This document shows positions 1-64,000 of a DNA stretch of 64,000 nucleotides, one piece after another; positions within the stretch are counted from its first letter, which is position 1, and every line of letters begins with the position of its first letter. The stretch spans positions 482,443 to 546,442 of the forward strand of contig JAHNUO010000021.1 of assembly GCA_019787685.1 (NCBI GenBank), given 5' to 3'. Under the pieces are notes generated by a model. It was not told the origin of the DNA. It did no database searches and was given only the letters and a program-made list of their open reading frames with translations. Origin of the DNA: Chiua virens (lineage: Eukaryota; Basidiomycota; Agaricomycetes; Boletales; Boletaceae). The translations under genes were made by a program, and so were the position numbers.

Positions 1-1149
1 GCACTGCCCTGGCTACTGTGCTGCCAGGCAGGCCCAACAGAGTGTGGCCTGAGCTTTTGTTATTTGCCTTGTCATGAAGTCGAGCAGCCCACTGATAAGC
101 TTCCATCTGTGGTAGCCTTGTCAATACATGTCACTGGAAATCTATGTTATTGTTCAGACTCACAGCTTCGAGCATCCATTTCCACGCATTTTTGACATCC
201 TCTGCCAGCCAATGTTGTTTCATCCACGTAAACTTCATTGTTGGATTCAAAACTAGCAAAACAAATCTCAAATGGTTGTCAGTGTAGGAGTTGGGGCACT
301 GACGTACTCATTGTGAGGGCATAGATGCACATTTTACGGCCTTCAGCTACATACTCATTGATCTTCTCAGTTGCGATTGATATGTAATGGGCTAGCTCAG
401 GGATCGTCGATTTTAGGTCCTTCCATTCATGGTTAAGTATCTCGTATAGTGGAATGGCCATTGGTAGTGTTGGCGTGCATTCGAACGAGAAGTTTTGCTG
501 CATAAGATGTGGAATCTCTAGGGCTTGATGGATATCGCATAGAACACCAATCTCGTAGTCATTTAGAGCGAGATGACAAATATCAGAGTGTTCAGGGCAT
601 TGAAGGAAGCGTACAAGACTCTGGAGAAAGATGTGTGAGTATCTCGTCATGACGGACATCAAATCACAACCTACTGGATGTAATAAAATTATACGGTCAA
701 TCATATTAAAGGTAGAGGACCACCATGTCTCACAATCCCGCAATAACTGTACTTCAGGCATGGATTTGTGTACGGGGTCTACCATTTTCCCCTTCCAATA
801 TCCTGAGTCGTTACCTTGTTCAATTAGCTTGCGTAGGTCACGCCCCCGTTGCCCTGATGCGCAACATGCAGCAACTACCCTTTGGCCTGTGCCAATAAGA
901 TCCCGTTCTAATGTTGCAACATACTTTTTCACATTTGTGACCATCTCAGCGTCTGGATTGTGAGGAAGAGTTGAGAGTGGGGCTATAGGATTTGCCTTCA
1001 GTTCGGCTAGAAAAGCCTGCACGGCAATGTTCACAACATGTGGAAAGCACCTAGTATATTGCAAACTGAGTCTATGGGATCTCAAAATTAAAGCTCTAGC
1101 CTACCGGAGACGGTTTCCATCATGATGAAATGCCACCCCTTTGGCACGC
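1..1149 (-). pseudogene. hAT transposase, 3' half (left copy, truncated by window edge)
   Basis: This is the middle of a hAT-family DNA transposase, the DDE enzyme that excises and reinserts hAT elements. Read on the minus strand, it continues the transposase portion at 6868-7884 after the LTR element 1150-6867 is removed. The joined frame reads through the target site and a short intron into a CFPHVVNIA block and then a WWSSTFNMIDR block, both typical of hAT proteins. The open stretch 279-1085 codes for about 265 residues without a stop, and an intron follows that also exists in the second copy. The copy at 8574-9722 is an essentially identical inverted repeat. Because the gene is interrupted by 5.7 kb and has a stop codon in its upstream half, it cannot make full transposase here. 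The C-terminal dimerisation region lies left of the window. Confidence 0.85.
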
Positions 1150-1838
1150 TAAGGTAGAATGAGAAAGGTGGGGCGATAGGTTCGTCCCAAGGGGGGTTGT
1201 GTTTGAAGGGATGATGGATTCAGGTTTGTCTAAGAGTCCTAGAGGCTGCTGGACAATCCGGAATGAAAAGCAGTTGATGTAAAAGTATCCGGGTGGTATC
1301 GAGGCGATGAGAGTATTGATTCGAGTAGATGAGACGCCGAGGAACGATAGGACGAGGTAAAAGAGAAACTATCCAGCTCACTCACGCACGGGAGAGTAAA
1401 CAGGAGATCTCCTGAATGCAGAAAGACAATATTTTTGTGTTAGAAACAGGGTTTTATAGTCCTGGGCATAACCCAGGACTGTTAAAGGTAATCCGACCCT
1501 AAGTAAGTGTACAGGATTGACGTAGGGTGAGTATGGAAAGAAGGGGTGTCAAACCTTGTAGATGACAAAGAAAGGGAAGGTGTTAGGATAGTAATGACCT
1601 TAATAAGGCCAAATCGAGTAGAACAAGTCAAATTGGATGAAGTGGAATACGTACGAAAGCACCGGATTGGATCGCGTTGACTCGGATTGGACTTGGATTG
1701 GACTTGGATGATCTGTAAACGCCAGGAATGAAACTGGGCTGGCATGAAGTCGATGGCGGATGAGACGGGAGATGATATGACAGGATGAAGAGCGAGGAAA
1801 ATGTATCCTACAACCGTAGGGAGTATCTAACTCCTACA
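1150..1838 (-). repeat. 3' LTR of the gag-only element
   Basis: 689 bp, matching 6179-6867 (5' LTR) and 7885-8573 (inverted third copy). It differs from the 5' LTR at 1386, 1705, 1723, 1735 and 1745. Four of the five differences (all but 1723) are a CpG in one copy and TpG or CpA in the other, the pattern left by deamination of methylated cytosine. Confidence 0.9.
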
Positions 1839-1991
1839 CCCGAGGGGAACTTGGATGCCGACTGTCCTCAGTCGGTCACGTGATGTATGCGCGAGCTGGG
1901 TTTGAAAACTGAACAACGCGCCACCGGACATTACTTGAACGCGTCGCGTCCACACTTCTCTTCCATTCTCTTTATCTTTTACACTTCCACT

Positions 1992-3278
1992 ATGTCGTAT
2001 GCCGAGTCGATCCTCAAATACGTGGACATGCAGAAAGCGGTCGATCCGTACGAACCACGCGTCTTCACCGAGACGGAGCTGAAGCATGCGAACGGACGCG
2101 CCAGGGACTTCGCGAAGACGATCCCGGACGATAGGGAGGACCTGGCCGAGGAGCAAACGATGTGGCGAGAGGAATGGGATGAGATCCTGGTACGTAGTTA
2201 ACCGATCGCGTCTCATCATGTACTAACCGCGAACTATTCGTTTTTACAGAAACATCTCAGCGATTGCCTTCGACAGGCTCGGGACGCCGGCGTCGAGGCT
2301 CGGGTTGACAACGCGGTCACCCTCGCGATTCAAGAGTCGCAGAAGGCGATGGAATGGTGGGACGCGGCCAAGAAGCTACGAAAGGCGGCTGATGATGCGG
2401 CGAAGGCAACGGCAGCAGTGCACAAGAGTGAGGAACGAGAGGACACAGGGGACGAGAAGACACGAAGGAGGCGCGAGGAGAAGGGGAAAGCGCCAGAGGG
2501 GAGAGAGAAACGGAAGGTGCGTGTCCGGATACATATCCGGTACGCGCGATGCTAACGAGGTTATACACACAGCGTCCTATCGTGATGGAGAACGAGTCGG
2601 AGGGCGAGGACGAGCCGATCATCGTCGAAAGCAGCACGGCCAAGAGCACGCCGCCAACCTATACCGATTCGCTGCGGGAGGAAGGCGACATCGACCACGA
2701 GGTGCCGTGCGAGCGGTGTGAGGGCGCAGGGTACCCCTGCTTTGGGGTTCCTAGTCGTGTATGCAGACGCTGCGGAAAGGACCGCCAGAGCTGCACGTAT
2801 TCAAGCGGACGTGGCGGAAAGAGGGCTAAGACGGATGGGAAGACAGAAGCGACGAGGGTCCCAGGTGAGTAGTAACGCGTTGCTCATCAATCCGCGTGTA
2901 TTAATACACGGTTTAGCTTCGCAAAAACCGGTGGTATTCGTACCACCGCGCCGACTGTTCGCGGAACCGTCCAATCCGGTTCCGGATACACGCAAGGCAA
3001 GGCCGAAGCCGTGTCCTAAGGCTAAGGCATCCATCGTGGACAACGAGGAGGAAGAGGATACGGGCCCCAAGAAGAAGCAGAAGACGTTGGGTCAAGACGG
3101 ACCTACGCGCTCTCAGGTCGACACGGCCAAACGGGCCGTGCTCGCTATGGAGGCAGAGCTGCTCACCTCCAAAACCGAGTACAAGACGCTCGAGATGCAG
3201 TTGGCGGATAAAGGGACGGCAATCGCGTCAAAGGAGGCTGAGTTGGAGAAGGTGAAGGCTGTACTACGGCTTCTGTAG
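1992..3278 (+). CDS. Zn(II)2Cys6-like coiled-coil protein carried antisense in an LTR element
   Basis: Four exons (1992-2189, 2250-2516, 2573-2864, 2917-3278) join into 372 codons with no internal stop. All three introns are GT-AG; the first two have exact CTAAC branch sites. Residues 1-155 are charged and helix-prone. Residues 201-229 hold CX2CX6C-X7-CX2CX6C, which fits the spacing of the fungal Zn(II)2Cys6 DNA-binding cluster. A basic KKKQK stretch follows, and the last 70 residues look like a coiled coil. The likely setting is a nuclear DNA-binding protein, but function is inferred only from this pattern. It runs opposite to gag and ends toward it. A second LTR element in the window (50105-51023) has a gene of the same plan in the same place. 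The start is the first ATG after a pyrimidine-rich leader; no TATA box was seen. The gene is intact although the element has lost pol. Confidence 0.8.
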
Positions 3279-4450
3279 ATAGAGTCGTCGTTCCCGCTGT
3301 GTCGTAGTATAGCAATTGATCCGTGTCTTCTGTCCAATCCGGTCGCGATCCCTAATTAAGCAACGAATGGCAAGTGATCAATAAAACGAAATGTGAGTGA
3401 AAAGAAACGAGAATAATTAATACGGGGTGCGGTTGTCCATCCGGCTTGTCTTCTTCGGTCATCTTTCGAGTCTATACCTGCACTAATCGCTTCGCCGAGC
3501 AGCCGGATTGCGTATGACAGTATTCGGTTTCAGATGAGAGAAAAAAAGTAGTAGCGAAAGTGAATATCTAAATAACAACGGTTATGATCGAAGACAAAGG
3601 AACTGGCAGTATACGAATGGTTTTGTTGTTTTATTTTTCTGTCTTGTTGTATCGAAGGAAAGAGTGTATCGTATAAATTGTCTGTGTGTTTATCGGCAGT
3701 TTTCGTTGTTTTAGAGGCACCGGATCGAATCCCGGGGTGAGATAGAGAGCGCCGGTCGAATCCCGGGGTAGAGACGGATACGTATCATATGGCTGACTTT
3801 ATGTTTTATGCTTTGAGACGATGCTTGGACCATTGCCAAGTAGTCGCAACGTCGACTAACAACGGCGGATCATCAGGTTGAACTATAAAATTAATGAACT
3901 GGTTAGTAATGCGCAGAAACGGATCCGTATACGAGCGGATGGCATTGAAAGTGCGTGTTATGCGACTAAAAACGTGAAAAACTGAGCTTGGTATTAGGTA
4001 CCAACCAAGCTCACACCGAGGGGAACTTGTAATGATGACCTCCTGGGCATCGAAAGTATGCAAGGGCTGCGTTATATGTACTCGCGGATTAAGCAGTGAC
4101 AGATGAGGAATAGGCGAATTAAGTTTTGAAGGCTCCATGGTGAAACCGGCTACCCAGGCGGATGGTGAGGACGAAGGCAAAGCGGCCGTAACGGAAGACC
4201 AGATGTGAACGAGGGGAACTTGAATAGTAAACGACAGGAACGCGGATGAACGAATGCAAGAAGGAGGCGGATTAAAATGGGGTAAGGACTCGTGTGTAGG
4301 TAGAATGAGTAGTTGAAAGGTGCCCGCACGAACGTTCAGATGTTTCGTGGGCCTTGGGAGTATGCAAACGGCAGCGATCCGGATACGACCGGTTGGAACT
4401 GTCTCAGCCGGCGGATCATGACGATCCTTTACAAACCGGCTGACACTCGT
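3279..4450. other. Element spacer where pol would be expected; no gene seen
   Basis: About 1.2 kb between the 3' ends of the antisense gene and gag. An open frame of 124 codons (minus strand, 3806-4180) has no recognisable domain. There is a perfect 8-bp stem (GAGCTTGG / CCAAGCTC, about 3983-4012) and a 12-nt motif CGAGGGGAACTT near 4018 and 4210 that also occurs just inside the 3' LTR near 1841. Near 3725-3770 a GGNTCGAATCCCGGGG motif occurs twice. Confidence 0.5.
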
Positions 4451-5854
4451 TCATCCTAAAATGTTAGTCTTGCGTGGGTATGAAACAAAAATAGATAAAA
4501 ATGAATGCCTGAAACGGTCAGGGTACAGCCAAGGGGGCTCGTGTATGCTGCGGATCGAAACGATATTACCGGCCGGTAACGCCTGACTCGGTACAATAGC
4601 GGTCCGCGGATGGAGCAGCTGTAGTAGGAAAAGGGAAAATGATCGGTGCGAATGGGGGATGGGTCGATAGGGAGCATTTGAGAGTGATTTCGGGGGAATG
4701 GGACGAGAGGCCGGATCGGATGCGAGACCGAGTGCGGACACGACAACGGGGGTATTTCGTAGCTGGGAAATGGTGGGGCTGATTATAGGTTCTACCGATC
4801 CGTCATTTGGATCGTCCGAATCACGACCGGTTTCGATTGGACGTGGTGCTGTGTCGTGTATTACCAGCCAAGTTGTTACCGAATATGACAGAGTGTCCGG
4901 TTCGATGTCAAGTAGGTCGCAAGGGCAGGCTGACCGTGCGTCCGTGATGCTGAGAGGTGTCGTGATGACGGTTGCACGAGGTGCAATCGGGGTTGAGAGT
5001 GGTGAGACCAGTTCAGTTAACACGGTCGAATCGATAATAAAATCTGTTGGTCGTTCCGTAACCGACGGTCGCGATGACAGAGCAACACACGGGTTGATGT
5101 CCGTAACCGGTGCGATAACCGCAGCACTATACGAGTTAGTAGGCGGTCCTTGGATTGATGGTGAAATAAAAACGGATGAAGAGATGGGTCGGTTATACGG
5201 AAGCGGATTGTAAGTGTCAGGTAGCGAAAGTGAAGGTGATCGAAGGCAAAGTGAAGGTGTAGGTGTAAAATAAGAATGTGATCCTGATAAAAGAAACTCG
5301 GCTGCGTCACGAACGTCATCGAGCGCATACGAGGCATCCGGGTGGATATCCGGTCGCAGGATCGCTAACCGTCGACGAATCTCGTACTGTAAATCGACTG
5401 GGAAACCACTAAGAAAAAGAAAGTCTCGATCGAGAGTTGCTATTCGTTGTCGGGTGAGAAGGAATGATGCTACTTTTGTAAATTCCCGAATATACTTCCC
5501 CAGCTCGTCAAGGGAGCGCATTGACTTGGATCGATAGTGATTGATGAGATTTTGGAGATCCTCGAAACGGTACCGGTTATTGAGTTCCAGGTAGAGTGTC
5601 TTGACGGCTATAACGAATGCCTGCCAATCCGGTGGATCGGCAACCGCTTCAGGTAGGGTCTCCCAAAGGTCGCGTATACTGGGATCGACGTAATGCAATG
5701 CATACCGTACTTTCTTCAATTGGGGCAGTCCGACGCATGTGCAAAGAAAGTCGACATCGTCTAGATATGGTTGGAGATGGGAAGCTTTTCCGCTGAAGGT
5801 TGGTGCATCCAGGGTGCCTCGATACGGCATCCGGATTATGCTAGCCGCGATCAT
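4451..5854 (-). CDS. Gag-like capsid polyprotein of the gag-only LTR element
   Basis: An uninterrupted 467-codon frame on the coding strand of the element. The N-terminal part (about residues 10-195) begins with a TFSGKASHLQPYLDDVDFLC stretch and continues with the helical, Trp/Leu-rich sequence and the ELGKYIREFTKVASFLL segment expected of a Ty3/Gypsy capsid domain. This domain would assemble the particle around element RNA. The C-terminal half is Ser/Pro/Thr-rich and low in complexity, with no CCHC zinc knuckle and no protease motif, so nucleic-acid binding must come from elsewhere or is lost. A leader of about 320 nt separates it from the 5' LTR; the first ATG of the long frame was taken as start. 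Intact capsid without pol suggests the element may be mobilised in trans. The family call rests on general resemblance, not on a search. Confidence 0.7.
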   Translation of the reverse strand: MIAASIIRMPYRGTLDAPTFSGKASHLQPYLDDVDFLCTCVGLPQLKKVRYALHYVDPSIRDLWETLPEAVADPPDWQAFVIAVKTLYLELNNRYRFEDLQNLINHYRSKSMRSLDELGKYIREFTKVASFLLTRQRIATLDRDFLFLSGFPVDLQYEIRRRLAILRPDIHPDASYALDDVRDAAEFLLSGSHSYFTPTPSLCLRSPSLSLPDTYNPLPYNRPISSSVFISPSIQGPPTNSYSAAVIAPVTDINPCVALSSRPSVTERPTDFIIDSTVLTELVSPLSTPIAPRATVITTPLSITDARSACPCDLLDIEPDTLSYSVTTWLVIHDTAPRPIETGRDSDDPNDGSVEPIISPTISQLRNTPVVVSALGLASDPASRPIPPKSLSNAPYRPIPHSHRSFSLFLLQLLHPRTAIVPSQALPAGNIVSIRSIHEPPWLYPDRFRHSFLSIFVSYPRKTNILG

Positions 5855-6178
5855 GATGGACGGAAATGGTGTCAGTTGATTGTCTGATGCGCTTGTGACC
5901 TTCGTAGCTAAGGGCAGATGTATCGTGAGACACGGCGGAAGGGTTAGTAACGGTACAGGGGTGCGAGCAGGGTGAACGGGGACTAAAAGTCAGAAGGTAT
6001 CGTAACCGGATCTGAAAAAAATATAAGGTTTGTGAAACCGGATAAGGCACAAGTCTGGGACGGGTGTAGGCGAGGTGCGCGGCAAAATGAAGGAAAAGCA
6101 GTAGGAGAGCAAAGACGTCCGAATCCGACCCTTCTGAAACCACCCCTCGCGGTGGGCTCCAGTTGTAGAAAAGTAATA
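5855..6178 (-). promoter_or_regulatory. Leader and presumed primer-binding region of the gag-only element
   Basis: Read on the minus strand just inside the 5' LTR: a short T-rich stretch, then ACTGGAGCCCACC followed by a G-rich tract. This is where a tRNA primer site would sit. A near copy of the same motif occurs alone at 58806-58838. The exact tRNA cannot be named from sequence alone. Confidence 0.45.
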
Positions 6179-6867
6179 TAAGGTAGAATGAGAAAGGTGG
6201 GGCGATAGGTTCGTCCCAAGGGGGGTTGTGTTTGAAGGGATGATGGATTCAGGTTTGTCTAAGAGTCCTAGAGGCTGCTGGACAATCCGGAATGAAAAGC
6301 AGTTGATGTAAAAGTATCCGGGTGGTATCGAGGCGATGAGAGTATTGATTCGAGTAGATGAGACGCCGAGGAACGATAGGACGAGGTAAAAGAGAAACTA
6401 TCCAGCTCACTCACACACGGGAGAGTAAACAGGAGATCTCCTGAATGCAGAAAGACAATATTTTTGTGTTAGAAACAGGGTTTTATAGTCCTGGGCATAA
6501 CCCAGGACTGTTAAAGGTAATCCGACCCTAAGTAAGTGTACAGGATTGACGTAGGGTGAGTATGGAAAGAAGGGGTGTCAAACCTTGTAGATGACAAAGA
6601 AAGGGAAGGTGTTAGGATAGTAATGACCTTAATAAGGCCAAATCGAGTAGAACAAGTCAAATTGGATGAAGTGGAATACGTACGAAAGCACCGGATTGGA
6701 TCGCGTTGACTCGGATTGGACTTGGATTGGACTCGGATGATCTGTAAACGCTAGGAATGAAACCGGGCTGGCACGAAGTCGATGGCGGATGAGACGGGAG
6801 ATGATATGACAGGATGAAGAGCGAGGAAAATGTATCCTACAACCGTAGGGAGTATCTAACTCCTACA
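6179..6867 (-). repeat. 5' LTR of the gag-only element
   Basis: 689 bp with the same termini as 1150-1838. It is followed on the plus strand by ACGC (6868-6871), the copy of the target duplication at 1146-1149. Confidence 0.9.
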
Positions 6868-7884
6868 ACGCAGCAGGTGTTCAAGTTGCCGCATCATGGT
6901 ATTATTGTTGGATGCATTATCCATGGTAATCTGACCAAGCTTATGCTGAATTCCGACTTCGTCCAAGAGGTGGAAGAACTCGTTAGCAAGACGAATACCA
7001 CTATGACTTCCATCAATAAACCGAAAGGCAATGAGGTGATCGCGGTATTCAAGGTGGTTCTCTGGACTTCAAGCCAAGAAGTGTGCTGTAATGGCCATAA
7101 AGCTGTCGCGATTAGGATCGCTCCATAGGTCTGTCATCAGGGAGATGCGTCCAAGAGCATTCTTCACAAAATCAGCAACCCACAAGATGTTACTAGAGCA
7201 GGGACTCACTTGAAGGTCTGTCTTGATTTGGTCTAGCTCTGTTCTGTACGTGTGAAGAATTTGTGTGGTAAGCTTAGTACGATGTGGGACATCACTATCG
7301 GTGATGTTCCCTTGGCCAAGGTAGCAGAGAAGGTTACGAAAGTTGGTCGACTCTGTGACTTTGATCGACTATGACGGTGAATGAATAACTTGACTCAATC
7401 TGGACCAGTACATTAGTACTTACCTGGTCGTCTTCAACAACCCACTTCATGAGTAAGTGGTGAAATGTTGGAACCGTAAACGGTTCTTGAATCAGGCCAC
7501 CAATGTCTTCGAGTTCATGAATCTTTAATCCATGCTCATTGATCGCCTGCTCATACTCCTCTGGATGTTTGGTCTTGAGGTGGGTTCGATAGCATGTTGT
7601 CATCCCGGTGCCATGTTTCCATGTCTTCCACTGTCGTTTACTGCCCCTAGATTAACGGAGGTGAAAACTTGCTTGTGCTAGTACTCAGTCAAGGGCTATC
7701 ACTTACTCTTTCGGTTCAGAGCATGGCTTGCATCCGACATATGGTGTCGTAGGAAAACTTCTCAGAGTGTCTTCAGGCTCGGGAAGATCTTCTGGCCAGA
7801 TTGCTGAAGGCTCGGATGACATAAGGGGCCGGAGGTGGTACCAGACATCTGTGGCCGCAGTCTTGGAATGCTCTGGTGACCCGC
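6868..7884 (-). pseudogene. hAT transposase, 5' half (BED finger and first catalytic block)
   Basis: Upstream part of the hAT transposase whose continuation is at 1149-1. Read on the minus strand, exons give GSPEHSKTAATDVWYHLRP, a Cys-X2-Cys then TCYRTHLKTKH zinc-finger segment of BED type, FTVPTFHHLLMKW, LMTDLWSDPNRDSF (around the first catalytic Asp), and ITMDNASNNNTMM. Together these are a clear hAT signature. The reading frame then runs through the insertion site into position 1149. A TGA stop in the exon at about 7072 could derive from CGA by CpG deamination. The 5' end of the gene is missing because the sequence switches to an LTR exactly at 7885. The gene is not functional as it stands. 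The zinc finger would bind element ends in a working relative. Confidence 0.82.
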
Positions 7885-8573
7885 TGTAGGAGTTAGATAC
7901 TCCCTACGGTTGTAGGATACATTTTCCTCGCTCTTCATCCTGTCATATCATCTCCCGTCTCATCCGCCATCGACTTCGTGCCAGCCCGGTTTCATTCCTA
8001 GCGTTTACAGATCATCCGAGTCCAATCCAAGTCCAATCCGAGTCAACGCGATCCAATCCGGTGCTTTCGTACGTATTCCACTTCATCCAATTTGACTTGT
8101 TCTACTCGATTTGGCCTTATTAAGGTCATTACTATCCTAACACCTTCCCTTTCTTTGTCATCTACAAGGTTTGACACCCCTTCTTTCCATACTCACCCTA
8201 CGTCAATCCTGTACACTTACTTAGGGTCGGATTACCTTTAACAGTCCTGGGTTATGCCCAGGACTATAAAACCCTGTTTCTAACACAAAAATATTGTCTT
8301 TCTGCATTCAGGAGATCTCCTGTTTACTCTCCCGTGCGTGAGTGAGCTGGATAGTTTCTCTTTTACCTCGTCCTATCGTTCCTCGGCGTCTCATCTACTC
8401 GAATCAATACTCTCATCGCCTCGATACCACCCGGATACTTTTACATCAACTGCTTTTCATTCCGGATTGTCCAGCAGCCTCTAGGACTCTTAGACAAACC
8501 TGAATCCATCATCCCTTCAAACACAACCCCCCTTGGGACGAACCTATCGCCCCACCTTTCTCATTCTACCTTA
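7885..8573 (+). repeat. Third copy of the 689-bp LTR, inverted
   Basis: Same length and ends as the two LTRs of the gag-only element, in the opposite orientation. It carries the 5'-LTR base at four of the five variable sites and the 3'-LTR base at the fifth (8337, equivalent to 1386). It is followed by the same hAT sequence that flanks the 3' LTR at 1149, but preceded by an unrelated interior point of the hAT gene. It therefore lacks matching flanking duplications and marks a rearrangement junction. Confidence 0.88.
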
Positions 8574-9722
8574 GCGTGCCAAAGGGGTGGCATTTCATCA
8601 TGATGGAAACCGTCTCCGGTAGGCTAGAGCTTTAATTTTGAGATCCCATAGACTCAGTTTGCAATATACTAGGTGCTTTCCACATGTTGTGAACATTGCC
8701 GTGCAGGCTTTTCTAGCCGAACTGAAGGCAAATCCTATAGCCCCACTCTCAACTCTTCCTCACAATCCAGACGCTGAGATGGTCACAAATGTGAAAAAGT
8801 ATGTTGCAACATTAGAACGGGATCTTATTGGCACAGGCCAAAGGGTAGTTGCTGCATGTTGCGCATCAGGGCAACGGGGGCGTGACCTACGCAAGCTAAT
8901 TGAACAAGGTAACGACTCAGGATATTGGAAGGGGAAAATGGTAGACCCCGTACACAAATCCATGCCTGAAGTACAGTTATTGCGGGATTGTGAGACATGG
9001 TGGTCCTCTACCTTTAATATGATTGACCGTATAATTTTATTACATCCAGTAGGTTGTGATTTGATGTCCGTCATGACGAGATACTCACACATCTTTCTCC
9101 AGAGTCTTGTACGCTTCCTTCAATGCCCTGAACACTCTGATATTTGTCATCTCGCTCTAAATGACTACGAGATTGGTGTTCTATGCGATATCCATCAAGC
9201 CCTAGAGATTCCACATCTTATGCAGCAAAACTTCTCGTTCGAATGCACGCCAACACTACCAATGGCCATTCCACTATACGAGATACTTAACCATGAATGG
9301 AAGGACCTAAAATCGACGATCCCTGAGCTAGCCCATTACATATCAATCGCAACTGAGAAGATCAATGAGTATGTAGCTGAAGGCCGTAAAATGTGCATCT
9401 ATGCCCTCACAATGAGTACGTCAGTGCCCCAACTCCTACACTGACAACCATTTGAGATTTGTTTTGCTAGTTTTGAATCCAACAATGAAGTTTACGTGGA
9501 TGAAACAACATTGGCTGGCAGAGGATGTCAAAAATGCGTGGAAATGGATGCTCGAAGCTGTGAGTCTGAACAATAACATAGATTTCCAGTGACATGTATT
9601 GACAAGGCTACCACAGATGGAAGCTTATCAGTGGGCTGCTCGACTTCATGACAAGGCAAATAACAAAAGCTCAGGCCACACTCTGTTGGGCCTGCCTGGC
9701 AGCACAGTAGCCAGGGCAGTGC
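7885..9722. repeat. Right arm of large inverted duplication
   Basis: Reverse complement of 1-1838, ending at 9722 only because the window starts there; the homology may extend further. See the left arm for identity. Confidence 0.9.
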
Positions 9723-10493
9723 AGGCGCACGCACGTGGTGTCAGACGCTTACAGGGACTGGCCAAAGTTCGAAGGTCCACATCCTATGCCAACATGTTCA
9801 CATCTACAGCAACCACTAACATAACCACTCTCAACACAGTGTCCAATCCAGACACTGATCGTACTACTTGTACTAGCCTAGACTCAGAGAACCGACTATC
9901 CCTACTAGGCCCAGACTCTCCTCGTCTGGGTCACACTGCCCCAGAAGACTGTGAACGTCTCGAAGCACTGGCATGTGCTCAGATTGATGACCAAAAGGCT
10001 GCTGAGAGTGAGCTACTCAGGTATGAGATGGATACTGGTACGGTGATGAGTGGTGATGTGTCGGAACACAGTGTTGATCTTGTCTGCTTCTGGGAGGTAC
10101 ATGGTTTCTTAGTCTTCATTCACACAACTAACAAGAATCTCTCAGCGGCATGAGCATACTTACCCATTACTCTTTCGGGTGGCTATGGATGTACTTCCTG
10201 CACAGGCGTCATCGGTGCCTTGTGAACATGTCTTTTCGTCGAGCAAGGAAACTTGCACATTGCGTCGGAATAATCTTGGCCCAGAGCTAATGGAAGCACT
10301 ACAGGTTCTCAAGTTCAAGTACAAACAGGAACACCTTTCTTTTACCTCGGATCTCATTGCAAACCCACTTGACTATAGTATTACTGAGTTGACAGACTAT
10401 GCTTCATGTGAATTGATTGCTACGGGTAACTTTGAAGAACTAAATGATTTGATTTGCAACTGTACTAGTAGTAGCGACAACCAGCAGATCTAG
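8574..10493 (+). pseudogene. hAT transposase, 3' half (right copy, with dimerisation domain)
   Basis: Second copy of the hAT 3' half, this time complete to its stop codon. Exons read CFPHVVNIA, WWSSTFNMIDR, then after an intron (9416-9470) LNPTMKFTWMKQHW and AWKWMLEA, a low-complexity Ser/Thr linker, and after an intron (10097-10145) ERHEHTYPLLFRVAMDVLPAQ, the Ser-Ser-X-Pro-Cys-Glu block and LRRNNLGPELMEALQVLKF. The last part is the hAT C-terminal dimerisation domain, which holds transposase subunits together. The final exon ends at 10493. It has no 5' half in cis on this strand: an LTR lies directly upstream. It is a fragment, but its C-terminal coding sequence looks well preserved. Confidence 0.85.
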
Positions 10494-10648
10494 TTATTTA
10501 TTCTTAATACTATTGGCTGGGAAATGCCGGCTCAGTTCTTGCCCACTTCGAACCCACTTCGAAGTGCACTTCGTCTCACTTCGAAAAAACGAACTATAAC
10601 GAAGTGCCACTTCGAGTTCACTTCAGTTCAGTTCGCGGCAACACTACC
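10494..10648 (+). repeat. hAT 3' subterminal repeats and probable element end
   Basis: Directly after the transposase stop comes a cluster of ACTTCG / CGAAGT hexamers in both orientations (about 10544-10625). Such arrays are the transposase-binding zone of hAT elements. The run ends with GCGGCAACACTAC near 10648, a plausible terminal inverted repeat. The 5' partner terminus is not in the window, so the exact end is unproven. Confidence 0.55.
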
Positions 10649-10740
10649 GCGGGCGAAACATCAAATTCAGCCATCGACAGAACTGGAAACTAATCTTGAT
10701 ATTCGGTAATACATATATCTCAACATTTAGGCCTATGCTA

Positions 10741-13700
10741 AATATTGATCTAGCCGTTGTGTTAGTAATGTCCGTGCCGGCTGGTCGCTATTACGTTGCA
10801 TCTCGTCACTTCAAACTCTCACAATTCTACGATGACATGTTTTCCTCCATTGGTGGGGTGTGTCCGATATCAATCGTTTGTGGTGCTTGGAATATTACTG
10901 ACGTATGGAGCTAGATTCTTGCACACTTCATCATCCAAGGCGAATCACGCCTCCATCGCTGCTTCAATAACGTTGACGTTTCCGACAACGCCGTGAACGA
11001 CATTAAGACTCTGCAGAAGCTTGTGAAGGTTGGAGATGCATGCCACACTCGCGAAGATCACATCTGACGCAACAAGTCTTTACCGTTCATTCAAGGATGC
11101 AACGCCTCTCCCCGGTGCAATCAAGGAAGGCCTGCGCGAGAAGCTCGACATTGCCTTTGATAAGGCATTTAATATCTCCCACATTGCGTCTTACACGATA
11201 GGTCGAAATCCTGAACATGATGCAACGTTAGCTGAAGCCTGGCCCGAGTACACCAAACATGTCATTTTTGGCGTTAAAGAATACATCGATGATCTTCGCA
11301 CGACCGGCGTCCTTGATGATGACAGCTCAGATCTCAGTTTGTCCTTGGATGAGAAAATGGTGATTGTGTCGTTTGCTGACTTGATTTCAGGTATCATCTT
11401 GGTTCACCCCTTACGTCTACCTCGTCAAAGCTCATGGACGCGAATGGTTACCCGGTTCAGCCAGTGCGGACATGATCCGTGCCATACTCGGACACCCATC
11501 CCTTAACACCGAGAATCGCGACCTCGCCGTCCACGCAGTATGTTCATACACCTTGAGATCCCTGGTACCAGGATCGATCTCATCCACATACAGATTTGCA
11601 AGGTCTTCCTCGAAGTTTTTGAGGTGTTCCTTGCTCTTGAAATCGAATTGACATCTCGAACAATCCCTCCTCGTCCTGAAAGCGTTAAGGACATTGCAAG
11701 CTACTTCTCTCTCGCTGAGAAGAAGAGGCCGAACGTAAAACGCAAGGCGAAATCGATGGACAATGAGACCGAGGGCGAAGAGGAAGAAGACGGACCGTTA
11801 TCTGACGAGCTTGAACAGGTCGACAAACTCACGCCAGAACAGCTGAAGAAACTCACTGCCGAGGCCGATATTGCGAAAACGATCATTCTCAGCGTCGTCA
11901 ACAAAAGCCTCGTGAAGTACGCGGCCGTATCCGACCTTCACGACAGCTGGAGGCGTCAATCCGTTATTCCGACCGACATCAATCCAAACTCCTTCCGCGG
12001 TCAACACATGCTCAATTTTCATACATTCGAATGGGGTTGGAAAGCTCCAGGGAGTCGTCCCCGTGTCCACGGCCAGCTCGCGCAGCTCACTATTCTTGAA
12101 CACGAGATCGTTCAGTTTTATCGCAAACCTCTCCTTCTTGAATCTCAGTCAGCTGCTTTTCTTCGTGCCGCAATCGAACAAGTCACTGTTCCCTATCGCC
12201 GCACCACGCCTCTGTCTCGTCAGTCCCACTTGACCAAACAACCACCAAAGCCTGTTGTTCCCCTCGATCCTCCTCCATTTGAGTGGCCAGACCATCTCGA
12301 TCACGCCTCTCTGCAACCTGCGGCAATAACATTCTCCCTCACTGGCTGGCGCTGCACAAAGAAATCCAAACGCACCTCAAGCAGACCAACGTGCTGCAAC
12401 GTGCAATCAACTTGATTCAAGATACACGCTTTGCATGGGCAGATCAAACGGGGGCAATCGAACTGCGAGACAAACCAAGCTTGGATCTCGACGTCCAGAA
12501 TGCGTTGAAGAATCTCATCACAGTCAGTCGTTACTCAGATTCGTGCATAATTTACCGATTTCATGCTTGCATTTTATTTAGGCCATAGACGTCAATGCGT
12601 ACCGTCAGCGCACCAGGAAAAAGAAGGTGACGTTGAGAACAAAGATTCCAGAACAGGAACGTTTCAAGGTTTCTTATCGTGATGCTGACGTGAAGGATCA
12701 CAAGTCTGGTGACATCAGATCTCAATTCGTTCTCAAGCCTGCCGACGAGAGTGATGGAGACAGCGAGCAACACGATGACGTCGAACATCACGACCATGAA
12801 GATGACGAAGATGGGCATGACGAGGAGGACCAGGACGAAGCTGTCAACAAGAATCTCGATAAGGCGACGCTCGACGACCTTCACAGTGTACCATCAGACT
12901 CAGAGCAGGCACACTTGTCCAATGCAGGTGAGAATGATTTCAATAATTCTCTTGAAAAATGCGCCGAAAATCTCGTTAGCTGCCGCACAGCTGTCGGATG
13001 AGAGTGTATGTCTGGACGACCCTTTCTCTCATGCCCAGATGCCAACCCCATCCCAATCTGAGCCGGAGCCTGGCATTCCCAGTCGTGAAGTGGGTTGCGA
13101 TCCCGAAGATGTTATATCGTTGGAGCTTGTTGCTGATCCTCCGAAACCAACCCCTCGGGGCGAAGGTACGTGCATCTTTTTTTTTTTTTTTTCATTCGCC
13201 ATGTCCACATTTTGGCCTCGTCCCTTCTTGTACACCTCTCGACACCGACCCTTTCATCACACAATTCTAACGACTCCCATTTTATGCACATGTCATTGAC
13301 CCGACTGCATTTTCGTTTCATCCAGATCCTCATACATGTGAGTATTTGGGTCACGACGTTCCAAGAGATATGCGTATGAGACCATGAAATTTCATTATCA
13401 GCTATCCGAAGGTTACAAAACCCCACAAACCATATCAAAGGTGTATCTCAATCCAGGTCGTAGTTTGTATAAATGTTTACCATCTATTTGAAGGCGACAA
13501 CAGTTACACGATGGGCGTTGATGATGGTGGTGAGTCCAAATGCGCAAACCGTGCACTAACTACATTTTGGGCTGCTTGACTTTTAGAACCAACGAAAAAT
13601 AACCGCAAGCGCACTTCTTCCCGTTCCAACGTGTTTTCATCACCCGAAGGGAAAGGCAAAGATGGTCCGCCATTCTCATTCATCACCATTTGGCTGACGT

Positions 13701-13867
13701 AATGTTAAGTCACTATTTCGGTAGCTGGTCGTCGCCGCAAGCCCACGAAGCGCAACCGTGTTGAAGAACCGACTGTTCCGGTTGATCAGCCCACGACGCC
13801 TCCCAACAGTTATGACAGGATGCTGGACGCGTTTACACCGTCCCAACCACAGGGGGAGATTGCTTGA
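10741..13867 (+). CDS. Unrecognised multi-exon gene (possibly broken at its 5' end)
   Basis: A plus-strand gene assembled from several open stretches joined by short introns. I do not recognise the protein. Visible parts are a hydrophobic N-terminal exon (VASRHFKLSQFYDDMF), a helical segment (ILAHFIIQGESRLHRC), an exon with LREKLDIAFDKAF, a long exon (about 11631-12415) with a strongly acidic stretch, an exon with WLALHKEIQTHLKQTNVLQR, and a His/Asp/Glu-rich tail (about 12740-12850). The last exon is basic and ends in a stop at 13865-13867. Near 11036-11050 the frame seems to slip by one base, which could be a mutation or a missed intron. The 5' end abuts the hAT end at about 10648, so the start may be lost. 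It is co-oriented with the next gene 400 bp downstream. Exon limits are approximate. Confidence 0.45.
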
Positions 13868-14265
13868 ACCGTTCTCGTTGTTTGATTGTCTTGATACTAG
13901 TCCGTGTACGACCATCAAATTGACCGAATTCGTGGTGTGTTGCTCCACTATTGAATAAGTCCTGAACCGTGCCAGGGCCTCACAACCTGTCGTTCTGAAT
14001 TCAATACAATGTCAATACATGCCAAACAAGCTTGACTGACTGACACGGTCGTGCGTCGCTTCCGTTCCTAAACCACCTTTTCACACTGGCAGTGTCACAC
14101 CGTCACCGACTCACTGACTCACTGAGGGCCCGTCTACCTATCGCCTTGGCACGATCGATATTTGTATTTGTTCTTGGTTCGTATTTCCTTTCCCTCAGCC
14201 CTACGGCCAGCCTGTCCTTGCTTCACCTTGCATCCAGCTCGCATCGCTTCACAAAGCGTCTCTAG
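13868..14265. other. Intergenic region between two unrecognised genes
   Basis: About 400 bp with several CACTGAC/GACTGAC-type short repeats near 14030-14120 and a pyrimidine-rich stretch before the next ATG. No gene and no clear TATA box were seen. Confidence 0.4.
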
Positions 14266-17200
14266 TATGCCTGACCCGAACGAGAACATTATTGAGAAGT
14301 ACAGCTTTCTTTTGATATTTGCGTCTATATCCATTGAAGTGAAGGTAGCTCTTCAGCGTTCAATGAAAATGGCCTCGAAAACGTTGACGAAGGCATCCGA
14401 GATGCGCCATTCCGTCATGCTCTTCTTCCACAGCAGCTCCAGACAAGCGATGCGTGTTCTCAGGATGAGCTACACGCAGCCCTCTATTCCTCGGAATCCA
14501 TGGACGACAACTTCGCCGCTCGGTTTTTCAACATGCCCGTCAAAACGACCAAGCTGAGCTCCCTCAGGAACATAGCACAGCGCAAGGACAAGAGAACCGC
14601 ATATGCTTTGCTTCGCAGTCGCCGTGTTTTAAAGCTCGACGAAGAATTTATTCTCGACCACAATGGCCCGGACACAGTCCCTCGTATCGGTCCCCATTTC
14701 TGGGACTTCAGTCTTATCGTTGGCCATAGTATTGGATTACACGCCGCACTTCCTGTTACATGCGCAGATGCGACATGGCACTGCGAACTCAACTTCAATC
14801 GTCCATATACTCTCTGGCCCACCGCTGATGTTCCGTACCTTCCGTTTGATCCAACGGGACGTATGATGTATATTGGCACTCGCCGTCAAGAGAACATGTG
14901 GCTCGCACTTGTTCCCAAGACCTACACCGATCCCGATCATCTCGACAATGTCTCTGGTCGTTATCCTCGGCTCAACGCATCCACAACAGCACTCGCGAGA
15001 AAGCACTCGCTGATGATTATCATGTTTTTCGCATGGGCGTTCCACAAGCTTCGTCTTCAGGATATCCATTGTGAGACGAAGTATCCAGAACCACTGACTC
15101 AAGAATCTCTGTCGCTGTCGACGGAAATCTTGTAAGTTCATTTCTGGTGTGGATTTACGTTTCGGGAGGCGCCCTGCTTGCGCATATCTGTGGACACATG
15201 CCGATTGGGTGCTGTGTATATACATCCCTCCATTCGTACAATTTGAGTGCCTCCACAGCAGGAGTACTTGAACTAATTCTCTACTTTTAGACGTCGCTTG
15301 GGCGATAATTCCTCGCGCGTCATAACCCTCAGGCTGCTTGACCTCAGACACCTGCAACACGTCATGATCAACCACTGGAACGATTGGGTCGCCCAGGCAC
15401 CTCAAGCATGGAAAAACGATGGATGGCTTACGTCAGTTATTCCCATCTGTGTCACCATACGCTACGGTCAGAACCAGCACCTCGCACTTAGTCAACAGAC
15501 CAATGATGCAGAACGAAACGTCTGGCAAAACGACCACGACTATACCAACATCCGACAGATAACATTTGCGATTGCAACGCATATAAGGTACACGATTCAT
15601 GAAGAGCTCATTCAGACGCTCGATCGTTAATGGCCCGTTTTGTTAATATAGCTGGACAGATGTCAAGTCATGGGAGCCACGCAGCGTAAACGACATCATC
15701 ACTTTGCGCCCCATTCTTTATAACGCTCCAGATGATGACCCAGAACGTTCCGCTGTGGATCTTCACACCTTGGACCTCTTGGATGAAGACAACTATGAAA
15801 TCAACGTTTACGATGCCAACGGATTTCGTGTTCCAAGGCGTACGCCATCCAACGATTCAGAGACTTGTGGGGCCTTGCTCAATCTTCGTGAAGCCTACCA
15901 ACTTTTCACCCCTTCGGATGTGGTCAACGCTGTGGACGACCCTAGTCCCTCGTTTTCGCCATACCCCCAAGCTTTCCTGAAAGACGTTGGCAACCTTCAG
16001 TCATCCTCAATTCCTTTCAAGTTTCAGGAGTTTCTCAGCAGGATCAACAATCAGATTACCCCTCAAAATATCCTACCTCGCATTGCGGAAGATGACTTGA
16101 GCGATGACGATATTCCACGCGTTGCGCCTGTGCTCCGCGGACATGGCTGTCAGATCTACAACGTACTCTCACATAGGGTCCGTGATGCTGCGAAGTTTCA
16201 TCCAGTACAGCTAGGAATGGTCACCGCTGCGCTTTCTGGATCAAAAACGTTGTCCTATGCAGCTGCCAATAGATGGAGACAGCGCACTGACTCCTGCGAT
16301 CATCATCTACCTTATGACCGCTATGTTGCCAAGGTGGCCGACGATAACCAACCAGACGCGTTGCGTTTCGAGAACGTATACACAGTAGATGTTCAGCGCA
16401 TGCGACCAGAACATAGGAATGGCAGGTGAGATTTGTTTTCCACAGCTTCATCGTTTTCGTTTCTAATCTTGTTCTACCACAAGGTCTATATACGATCTCA
16501 TCCTCTTACCTCTCACAAGAGGATGGCTCCATCCGTCAGTTCTCACAGCGATCAAGCCTTGCATTGTCGTCATCAAAAGCAATGTATGCAACGTTCCATC
16601 AATCGTTCCGTCATCCACACTCACGTTTATCCATAAGATCATCCCACGCATCTATGAATGGACGAGCTACCCTATCGCTTGTCTCATCGACCATTTCTGG
16701 ACTGCGTGGAAAGGTCACATCGAAGATGAATTGCCTGTCCCACCATTCGTTATCGAATCGGTCGCAATGCTTGAACGCACGCTCAATTTCGCTCACACCG
16801 GAAATGCTCAAGTACTTTGTCGCGGTCTTATGGGCCCTGCTTTCTTATCTTTGGGAATCGTGAACGACGGATTCCCTTGTATATCAGACAACTTCATTTG
16901 TCATGGCTCCATGGCAATGGGCAAGCTCGTTGTTGTGATCGATGGTTGGCCCGTTGATAAGAAAACTCGCCGCCCATTGACGGCATCTCGAAGGGTTCAA
17001 CAGCTGACGTTCGGAAATACTTATTACGAAGTAAGTGTGAGCATGGCCGCTTTTATTTAGCTGACCCGATCCATATTAGGCTTACGAAGCGCGCTTTACC
17101 ATTATGGTCGGTATCCACCAAATCCCGGAGGATTTTTACAGACACGTCTTGAATCCTACCATGCGTCGTGCATGTTATGCCGCCGACATCGCCATGCGCA

Positions 17201-18685
17201 CTTACATTGGTGATGTCAAGAATCTTATCCAACGCTCAGTTATGGAAGAGCTGAAGCCAGCGCTGACGTCCGAAGATCCAGAGACTCGCCAGCTAGCGAA
17301 TGATCGATTAACCGGTCTCCAATGCTGGGAAGATCAGCAATATCCGCTCTCTTTATCGCGCACTGCCGTCTCATCGTTGATGCGCGCCCTCATCCCTCAT
17401 GATCGAGCAACGGTAGAAATTACGCGCTCTGATCTTGGCAGACAATCGCTATCATTCTTTGTCAATCGAATCCTTTCCCAATGTGCGGATCCATCTCCCC
17501 GCCGAAAGCCTCCATGCATTGCTGGCGGTAACTTCCGTGCCGTCATGATGGCTGCGATCGAGGAGATCAAGAAGATTGCGTCGCGTTCTAGGGTACCCGC
17601 TGCCGACGTGGAGAAGTTTATCAAGCAAGCCATTGGTCAGACGTGCATCGAGCACAAGATAGGTCACATTCCGTGGACTGCCAACGTTGGTGGAAACAAC
17701 CAAGTCACGACCATTGTCCACAACGTCTGGCTTGTCATTGATTCCATTCCACCTCCGAACTCCTCATTGGCTGCTCCTTATCTAGCCCCTCAAGCGTCCT
17801 TCCAAGCACGGGCACAACGCAGTTCCGAGACCATGATTCTCAATGATCCTGCCGGTGAATGGTCAGCATTGGATGTACGCCTCACCAGCTTCTACAACGT
17901 CTTGCACAAGACTGCCCCGCCGCTCGAACTCTCTCTCTCGAACGTCATCACCAATCAGAAAGACAACGATCTCACAAGACAAGCATATAGCTATGCCATC
18001 AATGCATTCAATGGTGCTCTCCCACTTCACCAACTTGCGTTGATCGCCGGGATTGTCTTTGCAGGCCTTACACCTTCAGTTTATGTCGATGACAAGAACA
18101 AATCTGCGGCGCCTTCGGATCTCAACCGTCTCGCTTTATTCGTGAAAAGCCTTCGCTGGGCGTGCAAACCCAACAAAAAGGGAAGCAAGGACAAGGTGCT
18201 ATTCGTTGTTATGGTCACTGTCTTCGTCATTTCGTACCTCGATCCCAATTCTCCTATTCGCATTGCACTCAACATGGACAGTGACACTCGAGGAATCTCT
18301 GCATGGCTTGAAAAGCATCGTGGGCATTTCATGTTGTTCTCCTTTACCGCAACCTTAGCACTTTGCAGGTTCGAAAGGAATTACTTTACTTGCTCTATGT
18401 CGCCTCGGACTTGCACGCCCTTTGACAGCCTGCATTCTCAGTTCGGCGCGCTGGAAGCGCGATGTCATCGCAATCAACAATGATCAGATCAATGCCTTAC
18501 ATCACGACATCGTAACGTACATTCGCAACAACGCAATGTACGGCTGCTACGATGCCATCGTGTGGTGGTTGGGCCATCAGACTGCGGAAATTCTTTGTTC
18601 GAATGGTTTCTTGACTAAACGGCAGGGCATTCCTACCCCAACTGCCTCTGAAATAGTTGGTAGGAAGCATGCATTGGACGATTAG
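14266..18685 (+). CDS. Large unrecognised multi-exon gene
   Basis: A long plus-strand gene of at least seven exons, probably over 1100 residues, ending at 18685. I do not recognise the family. Coding exons include 14500-15135 (core with RRVLKLDEEFILDHNG and WPTADVPYLPFDP), 15298-15590, 15650-16427 (LRGHGCQIYNVLSHRVRDA), 16500-17030 (FVIESVAMLERTLNFAHTGN and SMAMGKLVVVIDGWPVD), 17080-18320 (the longest exon, with a basic region followed by SYLDPNSPIRIALNMD) and a last exon with ALHHDIVTYIRNNAMYGCYD. Introns at 15134 and 15589 have normal GT-AG ends. There are no transmembrane helices or known catalytic motifs that I can see. It is convergent with the gene at 18904-20332. Long uninterrupted exons and the lack of stops suggest it is or recently was functional. 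It could be a host gene or transposon cargo. Confidence 0.55.
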
Positions 18686-18903
18686 CTAGATGTAGATAGT
18701 CAGAAGATTTTGGAATGAATTTTGTGGTTCGTGTGTTCACGGAGTCGGGGATTGGCGACTCTGCTCGCCGCTACGATTGTTTACCCTATCCGAGTCACAG
18801 CAGGACATGAAATCATAGCATAGTATTTCGTCTAAGTACACAGTAGATTTTTTTCTACAACTACTCATTTCTGAAACAAAGAACCTGACAGTACAAATCA
18901 AAA

Positions 18904-20332
18904 CTAGAGAGAACCGGGAAGAATATCCAGCAAGTTGTGACAAGCCAGTTCCTGCATGGGTCTCGGAACATTTTCTTGTGGGAGCGAACAAGCGAGAATG
19001 TCACGAAAGCTCGCGTTATTGGTGTCATAGATATTCTTGAGATCGGACATCTTTCGCTCGGACAAGATAGTTAACGGACGGTTACGGACGTAGCACGTCT
19101 GCAACACCAGAATTACCTGGGATTATAAGACTCGAGTCGGAAAACGTCACACAAAGATTGACTCACGAACGAACACACGAGATTGGTCGTGTGGGTAGAA
19201 GACGTCTCAGGGAGACGATATTGAAAAGTCCCATCGCCAGCACGAATGCGGTCGTATATGCCAAAAGAAGTGTTCGGTGAAGCAGGATCGGTAATTCCGT
19301 CGATCAATGGTCCAATGTTGCGAAGCGCGAGGGTCATTGTGCGCCGTGCCTCAGCCCCGGTGAAAAACGTGCCCTAAGAAAACGAATGTCGAGCGTTTGT
19401 CGCGGACAAGCAAACGAACATACCATGGAGCTCTGGGATTCGAGTGTGTCATGAAAAAAGCTATAAGTCATGATGCCTTGGTGGGTGACCAGATTGGTAA
19501 GCTGGCGTGCTCGAACAACCGAATTGCCAGGAACATCCTGGGGGCAGATTATGGCCGCAATGTTGCGGGCCGCTTCCAACCACGCGGCATATATGACACG
19601 GGGGGTATCAGCTGCGATCTAAGTTGGCATTACATCGAGTTCAAGGGGAGAAACTCGTTTACCTAGCATTTCAACCAAGGCGCCAAGGAATTCCGGAACG
19701 TTGATACGGGTCCGTATATCGACATCACGTATCGTAACCACACCTGCGCGTGTATGTAGCATACTATTCGACGAACGAATGAAACACTTACGATCCTCGA
19801 GAACGTTTCCTTCAAGGAGCATCTCTTCGTATGCTAACTGAATGAAGGCGACAGTATCTTCCGATCGCCGTTGACGGAAAGCTCGGAAGGAGTCCGTACC
19901 GATACGAGAAACATAGCGCAGGAGAAGCCTCTTGCAGAGTTGGGCCCAACCGTTCACTTCAAATCCGTGGAGCAAGAGGATCAAAGGGGCTATATTTATC
20001 GTAGTTACTTCGGAAACCAGTAGACTTGGGTGATTCGACTTACTTGGATAATTGTCTACAAACGCCATTGCGCTGTTATTCACGTCTTCTTGCGATACAA
20101 TGTCGACTCCGGGGTGGGGCATCACATCATTGAACTCGTCGACGTCATGCTCGTCCTCCTGAAGCGTAGTACCATAAGACGCGGGGAGTTCCTCGATAAT
20201 TTCGCTGAGCATTGCCGCCATGGTGTTCGCGTTCCCTTGGCTTAGGAGGAAAAACGAGTGATCGAGTGCATCTGGGTCAACAATGTTCATGTGGGTAGGA
20301 TAAGCTTCGACGGCGGGAGGATGGATAGACAT
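18904..20332 (-). CDS. Unrecognised multi-exon gene, convergent with the large gene
   Basis: Minus-strand gene of about six exons starting at the ATG at 20332 and ending at 18904. The N-terminal exon is acidic (DHSFFLLSQGNANTMAAML, then a Glu/Asp-rich stretch). Later exons give LILLLHGFEVNGWAQLCKRL, GVVTIRDVDIRTRINVPEFL, RVIYAAWLEAARNIAAIICP, ALRNIGPLIDGI and a last exon ending DLKNIYDTNNASFRD...ILPGSL. Introns are short with normal borders. I do not recognise a domain; the protein looks helical and soluble. It lies tail-to-tail with the 14266-18685 gene with only about 220 bp between stops, so the two 3' ends may overlap as transcripts. A TATA-like box lies about 60 bp upstream of the ATG. 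Confidence 0.55.
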
Positions 20333-20387
20333 CGTAGGGCGGACTCGAACTCGGAATTGGTCGAGTGGTTTGCGACATCGTGGGGGT

Positions 20388-20395
20388 GTTTTTAT
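20388..20395 (-). promoter_or_regulatory. TATA-like box upstream of the minus-strand gene
   Basis: TATAAAAA on the minus strand, about 56-63 bp upstream of the ATG at 20332. Position and sequence fit a core promoter element. Confidence 0.45.
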
Positions 20396-20860
20396 ACGTA
20401 GAAAAGTGACCGTATGATCATCTCCAGTGGCCCAGTAACTGGCATGAACACGAGAGACGCTGACTCATCCCAACTAGAAAGGCCTTTCAGTGAATCAACA
20501 GCGTGGAGTGTCTCGATGGGGTTGTTGACGACCTCAAGTTCGTCTGTATTGGGAAGAAATCCGACTGAGAAGCATGTCGTGGACAATGCGACAATGTTAG
20601 ACTCACCAAGTTAACTGCCAATCGGTCCCTGGAGTCATCCGGGAGTACGAGATCGAAGACGATTTGATCAACGCTTTAGTAAGGAGTCCAATGCGATGGG
20701 CTTAGCCTAGGGGCTCATCTTAGATGTAGTACATCTCTATACAATACGGTAACGTAGTACCTATAGCATCGATTCAGAGAAGTCAATTCTATATAACTAG
20801 TAAGCGAACAGCAAATGGAAACGGTGTACTTAAATGCCGCACCTTGTCCCAATATTAGCG
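20396..20860. other. Intergenic region, no gene seen
   Basis: About 465 bp upstream of the convergent gene's promoter. Short open frames overlap here but none has a recognisable domain or splice logic. Confidence 0.4.
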
Positions 20861-21916
20861 TCAGTGTCTCACTGTCTGTTTCACACTGACATGCTTCTCT
20901 GACGGAGGGGTGGAGACTGCTGTTTGTAACGATGATCATGATGACGGCAGTTGCCCAGTGCTACAAAGTGACCACCAAACAATGTCACGTGAGAGCTAAA
21001 CTCGCCTCACGTGTTTGGGACGGAACTTCTGGGAATTTGACCGCTCCATTTGCCGTCGTCGCCTCTCGCCCAAGTCACCTCCTGGCCACCTGTCGCGATG
21101 CAATGCGTTCGGGACGCTCTGGGACATTGTGGACGTCGCTATTATCGATCTGGTCGCCCCATTTGCCTTCAGCCCAACTCAACTCAACTTGGACCTCACA
21201 AGTGGCCTCCTCAGGGGCCCTATTTATCTCAATGTAGTGCGCTCGTTTCAATCACGAGGTCCAATGCAACAATCATCGGTGCGTGGAAACATTGGAGTGC
21301 GAAAACAATGTCACGTGAGAGCTAAACTCGCTTGTCTGCATGCACGGTGCGGACAAAGATGATGGATGGTTCTTTGTCGGCGTGAAGTTCCTCATATCCA
21401 TCGGAAGTGATATGAGTGGGGCGGGCAACGACAAACGCAATGTACTGTCGCATGTGCCCCCCACGCAGAGACTCGCCATGAGTTGATGAGCCGCCGATCG
21501 ACCTCGCACGCACTTATTGCATTAAATTTTCATTTGTTAAATTAAATAGTTATTCACGGGCAGACTTGAATAGAACTTGAATGAATCAATGAAATTTACA
21601 AGAATACGATAGTCACCGTCGGCCCTAAATGTTAGCCCCAATGTGAATCACGAATATCAAGTTGGGGCGAACACTTATGCGTCCTAAACTTGAAGCTTCA
21701 ACTAGTTACAAATGTGAATAATAAACTCTCTAAGCTTAGGATAGGTCTGAACGTGAATACCGAGTAATAAACTTTAAAGACCGGGCCGCCCATTCCCGAA
21801 CTTGGAGTTTATTGTTCACGTTTGGAAGCCCGAACAGTAAACTAAACTCTATATTCGGGATTCACGTCGGGGCTAACATTTAGGTTCATCCTAAAGAAAC
21901 CACTGTGAGACACTGA
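20861..21916. mobile_element. Possible non-autonomous TIR element (about 1.06 kb)
   Basis: Ends pair as inverted repeats: TCAGTGTCTCACTGT (20861-20875) and the complement ACTGTGAGACACTGA (21902-21916), 14 of 15 matching. The interior has no convincing gene. It contains a 27-nt direct repeat (20979-21005 and 21305-21331) centred on TCACGTGA, and a second inverted-repeat element at 21624-21884. No target duplication could be fixed. A 27-nt sequence just inside the left end (20878-20904, GTTTCACACTG...) recurs at 22007-22033. Confidence 0.4.
21624..21884. mobile_element. MITE with ~34-bp terminal inverted repeats
   Basis: A 261-bp AT-rich element whose ends are inverted copies: CCTAAATGTTAGCCCC then GTGAATC..CGAATAT on the left, matched by ATATTCG, GATTCAC and GGGGCTAACATTTAGG on the right, with about three mismatches over 34 bp. 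It has no coding capacity. It lies inside the larger inverted-repeat element 20861-21916. Confidence 0.65.
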
Positions 21917-22501
21917 CAGTTGAGTCACTCACTCAGTGTAATGCCGTACTAATTGTCAGTACGTACTGAGTGTCTGCTTCACAAGTCAGAGTATCAGACT
22001 GTGTCGGTTTCACACTGACATGCTTCTCTGACGCTGTCACAATGCCAGCCTGACCACGCGGTTACGGCACCGCACGCCCGTAGTACTACTAGTGACTATA
22101 CTTGAAGCGGAACACTCCAAGTCTGACTGGTGACCGCTGAGTGCTCCCTCCCGTTCGCAGTGCCTGGATTTCCTCCCCTTGACCACCAAACACAAGATCG
22201 GCGTCACGTCCGAGTTACTTGCCATCTTCGAAGCAAACCAATACACTGCCCTCGATGGAACCCCTGATCAGTAAGTGGGCATGAACTTTCCCTAGGCTAC
22301 GTAGTAACGTAATTGATTTGTAATCATTCGTCGCCGTGTCAGATTGTCAGTCTCTCGCTACCGTGCTTCTCTGACGTGAAACAGGATCTGATAAGCATGA
22401 CTCGGTAATTTCAGCACAGGAATTGAAACTCAGTTTCATTTATAACAATTCAAGCACACCATTCTAACGTACTGCAATTCACGACAAGACCTACCTCCGC
22501 T
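21917..22501. other. Repeat-bearing intergenic region
   Basis: Contains the second copy of the 27-nt GTTTCACACTG repeat (22007-22033) and a diverged third relative near 22340-22375. No supported gene before the ATG at 22502. Confidence 0.4.
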
Positions 22502-23236
22502 ATGGCGACTTTACCTATGAACTTGTTCGAGCATGCGGGGAAAGAGGTCAACGAAAGGGTTCTCTTGAGTCCCCGTGTGCGTGAAATCCTATATGAGCAG
22601 GTACGTCTCAACAATTTATCTCTGCCACCTGTCAATCGTGACAGGATTCCACACCTTTGATTATCTGATAGTTGCCCTCGCGAAGACGACCATTGTCGTA
22701 CGCCGAAATTTTGAGGCGTTGGACCAAAACCGTGATCAAGAAGCAAAATGCGAGCAACCTCATGATGGAAGTTCAGGAGGACTATGAGGACTATGCGAGC
22801 GACATTATCGCCGTTCTGGGTCAGGACGTTTACGACAAATTTCTGGCAAGCCTATTGGTCGCCATAGAGCAATGCTCCGCTGCTTCTGCCGACTTGAATA
22901 TCCAGTGCCAGGGGTTTTCTGAAACGAGTGCGTTTTTCTCAAATATAATATCGTCTAGCTGTGAAGTTATGATCTCCAGATCGGCGTCAGGTCTGACACA
23001 GACCCAGAAAATCCACGTTGGCGATGAAGGGAATGCTTTTCTTATGTTGTTCTATTACCTCGTTGTTATATTATATACTATTCCTGGACCGGGAACTGGT
23101 CTAGGTCTGTCGTTCAACATTGTCCTTTATCTTGACCTTATATGCCAATGGCAACAATTCAGTCCCCGTCGGCAACGGTGGGGGCAATTTCGATGGTTTC
23201 GTCTCGTCGGTAAATTATTGTGCACCGTTCGGTAAA
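22502..23236 (+). CDS. Small unrecognised gene
   Basis: Exon 1 (22502-22600, 33 codons, MATLPMNLFEHAGKEVNE) ends at a GTACGT donor. The intron 22601-22671 leads to exon 2 in phase 0 (SYAEILRRWTKTVIKKQN), and after another short intron comes a hydrophobic exon (NAFLMLFYYLVVILYTI) that may span a membrane. The last exon or exons are uncertain and the gene may end later than given. No known domain is seen. The N-terminal part is helical and charged. Confidence 0.45.
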
Positions 23237-23892
23237 CTAACTTGAACTTTCGCACATTTTCCAGGTTGCAAAGCTTTGCGTGCTTTTACTGCTTCGTTTT
23301 TGAGCGTTCGTTCGGCATAGACGACTAGTAGCATGAGTTCGATGAGCGGAAGTGCATCACACGTATGTTCAAAGAATCGCGGTACTACTCCATTACAGTA
23401 CCCGTCATTGGTAAAGTAAGTAGACGAAGGGCAAATGAATCATGTCATTAGAATGTCTTTACTTTCGTGCACAGTACCCTTGGTCATTTAACAGCCCTAC
23501 GGGCAGACCTGGACCCCAAGCAATAAACAGATTATGTGATCACCATGACACATTGTACAATTCACGAGCAAGATTTTGAAGACAGTGGATACATTAAACT
23601 TATATACTCAGTCATTTAGATCAGCAGAGTGAACGATTGTCCGGAAGACAACTCGGATACAAGAAGCAAACACGGAAAAGGAGAGGTTGCAAGAGTCCAC
23701 GATCAGTTTCCGGTATTCATAACTTCAGCAGTCCCGTCGTGAGCTTCTGAACGGTGTGATTCGCCAGGCTGTGACGGGATTGAAATAGCGGTATGACGAC
23801 GCTTGACGACCGGGGTTTCAATAGGAGTACAAGAACGCGCTCGTTTCCTAGTCGTCAGCTAATAGTCAAAAGTGTTAGCAGATATAGAACAG
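23237..23892. other. Intergenic region, no gene seen
   Basis: About 650 bp without a supported gene or repeat. Short GT-AG-bounded open stretches could be 3' exons of the preceding gene. Confidence 0.35.
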
Positions 23893-24805
23893 TCACGAGC
23901 AGGAAATGCGTACAGTGTCATGTTCTTTGTTGGAAACAGCATTGGAAAGTCGAATCAGATGATTAAAACAGAAACCGACTCGAACAGATCTTCCACGTGA
24001 AGGTGGTGGATTCCGAACACGGACAAGTTCAACTTCGACGTCTAATTCGACGAAGTCACCTGTACTAAGAGAGATTTCGGGAATCAGTGCGATGCGGGAG
24101 GCACCGTCGAAATGGACTATAGGAAGTTTAGGGTGCAAGGACCAATGCCCTTCCAGTCGTTTCAACCAGCCTTTCGGGTCTGACGGTTGAAATGCGTTTT
24201 TGTCGTGACCCTTCAACAACGTGAGTTCTTTCCATTGAAATGAAAAAAAAAGAAAGAGAAACCTTTTGAAAAATATTTCGTTTGAAACGAAAAACGCTCG
24301 TGAAATTATTGCCGACAACAGGTAATTTCATAGTTCGAGCAACAAATTCACGGATAAGGTTTAGTCCGTGAAGCTGGGCGCTCCATGCTGTCTTGCATGA
24401 TCCTCCGCTGAGGACTACACGCTGAATCGCGCAAGGAACTGTTTCACGCAAGCTATCGAATGTCATTGTGGATATTTAGGTGTAATAAAACACATTGAAA
24501 TGATACTCACCCGTCCCAATTTCCGAAGTCTAATAAACAAAATTCATGTAAAAATCCGTGGATGCGAAAAAAGATTGTTCGGATGTCAAGTGTGGAAGGG
24601 TCGGATAGGGCCTGTATACGAAGCATTGGTTGCGCGAGGAATCAGAGATGGTGCTGTCTTCGATTACATCTGCAAAGGAAGCCAGATCTTCGAGACTGTA
24701 AGGGAAAAGCATGACAGGGATAGAGTCGTTAGATTGTCCGTAGCATTCAATAGAGGTGGAGAGGGATTTGGGCCAGGACGTTATGCGAGGCTTCTGAGGA
24801 CATAA
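23893..24805 (-). CDS. Unrecognised open stretches downstream of the PIF1-like helicase
   Basis: Two or three open segments on the minus strand (24466-24250 with RVVLSGGSCKTAWSAQLHGL, and 24230-23893 with WLKRLEGHWSLHPKLPIVHF and a basic C-terminus) are separated by what look like short introns. They lie immediately 3' of the helicase and on the same strand. They may be a C-terminal extension of the helicase gene or an independent small gene. I cannot assign a function. Confidence 0.35.
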
Positions 24806-24875
24806 AGACAAGTAGGCCATGTGAGCGGATGCTGTCTGTAAAGGAAAAAATGAAAGCACTGAAAGCCGACAACGA

Positions 24876-26285
24876 CTAAATAGTTTGAGATGATGAATCA
24901 GAAGAAAGCAGGTGAACAAACATATCCTTTGTTTGTTTGTCCAAATCGCACAGTCGCGCCAGTTCATGTCTGAGGTCTTCTCGAATGCGGCTGAAGATAC
25001 GATGAGGAGGGAACCATCTTAGGATGCCAAGCTTCGAGAATCCTTTTGCGCGCGACAACATGACATACCCATTCTGTACGCCTCTTGCGCTCGCGAGATC
25101 AACGACGACGCGTGTTAGCGTTTTGCCCTGAACCTTGTAATCTGTAAAAGCCCACGCAGGATGTAAAGGTAGCTGTGTGCGAGAAATACGAATCGTCTGC
25201 CCGGAAGAATGCAATTTATGAGAAAAGGAAGTTGTCTGTGGAAAGACAGGAACAAGGTCAGGATTGTCGGATCGCACGTTACATAATGTTACAGTTTGCA
25301 ACCTCAACGTAAGCACAAACGGCTTCTTTCCCTTCATTCGTATTCTGATAATGAACTTCTCTCAGAATGCCTTCTGTACCATTTACAACCATCCGCCGCA
25401 TGGACAGATTCTCAGATATCATTACAGGCATTCCTGGAATAAGCGGGAGGAATCCTAGTAGGTCTTTCGAACTATATTTACATCGTACTTTGCACATCCG
25501 CAACCGCTTGTTTCCAGTCAATCGCATCCTTTTCACTTTATCTGCGGATAAAAACATATTGAACTCTTGATGCGTTTTCTGTGCAAACTGACGGGCGTGC
25601 GCCTCATTAAATTGATCTCGCAGGTGCCTTTCTCCAAAGACGACAGGTGCGCTGCACAATTCTTGATATTCCAACGGATTCTCCACAGCTAAGTGTTCCA
25701 TCAATTTGGACTTCAATATGTCGTAATCCGAAACCGAGCTCATCCCAGCTGCAGAGCTTGTTCCGTTTCCTATTCGCATACGTTCTAGCAACCTGATGAA
25801 TTCAGAATCTTCCTGCGCTCGAATGTTCGTTCGAAGCATGACGACATGTGTTAATTCTGACCATACATTCGCACCGAAGAATCCTTGTTGGCCGCTGTTG
25901 GTACCTTTCGTATATGCAGAAAGTGTTTTACGAAACACATGAGAGAATAACGGCTGTCCGATTACGGGACATAGCTGGCATAGATCTCCAGCGAATATGA
26001 CCGACACGCCTCCAAATGGTTTGTCCTTACTCATAGATTGAAACCCCTTTGCCATTGAAATTCTTTCAGATATCTGACAAAGAGTTTCTGCAGATACCAT
26101 TGAGATTTCATTGAGAATGAGGTGCTTCACATTAGCCCAGGTATCTTCCAATTCCTCTCAATTAGCCGTAGTCAACTTGCCCGGAAGATAAGTAAGTGCA
26201 TGAATTGTGTACCCTCTTATTAAAATAGCAGCACATCCAGTGGGAGCACTTAGAAGCAAACTGTCTTGACATGCACACATCCTAA
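24876..26285 (-). pseudogene. PIF1-like DNA helicase, N-terminus missing
   Basis: Minus-strand remnant of a superfamily 1B PIF1 helicase, an ATP-driven 5'-3' DNA unwinding enzyme. Visible in order: SAPTGCAAILIRGYTIHALT (motif Ia region), LILNEISM (Walker B; the usual Asp is Asn), GGVSVIFAGDLCQLCPV, VMLRTNIRAQ, IPGMPVMISEN with NGTEGI, and the C-terminal DYKVQGKTL...YVMLSRAK block. A TGA stop (about 26160) interrupts the frame between motifs Ia and II, and the Walker A exon is absent, so it cannot be a working helicase. Such genes are multicopy in agaricomycetes, either free-standing or inside Helitrons. No Rep nuclease domain is present here, so a Helitron is not supported. Confidence 0.75.
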
Positions 26286-26955
26286 ATAGTTCAATGCATC
26301 AGGAAACTGTGAGGGAGCTGCTATAACCAGACAGATATGACAAACAATTGCAAAGCTGATGCTGATAGAATAATGTCAGATATGGTACATGTAACAAGGG
26401 CAGCAGAAAGCTAGGGTATGAAAAGAGGACAGAAGAAGCATGTGTTGATAGAAATGCTATCTCAGTGCTGATACAGTTGGTGGACAGTTGTCAGCATGGA
26501 TCACTGCTTCGATATAATGAGTTCAGTATTATCTGGCTTGTAGCATGCTGGCACAGAATTGGTAACAAGCAGGCATGAGTAAATGATTATTACAACTAAA
26601 TACAATGCAGGTATGATATGGCAAATGGCGGATAAATGAGTATCAACAGTTGCAATGAAAACAGAAGAGGCTGGAGTACTAAGGAAACACTGACGAAAAT
26701 CCATTCCCGGCGATATAGGCTGCGGTGTAGCTGGTGGTCCTTTGAATCGGACGACTCGGATTTTAGGTAACGGGGAAAACATCGTGAATGCGAATGCCAT
26801 GGTAGTATATATGCATACACGGAGGCATTACTACAAGAAATCACACAATGAGAAACAGAAATATAAACGATTCAAATCATTCAACGTCTACGCGTCAATG
26901 CTATCACGAGTTGGAGCGTTCAGACATTGGGCCTACTGTATCCACTGAGAAAATG
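26286..26955. other. Intergenic region, no gene seen
   Basis: About 670 bp, AT-rich, between the helicase remnant and the stop of the next minus-strand gene. No convincing coding sequence or repeat. Confidence 0.35.
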
Positions 26956-29075
26956 CTATAGATGGCGTGCATCATCCGGATAAACCAGTCCAGTACGAAA
27001 GGTTGCAGTCGCTGACAACCAAAATGGTCCCGAAACGAGCATAAGGGTCACGATGTAAGCGCCACTTGTACCCCACGAACTCGATGGATCAAGCAGAAGG
27101 CCCGCCACAAAGGCGGAAATCGTAAAAGCACCACTTTCAGATCATTCTCAACAAAACAAAAATAACGTGGTGAATGTATCGCTCACCTTATGACACAACA
27201 AATGCCCGGTAGGCCGAATATGAGCATAATTTTGTCAATGCCTTCATTCAATACAAATTCCTGTAATAGTAGTGGTCACAATTGTGTACCGACAACTAAA
27301 CAAGATGGATACCACCGACATACCGAAAATGCGATAGACCTCATCCGTTCGCCGAAGCGCTGAGCCAACAACCCTACGAACAAGGAAATGGCCCCGAGAA
27401 GGAAAGATATTGCGCAGAGTGTTTTGGTAGCAGTCAGGGTACCAAGGACCAGAATGCTCATGATTGTACAATCAACTGCCATGAGGACTCCAGACTAATG
27501 ACTGCTCATGAGTAAAGGTAAATTTAGTCCGTGATTATGCGACCTACTAGCGTTATCTGACTATTGACTTGATAACTCATGTCATCCACAAACGTTTTCA
27601 CGTCCACTGCATTGACAATATTATCAACGCAAATGGCTTTCAAACGTTCCACAATCGCCGGAAAGAGGAACATGACATTTCCAGTAATGACGCTTCGTTG
27701 TGCCATCATCTGTGACACCTTCAAAGAGTGAGGTTGGATAAGTCGGGCTTCTGGGAAACCATGCATATGCAAGAACTGGTGGTGACCTGTTGAGACGTGG
27801 AATAAATACCCGAAATCGTTGACATGCATTACTTACAGAGTGTGGATTTAATTCTGCCTGGCCGTCGAAGATGTCATTTAGTTCGGAAAAAAAAAGTTGT
27901 TTCAAGTTGTTCCCTCACCGAACAGTGCAACAGTGAATTCGTCCGCTGGGCCCCCGCATGATTCAACTGATGAAATGTCAATGTAAGGTGGATCATGATA
28001 TGCTCCGGACAAGCATACCAGCTTCGCTTAAGTATCTCAGAAGCTTTTCCGTTGTATCTGGGTTGCCAAATATTGAGGCAGCCACAGTGCCCTCCATAGT
28101 AGCGGCTTCTATCGGCGAAGGGACTGAGTGTTGTGACTCATCTTTCTCTACAAAGGAACTTACCAACACAGAGGTAGCGAAGCTCCTGGCATAGAGATTG
28201 AATTTCGGACAGAGGTAACGATTGTTCAAAAGGGAAGTATTCAACGTGTTTCCAGAATTGTGCCTCAAGTTCCCGTCCTATGAAAGAGATATCAATACAC
28301 ATAGAGAAAACAATTTATCAGAAAAACTCACGCAGGTGCTCTTTGTCGTGGATATAAGCAGATTCTTGAAACAACAATTCTGCAGAGACGTTCTGTTTCC
28401 AGGTAACGAGCCGCCGCACGGAGTCAACATAATAATATTCGTACATATCACTTTGATCCGGGCTATCGGCCAGGTGGATAGGTTCCGCGTACATGAGCCA
28501 TTTGGGGTTGGCTCGTGCTTGCGCCGCAGTAATCCACTCCTCGAAATCACGTATCCGTTGCACTGAGTCACACCGCTGAATGTTGAATCCAGTGATAGTG
28601 TTCTGATCGCTGGATCAATAACATGTGAGTACACAACATCTAGTTACTTACCAACACCTCATTGTAACAATAGGTTACACCACACGGATGAGGCAGTACC
28701 TTCCAGTTATCAATGCATGTAATAACTCTACTCGCCGTGATACGTAAGTTTATTTGAGCAGTTGCGTCAAAGGAACACTAACCTATCCCCAAACTGCTCA
28801 ATGTCATGCTCCGTCAAAAGCCACCCGAAGGGCGAGTCAGCGCTTGGTGTCGTCGTCACCAGGCTCCGTGGCAATGTGGGTCGGTTATACCTCCTCAGCT
28901 GTGAAGGCCAAGTAGGTATTCCATGCGTCTCGTAGACATCCGTGTGACCCGTCGGAGGCGACGGATGATGCGCTGGTACCACGATTGCCTCAGGTTGCAA
29001 CAGGCTTACCGAAGTGTGCATACTAGGGCTTGTAGTAGAGTAGTACAATTTCAAGTTCGGAGTCGTTGGAGTCAT
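26956..29075 (-). CDS. Agaricomycete-type multi-exon membrane protein with WW-like N-terminal motif
   Basis: About ten exons on the minus strand from ATG 29075 to the stop at 26956. The N-terminus is Pro/Thr/Ser-rich, followed by GWLLTEHDIEQFGDRL and DNWKVLPHPCGVTYCYNEV, which resembles a degenerate WW-type motif. Next come MYEYYYVDSVRRLVTW, a helical middle (FWKHVEYFPFEQS), HSTGHH-like and QFLHMHGFPEARLI segments, NVMFLFPAIVERLKAI, and hydrophobic helices near the C-terminus (IMSILVLGTLTATKTLC, ISFLLGAISLFVGLLAQ, LMLVSGPFWLSATATF), so it probably sits in a membrane. I recall multi-exon proteins of this layout from agaricomycete genomes, all of unknown function. Introns look normal and no stop was noticed, so it may be functional. 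Exon borders are approximate. Confidence 0.6.
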
Positions 29076-29447
29076 GGACGGTCACGATCATGGGTCACAC
29101 TAATGTCACGCACTTGGACCGCCGACTCGGACATTCAGCTTCAATTGAGAGCACCAGTAGTGGGCTAACTACGTTTAGTACTACGAGACAAAGAACTCAG
29201 GCAGGCGGCAGAAAGCCCTCCACAATCAAGATACGAATAGTATACATGGACAGGCCAGCCAAAATGCACTCAGGTCAGGGGAGAAAATGAGTCTAGATAG
29301 ATAATAATCATGGCTTACAGGGAACAGTCGATAGAGCTGGGAATGTGTGTGGGCGTGAGCGCCAATTTATGGCAATGGATTAGCGAGACACGAAGGCTGC
29401 CAGCAAGGAAGATTGAGTGACAGTACTTGCCTCATTTAATAACTGTA

Positions 29448-30016
29448 TGTCATATCCCGTATATCTCATCGATCCAACTCCGAGATCTCCGGGCTTACTC
29501 CTTCATAACTCCGGTACGATCTCTCTCCGGACACAACTCCTGATCTCCGGACTTCACTTAGAACCTTCTCGATTTCCTCTTGTCTCTTTTCGTACTAGTG
29601 TTACATTAGTAATAACCTGTGTCTCGCTTAACAGCACAGCTCCGGCCTCTGTACATACCCAGCTCCACTCCGGTTACATACTTTCCCGATTTCCGTCTTA
29701 CTCAGTTTCTTACCAACCCCGTTACTAATCTCCATTCTACTCCGAGTATATAAACTGTAGTACTCCGACTTTGTACCCTCAGTCTGAATATTAGTTTTAC
29801 CTTCTATTCCCTCCGAACTCCATAAGACCTCGACGGTCTTAACTCTGCTCGACTTCACTTCAGTGTTAAGTCTCACCTCTGACCTCCGTTCTCCGTTCCC
29901 CGAAATAAAGGACAGACTCGTGACAAGGGCGCACCACACACGGTGAAGCCAAGTCCCTCCGCAAGAATAACTCCGGAGTTCCGGAGTTAATACCCTGAGT
30001 AGACCCAGTCTTAACA
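29448..30016 (+). mobile_element. Solo Gypsy LTR with 5-bp target duplication
   Basis: 569 bp, TGTCATATCC...GTCTTAACA, the same family and length as the LTRs at 49369-49937 and 56161-56729. It is flanked on both sides by CTGTA (29443-29447 and 30017-30021), a perfect 5-bp target duplication, with no internal sequence. This is the product of recombination between the two LTRs of one insertion. TATATAAA at 29747-29754 is the LTR promoter. It is still CpG-rich, so it is young. Confidence 0.95.
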
Positions 30017-30202
30017 CTGTACTAGAGTCACTCGTGATGAATCCGATCCGGGAATATGAACACGCACATACCTGAGCCACCCAATCTACTCCGAACCAAT
30101 CCCAGACAGCCTCTGCATCACCTGAACCCACCGCGTCATTGAGGACGAATCAGAATGGATGCTACAAGAGAGAATAGTTAGTTAGTCCCAAGAATGCAGA
30201 CG

Positions 30203-30538
30203 TCAAATGATCACGTCAAGACCACTTCGGACGTATTGAACACGCTGTGTACAATCTATAAGAGATGAGGGGATAGTAAGTACCAACTCGACAGAGGTCG
30301 AGCAGAGAGAACCGCACGCAGATATATGGCAACCCGTGACTTCTGGTATTCTATATTGTGGTTTACCGAGTGGTGCTTGGCCCCTTCGTGTCCCTAACTC
30401 GCCCCGGATAAATCTCTCGCCAAAGGTACATACCATCATCAAGTGGATGGGATTGAACAGATTGGAAACGGTCGAGCATTCGTGGCCCTTTTCATTGAAG
30501 ATGTTCCAGAGTGTGTACCCGGCGGTGGTGTACGCCAT
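30203..30538 (-). pseudogene. Unrecognised gene fragment
   Basis: An open minus-strand stretch starting MAYTTAGYTLWNIFNEKGHE and FNPIHLMM, followed by a GTATGT that may be a donor site. It looks like a first exon of a conserved basidiomycete protein, but no continuation can be followed because the LTR lies 190 bp downstream. Function unknown. Confidence 0.3.
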
Positions 30539-30560
30539 TAACGTGACGATCGTGCACCTA

Positions 30561-30767
30561 TATATATATATATCTCTATGTCTCGCTGTCTCCGGTACCG
30601 CGCTCCGTCCCCGTCCCCGTCGCCTTTTTTGGCTTTTTTTCGACTCCGGTCCCCGCCCCTGCCGTCACTTCTCGACGTTCGTCTCTCTGTCCCCGTCCCC
30701 GTCGCCCTTTTTGGCTTTTTTATCGACTCCGGTCCCCGCCCCTGCCGTCACTTCTCGACGTTCGTCT
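30561..30767. repeat. TA microsatellite and 82-bp tandem duplication
   Basis: A (TA)n run near 30561-30573 is followed by two C-rich 82-bp units (30607-30688 and 30689-30767) that start GTCCCCGTCCCCGTCGCC and share CTTCTCGACGTTCGTCT. They are nearly identical. Non-coding. Confidence 0.8.
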
Positions 30768-30807
30768 AATAATCTTCCCCTCCGTATCCGTACCACTTGA
30801 TAGCCCC

Positions 30808-33030
30808 TGGAACAACCTAGTGGAACAACCTAGTCAATGGGGTGGAACAACCTAGTGGAACAACCTAGTCAATGGGGTGGAACAACCTTGTGGAACAACC
30901 TAGTCAATAGGGTGGAACAACCTTGTGGAACAACCTAGTCAATGGGGTGGAACAACCTTGTGGAACAACCTAGTCAATGGGGTGGAACAACCTTGTGGAA
31001 CAACCTAGCCAATGGGGTGGAACAACCTTGTGGAACAACCTAGCCAATGGGGTGGAACAACCTTGTGGAACAACCTAGCCAATGGGGTGGAACAACCTTG
31101 TGGAACAACCTAGCCAATGGGGTGGAACAACCTTGTGGAACAACCTAGCCAATGGGGTGGAACAACCTTGTGGAACAACCTAGCCAATGGGGTGGAACAA
31201 CCTTGTGGAACAACCTAGCCAATGGGGTGGAACAACCTTGTGGAACAACCTAGTCAATGGGGTGGAACAACCTTGTGGAACAACCTAGTCAATGGGGTGG
31301 AACAACCTAGTCAATGGGTTGGAACAACCTAGTCAATGGGGTGGAACAACCTAGTCAATGGGTTGGAACAACCTTAGCCTAAGTGGAACAACCTAGTCAA
31401 TGGGTTGGAACAACCTAGTCAATGGGGTGGAACAACCTAGTCAATGGGTTGGAACAACCTTAGCCTAAGTGGAACAACCTAGTCAATGGGTTGGAACAAC
31501 CTTAGCCTAAGTGGAACAACCTAGTCAATGGGTGGAACAACCTTAGCCTAAGTGGAACAACCTAGTCAATGAGGTGGAACAACCTTAGCCTAAGTGGAAC
31601 AACCTAGTCAATGAGGTAGAACAACCTTAGCCTAAGTGGAACAACCTAGTGAATGGGGTGGAACAACCTTAGCCTAAGTGGAACAACCTAGTGAATGGGG
31701 TGGAACAACCTTAGCCTAAGTGGAACAACCTAGTGAATGGGGTGGAGCAACCTTAGCCTAAGTGGAACAACCTAGTCAATGGGGTGGAGCAACCTTAGCC
31801 TAAGTGGAACAACCTAGTCAATGGGGTGGAACAACCTTAGCCTAAGTGGAACAACCTAGTCAATGGGGTGGAACAACCTTAGGCTAAGTGGAACAACCTA
31901 GTCAATGGAGTGGAACAACCTTAGCCTAAGTGGAACAACCTAGTCAATGGGGTGGAATAACCTTAGCCTAAGTGGAACAACCTAGTCAATAGGGTGGAAC
32001 AACCTTAGCCTAAGTGGAACAACCTAGTGGAACAACCTAGTCAATGGGTTGGAACAACCTTAGCCTAAGTGGAACAACCTAGTCAATGGGGTGGAGCAAC
32101 CTTAGCCTAAGTGGAACAACCTAGTCAATGGGGTGGAACAACCTTAGGCTAAGTGGAACAACCTAGTCAATGGAGTGGAACAACCTTAGCCTAAGTGGAA
32201 CAACCTAGTGGAACAACCTAGTCAATGGGTTGGAACAACCTTAGCCTAAGTGGAACAACCTAGTCAATGGGGTGGAACAACCTTAGCCTAAGTGGAACAA
32301 CCTAGTGGAACAACCTAGTCAATAGGGTGGAACAACCTAGTCAATGGGGTGGAGCAATCTTAGCCTAAGTGGAACAACCTAGTGGAACAACCTAGTCAAT
32401 GGGTTGGAACAACCTTAGCCTAAGTGGAACAACCTAGTCAATGGGGTGGAGCAACCTTAGCCTAAGTGGAACAACCTAGTCAATAGGGTGGAACAACCTA
32501 GTGGAACAACCTAGTCAATGGAGTGGAACAACCTTAGCCTAAGTGGAACAACCTAGTGGAACAACCTAGTCAATGGAGTGGAACAACCTTAGCCTAAGTG
32601 GAACAACCTAGTGGAACAACCTAGCCAATAGGGTGGAACAACCTCAGCCTAAGTGGAACAACCTAGTCAATAGGGTGGAACAACCTTAGCCTAAGTGGAA
32701 CAACCTAGTCAATGGGGTGGAACAACCTAGTGGAACAACCTAGTCAATGGGTTGAAACAACCTTAGCCTAAGTGGAACAACCTAGTGGAACAACCTAGTC
32801 AATGGGGTGGAGCAACCTTAGCCTAAGTGGAATAACCTAGTCAATGGGGTGGAACAACCTTAGCCTAAGTGGAACAACCTAGTCAATGGGGTGGAACAAC
32901 CTACTGGAATAACCCAGTCAATGGAGTAGCACAATTTAGTGGAACAACCTAGTCATTGGGGTGGAATAACCTACTGGAACAACCTATTGGAACAACCTAG
33001 TCAATAGAGTAGAACAGCCTACTACAGAAA
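30808..33030. repeat. 2.2-kb minisatellite with GGAACAACCT core
   Basis: About one hundred copies of a GTGGAACAACCT core joined by a few linkers. Up to about 31310 the main higher-order unit is ~35 bp (core, TTGTGGAACAACCT, AGCCAATGGG). From about 31360 to 32900 the unit is ~42 bp and contains TTAGCCTAAG. The edges are more diverged. Stops occur in all frames and no protein is encoded. The block marks the switch from CpG-rich DNA on its left to CpG-poor DNA on its right. Confidence 0.95.
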
Positions 33031-33088
33031 TCTTGTCAATGCAGTGTAACAATCTGATAAAAACAATGTCTGTATTACATAGCCACAA

Positions 33089-33309
33089 GCACATGTATTT
33101 CAAATACTTGGGCATGATGATAAAATGACTGAGATACTAGGCATGAGGCAAAATCCATGTAAGTATATTTGCATTAGTATATGGAATACTTATGGCAATT
33201 GATAGACACCAATTCAGCTAAGTTAGTCAACTACTAGTGGAAGCATATGATACATTTCACTTTTACTAATTGATAGCCGCTATCATAAATATATGGAATA
33301 TTTATGCTG
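33089..33309. repeat. Three diverged copies of the 24-25-nt palindrome
   Basis: Copies at about 33089-33115, 33171-33197 and 33284-33309 fit the pattern GCACAAGTAT, 4-5 nt, ATACTTATGC with several mismatches each. They are the leftmost members of the family that clusters around the recombinase-helicase gene. Confidence 0.6.
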
Positions 33310-33397
33310 AGCTACAATCACTTAGTAGAATAAGTCAACAAGCTAGCTATGGATAGAAGTATATAAACATGTTGACACAGACCAATCTACCACACAG

Positions 33398-33790
33398 CGG
33401 AAACCACAATTAGTCATGGTGAAATAAAATCTACTATGGACCTCTGGTTACCTACAGACCCTTAGATCATAAGATGTGGAGCACAGGATCAAAGGATATG
33501 GCCATTTCCAGGTGGCATGTTGATCAGAGAGGGTCTTAACTCGGTTTTTGTGGTAGAAATTCAAATGAAATATCTAAAATTCTGAAAATATTGTGGGAAG
33601 TACCCATGGATAGGAGCTAAAGACTGGTCCACTAAAGGACAAGTCTTTTATTTTTTCAAAATCAAGGCAACTGGTAACTGGACTGGTCAGCAACTGGATG
33701 CAACTGCAACTGCAGTCCAGTTGCTTACCAGTCCAGTCTGGTCCAGTTGCCAGTCTTTTGAGCAGCCCTAGACTGGACTTTGGAACACTA
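33398..33790 (+). mobile_element. 5'-truncated copy of the GTGTTT MITE
   Basis: Matches the 3' two-thirds of the full copy at 35741-36294, including TAGTCATGGTGAA, ACCCATGGATAGGAGCTAAA and the end GACTGGACTTTGGAACACTA. The left part of the element is missing. Confidence 0.75.
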
Positions 33791-33866
33791 GGAGTTAATG
33801 TCTGAGAAGGTCAGAGTTGGATTTGGTGCAATGGAGATGGTATGGTATATGACAGTGAGCCAGATG

Positions 33867-34486
33867 TGTCATCCCAGAAATCCTATCAACAAGTGCAACT
33901 CTCCTATTTAAAACTCTGACCCTTCAGATCTAAATTCCTGCAACTCCAAAGCATTCTTGCACTCCTCCTTCAGCTCCAGACCTCTAGACTTGTACTCTGA
34001 ATATCTCTTAGATCTCCTTTGTCCCTTTTTGTCCTAGTGTACATTCTGTATTCCTGTGTCTTGCTTAGGAGCACAGCTCCAGCTTTTATACATATCTGAC
34101 TTCTTCCAGTTACTTACTTTCCTGTCATCTGTCTTAGCTCTTTAGTCATTCTCCATTTCTCTGGCTTATTTATCTCCTAAACTCCTTAGTAATATCCTTT
34201 GATCTCTGAGTATATAAACTTTGTTACTCCTCTTGCAACTCTAGCTTGATTATCAACATACATGTAGATGAATCCTGCCTAATCATCCCCAAACTCCTAA
34301 AGGTCCTGGTGACTTCTCTTGTTCATCCTGAATTTCTCCAAGCTCCTTCAAACTATCTCTGTAAATCCATGACACAATGCTAGTAAGGGGGCAGCACATA
34401 AGCTGAACCCAATGTCCTATCTAAACATTTGAACTCTGAGATACCCCTATCTCTGGAGTACATTCCGGAGGAACATGGTCTTAACA
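33867..34486 (+). mobile_element. Old, CpG-decayed solo LTR of the 569-bp Gypsy family
   Basis: Begins TGTCATCCC and ends GGTCTTAACA. It aligns along its length with the young solo LTR at 29448, including the TATATAAA promoter box. Sites that are CpG in the young copy are TpG or CpA here, for example TCTCGCTT to TCTTGCTT and CTCCGGCC to CTCCAGCT. Flanks AGATG and AAATG (33862-33866, 34487-34491) look like a decayed 5-bp duplication. Confidence 0.75.
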
Positions 34487-34536
34487 AAATGATACTACTC
34501 ACTCTGATGAGACTCTCTGTTTGATGTGGTCAGGTC

Positions 34537-35738
34537 ACTGAGTGCTATTATTCAATTTACATTAGAGATGTAAGCACTAGTTTGGGTCAGTGGTGATTTA
34601 GTAATACTGTAGCATTGAATAAAATTGTTTGTCACATATGAATTTCACATTGATACAGAGGTTAGAATGCCATGTAGCTACACTAAATGGAGTGAGTATG
34701 AAGCATTGAGTCATTCAGCAGTGAAATGAACATGCCAGAGTCAATTTGAGATTGAATGGGGAGTCAGGTAAGAGTGGTAACTGGGACATGCCAGGGCCAT
34801 TTGATGTTGATATAAGAGGGAATGGGACTAAAATGAACTCAAATGAGTGAGTATCATGGGATAAATTGATTGGTCATGACACAAACATCTGTATTGAAAT
34901 TAAAATCCAGGAAGGGTTGAGGCAAGTGGGGTAACAAGAGTGTGTTGTGGTAGTTTTAGGTCAATATACAGGCAGGAACAGCACCTAAATTGAGAGTAAG
35001 TAGAGTGTGTACCAAGCAACAAATCAACTGGTTGAGAAATGAACATACCACATTAAAAATTGAGACACAAAGGGGGATAGAGCTAAGTGAAGTGACTGGG
35101 ACATGTTGGAGCTATTTCATGTTGATGTAAAGTAGGAATAGCACCTGAACAGACTAAACAGAGTGAGTATGAATCAATGAATTGATTGACAGCAAAACAA
35201 AACATACCAGAATGAAACTAAAAACCAGGAAAGGTTGAGACAAGTAGGGTAACCAGGACATGGGAGCCATTTTGGGTCAACATGAAGGTGAGCATAGCAC
35301 CTAAATAGACTTAGTAGAGTGGGCTCCAAGTGGCAAATTATTTGGTCATAAGAAGAACATGCCACATTGAAAATAAGGTCCAAGGAAGGAAAGGAGAGAA
35401 AAGGAACAACTGAGACATGTCAAAGGGGAGGTCAAGACAAGTAGGGTGACTGGAATGCTTCAGGGCTGTTTCAGGTCAATGTAAAGGTAGAAACAGCACT
35501 TAAATACACTCAATGGGGTGAGTACAGAGTGACAAACCCCTTGGCAGTACAATAAATATACCAGAGAAATTTGAGATGAAGGGGGTCAAGGCAAGTGGGG
35601 TGACTGGGATGCATCAGGGCCAGTTCAGGTGAATGTAAAGCAGGGAATGGTACCAAAATGGATTACATAGAGTAACTATGAAGCACAAAATCAACCAGTT
35701 GTAGAACAAACATACCAGAGTGTGTAACACCACGAATA
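34537..35738. repeat. Decayed ~156-bp tandem satellite
   Basis: Units beginning AGTGAGTATG or similar start at 34691, 34846, 35004, 35162, 35318, 35517 and 35671, so spacing is 154-158 nt except one unit of 199. Shared blocks are AACATACCAGA, GACTGGGACATG and AGGAACAGCACCTAAAT. A first, poorly kept copy may begin at 34537. No gene. Confidence 0.7.
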
Positions 35739-35740
35739 CA

Positions 35741-36294
35741 TAGTGTTTTAAAGTCTGGTCCAGTCTGGTTTTCCATGGTCCAAATGAGACAACTGGACCA
35801 AGACCAGTCCTAGAAAGGTCCTGGACCCTTCCAACCACATATGGACCGAAAAAAACTGGTCCAAAACAGTCTTTTGATCAGTTACAATCAGCTGCAACCA
35901 TTGTTGTTCCAAACTGGTCCTTTGACTCCTTTTGCGTGGGAACCATGATTAGTCATGGTGAATTCAAATCTACTATGGACCCCTGGATACCTACTGACCC
36001 TTGGATCATAAGATTTGGATCACAGGATCAAACAATATGGCAATTTCTGGGTGGCATGTCAGTCAGAGGGGGTCTCAACTTGGTTTTTATTGTAGAAATT
36101 CAAATAAAATACCTAAAATCCTGAAACTATTGTGGGAAGTACCCATGGATAGGAGCTAAAGACATGTCTTTTTTTTTTTGTCTAAATCAAGGCAACTGGC
36201 AACTGGACTGATTGGCAACTGGATGCAACCACAACTGTAGTCCAGTCCAGTTGCCAGTCTTTTGAGCAGTTCTAGACTGGACTTTGAAACACTA
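35741..36294 (+). mobile_element. Full-length 554-bp MITE (TA target, GTGTTT termini)
   Basis: Termini TAGTGTTTTAAAGTCTGGTC and the inverted GACTGGACTTTGAAACACTA, with TA at both edges, which fits a Tc1/mariner-style target site. The interior is non-coding and contains many short GGCAACTGGA / TCCAGTTGC inverted motifs able to fold. Partial copies occur at 33398-33790, 43614-43808 and 58948-59090. Confidence 0.8.
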
Positions 36295-36572
36295 TGAACA
36301 CACAATTGCAGCACACACCAAATATGACATCAATCAGAGGCACTAGCTGAGCCACATGGTTTTGTGCAGCACACAAGGCAGGTTTGTATTAATAAGTGAT
36401 GGTTAGAGCTGTAGCCTAAATAGCCAAGACAACCACTTGCACCTGACAGAGGTGAGACAAACAAACTATGTGAAAAAGTGTTGGATGGGGGTCTCCCATG
36501 GGGTTCTCCACAGAAGGTTGTGGAAATAGCCAAGACAGAAATACTTAGACCAAATAATAATAACTACCAGCA

Positions 36573-36825
36573 GCACAAGTGTATGAATACTTATGCTGAG
36601 GAGAACACAGAATGAATCAAGTATACTATTGGATGGATTGGTTGTACACATGTATGTATACTTGTGCTGTCAACAATTTCTTATGCAAGCCAGTGGTTTG
36701 ATCCAGATGATGTATAAGAATTTTAAGTAGTTACCTCAATATCTGTTTGAACCAGTTTACTAATATAGCCATACTAAAATTTCTTCAATCAATTGCTTGC
36801 ACAAGCATATGAAATACTTGTGCAC
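36573..36825. repeat. Three palindromes upstream of the recombinase-helicase gene
   Basis: 36573-36596 (GCACAAGTGT, ATGA, ATACTTATGC), 36646-36668 (diverged), and 36799-36825 (GCACAAGCAT, ATGAA, ATACTTGTGC). The last ends about 100 bp before the ATG of the gene and could lie in its promoter or leader. Confidence 0.75.
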
Positions 36826-36922
36826 ACATCGTGGGAAAATTATTCAAGTGGAGTTTGAATTTATCATAGATATAGGCCAACCTGTGGGAAGATATTGTTC
36901 TTTCTCCCACTTTCATACCATC

Positions 36923-39900
36923 ATGTTTACCTGCAACTCTTGCAAGCTACAATTTGACTTGAAGTCTATATATATCACTCACATTAGAAAATGTGTTCCC
37001 ACATCTATCTTTTTCACTCATACTAAACAAAAGGTCACTGTACAGAGGAATGAGGATGGTGTATTTCTTTGTTACTGTTCTAACCCTGGCTGTCCCAAGC
37101 TGACAGGTTTCTCTACCACAAACAACATGAAAAAGCATATGAAAAAAGTCCAATCAATTTGGGTGGGACCAAACAAGAACAAACAATGTGCACAAGTAAA
37201 TGAATATTTATGCACATCCAATCCAGTAGGTGTTCACTGATTTATAGTCATTGTGTCTGACATTTAATAATTTCAAATCCAGTTCCTTGATACTGCTATG
37301 CGATCTTCACCACCTTCTGCCCATAGCAATCACAATATGATCACCTCCCCAACAAATGTAAGCCATGTTTGTGTGCACAAGTATTCCATATACTTATGCT
37401 AGCAATAGCAGAGCCCCCAAGCCTCTCATGTAAGTGTATTTGATGTGCACAAGTATTCCATATATGTACTTATGCTGGCAATAGCAGGATCCTCAAGCTT
37501 CTCATGTAAGTCATGTTCATGTGCACAAGTATTTCATATACTTATTCTGGCAATAGCAGGACTTCCAAGCTTCTCATGTAAGTCATGTTCATGTGCACAA
37601 GTATTTCATATGTTTATGCTAGTGACAGCAGGATATTGACATGGGATCACCTCTGGTTATATCACCAAGATCTTTAACTCAACCCATACCATCCTTGATA
37701 GTAAGTTCATGTTCATAAACAAACCTCAGCTATGAATAATTTATTTTATAGTCTATATTAGAGCAGCAACATCGATCCGTATCAGCCACAAAAACTCCTT
37801 CACCACCACCCATTCCTCCAGTCATACAAGAAACCAGTATCAACCCATCTTACATCAGATCCAACGGTTTCCTCCGACACTCGTATCTTGACTCATTGAA
37901 TTTGGTTGTCAATGAGGAATTCTGTTTCCTTCAATGTCAGGAATGTGGCATTGCATTGTTACAAGAAGAGGCTGCCATCCACCTGATGCAAACACATCCT
38001 GCCATATGCATGGATCAAAACAAGTTCGCTCAAGCAGCCATGGAAGTCTCACTGGCTAAGAACTTTCCTTCACATATAGAAGGACCAAGAGACAATATAG
38101 ATGGACTGTCCATCCATGATGCTTTTGCATGCAACCACTGTTTCAAGCTTTACATGGCAGAGGAGACTGTACGGACTCATCATTACAAATACCACAAGGA
38201 CATTCCAAAGCCATCTTTTTGGAGACGCTGCAAAGCTCAAAGCATCCATTCGCGGCGAACAAAAGTTCACAGTGCTTGCCACCTCCTCTGGGAAGTGTAC
38301 GAAAAGGAAACCATTCAAGGGCAGTCTTCCAAAGAGTCTTTGATAGACACCCTCTTGAAAGAACTAGAGGAAGAGTTCCATATTCCATCTGTGATATCGG
38401 ATGAACGTCTAGTGACTCCATGGCTCAACACAACACGTTGGCATGAGTATGTTGCAGGAGAAAGATTTGATACCAAGTCTTTGTGTACCATGGTATCCAC
38501 TCCCAAGGACGATGATCTGATTCTGCCAGGTTTACGCACTGCTGTCAACACATATTTCCAAGAAGCATTGGATCTGTTGCAAATAACTGATGAGCTGGTG
38601 CTCAAACGTTTGAATTCGCCTTGTCCCCTTCAAAAGTGAGTCTAACAAACACTGCATGGCACAAGTATATTGTATACTTATGTACACCTTGCTCATCTTT
38701 TTCAAGTGGCATATCCAACACTCCACTTCACAAGCACATGTTGGACAAGAGCATGACCAAATATGTAGCACCAGTCATTGCCTTGTTGGTCATGTTGATG
38801 ACGATGGGCAGCGAGGACCTAGAGGTCAAGCAGATGGCCGAGCTCCTTTTTAGTGCACTCCCACAGCGAAAGGAACGAGCAAACCTCTCAAACTACATTC
38901 ATTGTATACTCATCAGGGTATGGACAAAGACCTGGAAGCGTAGCCCAACCACAGTCATCATGGACCCTACCGAACGGTGTCTGGCTCTGATGACATTGAA
39001 AAAAGATGGTTCCTTCAATGAACCCAAGCATGTCACTACAATCATTGCAAAGCTCGAGTACTGCATGCGATTGACCTTCTTGAGGGAGATCAGAAGCAGA
39101 GTGGACATTCCAAATGGAGTGGAGGAAGAGGTGGCCTGCGATGCCCTTCAAGATTGGTTCATCGAAAACAAATACTCCACGTTTGCCCGACTACGCTCCC
39201 TACAGCATCGTGCTACTGCCATCGTATATGACACGCCGAGCTTGCCTAACATCTGGTGGACAGACAGTGTCCACTGGAAGTCCATGCTGTTCAAGGGTGA
39301 ACCAATTCACTTTGATGACATCTGTGGCATGTTTGCAGACACAGAAGCCAAGCTGATTGAACTATGGGAACAAAAAATACTGGGTGGGCTGTCCTTGAGG
39401 GCAGAATATGATGCTGTTGCAGATGATCTTACCAACAAGGATGTTGGTTATTCATTCCTATCTGACCAGCGAAACAAAGCCTTTCAACAAAGAGGTCGAT
39501 TGGTCCAAGCTGCAGCCAGAGGAGAAGGTCGATTCAGACATTGGGCGAATGTGGTGAATGGAGAGATAGAATGGAACAAGGGAGCCATGAGGGCATGGTT
39601 GCAAGACTATGCTGAAATGCAACACCTCCTGCTTTTACGAGCAGAAATGCTAAGTGGGGCTCCAAGTCGTGGCACGGAACTCACTGCATTGACATACCGC
39701 AACACCAAGACCCGACCTACACGCAGCCTAGTCATGTTGGGCAAGCACCTTACCATCCTCTGTCAATACATGAAGACCACAGCACTCACAGGACAGGATA
39801 AACTCATTCCACATGCCCTGGATGCTATCACAAGTGACATTCTCATTCAAGACCTAGCGTTGGCCAGACCGTTTGCAGAGATTGCAGCACGAGCATGTTT

Positions 39901-42834
39901 TCCCAACAAGCCAGAAGTGAAAGAGCTATATCAAAACCAGCTCTTTGTCAACTTCAATCGGCTGTTTACAACTGACGATCTTTCTGGAGTGATGTCAAAG
40001 TATAGCCTTCCTCGTCTCAACTATGCACTGACGGTCAATCCTTGGCGTCATATGCAGACTGCCTGGAAACGCAAATTCAAATGCTCATCTGAGGCTGTGC
40101 AGGAAGACAACATGGTGGACAATGTTGAAGCCCTTCAGGCGGGGCATACACGAGCGACAGAGAATCGCATCTATGGTCTTAGCATGCATACGTTGGCTGG
40201 AGCACCAGAAGACATACTGCCATACTATTTGGAGGCAAGCACATTGTGGCAAAAGCAATGCCAAACAGTCCCAGGTGGAACCAACCTGCCTTATCAACAA
40301 GCATGTACAACAAGCTTTGTTAGCACAGCATCTTCAACCCATGCATGTGAGTGTATGAATGCTTGTGCATAATCACCACTTACACTCTTTGCAGTGTCTG
40401 CAGATCGAGTGCACAAGTATATGAATACTTGTGCAATACCAGCACCACCACACACCAATGCTGGTCCATTCACACAAGACATAGCCCAGCAAATTATGAC
40501 ATGCTTGATGCCCTCCTTGTCTAGTCTCATACAAGATGCAGTCACCAAGGCTTTGGATGATCGTTTGCCCACTCAAACAACCACAGAGGGCAAAGGCAAA
40601 GGCAAGGCAGTTGAAACCCTATTGGACGATGAACAGAATCCAATGCCTTTTGTGGAGGATGAGGAGGATGACATAGGATTGAGACTGGCTTTGCAACAAG
40701 AAGCAGAAATGAATGCCACAAAGAGATGCACTAACAATCAAGGAGAAGGCATGTAGTATCTTATGGTATTTCTAGAACATTCTGTGACATGCTCATTTCA
40801 GGACCATCCAAGTGGGCAGCCACATCCTCCAAACGACTTATGGATCCTATTACCTCTCCCTCTCCCTCCAACAATGCTTATCGCCATGTGCGTCAACGGC
40901 TCATGACAACTCTTTCACCTCCTGTCCCTTCCAATGGCACAAGTATCCATACACTTATGCCAATCTCTACCACTGCCACACTTGAATCCAAGGCACTGGC
41001 AACCATGAGACACCTTCTTGGAAATTCAACTGCCAACTGGCGCTCTGTAGAACAAAAACAGGCCATGTTAGCAGTGTTGAACCATCATGAGGATGTTATC
41101 ACAGTGCTAGCGACTGGCGGAGGCAAGTCCATGTTGGCAATAGTACCCAGCATGATGGAGCAATCAACAGTGACCATCCTGGTCTTACCGTTGAACTCTC
41201 TTATCATTGACTATCAACGTCGTCTCACAGGAATGCAAGTGCCATATCAGGTGTATGGTGAAGGAGATACAGAGGATGGACAACTGAGTGTCACCAAGAA
41301 CCTAGTCCTGGTGTCTGCTGACAGAGCTCAGACCAGTGATTGGCGAAATGCATTGTCTATACTGGCTCAGAAGAAGACTGTGGCACGCTTGGTCTTTGAT
41401 GAGGCCCACATTCCCTTGATTGCCAAAAACTATCGTAAAAGCTTGGACAACATCTATCAAATACGCTCAATCCCCTTGCAACTTGTGTTATTAAGCGCCA
41501 CTCTTCCTCCCAGCTTTATTCCTGAGCTCACTGCCTCCTACAATCTGCTTTCCAACACCACCATTGTCCGGCAGTCCACAAACCGACCAGAGCTTATCTA
41601 CATCCTAGAAAAAATGGCTTCTACATCTCTTCTTGCAAGAACCATGCAGATCTTGGAAGAAGAGAAAGACAACTGGAGAGAGGAGGACAGAGGGTTGGTC
41701 TTTGTGTCATCCATCGCAGAAGGACAGCAGTTGGCAGGTCTCACAAAGCATGCCTTGTATGTGGGTGATCGACAGAAGATGAGCGATGAAGAACGTCATA
41801 CTGCCTACAATGAATGGATTCAAGGATCTAAAAAGGTCATGGTGGCCACTACTGCCTTCAGCACAGGCAATGACTACCAGCATGTGCGCCTGGTCATACA
41901 CATGGACAAGCCGTTCGACATGCTTGACTTTATCCAAGGTCAAGGCCGGGCTGGCAGGGACGGACAAGTAGCCAAGTGTTACCTTCTTGCACCACAAGTT
42001 AGTGGAAAACCGAGCAGCAAGGAGTCTGGAGTGTTGATACAGAGCAAGGTTGCCATGCATGACCACATTTTTACGTATGGTCTAAAGCGATGCCTTCGAT
42101 ATGGCATGGCATTGTTTGCAGATGCGAAGGGATTGGCCTGTCGACAACAATCCAACAACCAACTGTGCTGTGTGTGCAATGGTGACCCACAACACAAGCC
42201 AGAGGATATTCTCATTGCTGGCATGCCACAGTCAAGGACAAACAAGAATGCTTTGCCTTCCATGTCTTCTACATTGGATATGTCCAATGATTCATTCATT
42301 CAAGCCAGCACCAAAGCAAAGCAAATGATGTCATCACATCAACTCAAACATTCAGCCAAGGTGGATGTTCTGCTGGTTGCTTTACGCCGCATGGGAGATG
42401 TTTGTGCTCTATGCAAGGTCCTGGATGCACAGTCCAATGAACAAACTCATCATTTGTTTAGCTGTCCAAGTCTGGGATCTTGTGCAGACAGTAGCTGGGA
42501 GGGATACAAGGAATGGAGAAAAGGTCTACGATATGCCAAGTGGCATAACAAGATTTGCTGGCTCTGTCATGTTCCACAACTGAATGACAGTCTACACCCA
42601 ACCTTTACAAAAGCTAACAAGGGCAAAACAGGGTGCGAGTTTGCAGATGTGGTGGCACCAGTCGCTTTTGCTATCTACCACAATCAAGCATTGAGAATAG
42701 CAGCACAACAACACTTTGAACAAAGCTGGACAACACTAGATGCATTCACAAGTTGGTTGATGGACAAGCCCAAGGTGGGAAGGGAGAGCAACCTCATAGA
42801 CTTGTTCATGTGGTACTCCAAAGAGAATCCATAA
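36923..42834 (+). CDS. Zinc finger - tyrosine recombinase-like - RecQ helicase fusion
   Basis: Five exons (36923-37225, 37752-38635, 38707-40346, 40395-40748, 40802-42834) join in phase into 1737 codons with no stop. Residues 4-24 hold a C2HC finger. Two more CX2C-X12-H fingers lie in exon 2 (CQECGIALLQEEAAIHLMQTH and CNHCFKLY...HH). Residues 717-885 carry a tyrosine-recombinase pattern: SRGTELTAL (Arg717), NPWRHMQTAW (Arg843), GHTRATENRIYG (His876, Tyr885). The His-Tyr spacing of nine is that of XerD. Residues 1163-1450 are a superfamily 2 RecQ-like motor: ATGGGKS (Lys1169), DEAH (1260), LLSAT, QGQGRAGRDG. The C-terminus has further CX2C pairs. RecQ motors unwind DNA 3'-5'; the recombinase part would cut and join DNA through a 3'-phosphotyrosine. 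Intron 4 has a GC donor. Helicase certain; recombinase call is from motifs only. Confidence 0.8.
37361..37632. repeat. Tandem ~72-bp repeats each carrying the palindrome, inside intron 1
   Basis: Palindrome copies begin at 37373, 37445, 37521 and 37593, spaced 72, 76 and 72 nt. The shared flank is AAGTCATGTTCATGTGCACA on one side and GGCAATAGCAGGA with CCAAGCTTCTCATGT on the other. The copy at 37445 has a 4-nt insertion. All lie in the 526-nt first intron of the recombinase-helicase gene. Confidence 0.85.
38659..38683. repeat. Palindrome in intron 2
   Basis: GCACAAGTAT, ATTGT, ATACTTATGT. It takes up a third of the 71-nt intron 38636-38706. Confidence 0.8.
40345..40435. repeat. Two palindromes at the intron 3 / exon 4 boundary
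   Basis: A diverged copy spans the donor of intron 3 (about 40345-40370). A copy with perfect 10-bp arms, GCACAAGTAT, ATGA, ATACTTGTGC, lies in exon 4 (40409-40435 with flanks), coding for VHKYMNTCA. Confidence 0.8.
40937..40961. repeat. Palindrome in the last exon
   Basis: GCACAAGTAT, CCAT, ACACTTATGC inside coding sequence (GTSIHTLMP). Together with 37188-37215 (CAQVNEYLC) and 40409-40435 it shows the motif read in all three frames. Confidence 0.8.
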
Positions 42835-43613
42835 GTATTAGAAATAGTTGTGCCAATGTAACTTGTCTTTCATGAGATCTGATGGTATCAACTCAGACAC
42901 TGCTGAGGTGTGCTAGAGAGAATCTATGCCCAAGGCACCAAGGACTTCCACTTGAGGAGCAGTGGACAAAGGTAAAGACATTGGTCAACACAACAAGAAG
43001 ATCTGCTTGATGAAGGCAGGTGGTGCAGGTAAGTGAGAATACTCAGATATAGATTGAATGGATCAAGACTATAGTTGTACATGAAGTAGTATTATTGAGA
43101 ATTTATATGGTGCAAAGGGGTCTCCCAAGAATAGTTCACCACTGATATCTGGAGTGACAAGGCCTAATAATTGCCTATAACTTTCTTTGACAGCCCATTG
43201 GATTGCTGGGCACCTGACAACTGGCACATTAGAGCTCAAATCAGCTTTACTTGGTGTTCATCATATTTGTGGTAACCACACAGGTATGGGTTGTTGTTGT
43301 AGGAGTGCAAACACACCTATGTGGTTATTCCCCATTTCTCCCACTTTCCACACTCGTCCTGATTGACACATCTGTGTTCACACTGTCTCATATTATTTTT
43401 ATTTGGTCATATCACTTTTTGTTTATACATTGCATAGGCCTAGACCCTGTTGCACAGCCCTTGCAGGGAATTCTATTATCCCTCAAACTCTATGCTTTAA
43501 GATTTTCTTTTAATTACACCTACTTAGGACAAGTCTAGGGGTATTCCTGAGGAGTATAAACACTCTATACAGACAAAATACAGAAGCTTTTGCCTGTGCA
43601 CTTCTCTATCAAA
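42835..43613. other. Intergenic region, no gene seen
   Basis: About 780 bp after the helicase stop, CpG-poor, with no supported coding sequence and no palindrome of the family. Confidence 0.4.
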
Positions 43614-43808
43614 TAGTGTTTCAAAGTCCAGTCTAGGACTGCTCAAAAGACTGGCAATTGGACCAGACTGGACTGGTAGGCAACTGGACTGCAGTTGCAG
43701 TTGCATCCAGTTGCCAACCAATCCAAGTAGTGTTTAAAAGTCTCGGTTTTTCATGGTCCAAATAAGGCAACTGGACCAAGACTGGTCCTAAAAAGGTCCT
43801 GGACCCTA
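43614..43808. mobile_element. Two partial GTGTTT MITE ends, side by side
   Basis: 43614-43731 is the reverse complement of the 3' end of the MITE (TAGTGTTTCAAAGTCCAGTC). From about 43732 a 5' end follows (TAGTGTTTAAAAGTCT, then ATGGTCCAAAT and GGTCCTGGACCC). This suggests two insertions or an internal rearrangement. Confidence 0.65.
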
Positions 43809-44028
43809 GTCTTGAAACCCGGCGTTACTTTTTAGGAAGTGGCAGGCTACACCCAAACCAAACACTTTCTGTAATGTCTGGATACTTTAGTCACATGACG
43901 AGCACATCGAGTCACACCTGTCAACAAAGTCCAATAATTAGTTGATGTTATGCCCATACTCGTAATTAAGCAAACTATTAATTAATGATATTGTCCATCT
44001 AATCAGGCCACCAAATCATGAACAATCA

Positions 44029-46801
44029 GTGCCAATGTTCCACGATGACAATGACGATGCAAATGATCTCTATGGCCCGTTCTTGAGCCACCATATCCCT
44101 GCCAGTCTTGCACACAACCCAACCACCAGTGCAGATCTTGACGAGCTCTTTTCTGGAGGCACTGCTGGTGACAGTGACCCGGACACTAACCCACCCTCCA
44201 ATCCATACACACCCGACACCTCCATGAGCACCTCGGGCTGGACAAAGCTGTGAAAGTGGCTGCCATCCTTGTCTACATGAACCAGCTTGGCCTCAACCTG
44301 CCTCTCTTTCTGGATCTACTCAGCTGGGGGGATCCAGACTGCGTCACTGATCCCAAAATCCGCTATAAGCATTCAGCACTCATGGTCAGCAAGGAACTCC
44401 CATCAATAATCACATGGTGGCACCAGCCACCACGTCAAATGAATAGCACACATGTACATGCGCATGGGGCAAGCACTGTAATTGAGTGCTTTGCATTTAA
44501 CTGTGTCAGAGATGTCATAGATGATGAGTTGGAAGGAATCGGGCATGTCCTACAGTGTCCAGCTGAGGACCTGTCCATGGAAGAGCTGTGTACATTGTTC
44601 GTTGAGGATCTGATCCTCAAGTTTAGCAGTCCCAGCTTCGGAGGGACTCCCAAGCTCTGGTTCTTGCTGTTACAGTTAGCCTGGACGGACAAGCAATGAT
44701 CCTGACACATTGCAAAGGCTCCTGACCTGGTTTGTAATTATATATTCTTTGCAACATACCCTTGTTAACAATCAATAGATCATCCTATCTATTATTTGCC
44801 AAATCATGATGTCTCGATCACATCACCACAACCGTTTTGCCAAGATGATTATAGTTTTTCTTCGAGCCCAGGGTACGCCAGCCAAGAGCATCAGTCTACT
44901 TTATTCCTTTGGCATAACTATGAGTCACCAATGGTCTGTACATGCTCTCAAGACAATATCACAGAATGAGATGCAAGTTGTTTGCAAATGAGTTCATCAA
45001 TATCCTTTTGTCATTACACATGACAATGTCAACATCCCCTTTCATGTCTATGCTCAGCAAATTGATAATCAAAGTCATTTTGACTCTGGTACAGCCTCCA
45101 CTGTGTTCTTCCAACCCCATGCTCCTCCTGAATAGCCTCTTTGCAACCATACCCTCCAAGAGTATTGAGCTCAGGGACGATAGCATCCCCTCTCAGTTCG
45201 AGAACTCTATTCACTTGCACATCAAGCTGCTCCTCTACAGTATCAATGTGATGTTCATCGTGTCCTCTGCTATCTTATACACAGTGTGGAATTCAATCTT
45301 CCCACTTACCATGACAAGGATAATAGCATCTTTATCCCTCCTGATCCAATCCAATCACTTCCCATAGGCAAGCACAATACTACTTGCTAATTCAAGCTAA
45401 TCTGACCACTTTCCACAGGCAAGGATTATATCACTCACCAGTTCATGCTTGGAACAGAGCACTTGGAGGAGGCTAGCTATGAGGGGAATGCCAATGTCAT
45501 TGCAGCAATCTTGCATCAGCTTAACTTGGATACAGAGCAGGAGATGAAGAAGACTGGACTTGACCGTGTACTGGTTTGGGCTGGTGATCAACTCACATCT
45601 GCTCAGTTGCGAGGACTCTTCCATTTTCGTGCTCAAGACCATAACTCATTTGAGCGGCTGGACTGGCTGGTTCCCACTTTCAGATAGTTCCATTTACTGA
45701 TGGCCTTTGCAAATTCCCTCCACAAGCAGTATCTAGGCACTATGGCAGGACATGGTTTGATGCATGCTTTCACACTACTTGAGAGAAAAGGACTTGGAAC
45801 AGTACAAACCTGTGGGCCCTTTCATCAGAATCTCCATGATGCCATTCTTCATGTAACTGAAGCTCATTTCCATGCTACCTGGAAGGCCATTGGAGGTGTT
45901 GACAACTTGGAGAGCTTACAATCCAAGACCCCAACACAGTTACTTGATCTAGCCAAGCAGATTGTTGACAAGTTGGCATCTAGCATTGCCCTTGATGCCC
46001 TTGATGCCCTTCCAGAAGATCAACATGACCAAGCATTGTATAACTCCATCTTGTGGAATTGAGATGCTCTTTGTTATATTGACCTCTATGAAGCTACAAG
46101 AAGTGGTGATGTAGGAATCATGGAAGCTACATTGCCTCATCTTGCATTTTGATTTTCTGGAGGCAGAAATAGCAATTATCTTGGAGAGATTTTGGAGCTC
46201 TTACAATGCTTGCATCATGAATGGCCACCTGAACTCTGGTATGATCTATGCAGACTCCAGTTTGTGATATTCATTTCATTATCAGTGACTTTGTTCAATG
46301 GTGATGTTGGCTTGTCAATATGAGTGGTCAACCAAACAAGTTCCTCCCATTGGATAAAGGGCAGGAGTACAATGTCAAGGCTATAAAGGTATCTATAGAT
46401 GTTTGACTTGAATTGGAAAAGATATAATAACTGATATTCACATCCACAAGGTAACTGATCATGTTCAGGGGCCAAATGCCTCATGGGATATATTGAAGAC
46501 CCATAGTCCTGCCATACCTGCATTGCATGCTGTCCGGAAACACTTGGAACATCAAATTCAAGCCATATGCAGAGGCATATCATACAGCAATCCAAGTCAT
46601 GACAAAGACATATCACGCTTGGAGGATGCATACACCAGTTCTAATATTCATGTTGCAGAGCCAGGACGCACAGTTCACACACAAAGAGATGTGGTTCAAG
46701 ATTTCATCACACAGGGTGCAGTTAACTTGGGGACAAAGGATAGTATAGCTAAATGGTGGGCAAAGCAAGATTTTACACGAGCAATGGAGAAGAAATGGTA
46801 A
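44029..46801 (+). pseudogene. DUF6589-like gene, broken
   Basis: Plus-strand coding remains in several frames. An acidic N-terminus (44029-44250) is followed by LLSWGDPDCVTDPKIRYKHS, a segment with QGTPAKSISLLYSFGITMSH, then HLEEASYEGNANVIAAIL, VLVWAGDQLTSAQLRGLF, FERLDWLVPTF, LMAFANSLHKQYLG and CGPFHQNLHDAILHV. This order, with a DQLT core and a later helical region, matches my memory of the agaricomycete DUF6589 proteins, which are repeat-associated and of unknown function. Stops interrupt the frame after LDWLVPTFR (about 45685), at 46060 and again further on, and a frameshift occurs near 45000. It is therefore a pseudogene. The tail (46490-46801, with AKWWAKQDFTRAMEKKW) stays open. Confidence 0.6.
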
Positions 46802-47098
46802 CTATACTGTCGAAAGAATACCAATGGCTATCTATGAAACTTACTCTGCTTGTCTTCACGATTATCATGAGATATACTGATCCAATGATTGGTGGGGAGA
46901 GCAGTGGTCACTGTGGGGTATATATATCAAACAAGATTTGATGGTCTTGCACTGAGAACGTGACTTGAGAAGCTATATTCAACTTGTGAGGGGATAACGG
47001 TGGGACATGAGAATTATCCGGTGTGAATGTTAGAGTGCCAACAGAAAAGCTACAATGTAGTACTATTAGTAGGATTTCAATGTAGCAGGGAAAACAAC
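46802..47098. other. Spacer between pseudogenes
   Basis: About 300 bp between the convergent ends of the DUF6589-like and RecQ pseudogenes. No gene seen. Confidence 0.35.
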
Positions 47099-49204
47099 CT
47101 ACCATCCTGTGCCAGGAATGACACAGTTCTCCTTGGTGGACTTGGACTGTTGCTGACACATCTGCTGTGATTTCTCATTGCATGCAGCCTTCTCAGTGGC
47201 CCACCACTCAGCCACAATCCGTCGTGCCTCCTGCTCAGCCACAATCCGTTGTGCCTCCTGCTCAGCTGCTTTCTTTGCCTCATACTCCATGTCCACCTTC
47301 CTCACAATGTCTAATACAGCCTCTCCATATTCCTCGGCAAAAACCCAGGGTGTTGAGAGGCTATTGCAGATGTTGTCGAGGGTGGTAATGGCATGTTTTG
47401 AGGCGATCAAAGTCAGAACTGGGTTGGGGAGAACAACAGCAGATGGAAAGGAGGCATGAGGAAAGTCTTGCTGAGCAGTATGGTGATGCCACGAGAAGAG
47501 CACCTGCCATACATCCTGCAGGTGTTGTTGAACACGGCGACCAGTTGGGATGGATTCGTGGGCAGGCTCAGTCTTGACAGTCATATTAGCATCATTGGAC
47601 CCCTTGGGAGACTTGGATGCTGGTGACAGGGCATGCATGGCTGCTGTGCAGTTATCACAGCACATCGTAGTGAGGGCTGGGAGAACAGCAGGTGAGAATT
47701 TCAAAGTATTAGCATGGTGTGAAAAAGAACTTACCTGACTGTCCTGGCAGGTTATCAAACAACATGTCAACTATCTCATGTCAACATCGCTGTGTTCCGA
47801 TGTACTCGCGCAAGTTTGGTTCCAGCTTCTTGCAGTATGTGCATTCTTCATTTTCTCCATCTTCTACCTCTGATTCCAATGCTGTTTCAACATCATTGCA
47901 GTTTCTGACTACCTTCAATGCCAACACCTCAAGAAACAACACCGCACGCACCTGAATTCCTGCCGACTGTCCCGCCCATCCTGCACACTGCACCCAAACT
48001 GTCAACGACTGTGGCGTTCCCAACTGCCCCACAAATTGGATGTCAGGTATGTCCAGTCCCTACATTCAGATTAACATTGATTGCCAAATGATACAGAATT
48101 CAGCTCATACCATGTCACCAACCTCCATCACCCACAAAATCCACTGCTCGCCCATTCGAAAGCATTCAAGCTCATCAGATTTCAAGCCGTCTGAGTGCCG
48201 CGAGTTGAGAAACCCGACACAAGAACAAATGTGAGGAGGCAATAAAGCCCATGAGTGTTCCCAGCCAAACTGTGAGTCTATTACCTTGTTTACAAAAATA
48301 AATGCATGCTCTATTCCTCTGCGCATGTAACCCCTTCGAATAGAAAGTCCAAGGAACTGAAGTCCATCACATTTCGAATGAGACAGACTTCTTGGTAGAT
48401 TCAAGTGAAATGATCATGATGGGTTGATATGTAGCAAATGCAGTATGCTCGGTTCCATAGTGGCTGAGGTGACATACATAGGGACATTCATTGGAACAAA
48501 CAAATGGAGCTTGTCGACTTTGGCGAAAGCCGGCTGGAATTGCCCACCCCATTGCACTATGCAATGGGCCTCGTCGATGACAATGCCACACAGGTGTTGA
48601 TGGTATTCGCATGAGCACAGAAGTGCATTGAAATGTAGGTTGGATATGGCCATCTTGGGCGATGTAAAAATAATCTGATACTTTTGGCCCACCAGTTCCT
48701 ATATTTCTTGGTGAGTAGATCATCCTCCCCGGTGCAACTACTCACCTTGTGCAGTTCACTCATGTACGCATTATGATTCATGGCGACAGCCATAATGCCT
48801 ATTTGGCTGCATCACCGAGCCTATAGGTATGTAGTAGTAAGTCCATCTTGAGGTATGTAATAATGATCGGCGCTGACCTGGTCCACCTTGAGGGAGTTCA
48901 GAGGAGAAATTACCAGCAATATTTGGTTGCTATGAATCATAGATGGCATGATGAAAGGCAAACTCTTTCCTGAACCTGTCCCGGCAATGATTGTACAGTC
49001 AAGACCGAGGTAGAAAGCTTCTGCAGCATTGAGTTGCCAAGGGTATGGTGGCTGATCATTGCATTTTTCTAGGCATGCTGTGGTCAGTGCTTGCCGTATT
49101 TCATGAGAGGAGTAGTTGGATTTTTTCTTGGCATGTTCCCGGGTGTGTTCTAGGTTGACATATGATTTGTCTCTCTGCTCGCCATGCATAGACACTGTGA
49201 GCAT
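47099..49204 (-). pseudogene. RecQ-like helicase, CpG-decayed
   Basis: Minus-strand RecQ-family gene of a different type from the fusion gene. Parts in order: IIAGTGSGKSLPFIMPS (Walker A), VISPLNSLKVDQ, GIVIDEAHCIVQWG (DEAH), YVTSATME, then RGIEHAFIFVNK and HSRHSDGLKSDELECF (second motor domain), a broken motif VI, and CCDNCTAA, the zinc ligand of a RecQ C-terminal domain, followed by a coiled Glu/Ala-rich tail. Frameshifts and stops separate the pieces. Motif VI, normally QRAGRAGR, reads QCAGWAGQ: every Arg codon has changed in a way one CpG transition explains. RecQ motors work in recombination and repair; this copy is dead. Confidence 0.8.
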
Positions 49205-49368
49205 AGCATGGCAAAATTTAGGAACTTCAGCAATTTTAGGTTATGTACAAAACAGGTATCTCCTCGTCCCAAAATATTCACCATCCATCCTGTTTTGGAC
49301 AAGAGTGTGACAAGTGTGACTCGATGCAATAGTCTGCGACCCAATGTCTCCAGATGTTTTGGTAATTG

Positions 49369-49937
49369 TGTTAAGACCGGGTCTACTCGGGGTATGAACT
49401 CCGGAACTCCAGAGTTATTCTTGCGGAGGGACTTGGCTTCACTGTGTGTGGTGCACCCTTGTCACGAGTCTGTCCTGTATTTTGGAGAATGAAGAACGGA
49501 GGTCAGAGGTGAGACTTAACACCAAAGTGAAGTCGAGCAGACACAAGACCGTCAAGGTCTTATGGAGTTCGGAGGGAATAGAAGGTAAAACTAATATTCA
49601 GACTGAGGGTACAAAGTCAGAGTACTACAGTTTATATACTTGGAGTAGAATAGAGATTAGTAATGGGGTTGGTAAGAAACTGAGTAAGATGGAAATTGGG
49701 AAAGTATGTAACCGGAGTGGAGCTGGGTATGTACAGAGGCTGGAGCTGTGCTGTTAAGCGAGACACAGGTTATTACTAATGTAACACTAGTATGAAAAGA
49801 GACAAGCGGAAATCAAGAAGGTTCTAAGTGAAGTCCGGAGATCAGGAGTTGTATCTGGAGAGAGATCGTACCGGAGTAATGAAGGAGTAAACCTGGAGAT
49901 CTCGGAGTTGGATCGATGAGATATACGGGATATGACA
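49369..49937 (-). repeat. 3' LTR of the Gypsy chromovirus
   Basis: 569 bp, nearly identical to 56161-56729 and to the reverse complement of the solo LTR 29448-30016. Followed on the plus strand by the complement of the polypurine tract. Confidence 0.93.
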
Positions 49938-50059
49938 GTATCCCCCCTTTAGGCCTGAACCCCTGAAGGCCATAAGCGAGAAACAATAGCTGTCAAAGCA
50001 AAGCAAGGTCAAAGCAGATTTGCGGACTTCAATTTCGGACTCAGATGCGGAGTCCCTCA

Positions 50060-50066
50060 TATAAAT
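50060..50066 (+). promoter_or_regulatory. TATA box of the antisense gene in the chromovirus
   Basis: TATAAAT, 39-45 bp upstream of the ATG at 50105, followed by a pyrimidine-rich leader. It lies outside the LTR, so the antisense gene has its own promoter. Confidence 0.6.
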
Positions 50067-50104
50067 TCGGGCATGCCTTCGCTCCTTAACTTCCAACCTC
50101 TACC

Positions 50105-51023
50105 ATGTCCGATATCGACAACGTCAAACAATGGAGCGACGAGCATCTCAAGGAGGCTGATGACGACAGTGACGAGCTGTTCGAGGCGAAGGTGTCCGAG
50201 CGGCGTCGATGCGCAAAAGCATGGAAGGAGGAGGAGCAACAGAGGAAAGCAGAGGAGGTGAGATGGAAGGCGGAGGAGGCAAAGCGGAAGGCGGAGGAGG
50301 CGCAGAAGGTTGTGGAGGAGAAGCGCCTCAAGGAGGCCGAGGAGGCGGCCAAGAAGAGGGTGAGTAATAGTTGAGTCCGAGTAGCGCGGAGCTGACGGAG
50401 TTGACAGGCCGAGGAGATCCGAGCGGAGCAAAGCGCTCCGAAGGATAAGGGCAAGGGGAAGGAGAAGGAGAGGGAGCCACGCGCGAGATGTGTAATGGCG
50501 GGGATTGAATGCGTTCCTGGAGAAGGGAAGAAGGGTCGGTCCTGCGAGGCTTGCCAGAAAGGCAAGCTGAAGTGCGAACTTCCAGGAGAGGAGCGACCAG
50601 AGAAGAGACAGAGGAAACGCGCGGACGACAAGGAGGGGCCGAGGAAGAAGAAGATGAGGTCAGCATCAGTGGAGGTGGTGGAGGTGGGGCCGAGCAGGGA
50701 CTGGAGCTGCGGAGACTGCGCCAGGAACTAGGAGATGGTAGCGGTCTGGAAGGAGATTACTACCGCCTTCAAGTTGCCCATCAAGCGGCTGGACCGCTTG
50801 ACGGCGCAGGTGGAGAGGATGGCGGACTGGACGGAGGAGATGGCCCATCTGAAGGGAGAGGAGTTGCATGGGGAGTGGTCGCTGGAGCCAGAGTCGGAGG
50901 AAGAGGATACCAACGTGATTCGGAGTGGAATTGGAGGTAGCGGAGTTGGGGCAAGAGCAGCAGGAGTTACACGACAAAGAGGATGTAGATAGGCTGAGGG
51001 AGGATCTGGCTAAGGGCAAGTAG
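50105..51023 (+). pseudogene. Antisense coiled-coil Zn-cluster gene in the chromovirus, lightly damaged
   Basis: Exon 1 (50105-50359) codes for SDIDNVKQWSDEHLKEADDD and a long Lys/Arg/Glu coiled coil. A 48-nt GT-AG intron (50360-50407) leads to exon 2 with a cysteine module, CVMAGIEC-X10-CEACQKGKLKC, close to the Zn(II)2Cys6 spacing but with the first Cys replaced by Arg. A basic KKK stretch follows, then a helical tail (RLDRLTAQVERMADWTEEM). One TAG (50729-50731) and one frameshift near 50925 break the frame; beyond them it continues to TAG 51021-51023. It runs opposite to gag-pol, between chromodomain and 3' LTR. Its plan (acidic/helical start, coiled coil, Zn cluster, NLS-like stretch, helical tail) matches the intact gene at 1992-3278. 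Probably nuclear; role unknown. Confidence 0.75.
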
Positions 51024-51057
51024 ATAGAAATATTTTGTTACTAAGATTTGTTCATCA

Positions 51058-51378
51058 TTATGCAGAGTGAGGTCCGGGTTTGTCCAGGTACTGCAGATGG
51101 AACTCCGTAACGATTTCAGAGGCATGCCCGAGTTCAGTAGCCAACAACCAAGAAGTTTCTTCATCAGTGCCTTCATAACCAGCCCATCGTACCAAGTACA
51201 ATAGTTTGCAATTTTTCCTTTGTCGATCTATCTTGGAATCAAGGATTTCGGAGATCTCATACTCCGGTTTGCTGTCTACTTCAATCGGAGGTGGTGGGGG
51301 TTGAACACGGTTCGGTTTGGTGTTTGGAATGCAAGGTTCTAATTGAGAGACGTGGAACACCGGGTGTACGGACTTCAT
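51058..51378 (-). pseudogene. Chromodomain at the C-terminus of Gypsy integrase
   Basis: HPVFHVSQLEPCIPN is the end of the integrase fold. YEISEILDSKI...LYLVRWAGYEGTDEETSW is a canonical chromodomain with its aromatic residues. It would read methylated histone H3 and place new insertions in heterochromatin. It ends at a stop just before the antisense gene's 3' end. Confidence 0.9.
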
Positions 51379-51598
51379 GGAGTTGGGGAGTCGGAGTGTG
51401 AAGGAGTGGGTCCCAGCTTGAGCGATGATGTCGTATGGCCCTAAATTCTTGTCGGAGAGTTTCTTAGAGGGCCGGGTAGTTCTGAAGTACTTACATAGCC
51501 TTGACGACTACCTGGTCTCCAACTTTGAAGTCCGGAGCCGGAGTTTGCCTGGCATCAGTAGGTCCTTGGTATCACTCTTGAGCGTGGGCCATTTCCTC

Positions 51599-52471
51599 TC
51601 AGAGGAATTGGTGGAGTGAGTCGAGATCAACAGAGTATTTGCGTGCGCGTGCGGAGGTCATGTCCTGTTTGGGGTACACGGAGATGTTTGGGTGGTAGCC
51701 CTTGTTGGCGAAGAACGGAGAGACACCGGTGGTGGCATTCAGAGCATTGTTGTATGAGAACTCTGCGAGGGGCAGGAGTTCGGACCAGTCATCCTGTTGG
51801 TAGTTACAGTAGACTCGGAGATATTGGTCCAGGGTCTGGTTCATACACTCTGTCTGGCCATCTCCTTCGGGGTGATAACCGGAGGTGAAATGGAGTCGGA
51901 TGTCTAAGGCCTTTCCAAGGGACCTAAAGAAGTGCGACACGAATTCTGATCTGCGATCAGATGTAATGTGGGAAGGAACTCCATGTTTCGAGAACACATG
52001 GAGAAGGAACAACTTAGCCAAGTCCGGGGATGTTATTGTGTCATAGGTGGGGATGAAGATGCACTGTTTTGACAGGTGATCTCCTACGACTAGGATGGCG
52101 GTGTAACCGGAGGATGGAGGAAGCTGTTCGATGAAGTTCATTGATATGGAGTTCCAGGGACGTTCAGGGATGGGGAGTTGTTTCAATAATCCGTAAGGCT
52201 TATGTCTTGGAACCTTTGTGCCAGCACAGGAGGTACAGGATGAGATATACTCTTTGACGAATGTCCTGATGCCAGGCCAAGTGTATTCGCGGTGAATAAG
52301 TTCCAAAGTGCGGTTTTGTCTGAAGTGTCTGGAGAGTGGATGGTCATGTTTGTATCGGAGTACTCGGAGTCGGAGATCAATGGAGTCGGGGACGTAGATG
52401 CGATTGTCTAGGCGTAAGAAACCGTCTGAATCGACGTTCCAACATGACTCCAAGGGTTCGGACTCGGACAT
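51599..52471 (-). pseudogene. Gypsy integrase
   Basis: Contains the H2C2 zinc module (HDHPLSRHFRQN...CTSCAGTK) and the DDE core. The second Asp (HITSDRRSEFVSHF) and the Glu (DGQTECMNQ) are present. The first catalytic Asp, normally in a SMDFIE context, is Asn (SMNFIEQLP). The protein would insert element DNA into the chromosome; the Asn should abolish catalysis. About 290 codons are open here, separated from the chromodomain by a frame break. Confidence 0.9.
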
Positions 52472-52552
52472 GTGTACTGTGGCCAGAGGATCAGAGGGAA
52501 GAGCGGAGAGGATATCATTATGAAGGGTTTCGAGGTTGAAGAGGGTGCTTGC

Positions 52553-53369
52553 TCAGAGTACCGGAGCAGCGAGACAAGTTGCTCTAAGGGAAGACGCAAG
52601 CTGTTCTTGGGTAAACACGGGTTTGAAGTTGTGAGGATTGACGCAAGCATAGTCCCTATCCCCCTCTTTGGGATAGACGTCCCATCGTTGAGTGAGGGCA
52701 TTGGGCTTAGCTCCGAGGCGTCCAGGTCGGAAATGAACGATCATATTGAATTGACTGGGGAACTCTGACCAGCGAGCTTGTCGCCAAGTCAAGAGTTTTG
52801 TAGTAGAGAAATATTCGAGATTTTTGTGGTCGGTGATGACGTCAACCGGAGTGCCGGAGCCTTCAAGGTAATGTCTCCAGGTTCGGAATGCTTCATGTAT
52901 AGCAAGGAGTTCTTTGTCATGGGTGTCATAGTTGAGCTCTGGAGGAGACAACATCCGGGAATATTACACTACAGGCCGGACTTCATTGTCCGAGCACCAG
53001 ATGGAGAGAATACCGGCGATAGCATAGTCGGAAGCGTCTGTTTCCATAATGAGGGGAGCATCAGGGACCCAATGCATTAGAACAGGTGCAGAGGTGAAAG
53101 CATCCTTAAGTTTCTGGAAGGCAGAGCAGCAGTCATCGCCAAAGTTCCACGGAGTGCCTTTGCGAGTCAGGCGAGTCAAAGGAACGACGATATCGGAGTA
53201 ATTGGAGATGAAACATTGGTAGAAATTTGTGAAACCGAGGAAGGACTGAATGTCCTTCACCTTGCAGGGTTCGGGCCAGTCTTGAATAGATTTGACTTTC
53301 TCCGGGGACATGGAGAGACCGGAGGGAGAGAGCTGGTACCCGAGGTACTCGGTAGAGTCTGTGGACCAT
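52553..53369 (-). pseudogene. Gypsy reverse transcriptase C-terminal part and RNase H
   Basis: KSIQDWPEPCKVKDIQSFLG and FYQCFISNYSDIVVPLTRL are the thumb and connection. METDASDYAIAG starts RNase H, and YDTHDKELLAI, DVITDHKNLEYF follow. RNase H removes the RNA strand during cDNA synthesis. Split into overlapping frames near 52960 and 53310. Confidence 0.9.
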
Positions 53370-54189
53370 TCACATTTTTCGGGTTTGGCGTACAGATTGT
53401 TTTTGCGGAGTCTTCGGAGAACCTCTCAGACATGCTCCCAGTGGGAAGCTTTATTTGTCGAGTAGATTAAAATGTTGTCCAAGTAGACTATCACGCAAAC
53501 ATCTAATAGATCAGCAAAGATGGTATTGACGAACCGCTGGAAAGCTGCAGGGGCGTTGGTCAAGCCGAAAGGCATGACAAGCCATTTGTAAGATCCGTAG
53601 CGTGTGTGGAATGAAGTCTTCCATTCGTCTCCCTCGGCGATGTGGTTAAGTGGTAAGCATGCCGGAGGTCGATTTTGGTGTAGATCTTCGCGTTGCTTGG
53701 AGCGTCAAGGAGGTCGGAGATGCAGGGAAGCGGGTAGTGGTCTTTCTTTGTGATCTTATTCAGTCCTCGGAAGTTGACGCAAAGGCAGAGTGAACCGTCC
53801 TTCTTGCGGACAAAGAGAACTGGAGCGGCATGAGCGGAGGAGGAAGGGCGGATGAAGCCCATAGTGAGATGCTCATCGAGGAATATATGGAGGGACCCAA
53901 GTTTGGATGGAGAAAGGGAATAGGTGGTTCCTACTGGAGGGGAAGCACCTTCCTCTAAATTGATCTTGAGGTCGTGCTCGCGATGTGGAGCAAGCGTGGA
54001 CGCTTTGCTCTTACTGAACACATCGGCGAAGTTGTGGTATTCTGGAGGAATGGAGGACAGATCGACAGGGGTTTCGGGGGAGGCAGAGACCAAGCGGAGC
54101 TCAGTTTCCTGGGGACGGAGTTGCAGGCTAAATTGTACGGAGCCTTCAAGGCGGCATGCCAACACAAAAGCAGCTGCGTTGATAAGCAC
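53370..54189 (-). pseudogene. Gypsy reverse transcriptase catalytic domain
   Basis: Shows [32 protein letters not shown] and KIDLRHAYH, then after a frame break [15 protein letters not shown] and [11 protein letters not shown]. The catalytic YLDD motif reads YLDN (about 53465-53500). Upstream it is joined to the protease by a short spacer. Confidence 0.88.
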
Positions 54190-54204
54190 AATGGGAGGAG
54201 CCTT

Positions 54205-54837
54205 TCACTCGGAGAAACACGGTGCATCGGAGGTGGTGGTGTCAGCCGGAGGAGGTAAGTCCAGGGGCTGCGGAGGTGAGCTCGGAGGTGTTGGACTGGT
54301 GTGTTCAGGTGTGCGGAACGAGATACTGCTAGAAACCCAGTCAATCAACGGATTGTGGCGGGTCAGCCAGTTATGTCCTAGAACAAGGGAACACGATCCA
54401 TCCAATGGGGTGATGTAGAATGTCGTTGGAGTGATATCACCGGTTTCAAAACATATAGAGAGGTCGATTGCCTGAGTAATGGTGGAGTTGGATGTTCCAT
54501 CAAAGAGTTGGAGTTGAAGCAGGGGTACAGAGTAGGAGGAAATTTCATGGTCATTGACAAAGGTTGTATCTATGAAACAATTGGAGGAGCCGGAGTCTAC
54601 AAGCGCAGAGAAGGAAGGAATGTCATAGGAGACTATAGAGACGGAGGGCATAAGGGATTTGGGATCTGAAAGAGTGGATGTGTTGAGATGTAGCTCCTTA
54701 GGTGCACGGGAGGTGTCAATGCAACCTTCCATCCGTGCGGAGTTGCAGAGGTTGCGGACTATTTTTTTGCCTCCATGCTGGAGGTTGCGGTCTTCGTTGC
54801 ACGAGCCTTGGATGCCCTGGAAGAAGACTTGGAGCAA
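54205..54837 (-). pseudogene. Gypsy aspartic protease
   Basis: FSALVDSGSSNCFIDTTFV gives the DSG active site of a retropepsin, and LVLGHNWLTRHNP is the second conserved block. The enzyme would cut the Gag-Pol precursor. Its frame overlaps the 3' end of gag, which suggests programmed shift or decay. Confidence 0.88.
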
Positions 54838-55964
54838 TCCTTAGCCATGTGCCCGGATTTCCCACAGAACATGCAGAGGTTATTGTCGAAATGATGTTTG
54901 CATTCTTCTGCAGTGAGTTTACCGTCCTTGCCTAACTTAGAAGAATAGTCGGACTTCGGGACAGCGGGGGTAGTGGCAACTTTGCCTTTGGACTCTGAGG
55001 AGTCTTTCGACTTCTGGTTGCCGGAATGATTACTGCAGTTGGATGCAGAGTGTTTCTTGGAGGTCTTGGGTGTGGAGTTGTTAGAGGGTTGCTTTGTTTG
55101 GCGGTTTATCTCAGACTTGCGCTCCCAGTAGCGCGCGTCGATACCTTGTGCAAGGTAGCGGAGTTGGACGAGGTCGGAGGGTTTGCCAATGTGGGAGATT
55201 TCATCCTTGATGCAGTCAGGCAACCCATTGTAGAAATGGTGCCGGAGGGCACCTTCTCCATAACCTCGGACTTGCGAAGCAATCCTGTTAAATTCGACAA
55301 CGTACTTGTTGATACGCTGTCCATCCTTCATAGAGAGATGATCGAGCTGATGCTCGGCATCTCTGATGGGGTCGTGAGGTCCGAAGTTCGTCTGGAGTTC
55401 CAAGACAAACTCGGTGTAGTTATCCATCCAGTCAGGACGGAGTGTCAAATCTTCCATCTGGAGTAGGTCCGGTTTGAACCATTCCAGAGCCATACCCTTG
55501 AGGTAAGACTGTGTGAAGGTTACTTTGGCGCAGTCTGTGTGGAAAGCGTTAGGGCGGTCTTGGAAGTTTAATTCGCATTGGACCAGGAAGACTCAGAGTT
55601 TGCGGGGATCAGTCCCGTCAAACTGGTCTGGTTCCCGGACCTTAGTGCGGGGAGAGGAGTTGGAGGGAGGGCAACGGGAAGAACAGGCGAGGTCGCGAAT
55701 AGCATTGGCGAGCTGTCTGAGAACGTTTTCAGCCTCGGTGAGGTCGTTCTCTGAGCGATAAGAATCGGGGTTGGAGTCGTGGTCAGAACCAGGATCATGT
55801 CCAGGGTAGTCCGGATCGTCCGGGTCATCATCACCTAACGCATTCTGTGGTGCGGTGATGGGTTCTTCGGAGAGTTTGGACAGAGTAGTATCTAGTTGTC
55901 CTCCAAGTGCGTGCTCTGCGATGTGTGCTCCTGGAGTGGGAATTTGTGGTACACGACCTGCCAT
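54759..55964 (-). pseudogene. Gypsy gag (capsid and zinc knuckle)
   Basis: The N-terminal part (55964-55593) is acidic and ends REPDQFDGTDPRKL. A frame break follows, then the capsid (MALEWFKPDLLQ, WMDNYTEFVLELQTNFGPHD, YVVEFNRIASQVRGYG) and the zinc knuckle CMFCGKSGHMAKDC near the end. Gag packages the RNA into particles. A further upstream frame from about 56113 may belong to the leader. Confidence 0.88.
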
Positions 55965-56160
55965 GGAGGCGGAAGGGGCGTGTCTGGAGGAAAAGGTTCG
56001 GAATTGTTCAACGAGTTCTGCACCTCGACAAGTACTTCCGTATTGTATGAGAGGGTTGAATCGTGGAGATATTGGTCATGCGCCTTCAGCACGGCTTCTG
56101 GATCTGGTTGCATGCATAGCCATGTTCAGTGACTAGTGACAAGTGGAAGTCTGAATATAC

Positions 56161-56729
56161 TGTTAAGACCGGGTCTACTCAGGGTATGAACTCCGGAACT
56201 CCGGAGTTATTCTTGCAGAGGGACTTGGCTTCACCGTGTGTGGTGCACCCTTGTCACGAGTCTGTCCTGTATTTTGGAGAACGAAGAATGGAGGTCGGAG
56301 GTGAGACTTAACACCAAAGTGAAGTCGAGCAGACATAAGACCGTCGAGGTCTTATGGAGTTCGGAGGGAATAGAAGGTAAAACTAATATTCAGACTGAGG
56401 GTACAAAGTCGGAGTACTACAGTTTATATACTCAGAGTAGAATGGAGATTAGTAACGGGGTTGGTAAGAAACTGAGTAAGGCGGAAATCAGGAAAGTATG
56501 TAACCGGAGTGGAGCTGGGTATGTACAGAGGCCGGAGCTGTGCTGTTAAGCGAGACACAGGTTATTACTAATGTAACACTAGTATGAAAAGAGACAAGAG
56601 GAAATCGAGAAGGTTCTAAGTAAAGTCTGGAGATCAGGAGTTGTATCTGGAGAGAGATTGTACCGGAGTAATGAAGGAGTAAACCCGGAGATCTCAGAGT
56701 TGGATTGATGAGATATACAGGATATGACA
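56161..56729 (-). repeat. 5' LTR of the Gypsy chromovirus
   Basis: 569 bp with the same ends as 49369-49937. Confidence 0.93.
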
Positions 56730-58805
56730 GTGACCTTTGTAATTGATCAGGATTTGTGTTGTGTGAGTAATGGAACCTGATTGGTTCTTGGTTCCGACCA
56801 CATTAAAGACTTGTATTGGGTGAGCTAGCACCCCAAGAAGGAGCAGAGATACTCAGCTAGATTGTGGAGATCGAGACTAAGGAGTACAGGGTATTTCTGT
56901 GAGGTATTTATATGTATATATACAAAAGTGCACAGACCAACGGGCAAAGGGGATGGCCAAGAAGAGCAGAACTGGCAAAATGGCCAAAAGAGTCATACAG
57001 CACATAGGTGATGGACAGAAAAGAAGCGGGATAATACATGCAGAAGCTATCAGAATAATAACCGAAATGAAGTGATCCCTAGTGGATCAAAGGAAGCAAA
57101 AAGAAAGAAGGTGATGATGGAACATTGGGTTAGATTGGAGTTACATAATCAGACCAAAGAAGGAAAAGGTAAACAGGGCAAAGGGTTAGGCCCTTGCTGA
57201 GTAAGCGTGAGCAAGGGTAAGCCTTGTGGATTGAATGTAGGTTGGTACCTGTAGTACTGAGCATAGTAAAATTGAAGTAAAAGGAAATGAAATGAATGAA
57301 TTGTAACACAAAGTGATCTCAAAGGTATGTAATGGTCTCAATCAATGTCTTCCATGGTCTAAACATTGTTGTTCCATAGGCCATGTCATTGGCCAGCTCT
57401 ATCTTGTCATGTGTCCTCTTGGCAAGTCAGGAGAGAGGTGGCCCTGGACTGACAGATTTATTGCATACATGCAATGCTTTGATGGCATAGGTGAAGATGT
57501 TACAAAGCTCCTGATTCTCAAATGAGCCAAATGAACTGCTTGTCAGTAGTTGGGTGATGTTGTCCTTCTCAGCCAAGTTCACACATTTGCTCATCTTGTT
57601 CCTTGCTTCAGGACAATGACAGATACAAGGCTAATACCCTACAATTCCTTTAAACATTCCAATGTGTTTTATCTCAACAAATACTTTGACAAAAACATGT
57701 ATTTTGCACTGAGTTAGGTAGTTCCATTAAGTGCATACAGATTTTTGGATGAATATATATACTTTGACACACACTTGTACTCAAACACTACAGGTTGAGG
57801 TAATACATATCACTTATTGGTTAATCATTGATCATCTTTATTTCCTCTGAGTCTAGACTCAAACCTTACAATATATACATGTCTCCTGGTCACATCATGT
57901 GTCTTTGTTTCCCCTAACCACTGAGACACTTGCTCCCATTGAGGTACCCAGGTGGTCCTTGACTGCTAGCAGCAAGTTGGGGTTGGACCTTTCAAGTGGT
58001 CTAGTTCTTGCCAGACACATCAAGCTTGGGTAGCTTGACCTTTTCTGATAAAGTACTAGATATTTCAATGGATGTATACATGAGGTTGACACAAATATAT
58101 GTGTATATCTGTGGATTAGAGCACAGGGGTTATAACCTGTAGAAATATACTACAGTGTGTAAGTATGAGATGTAAGCATGAATGGAGTGATCTCATCTCA
58201 GTACTAGACAGAGTCTATGACTGAGGTAGAGACACATTGAAATCTATCTTATCTACCTGAGAGTTATATAATCTGGAAGTGTCTGAGACCATTTGACTAC
58301 ATGAAGTGATTAAATGGTCAGCCAGATTGATACCAGACATGAATACTGATACAAAAGAAGTAAATATGACTTGGGTCAGGTAGTCCAGAAATACATTGGT
58401 ATGAAAATCATGATGAAGACAAAATAAATGATGATAAAATGGATAGGAATGTGTATTGTCTGTTGGCTTGAAACTAGGATGCTCATTGGATAAAAAACAG
58501 ATACAAACCACACATATAGATACTTCATGGGAAATTGGTGACAAGAAAATAAAATGGATATGGAAGGAATAACTGCACTGAAGCTCAGATGCTTTGTGGT
58601 CTTTAGGAAATGATGAGTAAGTAAGTAAGTGATCAACAGAAAAACAAGAGATAACATAAACTGGGTAGGAACTACAGATAAAGTTGGTAGTGTGCAGGAT
58701 CAATGGACCCTGTAGATAGAAGAATAGAGATATCTACTTTAGAATTTTTTTTTGTTTACTTCACATCATTCCACACTTTCTTGCAATCCTGTGAATTAAC
58801 TCTCT
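56730..58805. other. CpG-poor region without recognisable genes
   Basis: About 2 kb, AT-rich. Short open frames at 57313 (plus) and 58703 (minus) have no domain, splice pattern or repeats to support them. Nothing was recognised. Confidence 0.45.
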
Positions 58806-58838
58806 AGAACCCCCTCATGGTGGGCTCCAGTTAAAGAA
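58806..58838 (-). other. Isolated retroelement leader motif
   Basis: On the minus strand, AACTGGAGCCCACC followed by a G-rich tract closely matches the sequence just inside the 5' LTR of the gag-only element (near 6150). It is probably a remnant of a related insertion. Confidence 0.35.
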
Positions 58839-58947
58839 AACAAATATTGTTGATATAAAGAATTACAAGAACAACAATAGACTAATTACAGTACCTTAGA
58901 TACTTAACCTGATCACTTAGGACCAGTGCTCAGCAGACCAGTCCGGA

Positions 58948-59092
58948 TAGTGTTTTAAAGTCTGGTCTGGTCCAGTTTTCCACAGTCGAAATGAGGCAAC
59001 CAAACCAAGACTGGGCTTTTGACCCCTTTTCCATGGGACCCATGATTAGTCATGGTGAAATAAAATCTACTATGGACCCCTGGCTACCAACT
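58948..59092 (+). mobile_element. MITE fragment cut by a Copia LTR
   Basis: Starts TAGTGTTTTAAAGTCTGGTC like the full MITE at 35741, skips part of the interior, matches TAGTCATGGTGAA and CTATGGACCCCTGG, and stops at 59092 where the Copia LTR begins. The rest should lie beyond the right window edge. Confidence 0.75.
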
Positions 59093-59460
59093 TGTTAGAA
59101 CAGACTGGATCCGAAGGACCCGGTTGTCCCGAGGGCAGAGTCACTGCTCTGGTGACTTACCTGATGGTGAAGCTCAAGATGATATTGTGGAGGATAGAGA
59201 GAGAGAAGATTGTTATTCTGTATATACAGTAGAACATGTTTATATATCTACTGTAATGCTATGCTGTACCTGTAGTGAGGTGTAATGGTACTGCATTGAT
59301 GATTGTAACTAATTGTATTGTAGTGCCTAAGGTACTACAATAAGTCTATAGTCGTTCCGGTACTTCCAGAGCGTGGGAACCTCGGAACTTCCGGAAGCGG
59401 AAGCCTTGGAAACGTGGGAACTACCCGGAACGGTCGGAACAGATTGTACATATTCCAACA
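59093..59460 (-). repeat. 3' LTR of Copia element
   Basis: 368 bp with perfect inverted ends TGTTAGAACA...CCAACA (TGTT/AACA). On the minus strand it is preceded by the purine tract GGCAAGGGGGAG. Several GGAAC-type motifs are repeated near its internal end. Confidence 0.85.
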
Positions 59461-59837
59461 CTCCCCCTTGCCTTGTGTACACAGACACTTCAGGCATAAG
59501 AAAGGACTTTCACACAAGCTGTTAGGCTGGCGAGTAAAATTCCAAACCAAGTAAGGAGCAAAACTTCTCGAACTTGACATGTCCAAGGTTCTTAGTGAAC
59601 ATATCTGCTGGATTGTCATCTCCAGGGACATAAAGTAGCTCTACTTGTTTGTAAATCATCACTGCATCTTATACAAAATGGTAGCGGATGTGGATGTGTT
59701 TGGAACACTTTTCAGTGACTGGGTTCTGAGCTATAAATAGCGATCCCTGATTGTCACCACAGATCAGGATTGGTTTTAGATGGTATCCGAGTTCTTCCAT
59801 CATTTGAAAATCCATACAGCCTGGTGAGAACAATCAC

Positions 59838-60122
59838 TCAGAGCATGTACTCAGCTTCTGTAGAAGAGAGGGCTGTGGTTTTCTGCAGGTGTGAATTCCA
59901 TAGGAAAACACCATTAGCTAGCTTCATATAAAAGCCAGTCTGGGAGTGACCGGTAATCTTATCTTGACCCCAGTCAGAATCAGTGAAGGCAATAATCCCT
60001 TTGCCAGAAGATCCATCAAACACAAGTGAATAATCACGAGTGCCAGCTAAGTAACGGCATATATACAGGGCCTTATCAAGGTGCTCCTGTGAGGAATTTG
60101 CGGATTGTCTAGCCAGTTGCAT
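59838..60122 (-). pseudogene. Copia RNase H
   Basis: QLARQSANSSQEHLDKALYI, TDSDWGQDKITGHSQTG and ALSSTEAEYML are the standard Copia RNase H blocks, with its Asp and Glu residues. A stop separates it from reverse transcriptase at about 60180. Confidence 0.88.
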
Positions 60123-60185
60123 TACAGCATAGGCGATATCCAGTCATGTGCCAATCATAAGATATATTAATGAGCCTATCACTGT

Positions 60186-60863
60186 CTAGAAGCGCGTCCA
60201 CAACTCTAAATTGACAGAGGCATCATTCTTTGCTGGGTAATATCCCTGCGGTAAGGGAGTACGAGCAGGCTTGGCATTTGTCATGCTAAAGCACTCAAGC
60301 ACTTTGTTGAGGTATGAGACTTGGTCTATGAGGATCCTATGACCTTCTTGACATATATTCATTCTGAGGAATTCATGTGTTTCACCCAGATCACGGCATT
60401 CCCACTTCTTCATGAATGTGGCCTTTAGCTTATCTACTAAAGCTTTACTGGGTCCGCAGAAGAGGGCATTGTCTAACGTAGATAATCACTAGGACGATAT
60501 CTTTTCCATTGTGATAGATGAAGAGGCCAGTGTCTGTTCTAAGTCGCTTGAAGCCTAGTGCCTGCATCGACTGATCTAAAGATCTCCACCAGGCTAAACC
60601 TGCCTGTTTTAAGCCATAGATGGCTTGGAGTAGTCGGAGGACTTTGCCTTTTGAGTTGGGAGGCACAAACCCTTCAGGAAACTCCATGTAGAGTTCCTCT
60701 TCCAGTATTCCATATAGGAAGGCAGATCAGACATCAAGTCCTGATATGTGCCAATCATTGAGAGCAGATAGAGCGAGCATGCATCACACTGTCTCAAAGT
60801 GTACAACTGGGCTGAAGATCTCATCAAAGTCAAGCCCTTCCACCTGTGAGAAGCCTTTGGCAA
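60186..60863 (-). pseudogene. Copia reverse transcriptase, second half
   Basis: LLSMIGTYQDL, EFPEGFVPPNSKGKVLRLLQ, AIYGLKQAGLAWWRSL and LVIIYV mark the palm. At the catalytic YVDD the frame slips: the next frame continues DNALFCGPSK, so the motif is both frameshifted and D-to-N changed. Then WECRDLGETHEFLRMNI follows. It cannot be active. Confidence 0.88.
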
Positions 60864-62268
60864 CTAGGCGGGCTTTCTTGCAACCATCTGTTTTGACATC
60901 AAACACCCATCTATTTTTTATAACCTTTCGGTTGGGTGGACGGTCTGTAACTTCAAAGACTTTGCGATCTTTCATAATTTGTAGCTCTTCCTCACAAGCT
61001 TTATGCCAGAGCTTTTGCTCTTGGTGAGGGAGCTTAAGTATGTCATGGTATGACCAGTCTCTATAGTTGACTTTGGTCATTCCAGAGTTTCTGAGCGGAA
61101 CTGCATGAGCACATAGATAATGCAATAAAGCATCTCCCCCTTCCCTGGTCAGGCGTTCTACATCATCTTCTGACAGGGTTGGTGAGAGTGGGAGGCCACC
61201 AGGGATGTCTGGTGTTGCAGGTTCATGTGGAGTGCTCGATGATTCACCAATCATCTCCTTCCAGTGTGATTGCCTCTCAATTTCTTTGAGTTGTTTCAAA
61301 GGGTGTCTCTGTTCTCCATAGACATTCCCAGGTCGTCTAGGAGGGTTTTTAATCCTTTCACTGTGACGTGGTAAAGCTGGAGGGGCTGCTGGGGGTAGTC
61401 TAGGAGCACGAGGAGGGGTCACTGGAGGTGGTGGTGTTTCTTGCAAGTGTTCTGGTGCTTCCGGTGTTTCTGGGCGTTCTGGTTGCATTGGTGTTTCTGG
61501 TCGTATGACAGGATGATGAGGAGCACGTTGAGGTGCATCAGACTCATCAGAGGAGAAATCCTCTGGTTCAGAGTGATGGTCATGATAAGGAGGTGGGTTG
61601 CATGGTACACTGCTTACTGGCCTGTGAGGCCGAGCCCCTGGACAACGAGGGAACAGGTTGTCATCAAAGATGGCATGAGCAGAAGTGAATATTGCATTGT
61701 TAGGACACATGAAAATCCAATTGGATTCACTTCCTGCTGATACACCAAGGTAGATCATCAACTGTGATTTGGGCTGTAGTTTGCCTGTTCGAATCTCATT
61801 GGGAAGATGCACATAGGCACCACATCCAAAAACACGTAAGTGTGAGATCGAAGGTTTCTGTCCAGTGAGCAATTCGTAAGGAGTTTTCCAATTCAATTGG
61901 GCCAATGGAGTGCGGTTGTACGCATGGGAAGCATGTAAATATGCAAATTCCCAGTAGGAATTAGGAAGACAAGCTTGAAGTCGCATTGCCTGTGCCTTAT
62001 CCATGAGAGTACGGATTAACCGTTCTGCACGTCCATTTTGCTGATGAGCACATGGGGCTGATTGGAGTATGTGTATACCTTGGTCTTGCATATACTCGGT
62101 AAAGGCTTTAGAAGTGAATTCACCTCCGGCATCGGAATGCCAACCTTTAATTTGAGCATTATATTGGTTGAGGACATAGGTAAAGAATTGCTTTGTAGCC
62201 TTTAAGGCTTGATCCTTGGATTTGAGACATACAACCCATGACATGGATGTATAGTCATCATAAAACAC
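60784..62268 (-). pseudogene. Copia integrase core and start of reverse transcriptase
   Basis: About 490 open codons. Integrase core: HSDAGGEFTSKAF (second Asp), QQNGRAERLIRTL (Glu), then LLTGQKPSISHLRVFGC and YLGVSAGSESNWIF. A Pro-rich linker leads to KNRWVFDVKTDG and LVAKGFSQVEGLDFDEIFSP, the start of reverse transcriptase. The frame ends at a stop inside the fingers domain. Confidence 0.9.
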
Positions 62269-62531
62269 AATTGCATATTTATGTTTATGATATGATTCAA
62301 CCTCAAAATACTTGAGATCTGAGTGTAGGGAGCAGAGGCTCTCTTCTCAGTATGAGGGAATGATCGGTTTGGTTGTTTTCCAAGTTCACATCCAGGACAG
62401 ATGGGTGCTTTCAACGGAATGTCTACTTCCGGAAAGTCTTTGGTGTGTTTGCGTGCAGCTTTAAGCACATCACGTGAAGGATGGCCAAGACGACGATGTA
62501 TCAACTCAAAATCAATAGTATTGAGTAACAT
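62202..62531 (-). pseudogene. Copia integrase zinc-binding N-terminus
   Basis: IHRRLGHPSRDVLKAARK and CPGCELGKQPNRSFPH form the HHCC module that precedes the Copia integrase core. It overlaps the core frame by a frameshift near 62280. Confidence 0.85.
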
Positions 62532-62859
62532 TGAATGAGTTTTAACACTTTTTAGGGTTTCTGGTGTGTTTCACTTCTTTTAAGTTGTTCCAAGTGTTCT
62601 GGGTGTCGTTCCAGACTGGAACTGGCCTTCCGAGTTGATTTTAAGTGTGCATAAGTGGTTCCGAATGGTTCCGAATGTTCCGAACCAGAATGAAGTTTCC
62701 TACAATGACTTTGATCAAAAAAGTGCTTCTGAGCACTTCTGGGATGAAAGTGTCGGTAGTGATCAAGGTAGGTGTAAAACTGCTCGGAACTGTTTCGGAA
62801 CAGTCTCAGAAGCAATTGGAAGTGTTTGGGAGCAACTTGGAAGTGTTTTGGAAGTGATC

Positions 62860-63630
62860 TGAGGTAATTGGAGCAGGTTTGATGCTCTTAGCACGCAACC
62901 AGTACATTGTGTCTGTACCATGTGAATGAAATGACAACACAGTGCACTTCTGCTGTGAATGGTGAAAGTCTATGTGTCCAGGACATGTGCGCACAGATAG
63001 TGTACGGTCTTTGAGGAGAGTGCCCATTGAAATGAGCTTGATTTTACAAGCAGGCATATAAATGACTGGCGATAGACGCACAGGTCTGCTCTCATACTCA
63101 ATGATGACAGTTCCTGAACCTAATACAGGAGCTTTTCCATTTTCAGTTTGCGTATAGTGTGGTGTGGTGTATGGCTTATACTCTACAAGTCATCAATATT
63201 TGAAGTAAAATGTGATGATGCTCCGGAGTCAAGTAACCACATGTCAGGATATCTTCTTCATGAGTGATCTCTCTTTGCTTTCCTTTGCCTGTGTACTTGT
63301 TACAGTTGTCACACATTGTGAGAGGCTGGGTAGCAGATAATATTCTCAGACTATCTACTACATTAGACACTAGTAAATGACTTCACTGCAACACAAGGTG
63401 CGCGTTAGTGTCAGAGTAGGATTGTCTGGAATGAGAGACATACTCAGGAATGGATCCACAATCATAGTAATGTCCAAGCCAGTTGTCTTCATCATCACCA
63501 AGGGAGACAGCATCTTCATCCTCAATAACAGCCATGGAAGTGTCTTGTTCAACACATTCCAAAAGATGCTTGGATGAAGTGGGAATTTCTTCCAACCAAT
63601 CCGAGTGCTTGTTGGCTATCATGTCCACAT
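62860..63630 (-). pseudogene. Copia protease region
   Basis: On the minus strand MWLLDSGASSHFTSNIDDL (about 63245-63185) contains the DSGAS aspartic active site. A stop directly follows, then SPVIYMPACKIKLISMGTLL, the usual spacer before integrase. Upstream is an acidic, His-rich stretch from gag. Confidence 0.8.
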
Positions 63631-64000
63631 TGTGGACAGATTGAATAGAAGGAGTTTCCCCAATACGGTGGAGAAGGGATATTGCATTCTGAACATGAGG
63701 GAATGCAGGAGGACCATAGTGAGTTGAAGCTGGTTTGTGTGAGAGAATGCATGGGTCAATGGTCAGAGAGGTGAAAGCAGATGAGGCAGGATCAATGATA
63801 ATGGGTTCTTGATCAAAATTGACAAAAGCAAATGGGGGACCTCCTCAGCTACAATATTAGCTTTGTGGCGATGTTGCTGGGGGTTCTTGCTATAGTCAGA
63901 GCGTTTGCCACATGACCAGAACCACCGGAACCAGAATTTCCCTGTTGTTTCTGCTGGGCACCAAACTTTGGTTCCTCCCCTTTCCGCTTAACAGCGAAAC

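What the first reader, a model, noticed from the sequence alone, without database searches (positions are those of the whole stretch)
36923..42834. Single gene joining zinc fingers, a tyrosine-recombinase-like domain and a RecQ helicase
Five exons join in phase to 1737 codons without a stop. Between zinc fingers and a full RecQ motor lies a 550-residue region that would normally be called unknown. It has the three landmarks of tyrosine recombinases in order: R-G-T-E-L-T-A-L (compare the R-x-S-E-L-x-A-L Arg-I box), W-R-H-M-Q-T-A-W (Arg-II box; the usual preceding His is Asn) and G-H-T-x6-I-Y (His and Tyr nine apart, as in XerD). Tyrosine recombinases mobilise Cryptons and Starships in fungi, and RecQ-like genes are known near fungal telomeres. 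One protein holding both would be a self-contained cut-and-unwind machine. The intact frame in otherwise decayed DNA argues for recent activity or selection.
Basis: partly seen in the sequence, partly recalled or inferred. Interest (0 to 1): 0.87.

Follow-up and report, generated by a model that had tools for sequence, protein, structure and literature searches.

The report
Recombinase-helicase gene of a giant transposon
In what appears to be a mushroom-type fungus, one gene that joins a DNA-cutting recombinase to a DNA-unwinding helicase sits just inside one end of a repeated DNA block of about 35,000 bases that looks mobile, which may help explain why helicase genes crowd fungal chromosome ends.

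The parts
30767..64000 (+). Repeated block (element A), cut off by the end of contig C21; in sister copy C36 the block runs C36:52988-88027, about 35.0 kb
   Evidence: Sharp left end with unrelated flanks; collinear with C36, C40 and C51; right end seen in C36 and C51 only
30766..30780 (+). Left junction and core: target C, then TAATAATCTTCCCC
   Evidence: 8 of 8 left ends of family A follow a C; core shared with families B and C
30808..33050 (+). Tandem array just inside the left end (units around GTGGAACAACCTAGTCAATGGG)
   Evidence: Self-matching BLAST ladder, sequence
36923..37195 (+). Exon 1: Cys/His-rich N-terminus
   Evidence: Open frame; 34-38% identical in five relatives
37283..37357 (+). 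Exon 2 (model)
   Evidence: In phase
37752..38635 (+). Exon 3: OrsD-like region
   Evidence: OrsD E 8e-5, under cut-off; 28-35% identical in five relatives
38707..40346 (+). Exon 4: YR region; catalytic domain about 39239-40273
   Evidence: Models and structural comparison
39668..39670 (+). Arg-I, R732
   Evidence: 82 of 87
39773..39775 (+). Lys, K767
   Evidence: Invariant in alignments A1 and A2
40046..40048 (+). Arg-II, R858
   Evidence: 81 of 85
40145..40147 (+). His, H891
   Evidence: 91 of 93
40172..40174 (+). Tyr nucleophile (inferred), Y900
   Evidence: 93 of 93
40395..40748 (+). Exon 5: linker, not conserved
   Evidence: No match in five relatives
40802..42834 (+). Exon 6: RecQ-like helicase and C-terminal part
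   Evidence: DEAD and Helicase_C; BLM, WRN, RECQ5; GC-AG joint at 40749-40801 inferred
45181..46236 (+). Passenger gene, DUF6589, with stops (some may be introns)
49369..56731 (-). Nested LTR element (LTRs 95.1% alike; integrase domains in between)
60787..64000 (-). Nested copia-type element, where contigs C21 and C40 both stop

Best explanation
The gene is the captain (self-encoded recombinase) of a large cargo-carrying transposon. Proposed working: the N-terminal Cys/His and OrsD-like parts bind the element's end or its subterminal arrays (inferred). The YR domain uses Arg, Lys, Arg and His around Tyr900 to cut at the left-end core C|TAATAATCT and at the right end, and joins both ends at a C in the target (the ends, the C and the unoccupied targets are shown; the cutting chemistry is inferred). 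The fused RecQ motor opens or branch-migrates the joined DNA so that a 35-kb block can be resolved or copied (inferred). The block spreads with its passengers.
For: YR fold and five conserved residues. 15 of 15 strong YR loci in the genome have RecQ just downstream. Four copies with base-sharp left ends, two with the same sharp right end; eight left ends, all after C. Core upstream of the captain, same orientation, in 10 of 15 captain loci over three families. Unoccupied left sites 7 of 8 and right sites 2 of 2, all C just before the junction. Passengers shared by all four copies. Intact frames and reduced amino-acid change.
Against: Left and right flanks of both complete copies come from different loci. 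Only two right ends are assembled against eight left ends. Ends share no inverted or direct repeat above chance. Five of 15 captain loci show neither exact core motif searched. No sequence profile recognises a YR. Excision, splicing and activity untested.
Confidence: 0.72

Rival explanations
1. A subtelomeric RecQ gene of the telomere-linked helicase kind that spreads passively when chromosome ends exchange segments; the YR domain binds DNA but moves nothing.
For: Copies of the flanks of C36, C40, C21 and C5 lie 1-61 kb from the telomeric end of C9; flanks of both complete copies are mismatched; subtelomeric RecQ genes are known in Agaricus and Ustilago.
Against: Base-sharp ends at one sequence with unrelated flanks and readable unoccupied sites; the same core in three families; recombinase residues kept.
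Confidence: 0.15
2. A copy-out (one-ended or rolling) element in which the RecQ motor drives strand displacement and the YR only nicks or resolves, so that the right end is often lost.
For: Eight left ends against two right ends; mismatched flanks; C29 keeps only about 80 bases of the left end.
Against: Both right ends stop at the same base and have unoccupied sites with C before the junction; C21 and C40 stop inside a repeat, which explains two missing right ends.
Confidence: 0.1
3. The middle region only resembles a YR by chance and has another fold.
For: No library or single-sequence search finds a YR; Foldseek E is 0.03 at best.
Against: Ranks 1-48 and 1-25 are YRs or type IB topoisomerases; Lys, His and Tyr invariant in 56 rows.
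Confidence: 0.03

Closest known systems
Starships (giant YR transposons, DUF3435 captain)
   Same: Large block with passengers; YR gene first from one end, pointing inward; recombinase fold
   Different: No DUF3435 match; captain fused to a RecQ-like helicase and an OrsD-like part; described mainly from Pezizomycotina (PMC12134995, passages), with one report from a basidiomycete, Tremella (PMC13066641, passages)
Cryptons
   Same: YR element without terminal inverted repeats
   Different: No GCR1_C match; about 35 kb with passengers; at most one shared base at the junctions, where fungal Cryptons have 4-6 bp direct repeats (PMC3212892, passages)
Subtelomeric (telomere-linked) RecQ helicase genes of fungi
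   Same: RecQ-like motor, multicopy, target flanks partly subtelomeric; OrsD is reported in Ustilago UTASb (PMC10532341, passages)
   Different: The Agaricus paper reports no domain beyond the helicase core (PMC7473861, passages); here a YR domain and element ends are present
Xer, Cre and lambda-integrase tyrosine recombinases
   Same: Fold and order of Arg, Lys, Arg, His, Tyr; His and Tyr nine apart
   Different: HII position is Asn; beyond the reach of the profile libraries used; fused to a helicase

Membership tests
Tyrosine recombinase superfamily | YR catalytic fold | tested here: met
Tyrosine recombinase superfamily | Catalytic Arg, Lys, Arg, His, Tyr | tested here: met
   All five in 74 of 93 homologues
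Tyrosine recombinase superfamily | DNA cleavage through the Tyr | not testable with these tools
   Needs a bench assay
Starship | Captain with DUF3435 (PF11917) | tested here: not met
   No Pfam match at E <= 1 for the YR frame, nor DUF3435 among the families listed for 26 long homologues at E <= 0.1
Starship | YR gene first at one end, with cargo | tested here: met
   Left end 6.2 kb upstream of the gene, passengers downstream
Starship | Flanking direct repeats, sometimes inverted repeats | tested here: inconclusive
   At most one shared base (C) at the junctions; no repeat between the ends above chance
Crypton | YR with GCR1_C domain (fungal group) | tested here: not met
   No GCR1_C among the Pfam matches
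Crypton | 4-6 bp terminal direct repeats | tested here: not met
   Only C is shared at all junctions read
RecQ helicase family | SF2 motor motifs | tested here: met
   DEAD and Helicase_C over cut-off; best solved relatives BLM, WRN, RECQ5
RecQ helicase family | Curated RecQ family cut-off | tested here: not met
   TIGR00614 121.6 bits against a cut-off of 219.8
Telomere-linked RecQ genes | Subtelomeric location | tested here: inconclusive
   Copies of four target flanks lie 1-61 kb from the C9 telomere, but no captain copy is tied to a telomere, and a family-C captain lies about 159 kb from the C4 telomere

The most novel reading that the evidence does not exclude
A new superfamily of giant YR transposons in mushroom-forming fungi, moved by a single fused YR-RecQ captain that acts at a family-spanning core C|TAATAATCT and inserts after a C, often in subtelomeric repeats; many 'subtelomeric RecQ helicase' genes of mushrooms are captains or remains of such elements rather than telomere-maintenance genes.
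Probability: 0.5. Interest if true: 0.9.

Novelty: new variant of a known kind. Interest (0 to 1): 0.82.

Why it matters
A recombinase and a helicase in one polypeptide is, as far as I recall, not described for a eukaryotic transposon; ten paper searches showed no report of it (open-licence PMC papers only, mostly seen as listings). If right, it adds to the few giant YR elements known outside the Pezizomycotina, gives a concrete end sequence to look for in other genomes, and offers a testable answer to why RecQ genes multiply at fungal chromosome ends.

Tried and rejected
Rejected: chance motif (structure and conservation). Not filed as Starship or Crypton (marker domains not found). Considered and not favoured: Helitron proper (termini differ from the recalled TC...CTRR). 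TTAGGG x3 gave no match; the end repeat is TTAGG. A homologue search from the most distant member, P0093, found only itself; one from P0082 gave 44 proteins, the named ones all from Agaricomycetes by genus name as I recall, so presence in Ascomycota or Ustilago is untested. Right ends of families B and C could not be fetched. One search was a faulty script, replaced. Tools not used: viral fold library, promoter scan, Rfam, PADLOC, viral contigs and genome-contig scans, tree building.

Full report
WHAT THE SEQUENCE SHOWS. Joining them over introns 37196-37282, 37358-37751, 38636-38706, 40347-40394 and 40749-40801 gives one frame of 1752 residues. The last intron is GC-AG; no GT-AG intron of 40-160 bases joins the middle exon to the helicase exon in phase, so this joint is the weakest part of the model. 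Many homologues are annotated as one protein: of 26 long ones scanned, 25 match DEAD, 25 Helicase_C and 20 OrsD at E <= 0.1.

CATALYTIC RESIDUES. Of homologues with a residue at the place: R732 82 of 87, R858 81 of 85, H891 91 of 93, Y900 93 of 93. R, K, R, H and Y stand together in 74 of 93; 19 lack at least one by gap or change. In 26 long proteins the first Arg, the His and the Tyr are invariant, the Lys and second Arg are in the 90% class, and helicase GK and DE residues are invariant too. The position before Arg-II is Asn in the window and in all five own-genome relatives checked.

THE HELICASE. DEAD and Helicase_C pass their cut-offs; the best solved relatives are BLM, WRN and RECQ5. It scores under NCBIfam's RecQ cut-off (121.6 against 219.8 bits), so 'RecQ-like' is the right word.

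FUSION. In this genome 15 distinct loci match the YR region at E below 1e-20, and all 15 have a RecQ match within about 1 kb downstream on the same strand (counted). A distant locus (C12:32216-34135) has both matches in the same frame, each reported with a 725-aa open frame. Nine weak YR loci have no RecQ match within 5 kb: C30:320882, C14:29294, C79:36191, C21:40648, C2:2866908, C63:55096, C47:86187, C53:31193, C13:1052282. Several copies outside family A carry stops.

THE BLOCK AROUND IT. The four copies of the gene differ at 32 sites without an indel; their surroundings align to the window at 96.8, 96.9 and 98.0% over about 25 kb. Four loci change to unrelated sequence just before TAATAATCTTCCCC (window 30767); four more left ends lie at C10:3025, C5:2550, C29:340213 and C10:63448, and a more distant one at C4:2633510. 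On the right, C36 and C51 run together and part after ...GACTGCATGGGTATAC, about 35.0 kb from the left end. C21 (the window) and C40 stop at one and the same base inside a nested copia-type element, which reads as an assembly break. That element and a nested LTR element (LTRs 95.1% alike) lie at the same places in the copies, so they rode along. A DUF6589 gene with stops follows the captain in all four copies and lies near none of the other strong captain loci.

A CORE SHARED BY THREE FAMILIES. Captains of families B (C24, C10) and C (C66, C23, C4, C30) are 43-48% identical to the window's in the YR part. Their left ends begin with the same C|TAATAATCT. TAATAATCTTCCCC occurs 21 times in 48 Mb, its reversed control 0 times; 20 of the 21 follow a C, though 11 of the 21 are units of two tandem arrays. 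Arrays differ by family: 2.2 kb in A, 49- and 67-base units in B, 165-base units in C. Ten of the 15 strong captain loci have the core upstream in the same orientation; the other five (C8, C12:1628697, C124, C24:450656, C18) have neither exact motif nearby.

TARGET SITES. The flanks are themselves repeats, so unoccupied versions could be read for the left ends of C36 (C9, C79, C83, 100% alike to the junction), C51, C40, C5, C10:3025, C29 and C21 (the copies for C10:3025 and C21 differ by a base near the junction). In 7 of 7 the break follows C; the next base is T in 6 and A in 1. None was found for C10:63448. All eight left ends follow C, about 1e-5 by chance at a base frequency of 0.24. Both right-end unoccupied sites, C18 for C36 and C36:95254 for C51, have C before the junction.

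RESULTS AGAINST. In C36 and in C51 the left and right flanks come from different places: what follows the empty left site is not the right flank. Recombination between copies or an assembler's wrong turn would do this; so would a one-ended mechanism. Only two right ends are assembled. The ends share no repeat above chance. The telomere link is partial: flank copies lie 1-61 kb from the (TTAGG)n end of C9, but the C21 flank is a repeat found in many places; a left end lies 2.1 kb from the telomeric end of C4; no captain copy is tied to a telomere.

SELECTION. Of 31 variable coding sites, 17 are non-synonymous, about 24 expected (P = 0.0036); the copies are related, so the P value is approximate.

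WHAT IS KNOWN. Starships have a DUF3435 captain at one end (PMC12134995, passages); Cryptons a YR and short terminal direct repeats (PMC3212892, passages). Subtelomeric RecQ genes are described in Ustilago and Agaricus, and the passages seen mention no recombinase (PMC10532341, PMC7593156, PMC7473861). Eight Starships are reported in the basidiomycete Tremella with the Starfish pipeline (PMC13066641, passages), so giant YR elements in basidiomycetes as such are not new. A screen of co-opted fungal elements (PMC10799480) names RecQ and tyrosine recombinases only in its references. No listing among ten searches named a YR-RecQ fusion; subscription papers and preprints were not searchable.

VERDICT. 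A YR-RecQ fusion gene, with strong support for the recombinase by fold and residues, and most likely the captain of a new group of large fungal YR elements. Shown: ends, core, target base, copies. Inferred: cutting, excision or copying, the helicase's part, and the last splice.

Noticed in passing
G000 C9:1961455-1961657, C4:2635405-2635601; also C1:3583845-3584021 and C11:1925320-1925471: Telomere-type repeat (TTAGG)n at the ends of C9 and C4 (sequence seen) and arrays near 3.584 Mb of C1 and 1.925 Mb of C11; TTAGGG x3 does not occur. TTAGG is known to me from insects; in a fungus it is unusual (recalled)..
   Followed up: partly
window 37376, 38660, 40411, 40938: Near-palindromes of the form CACAAGTAT...ATACTTGTG lie only in this gene within the window, two in introns and two in exons; 20 shuffles gave none. 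Looser forms are visible elsewhere in the block.
   Followed up: partly
L031, L036-L043 (C10:61855-62260); L049-L051 (C48:106944-107091): Left-end cores repeated head to tail in 49- and 67-base units; in C10 the array lies inside a remnant of a family-A left end. Repeated integration at ends is one possible cause.
   Followed up: partly
C9:1928733-1930101, C36:51655-52933, C79:44949-46317, C83:11275-12694: A second RecQ-like family, about 30% identical to the window's helicase, in a repeated region that includes the telomeric end of C9; the C36 copy is cut by the family-A block.
   Followed up: partly
C30:320882, C14:29294, C79:36191, C21:40648, C2:2866908, C63:55096, C47:86187, C53:31193, C13:1052282: Weak YR matches without a RecQ match nearby, several in open frames of 350-490 residues; perhaps solo relatives of the YR part.
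   Followed up: no
window 282-1100 (-) and 8623-9441 (+): Two 273-residue frames that begin with the same 25 residues, on opposite strands about 8 kb apart, left of the block.
   Followed up: no
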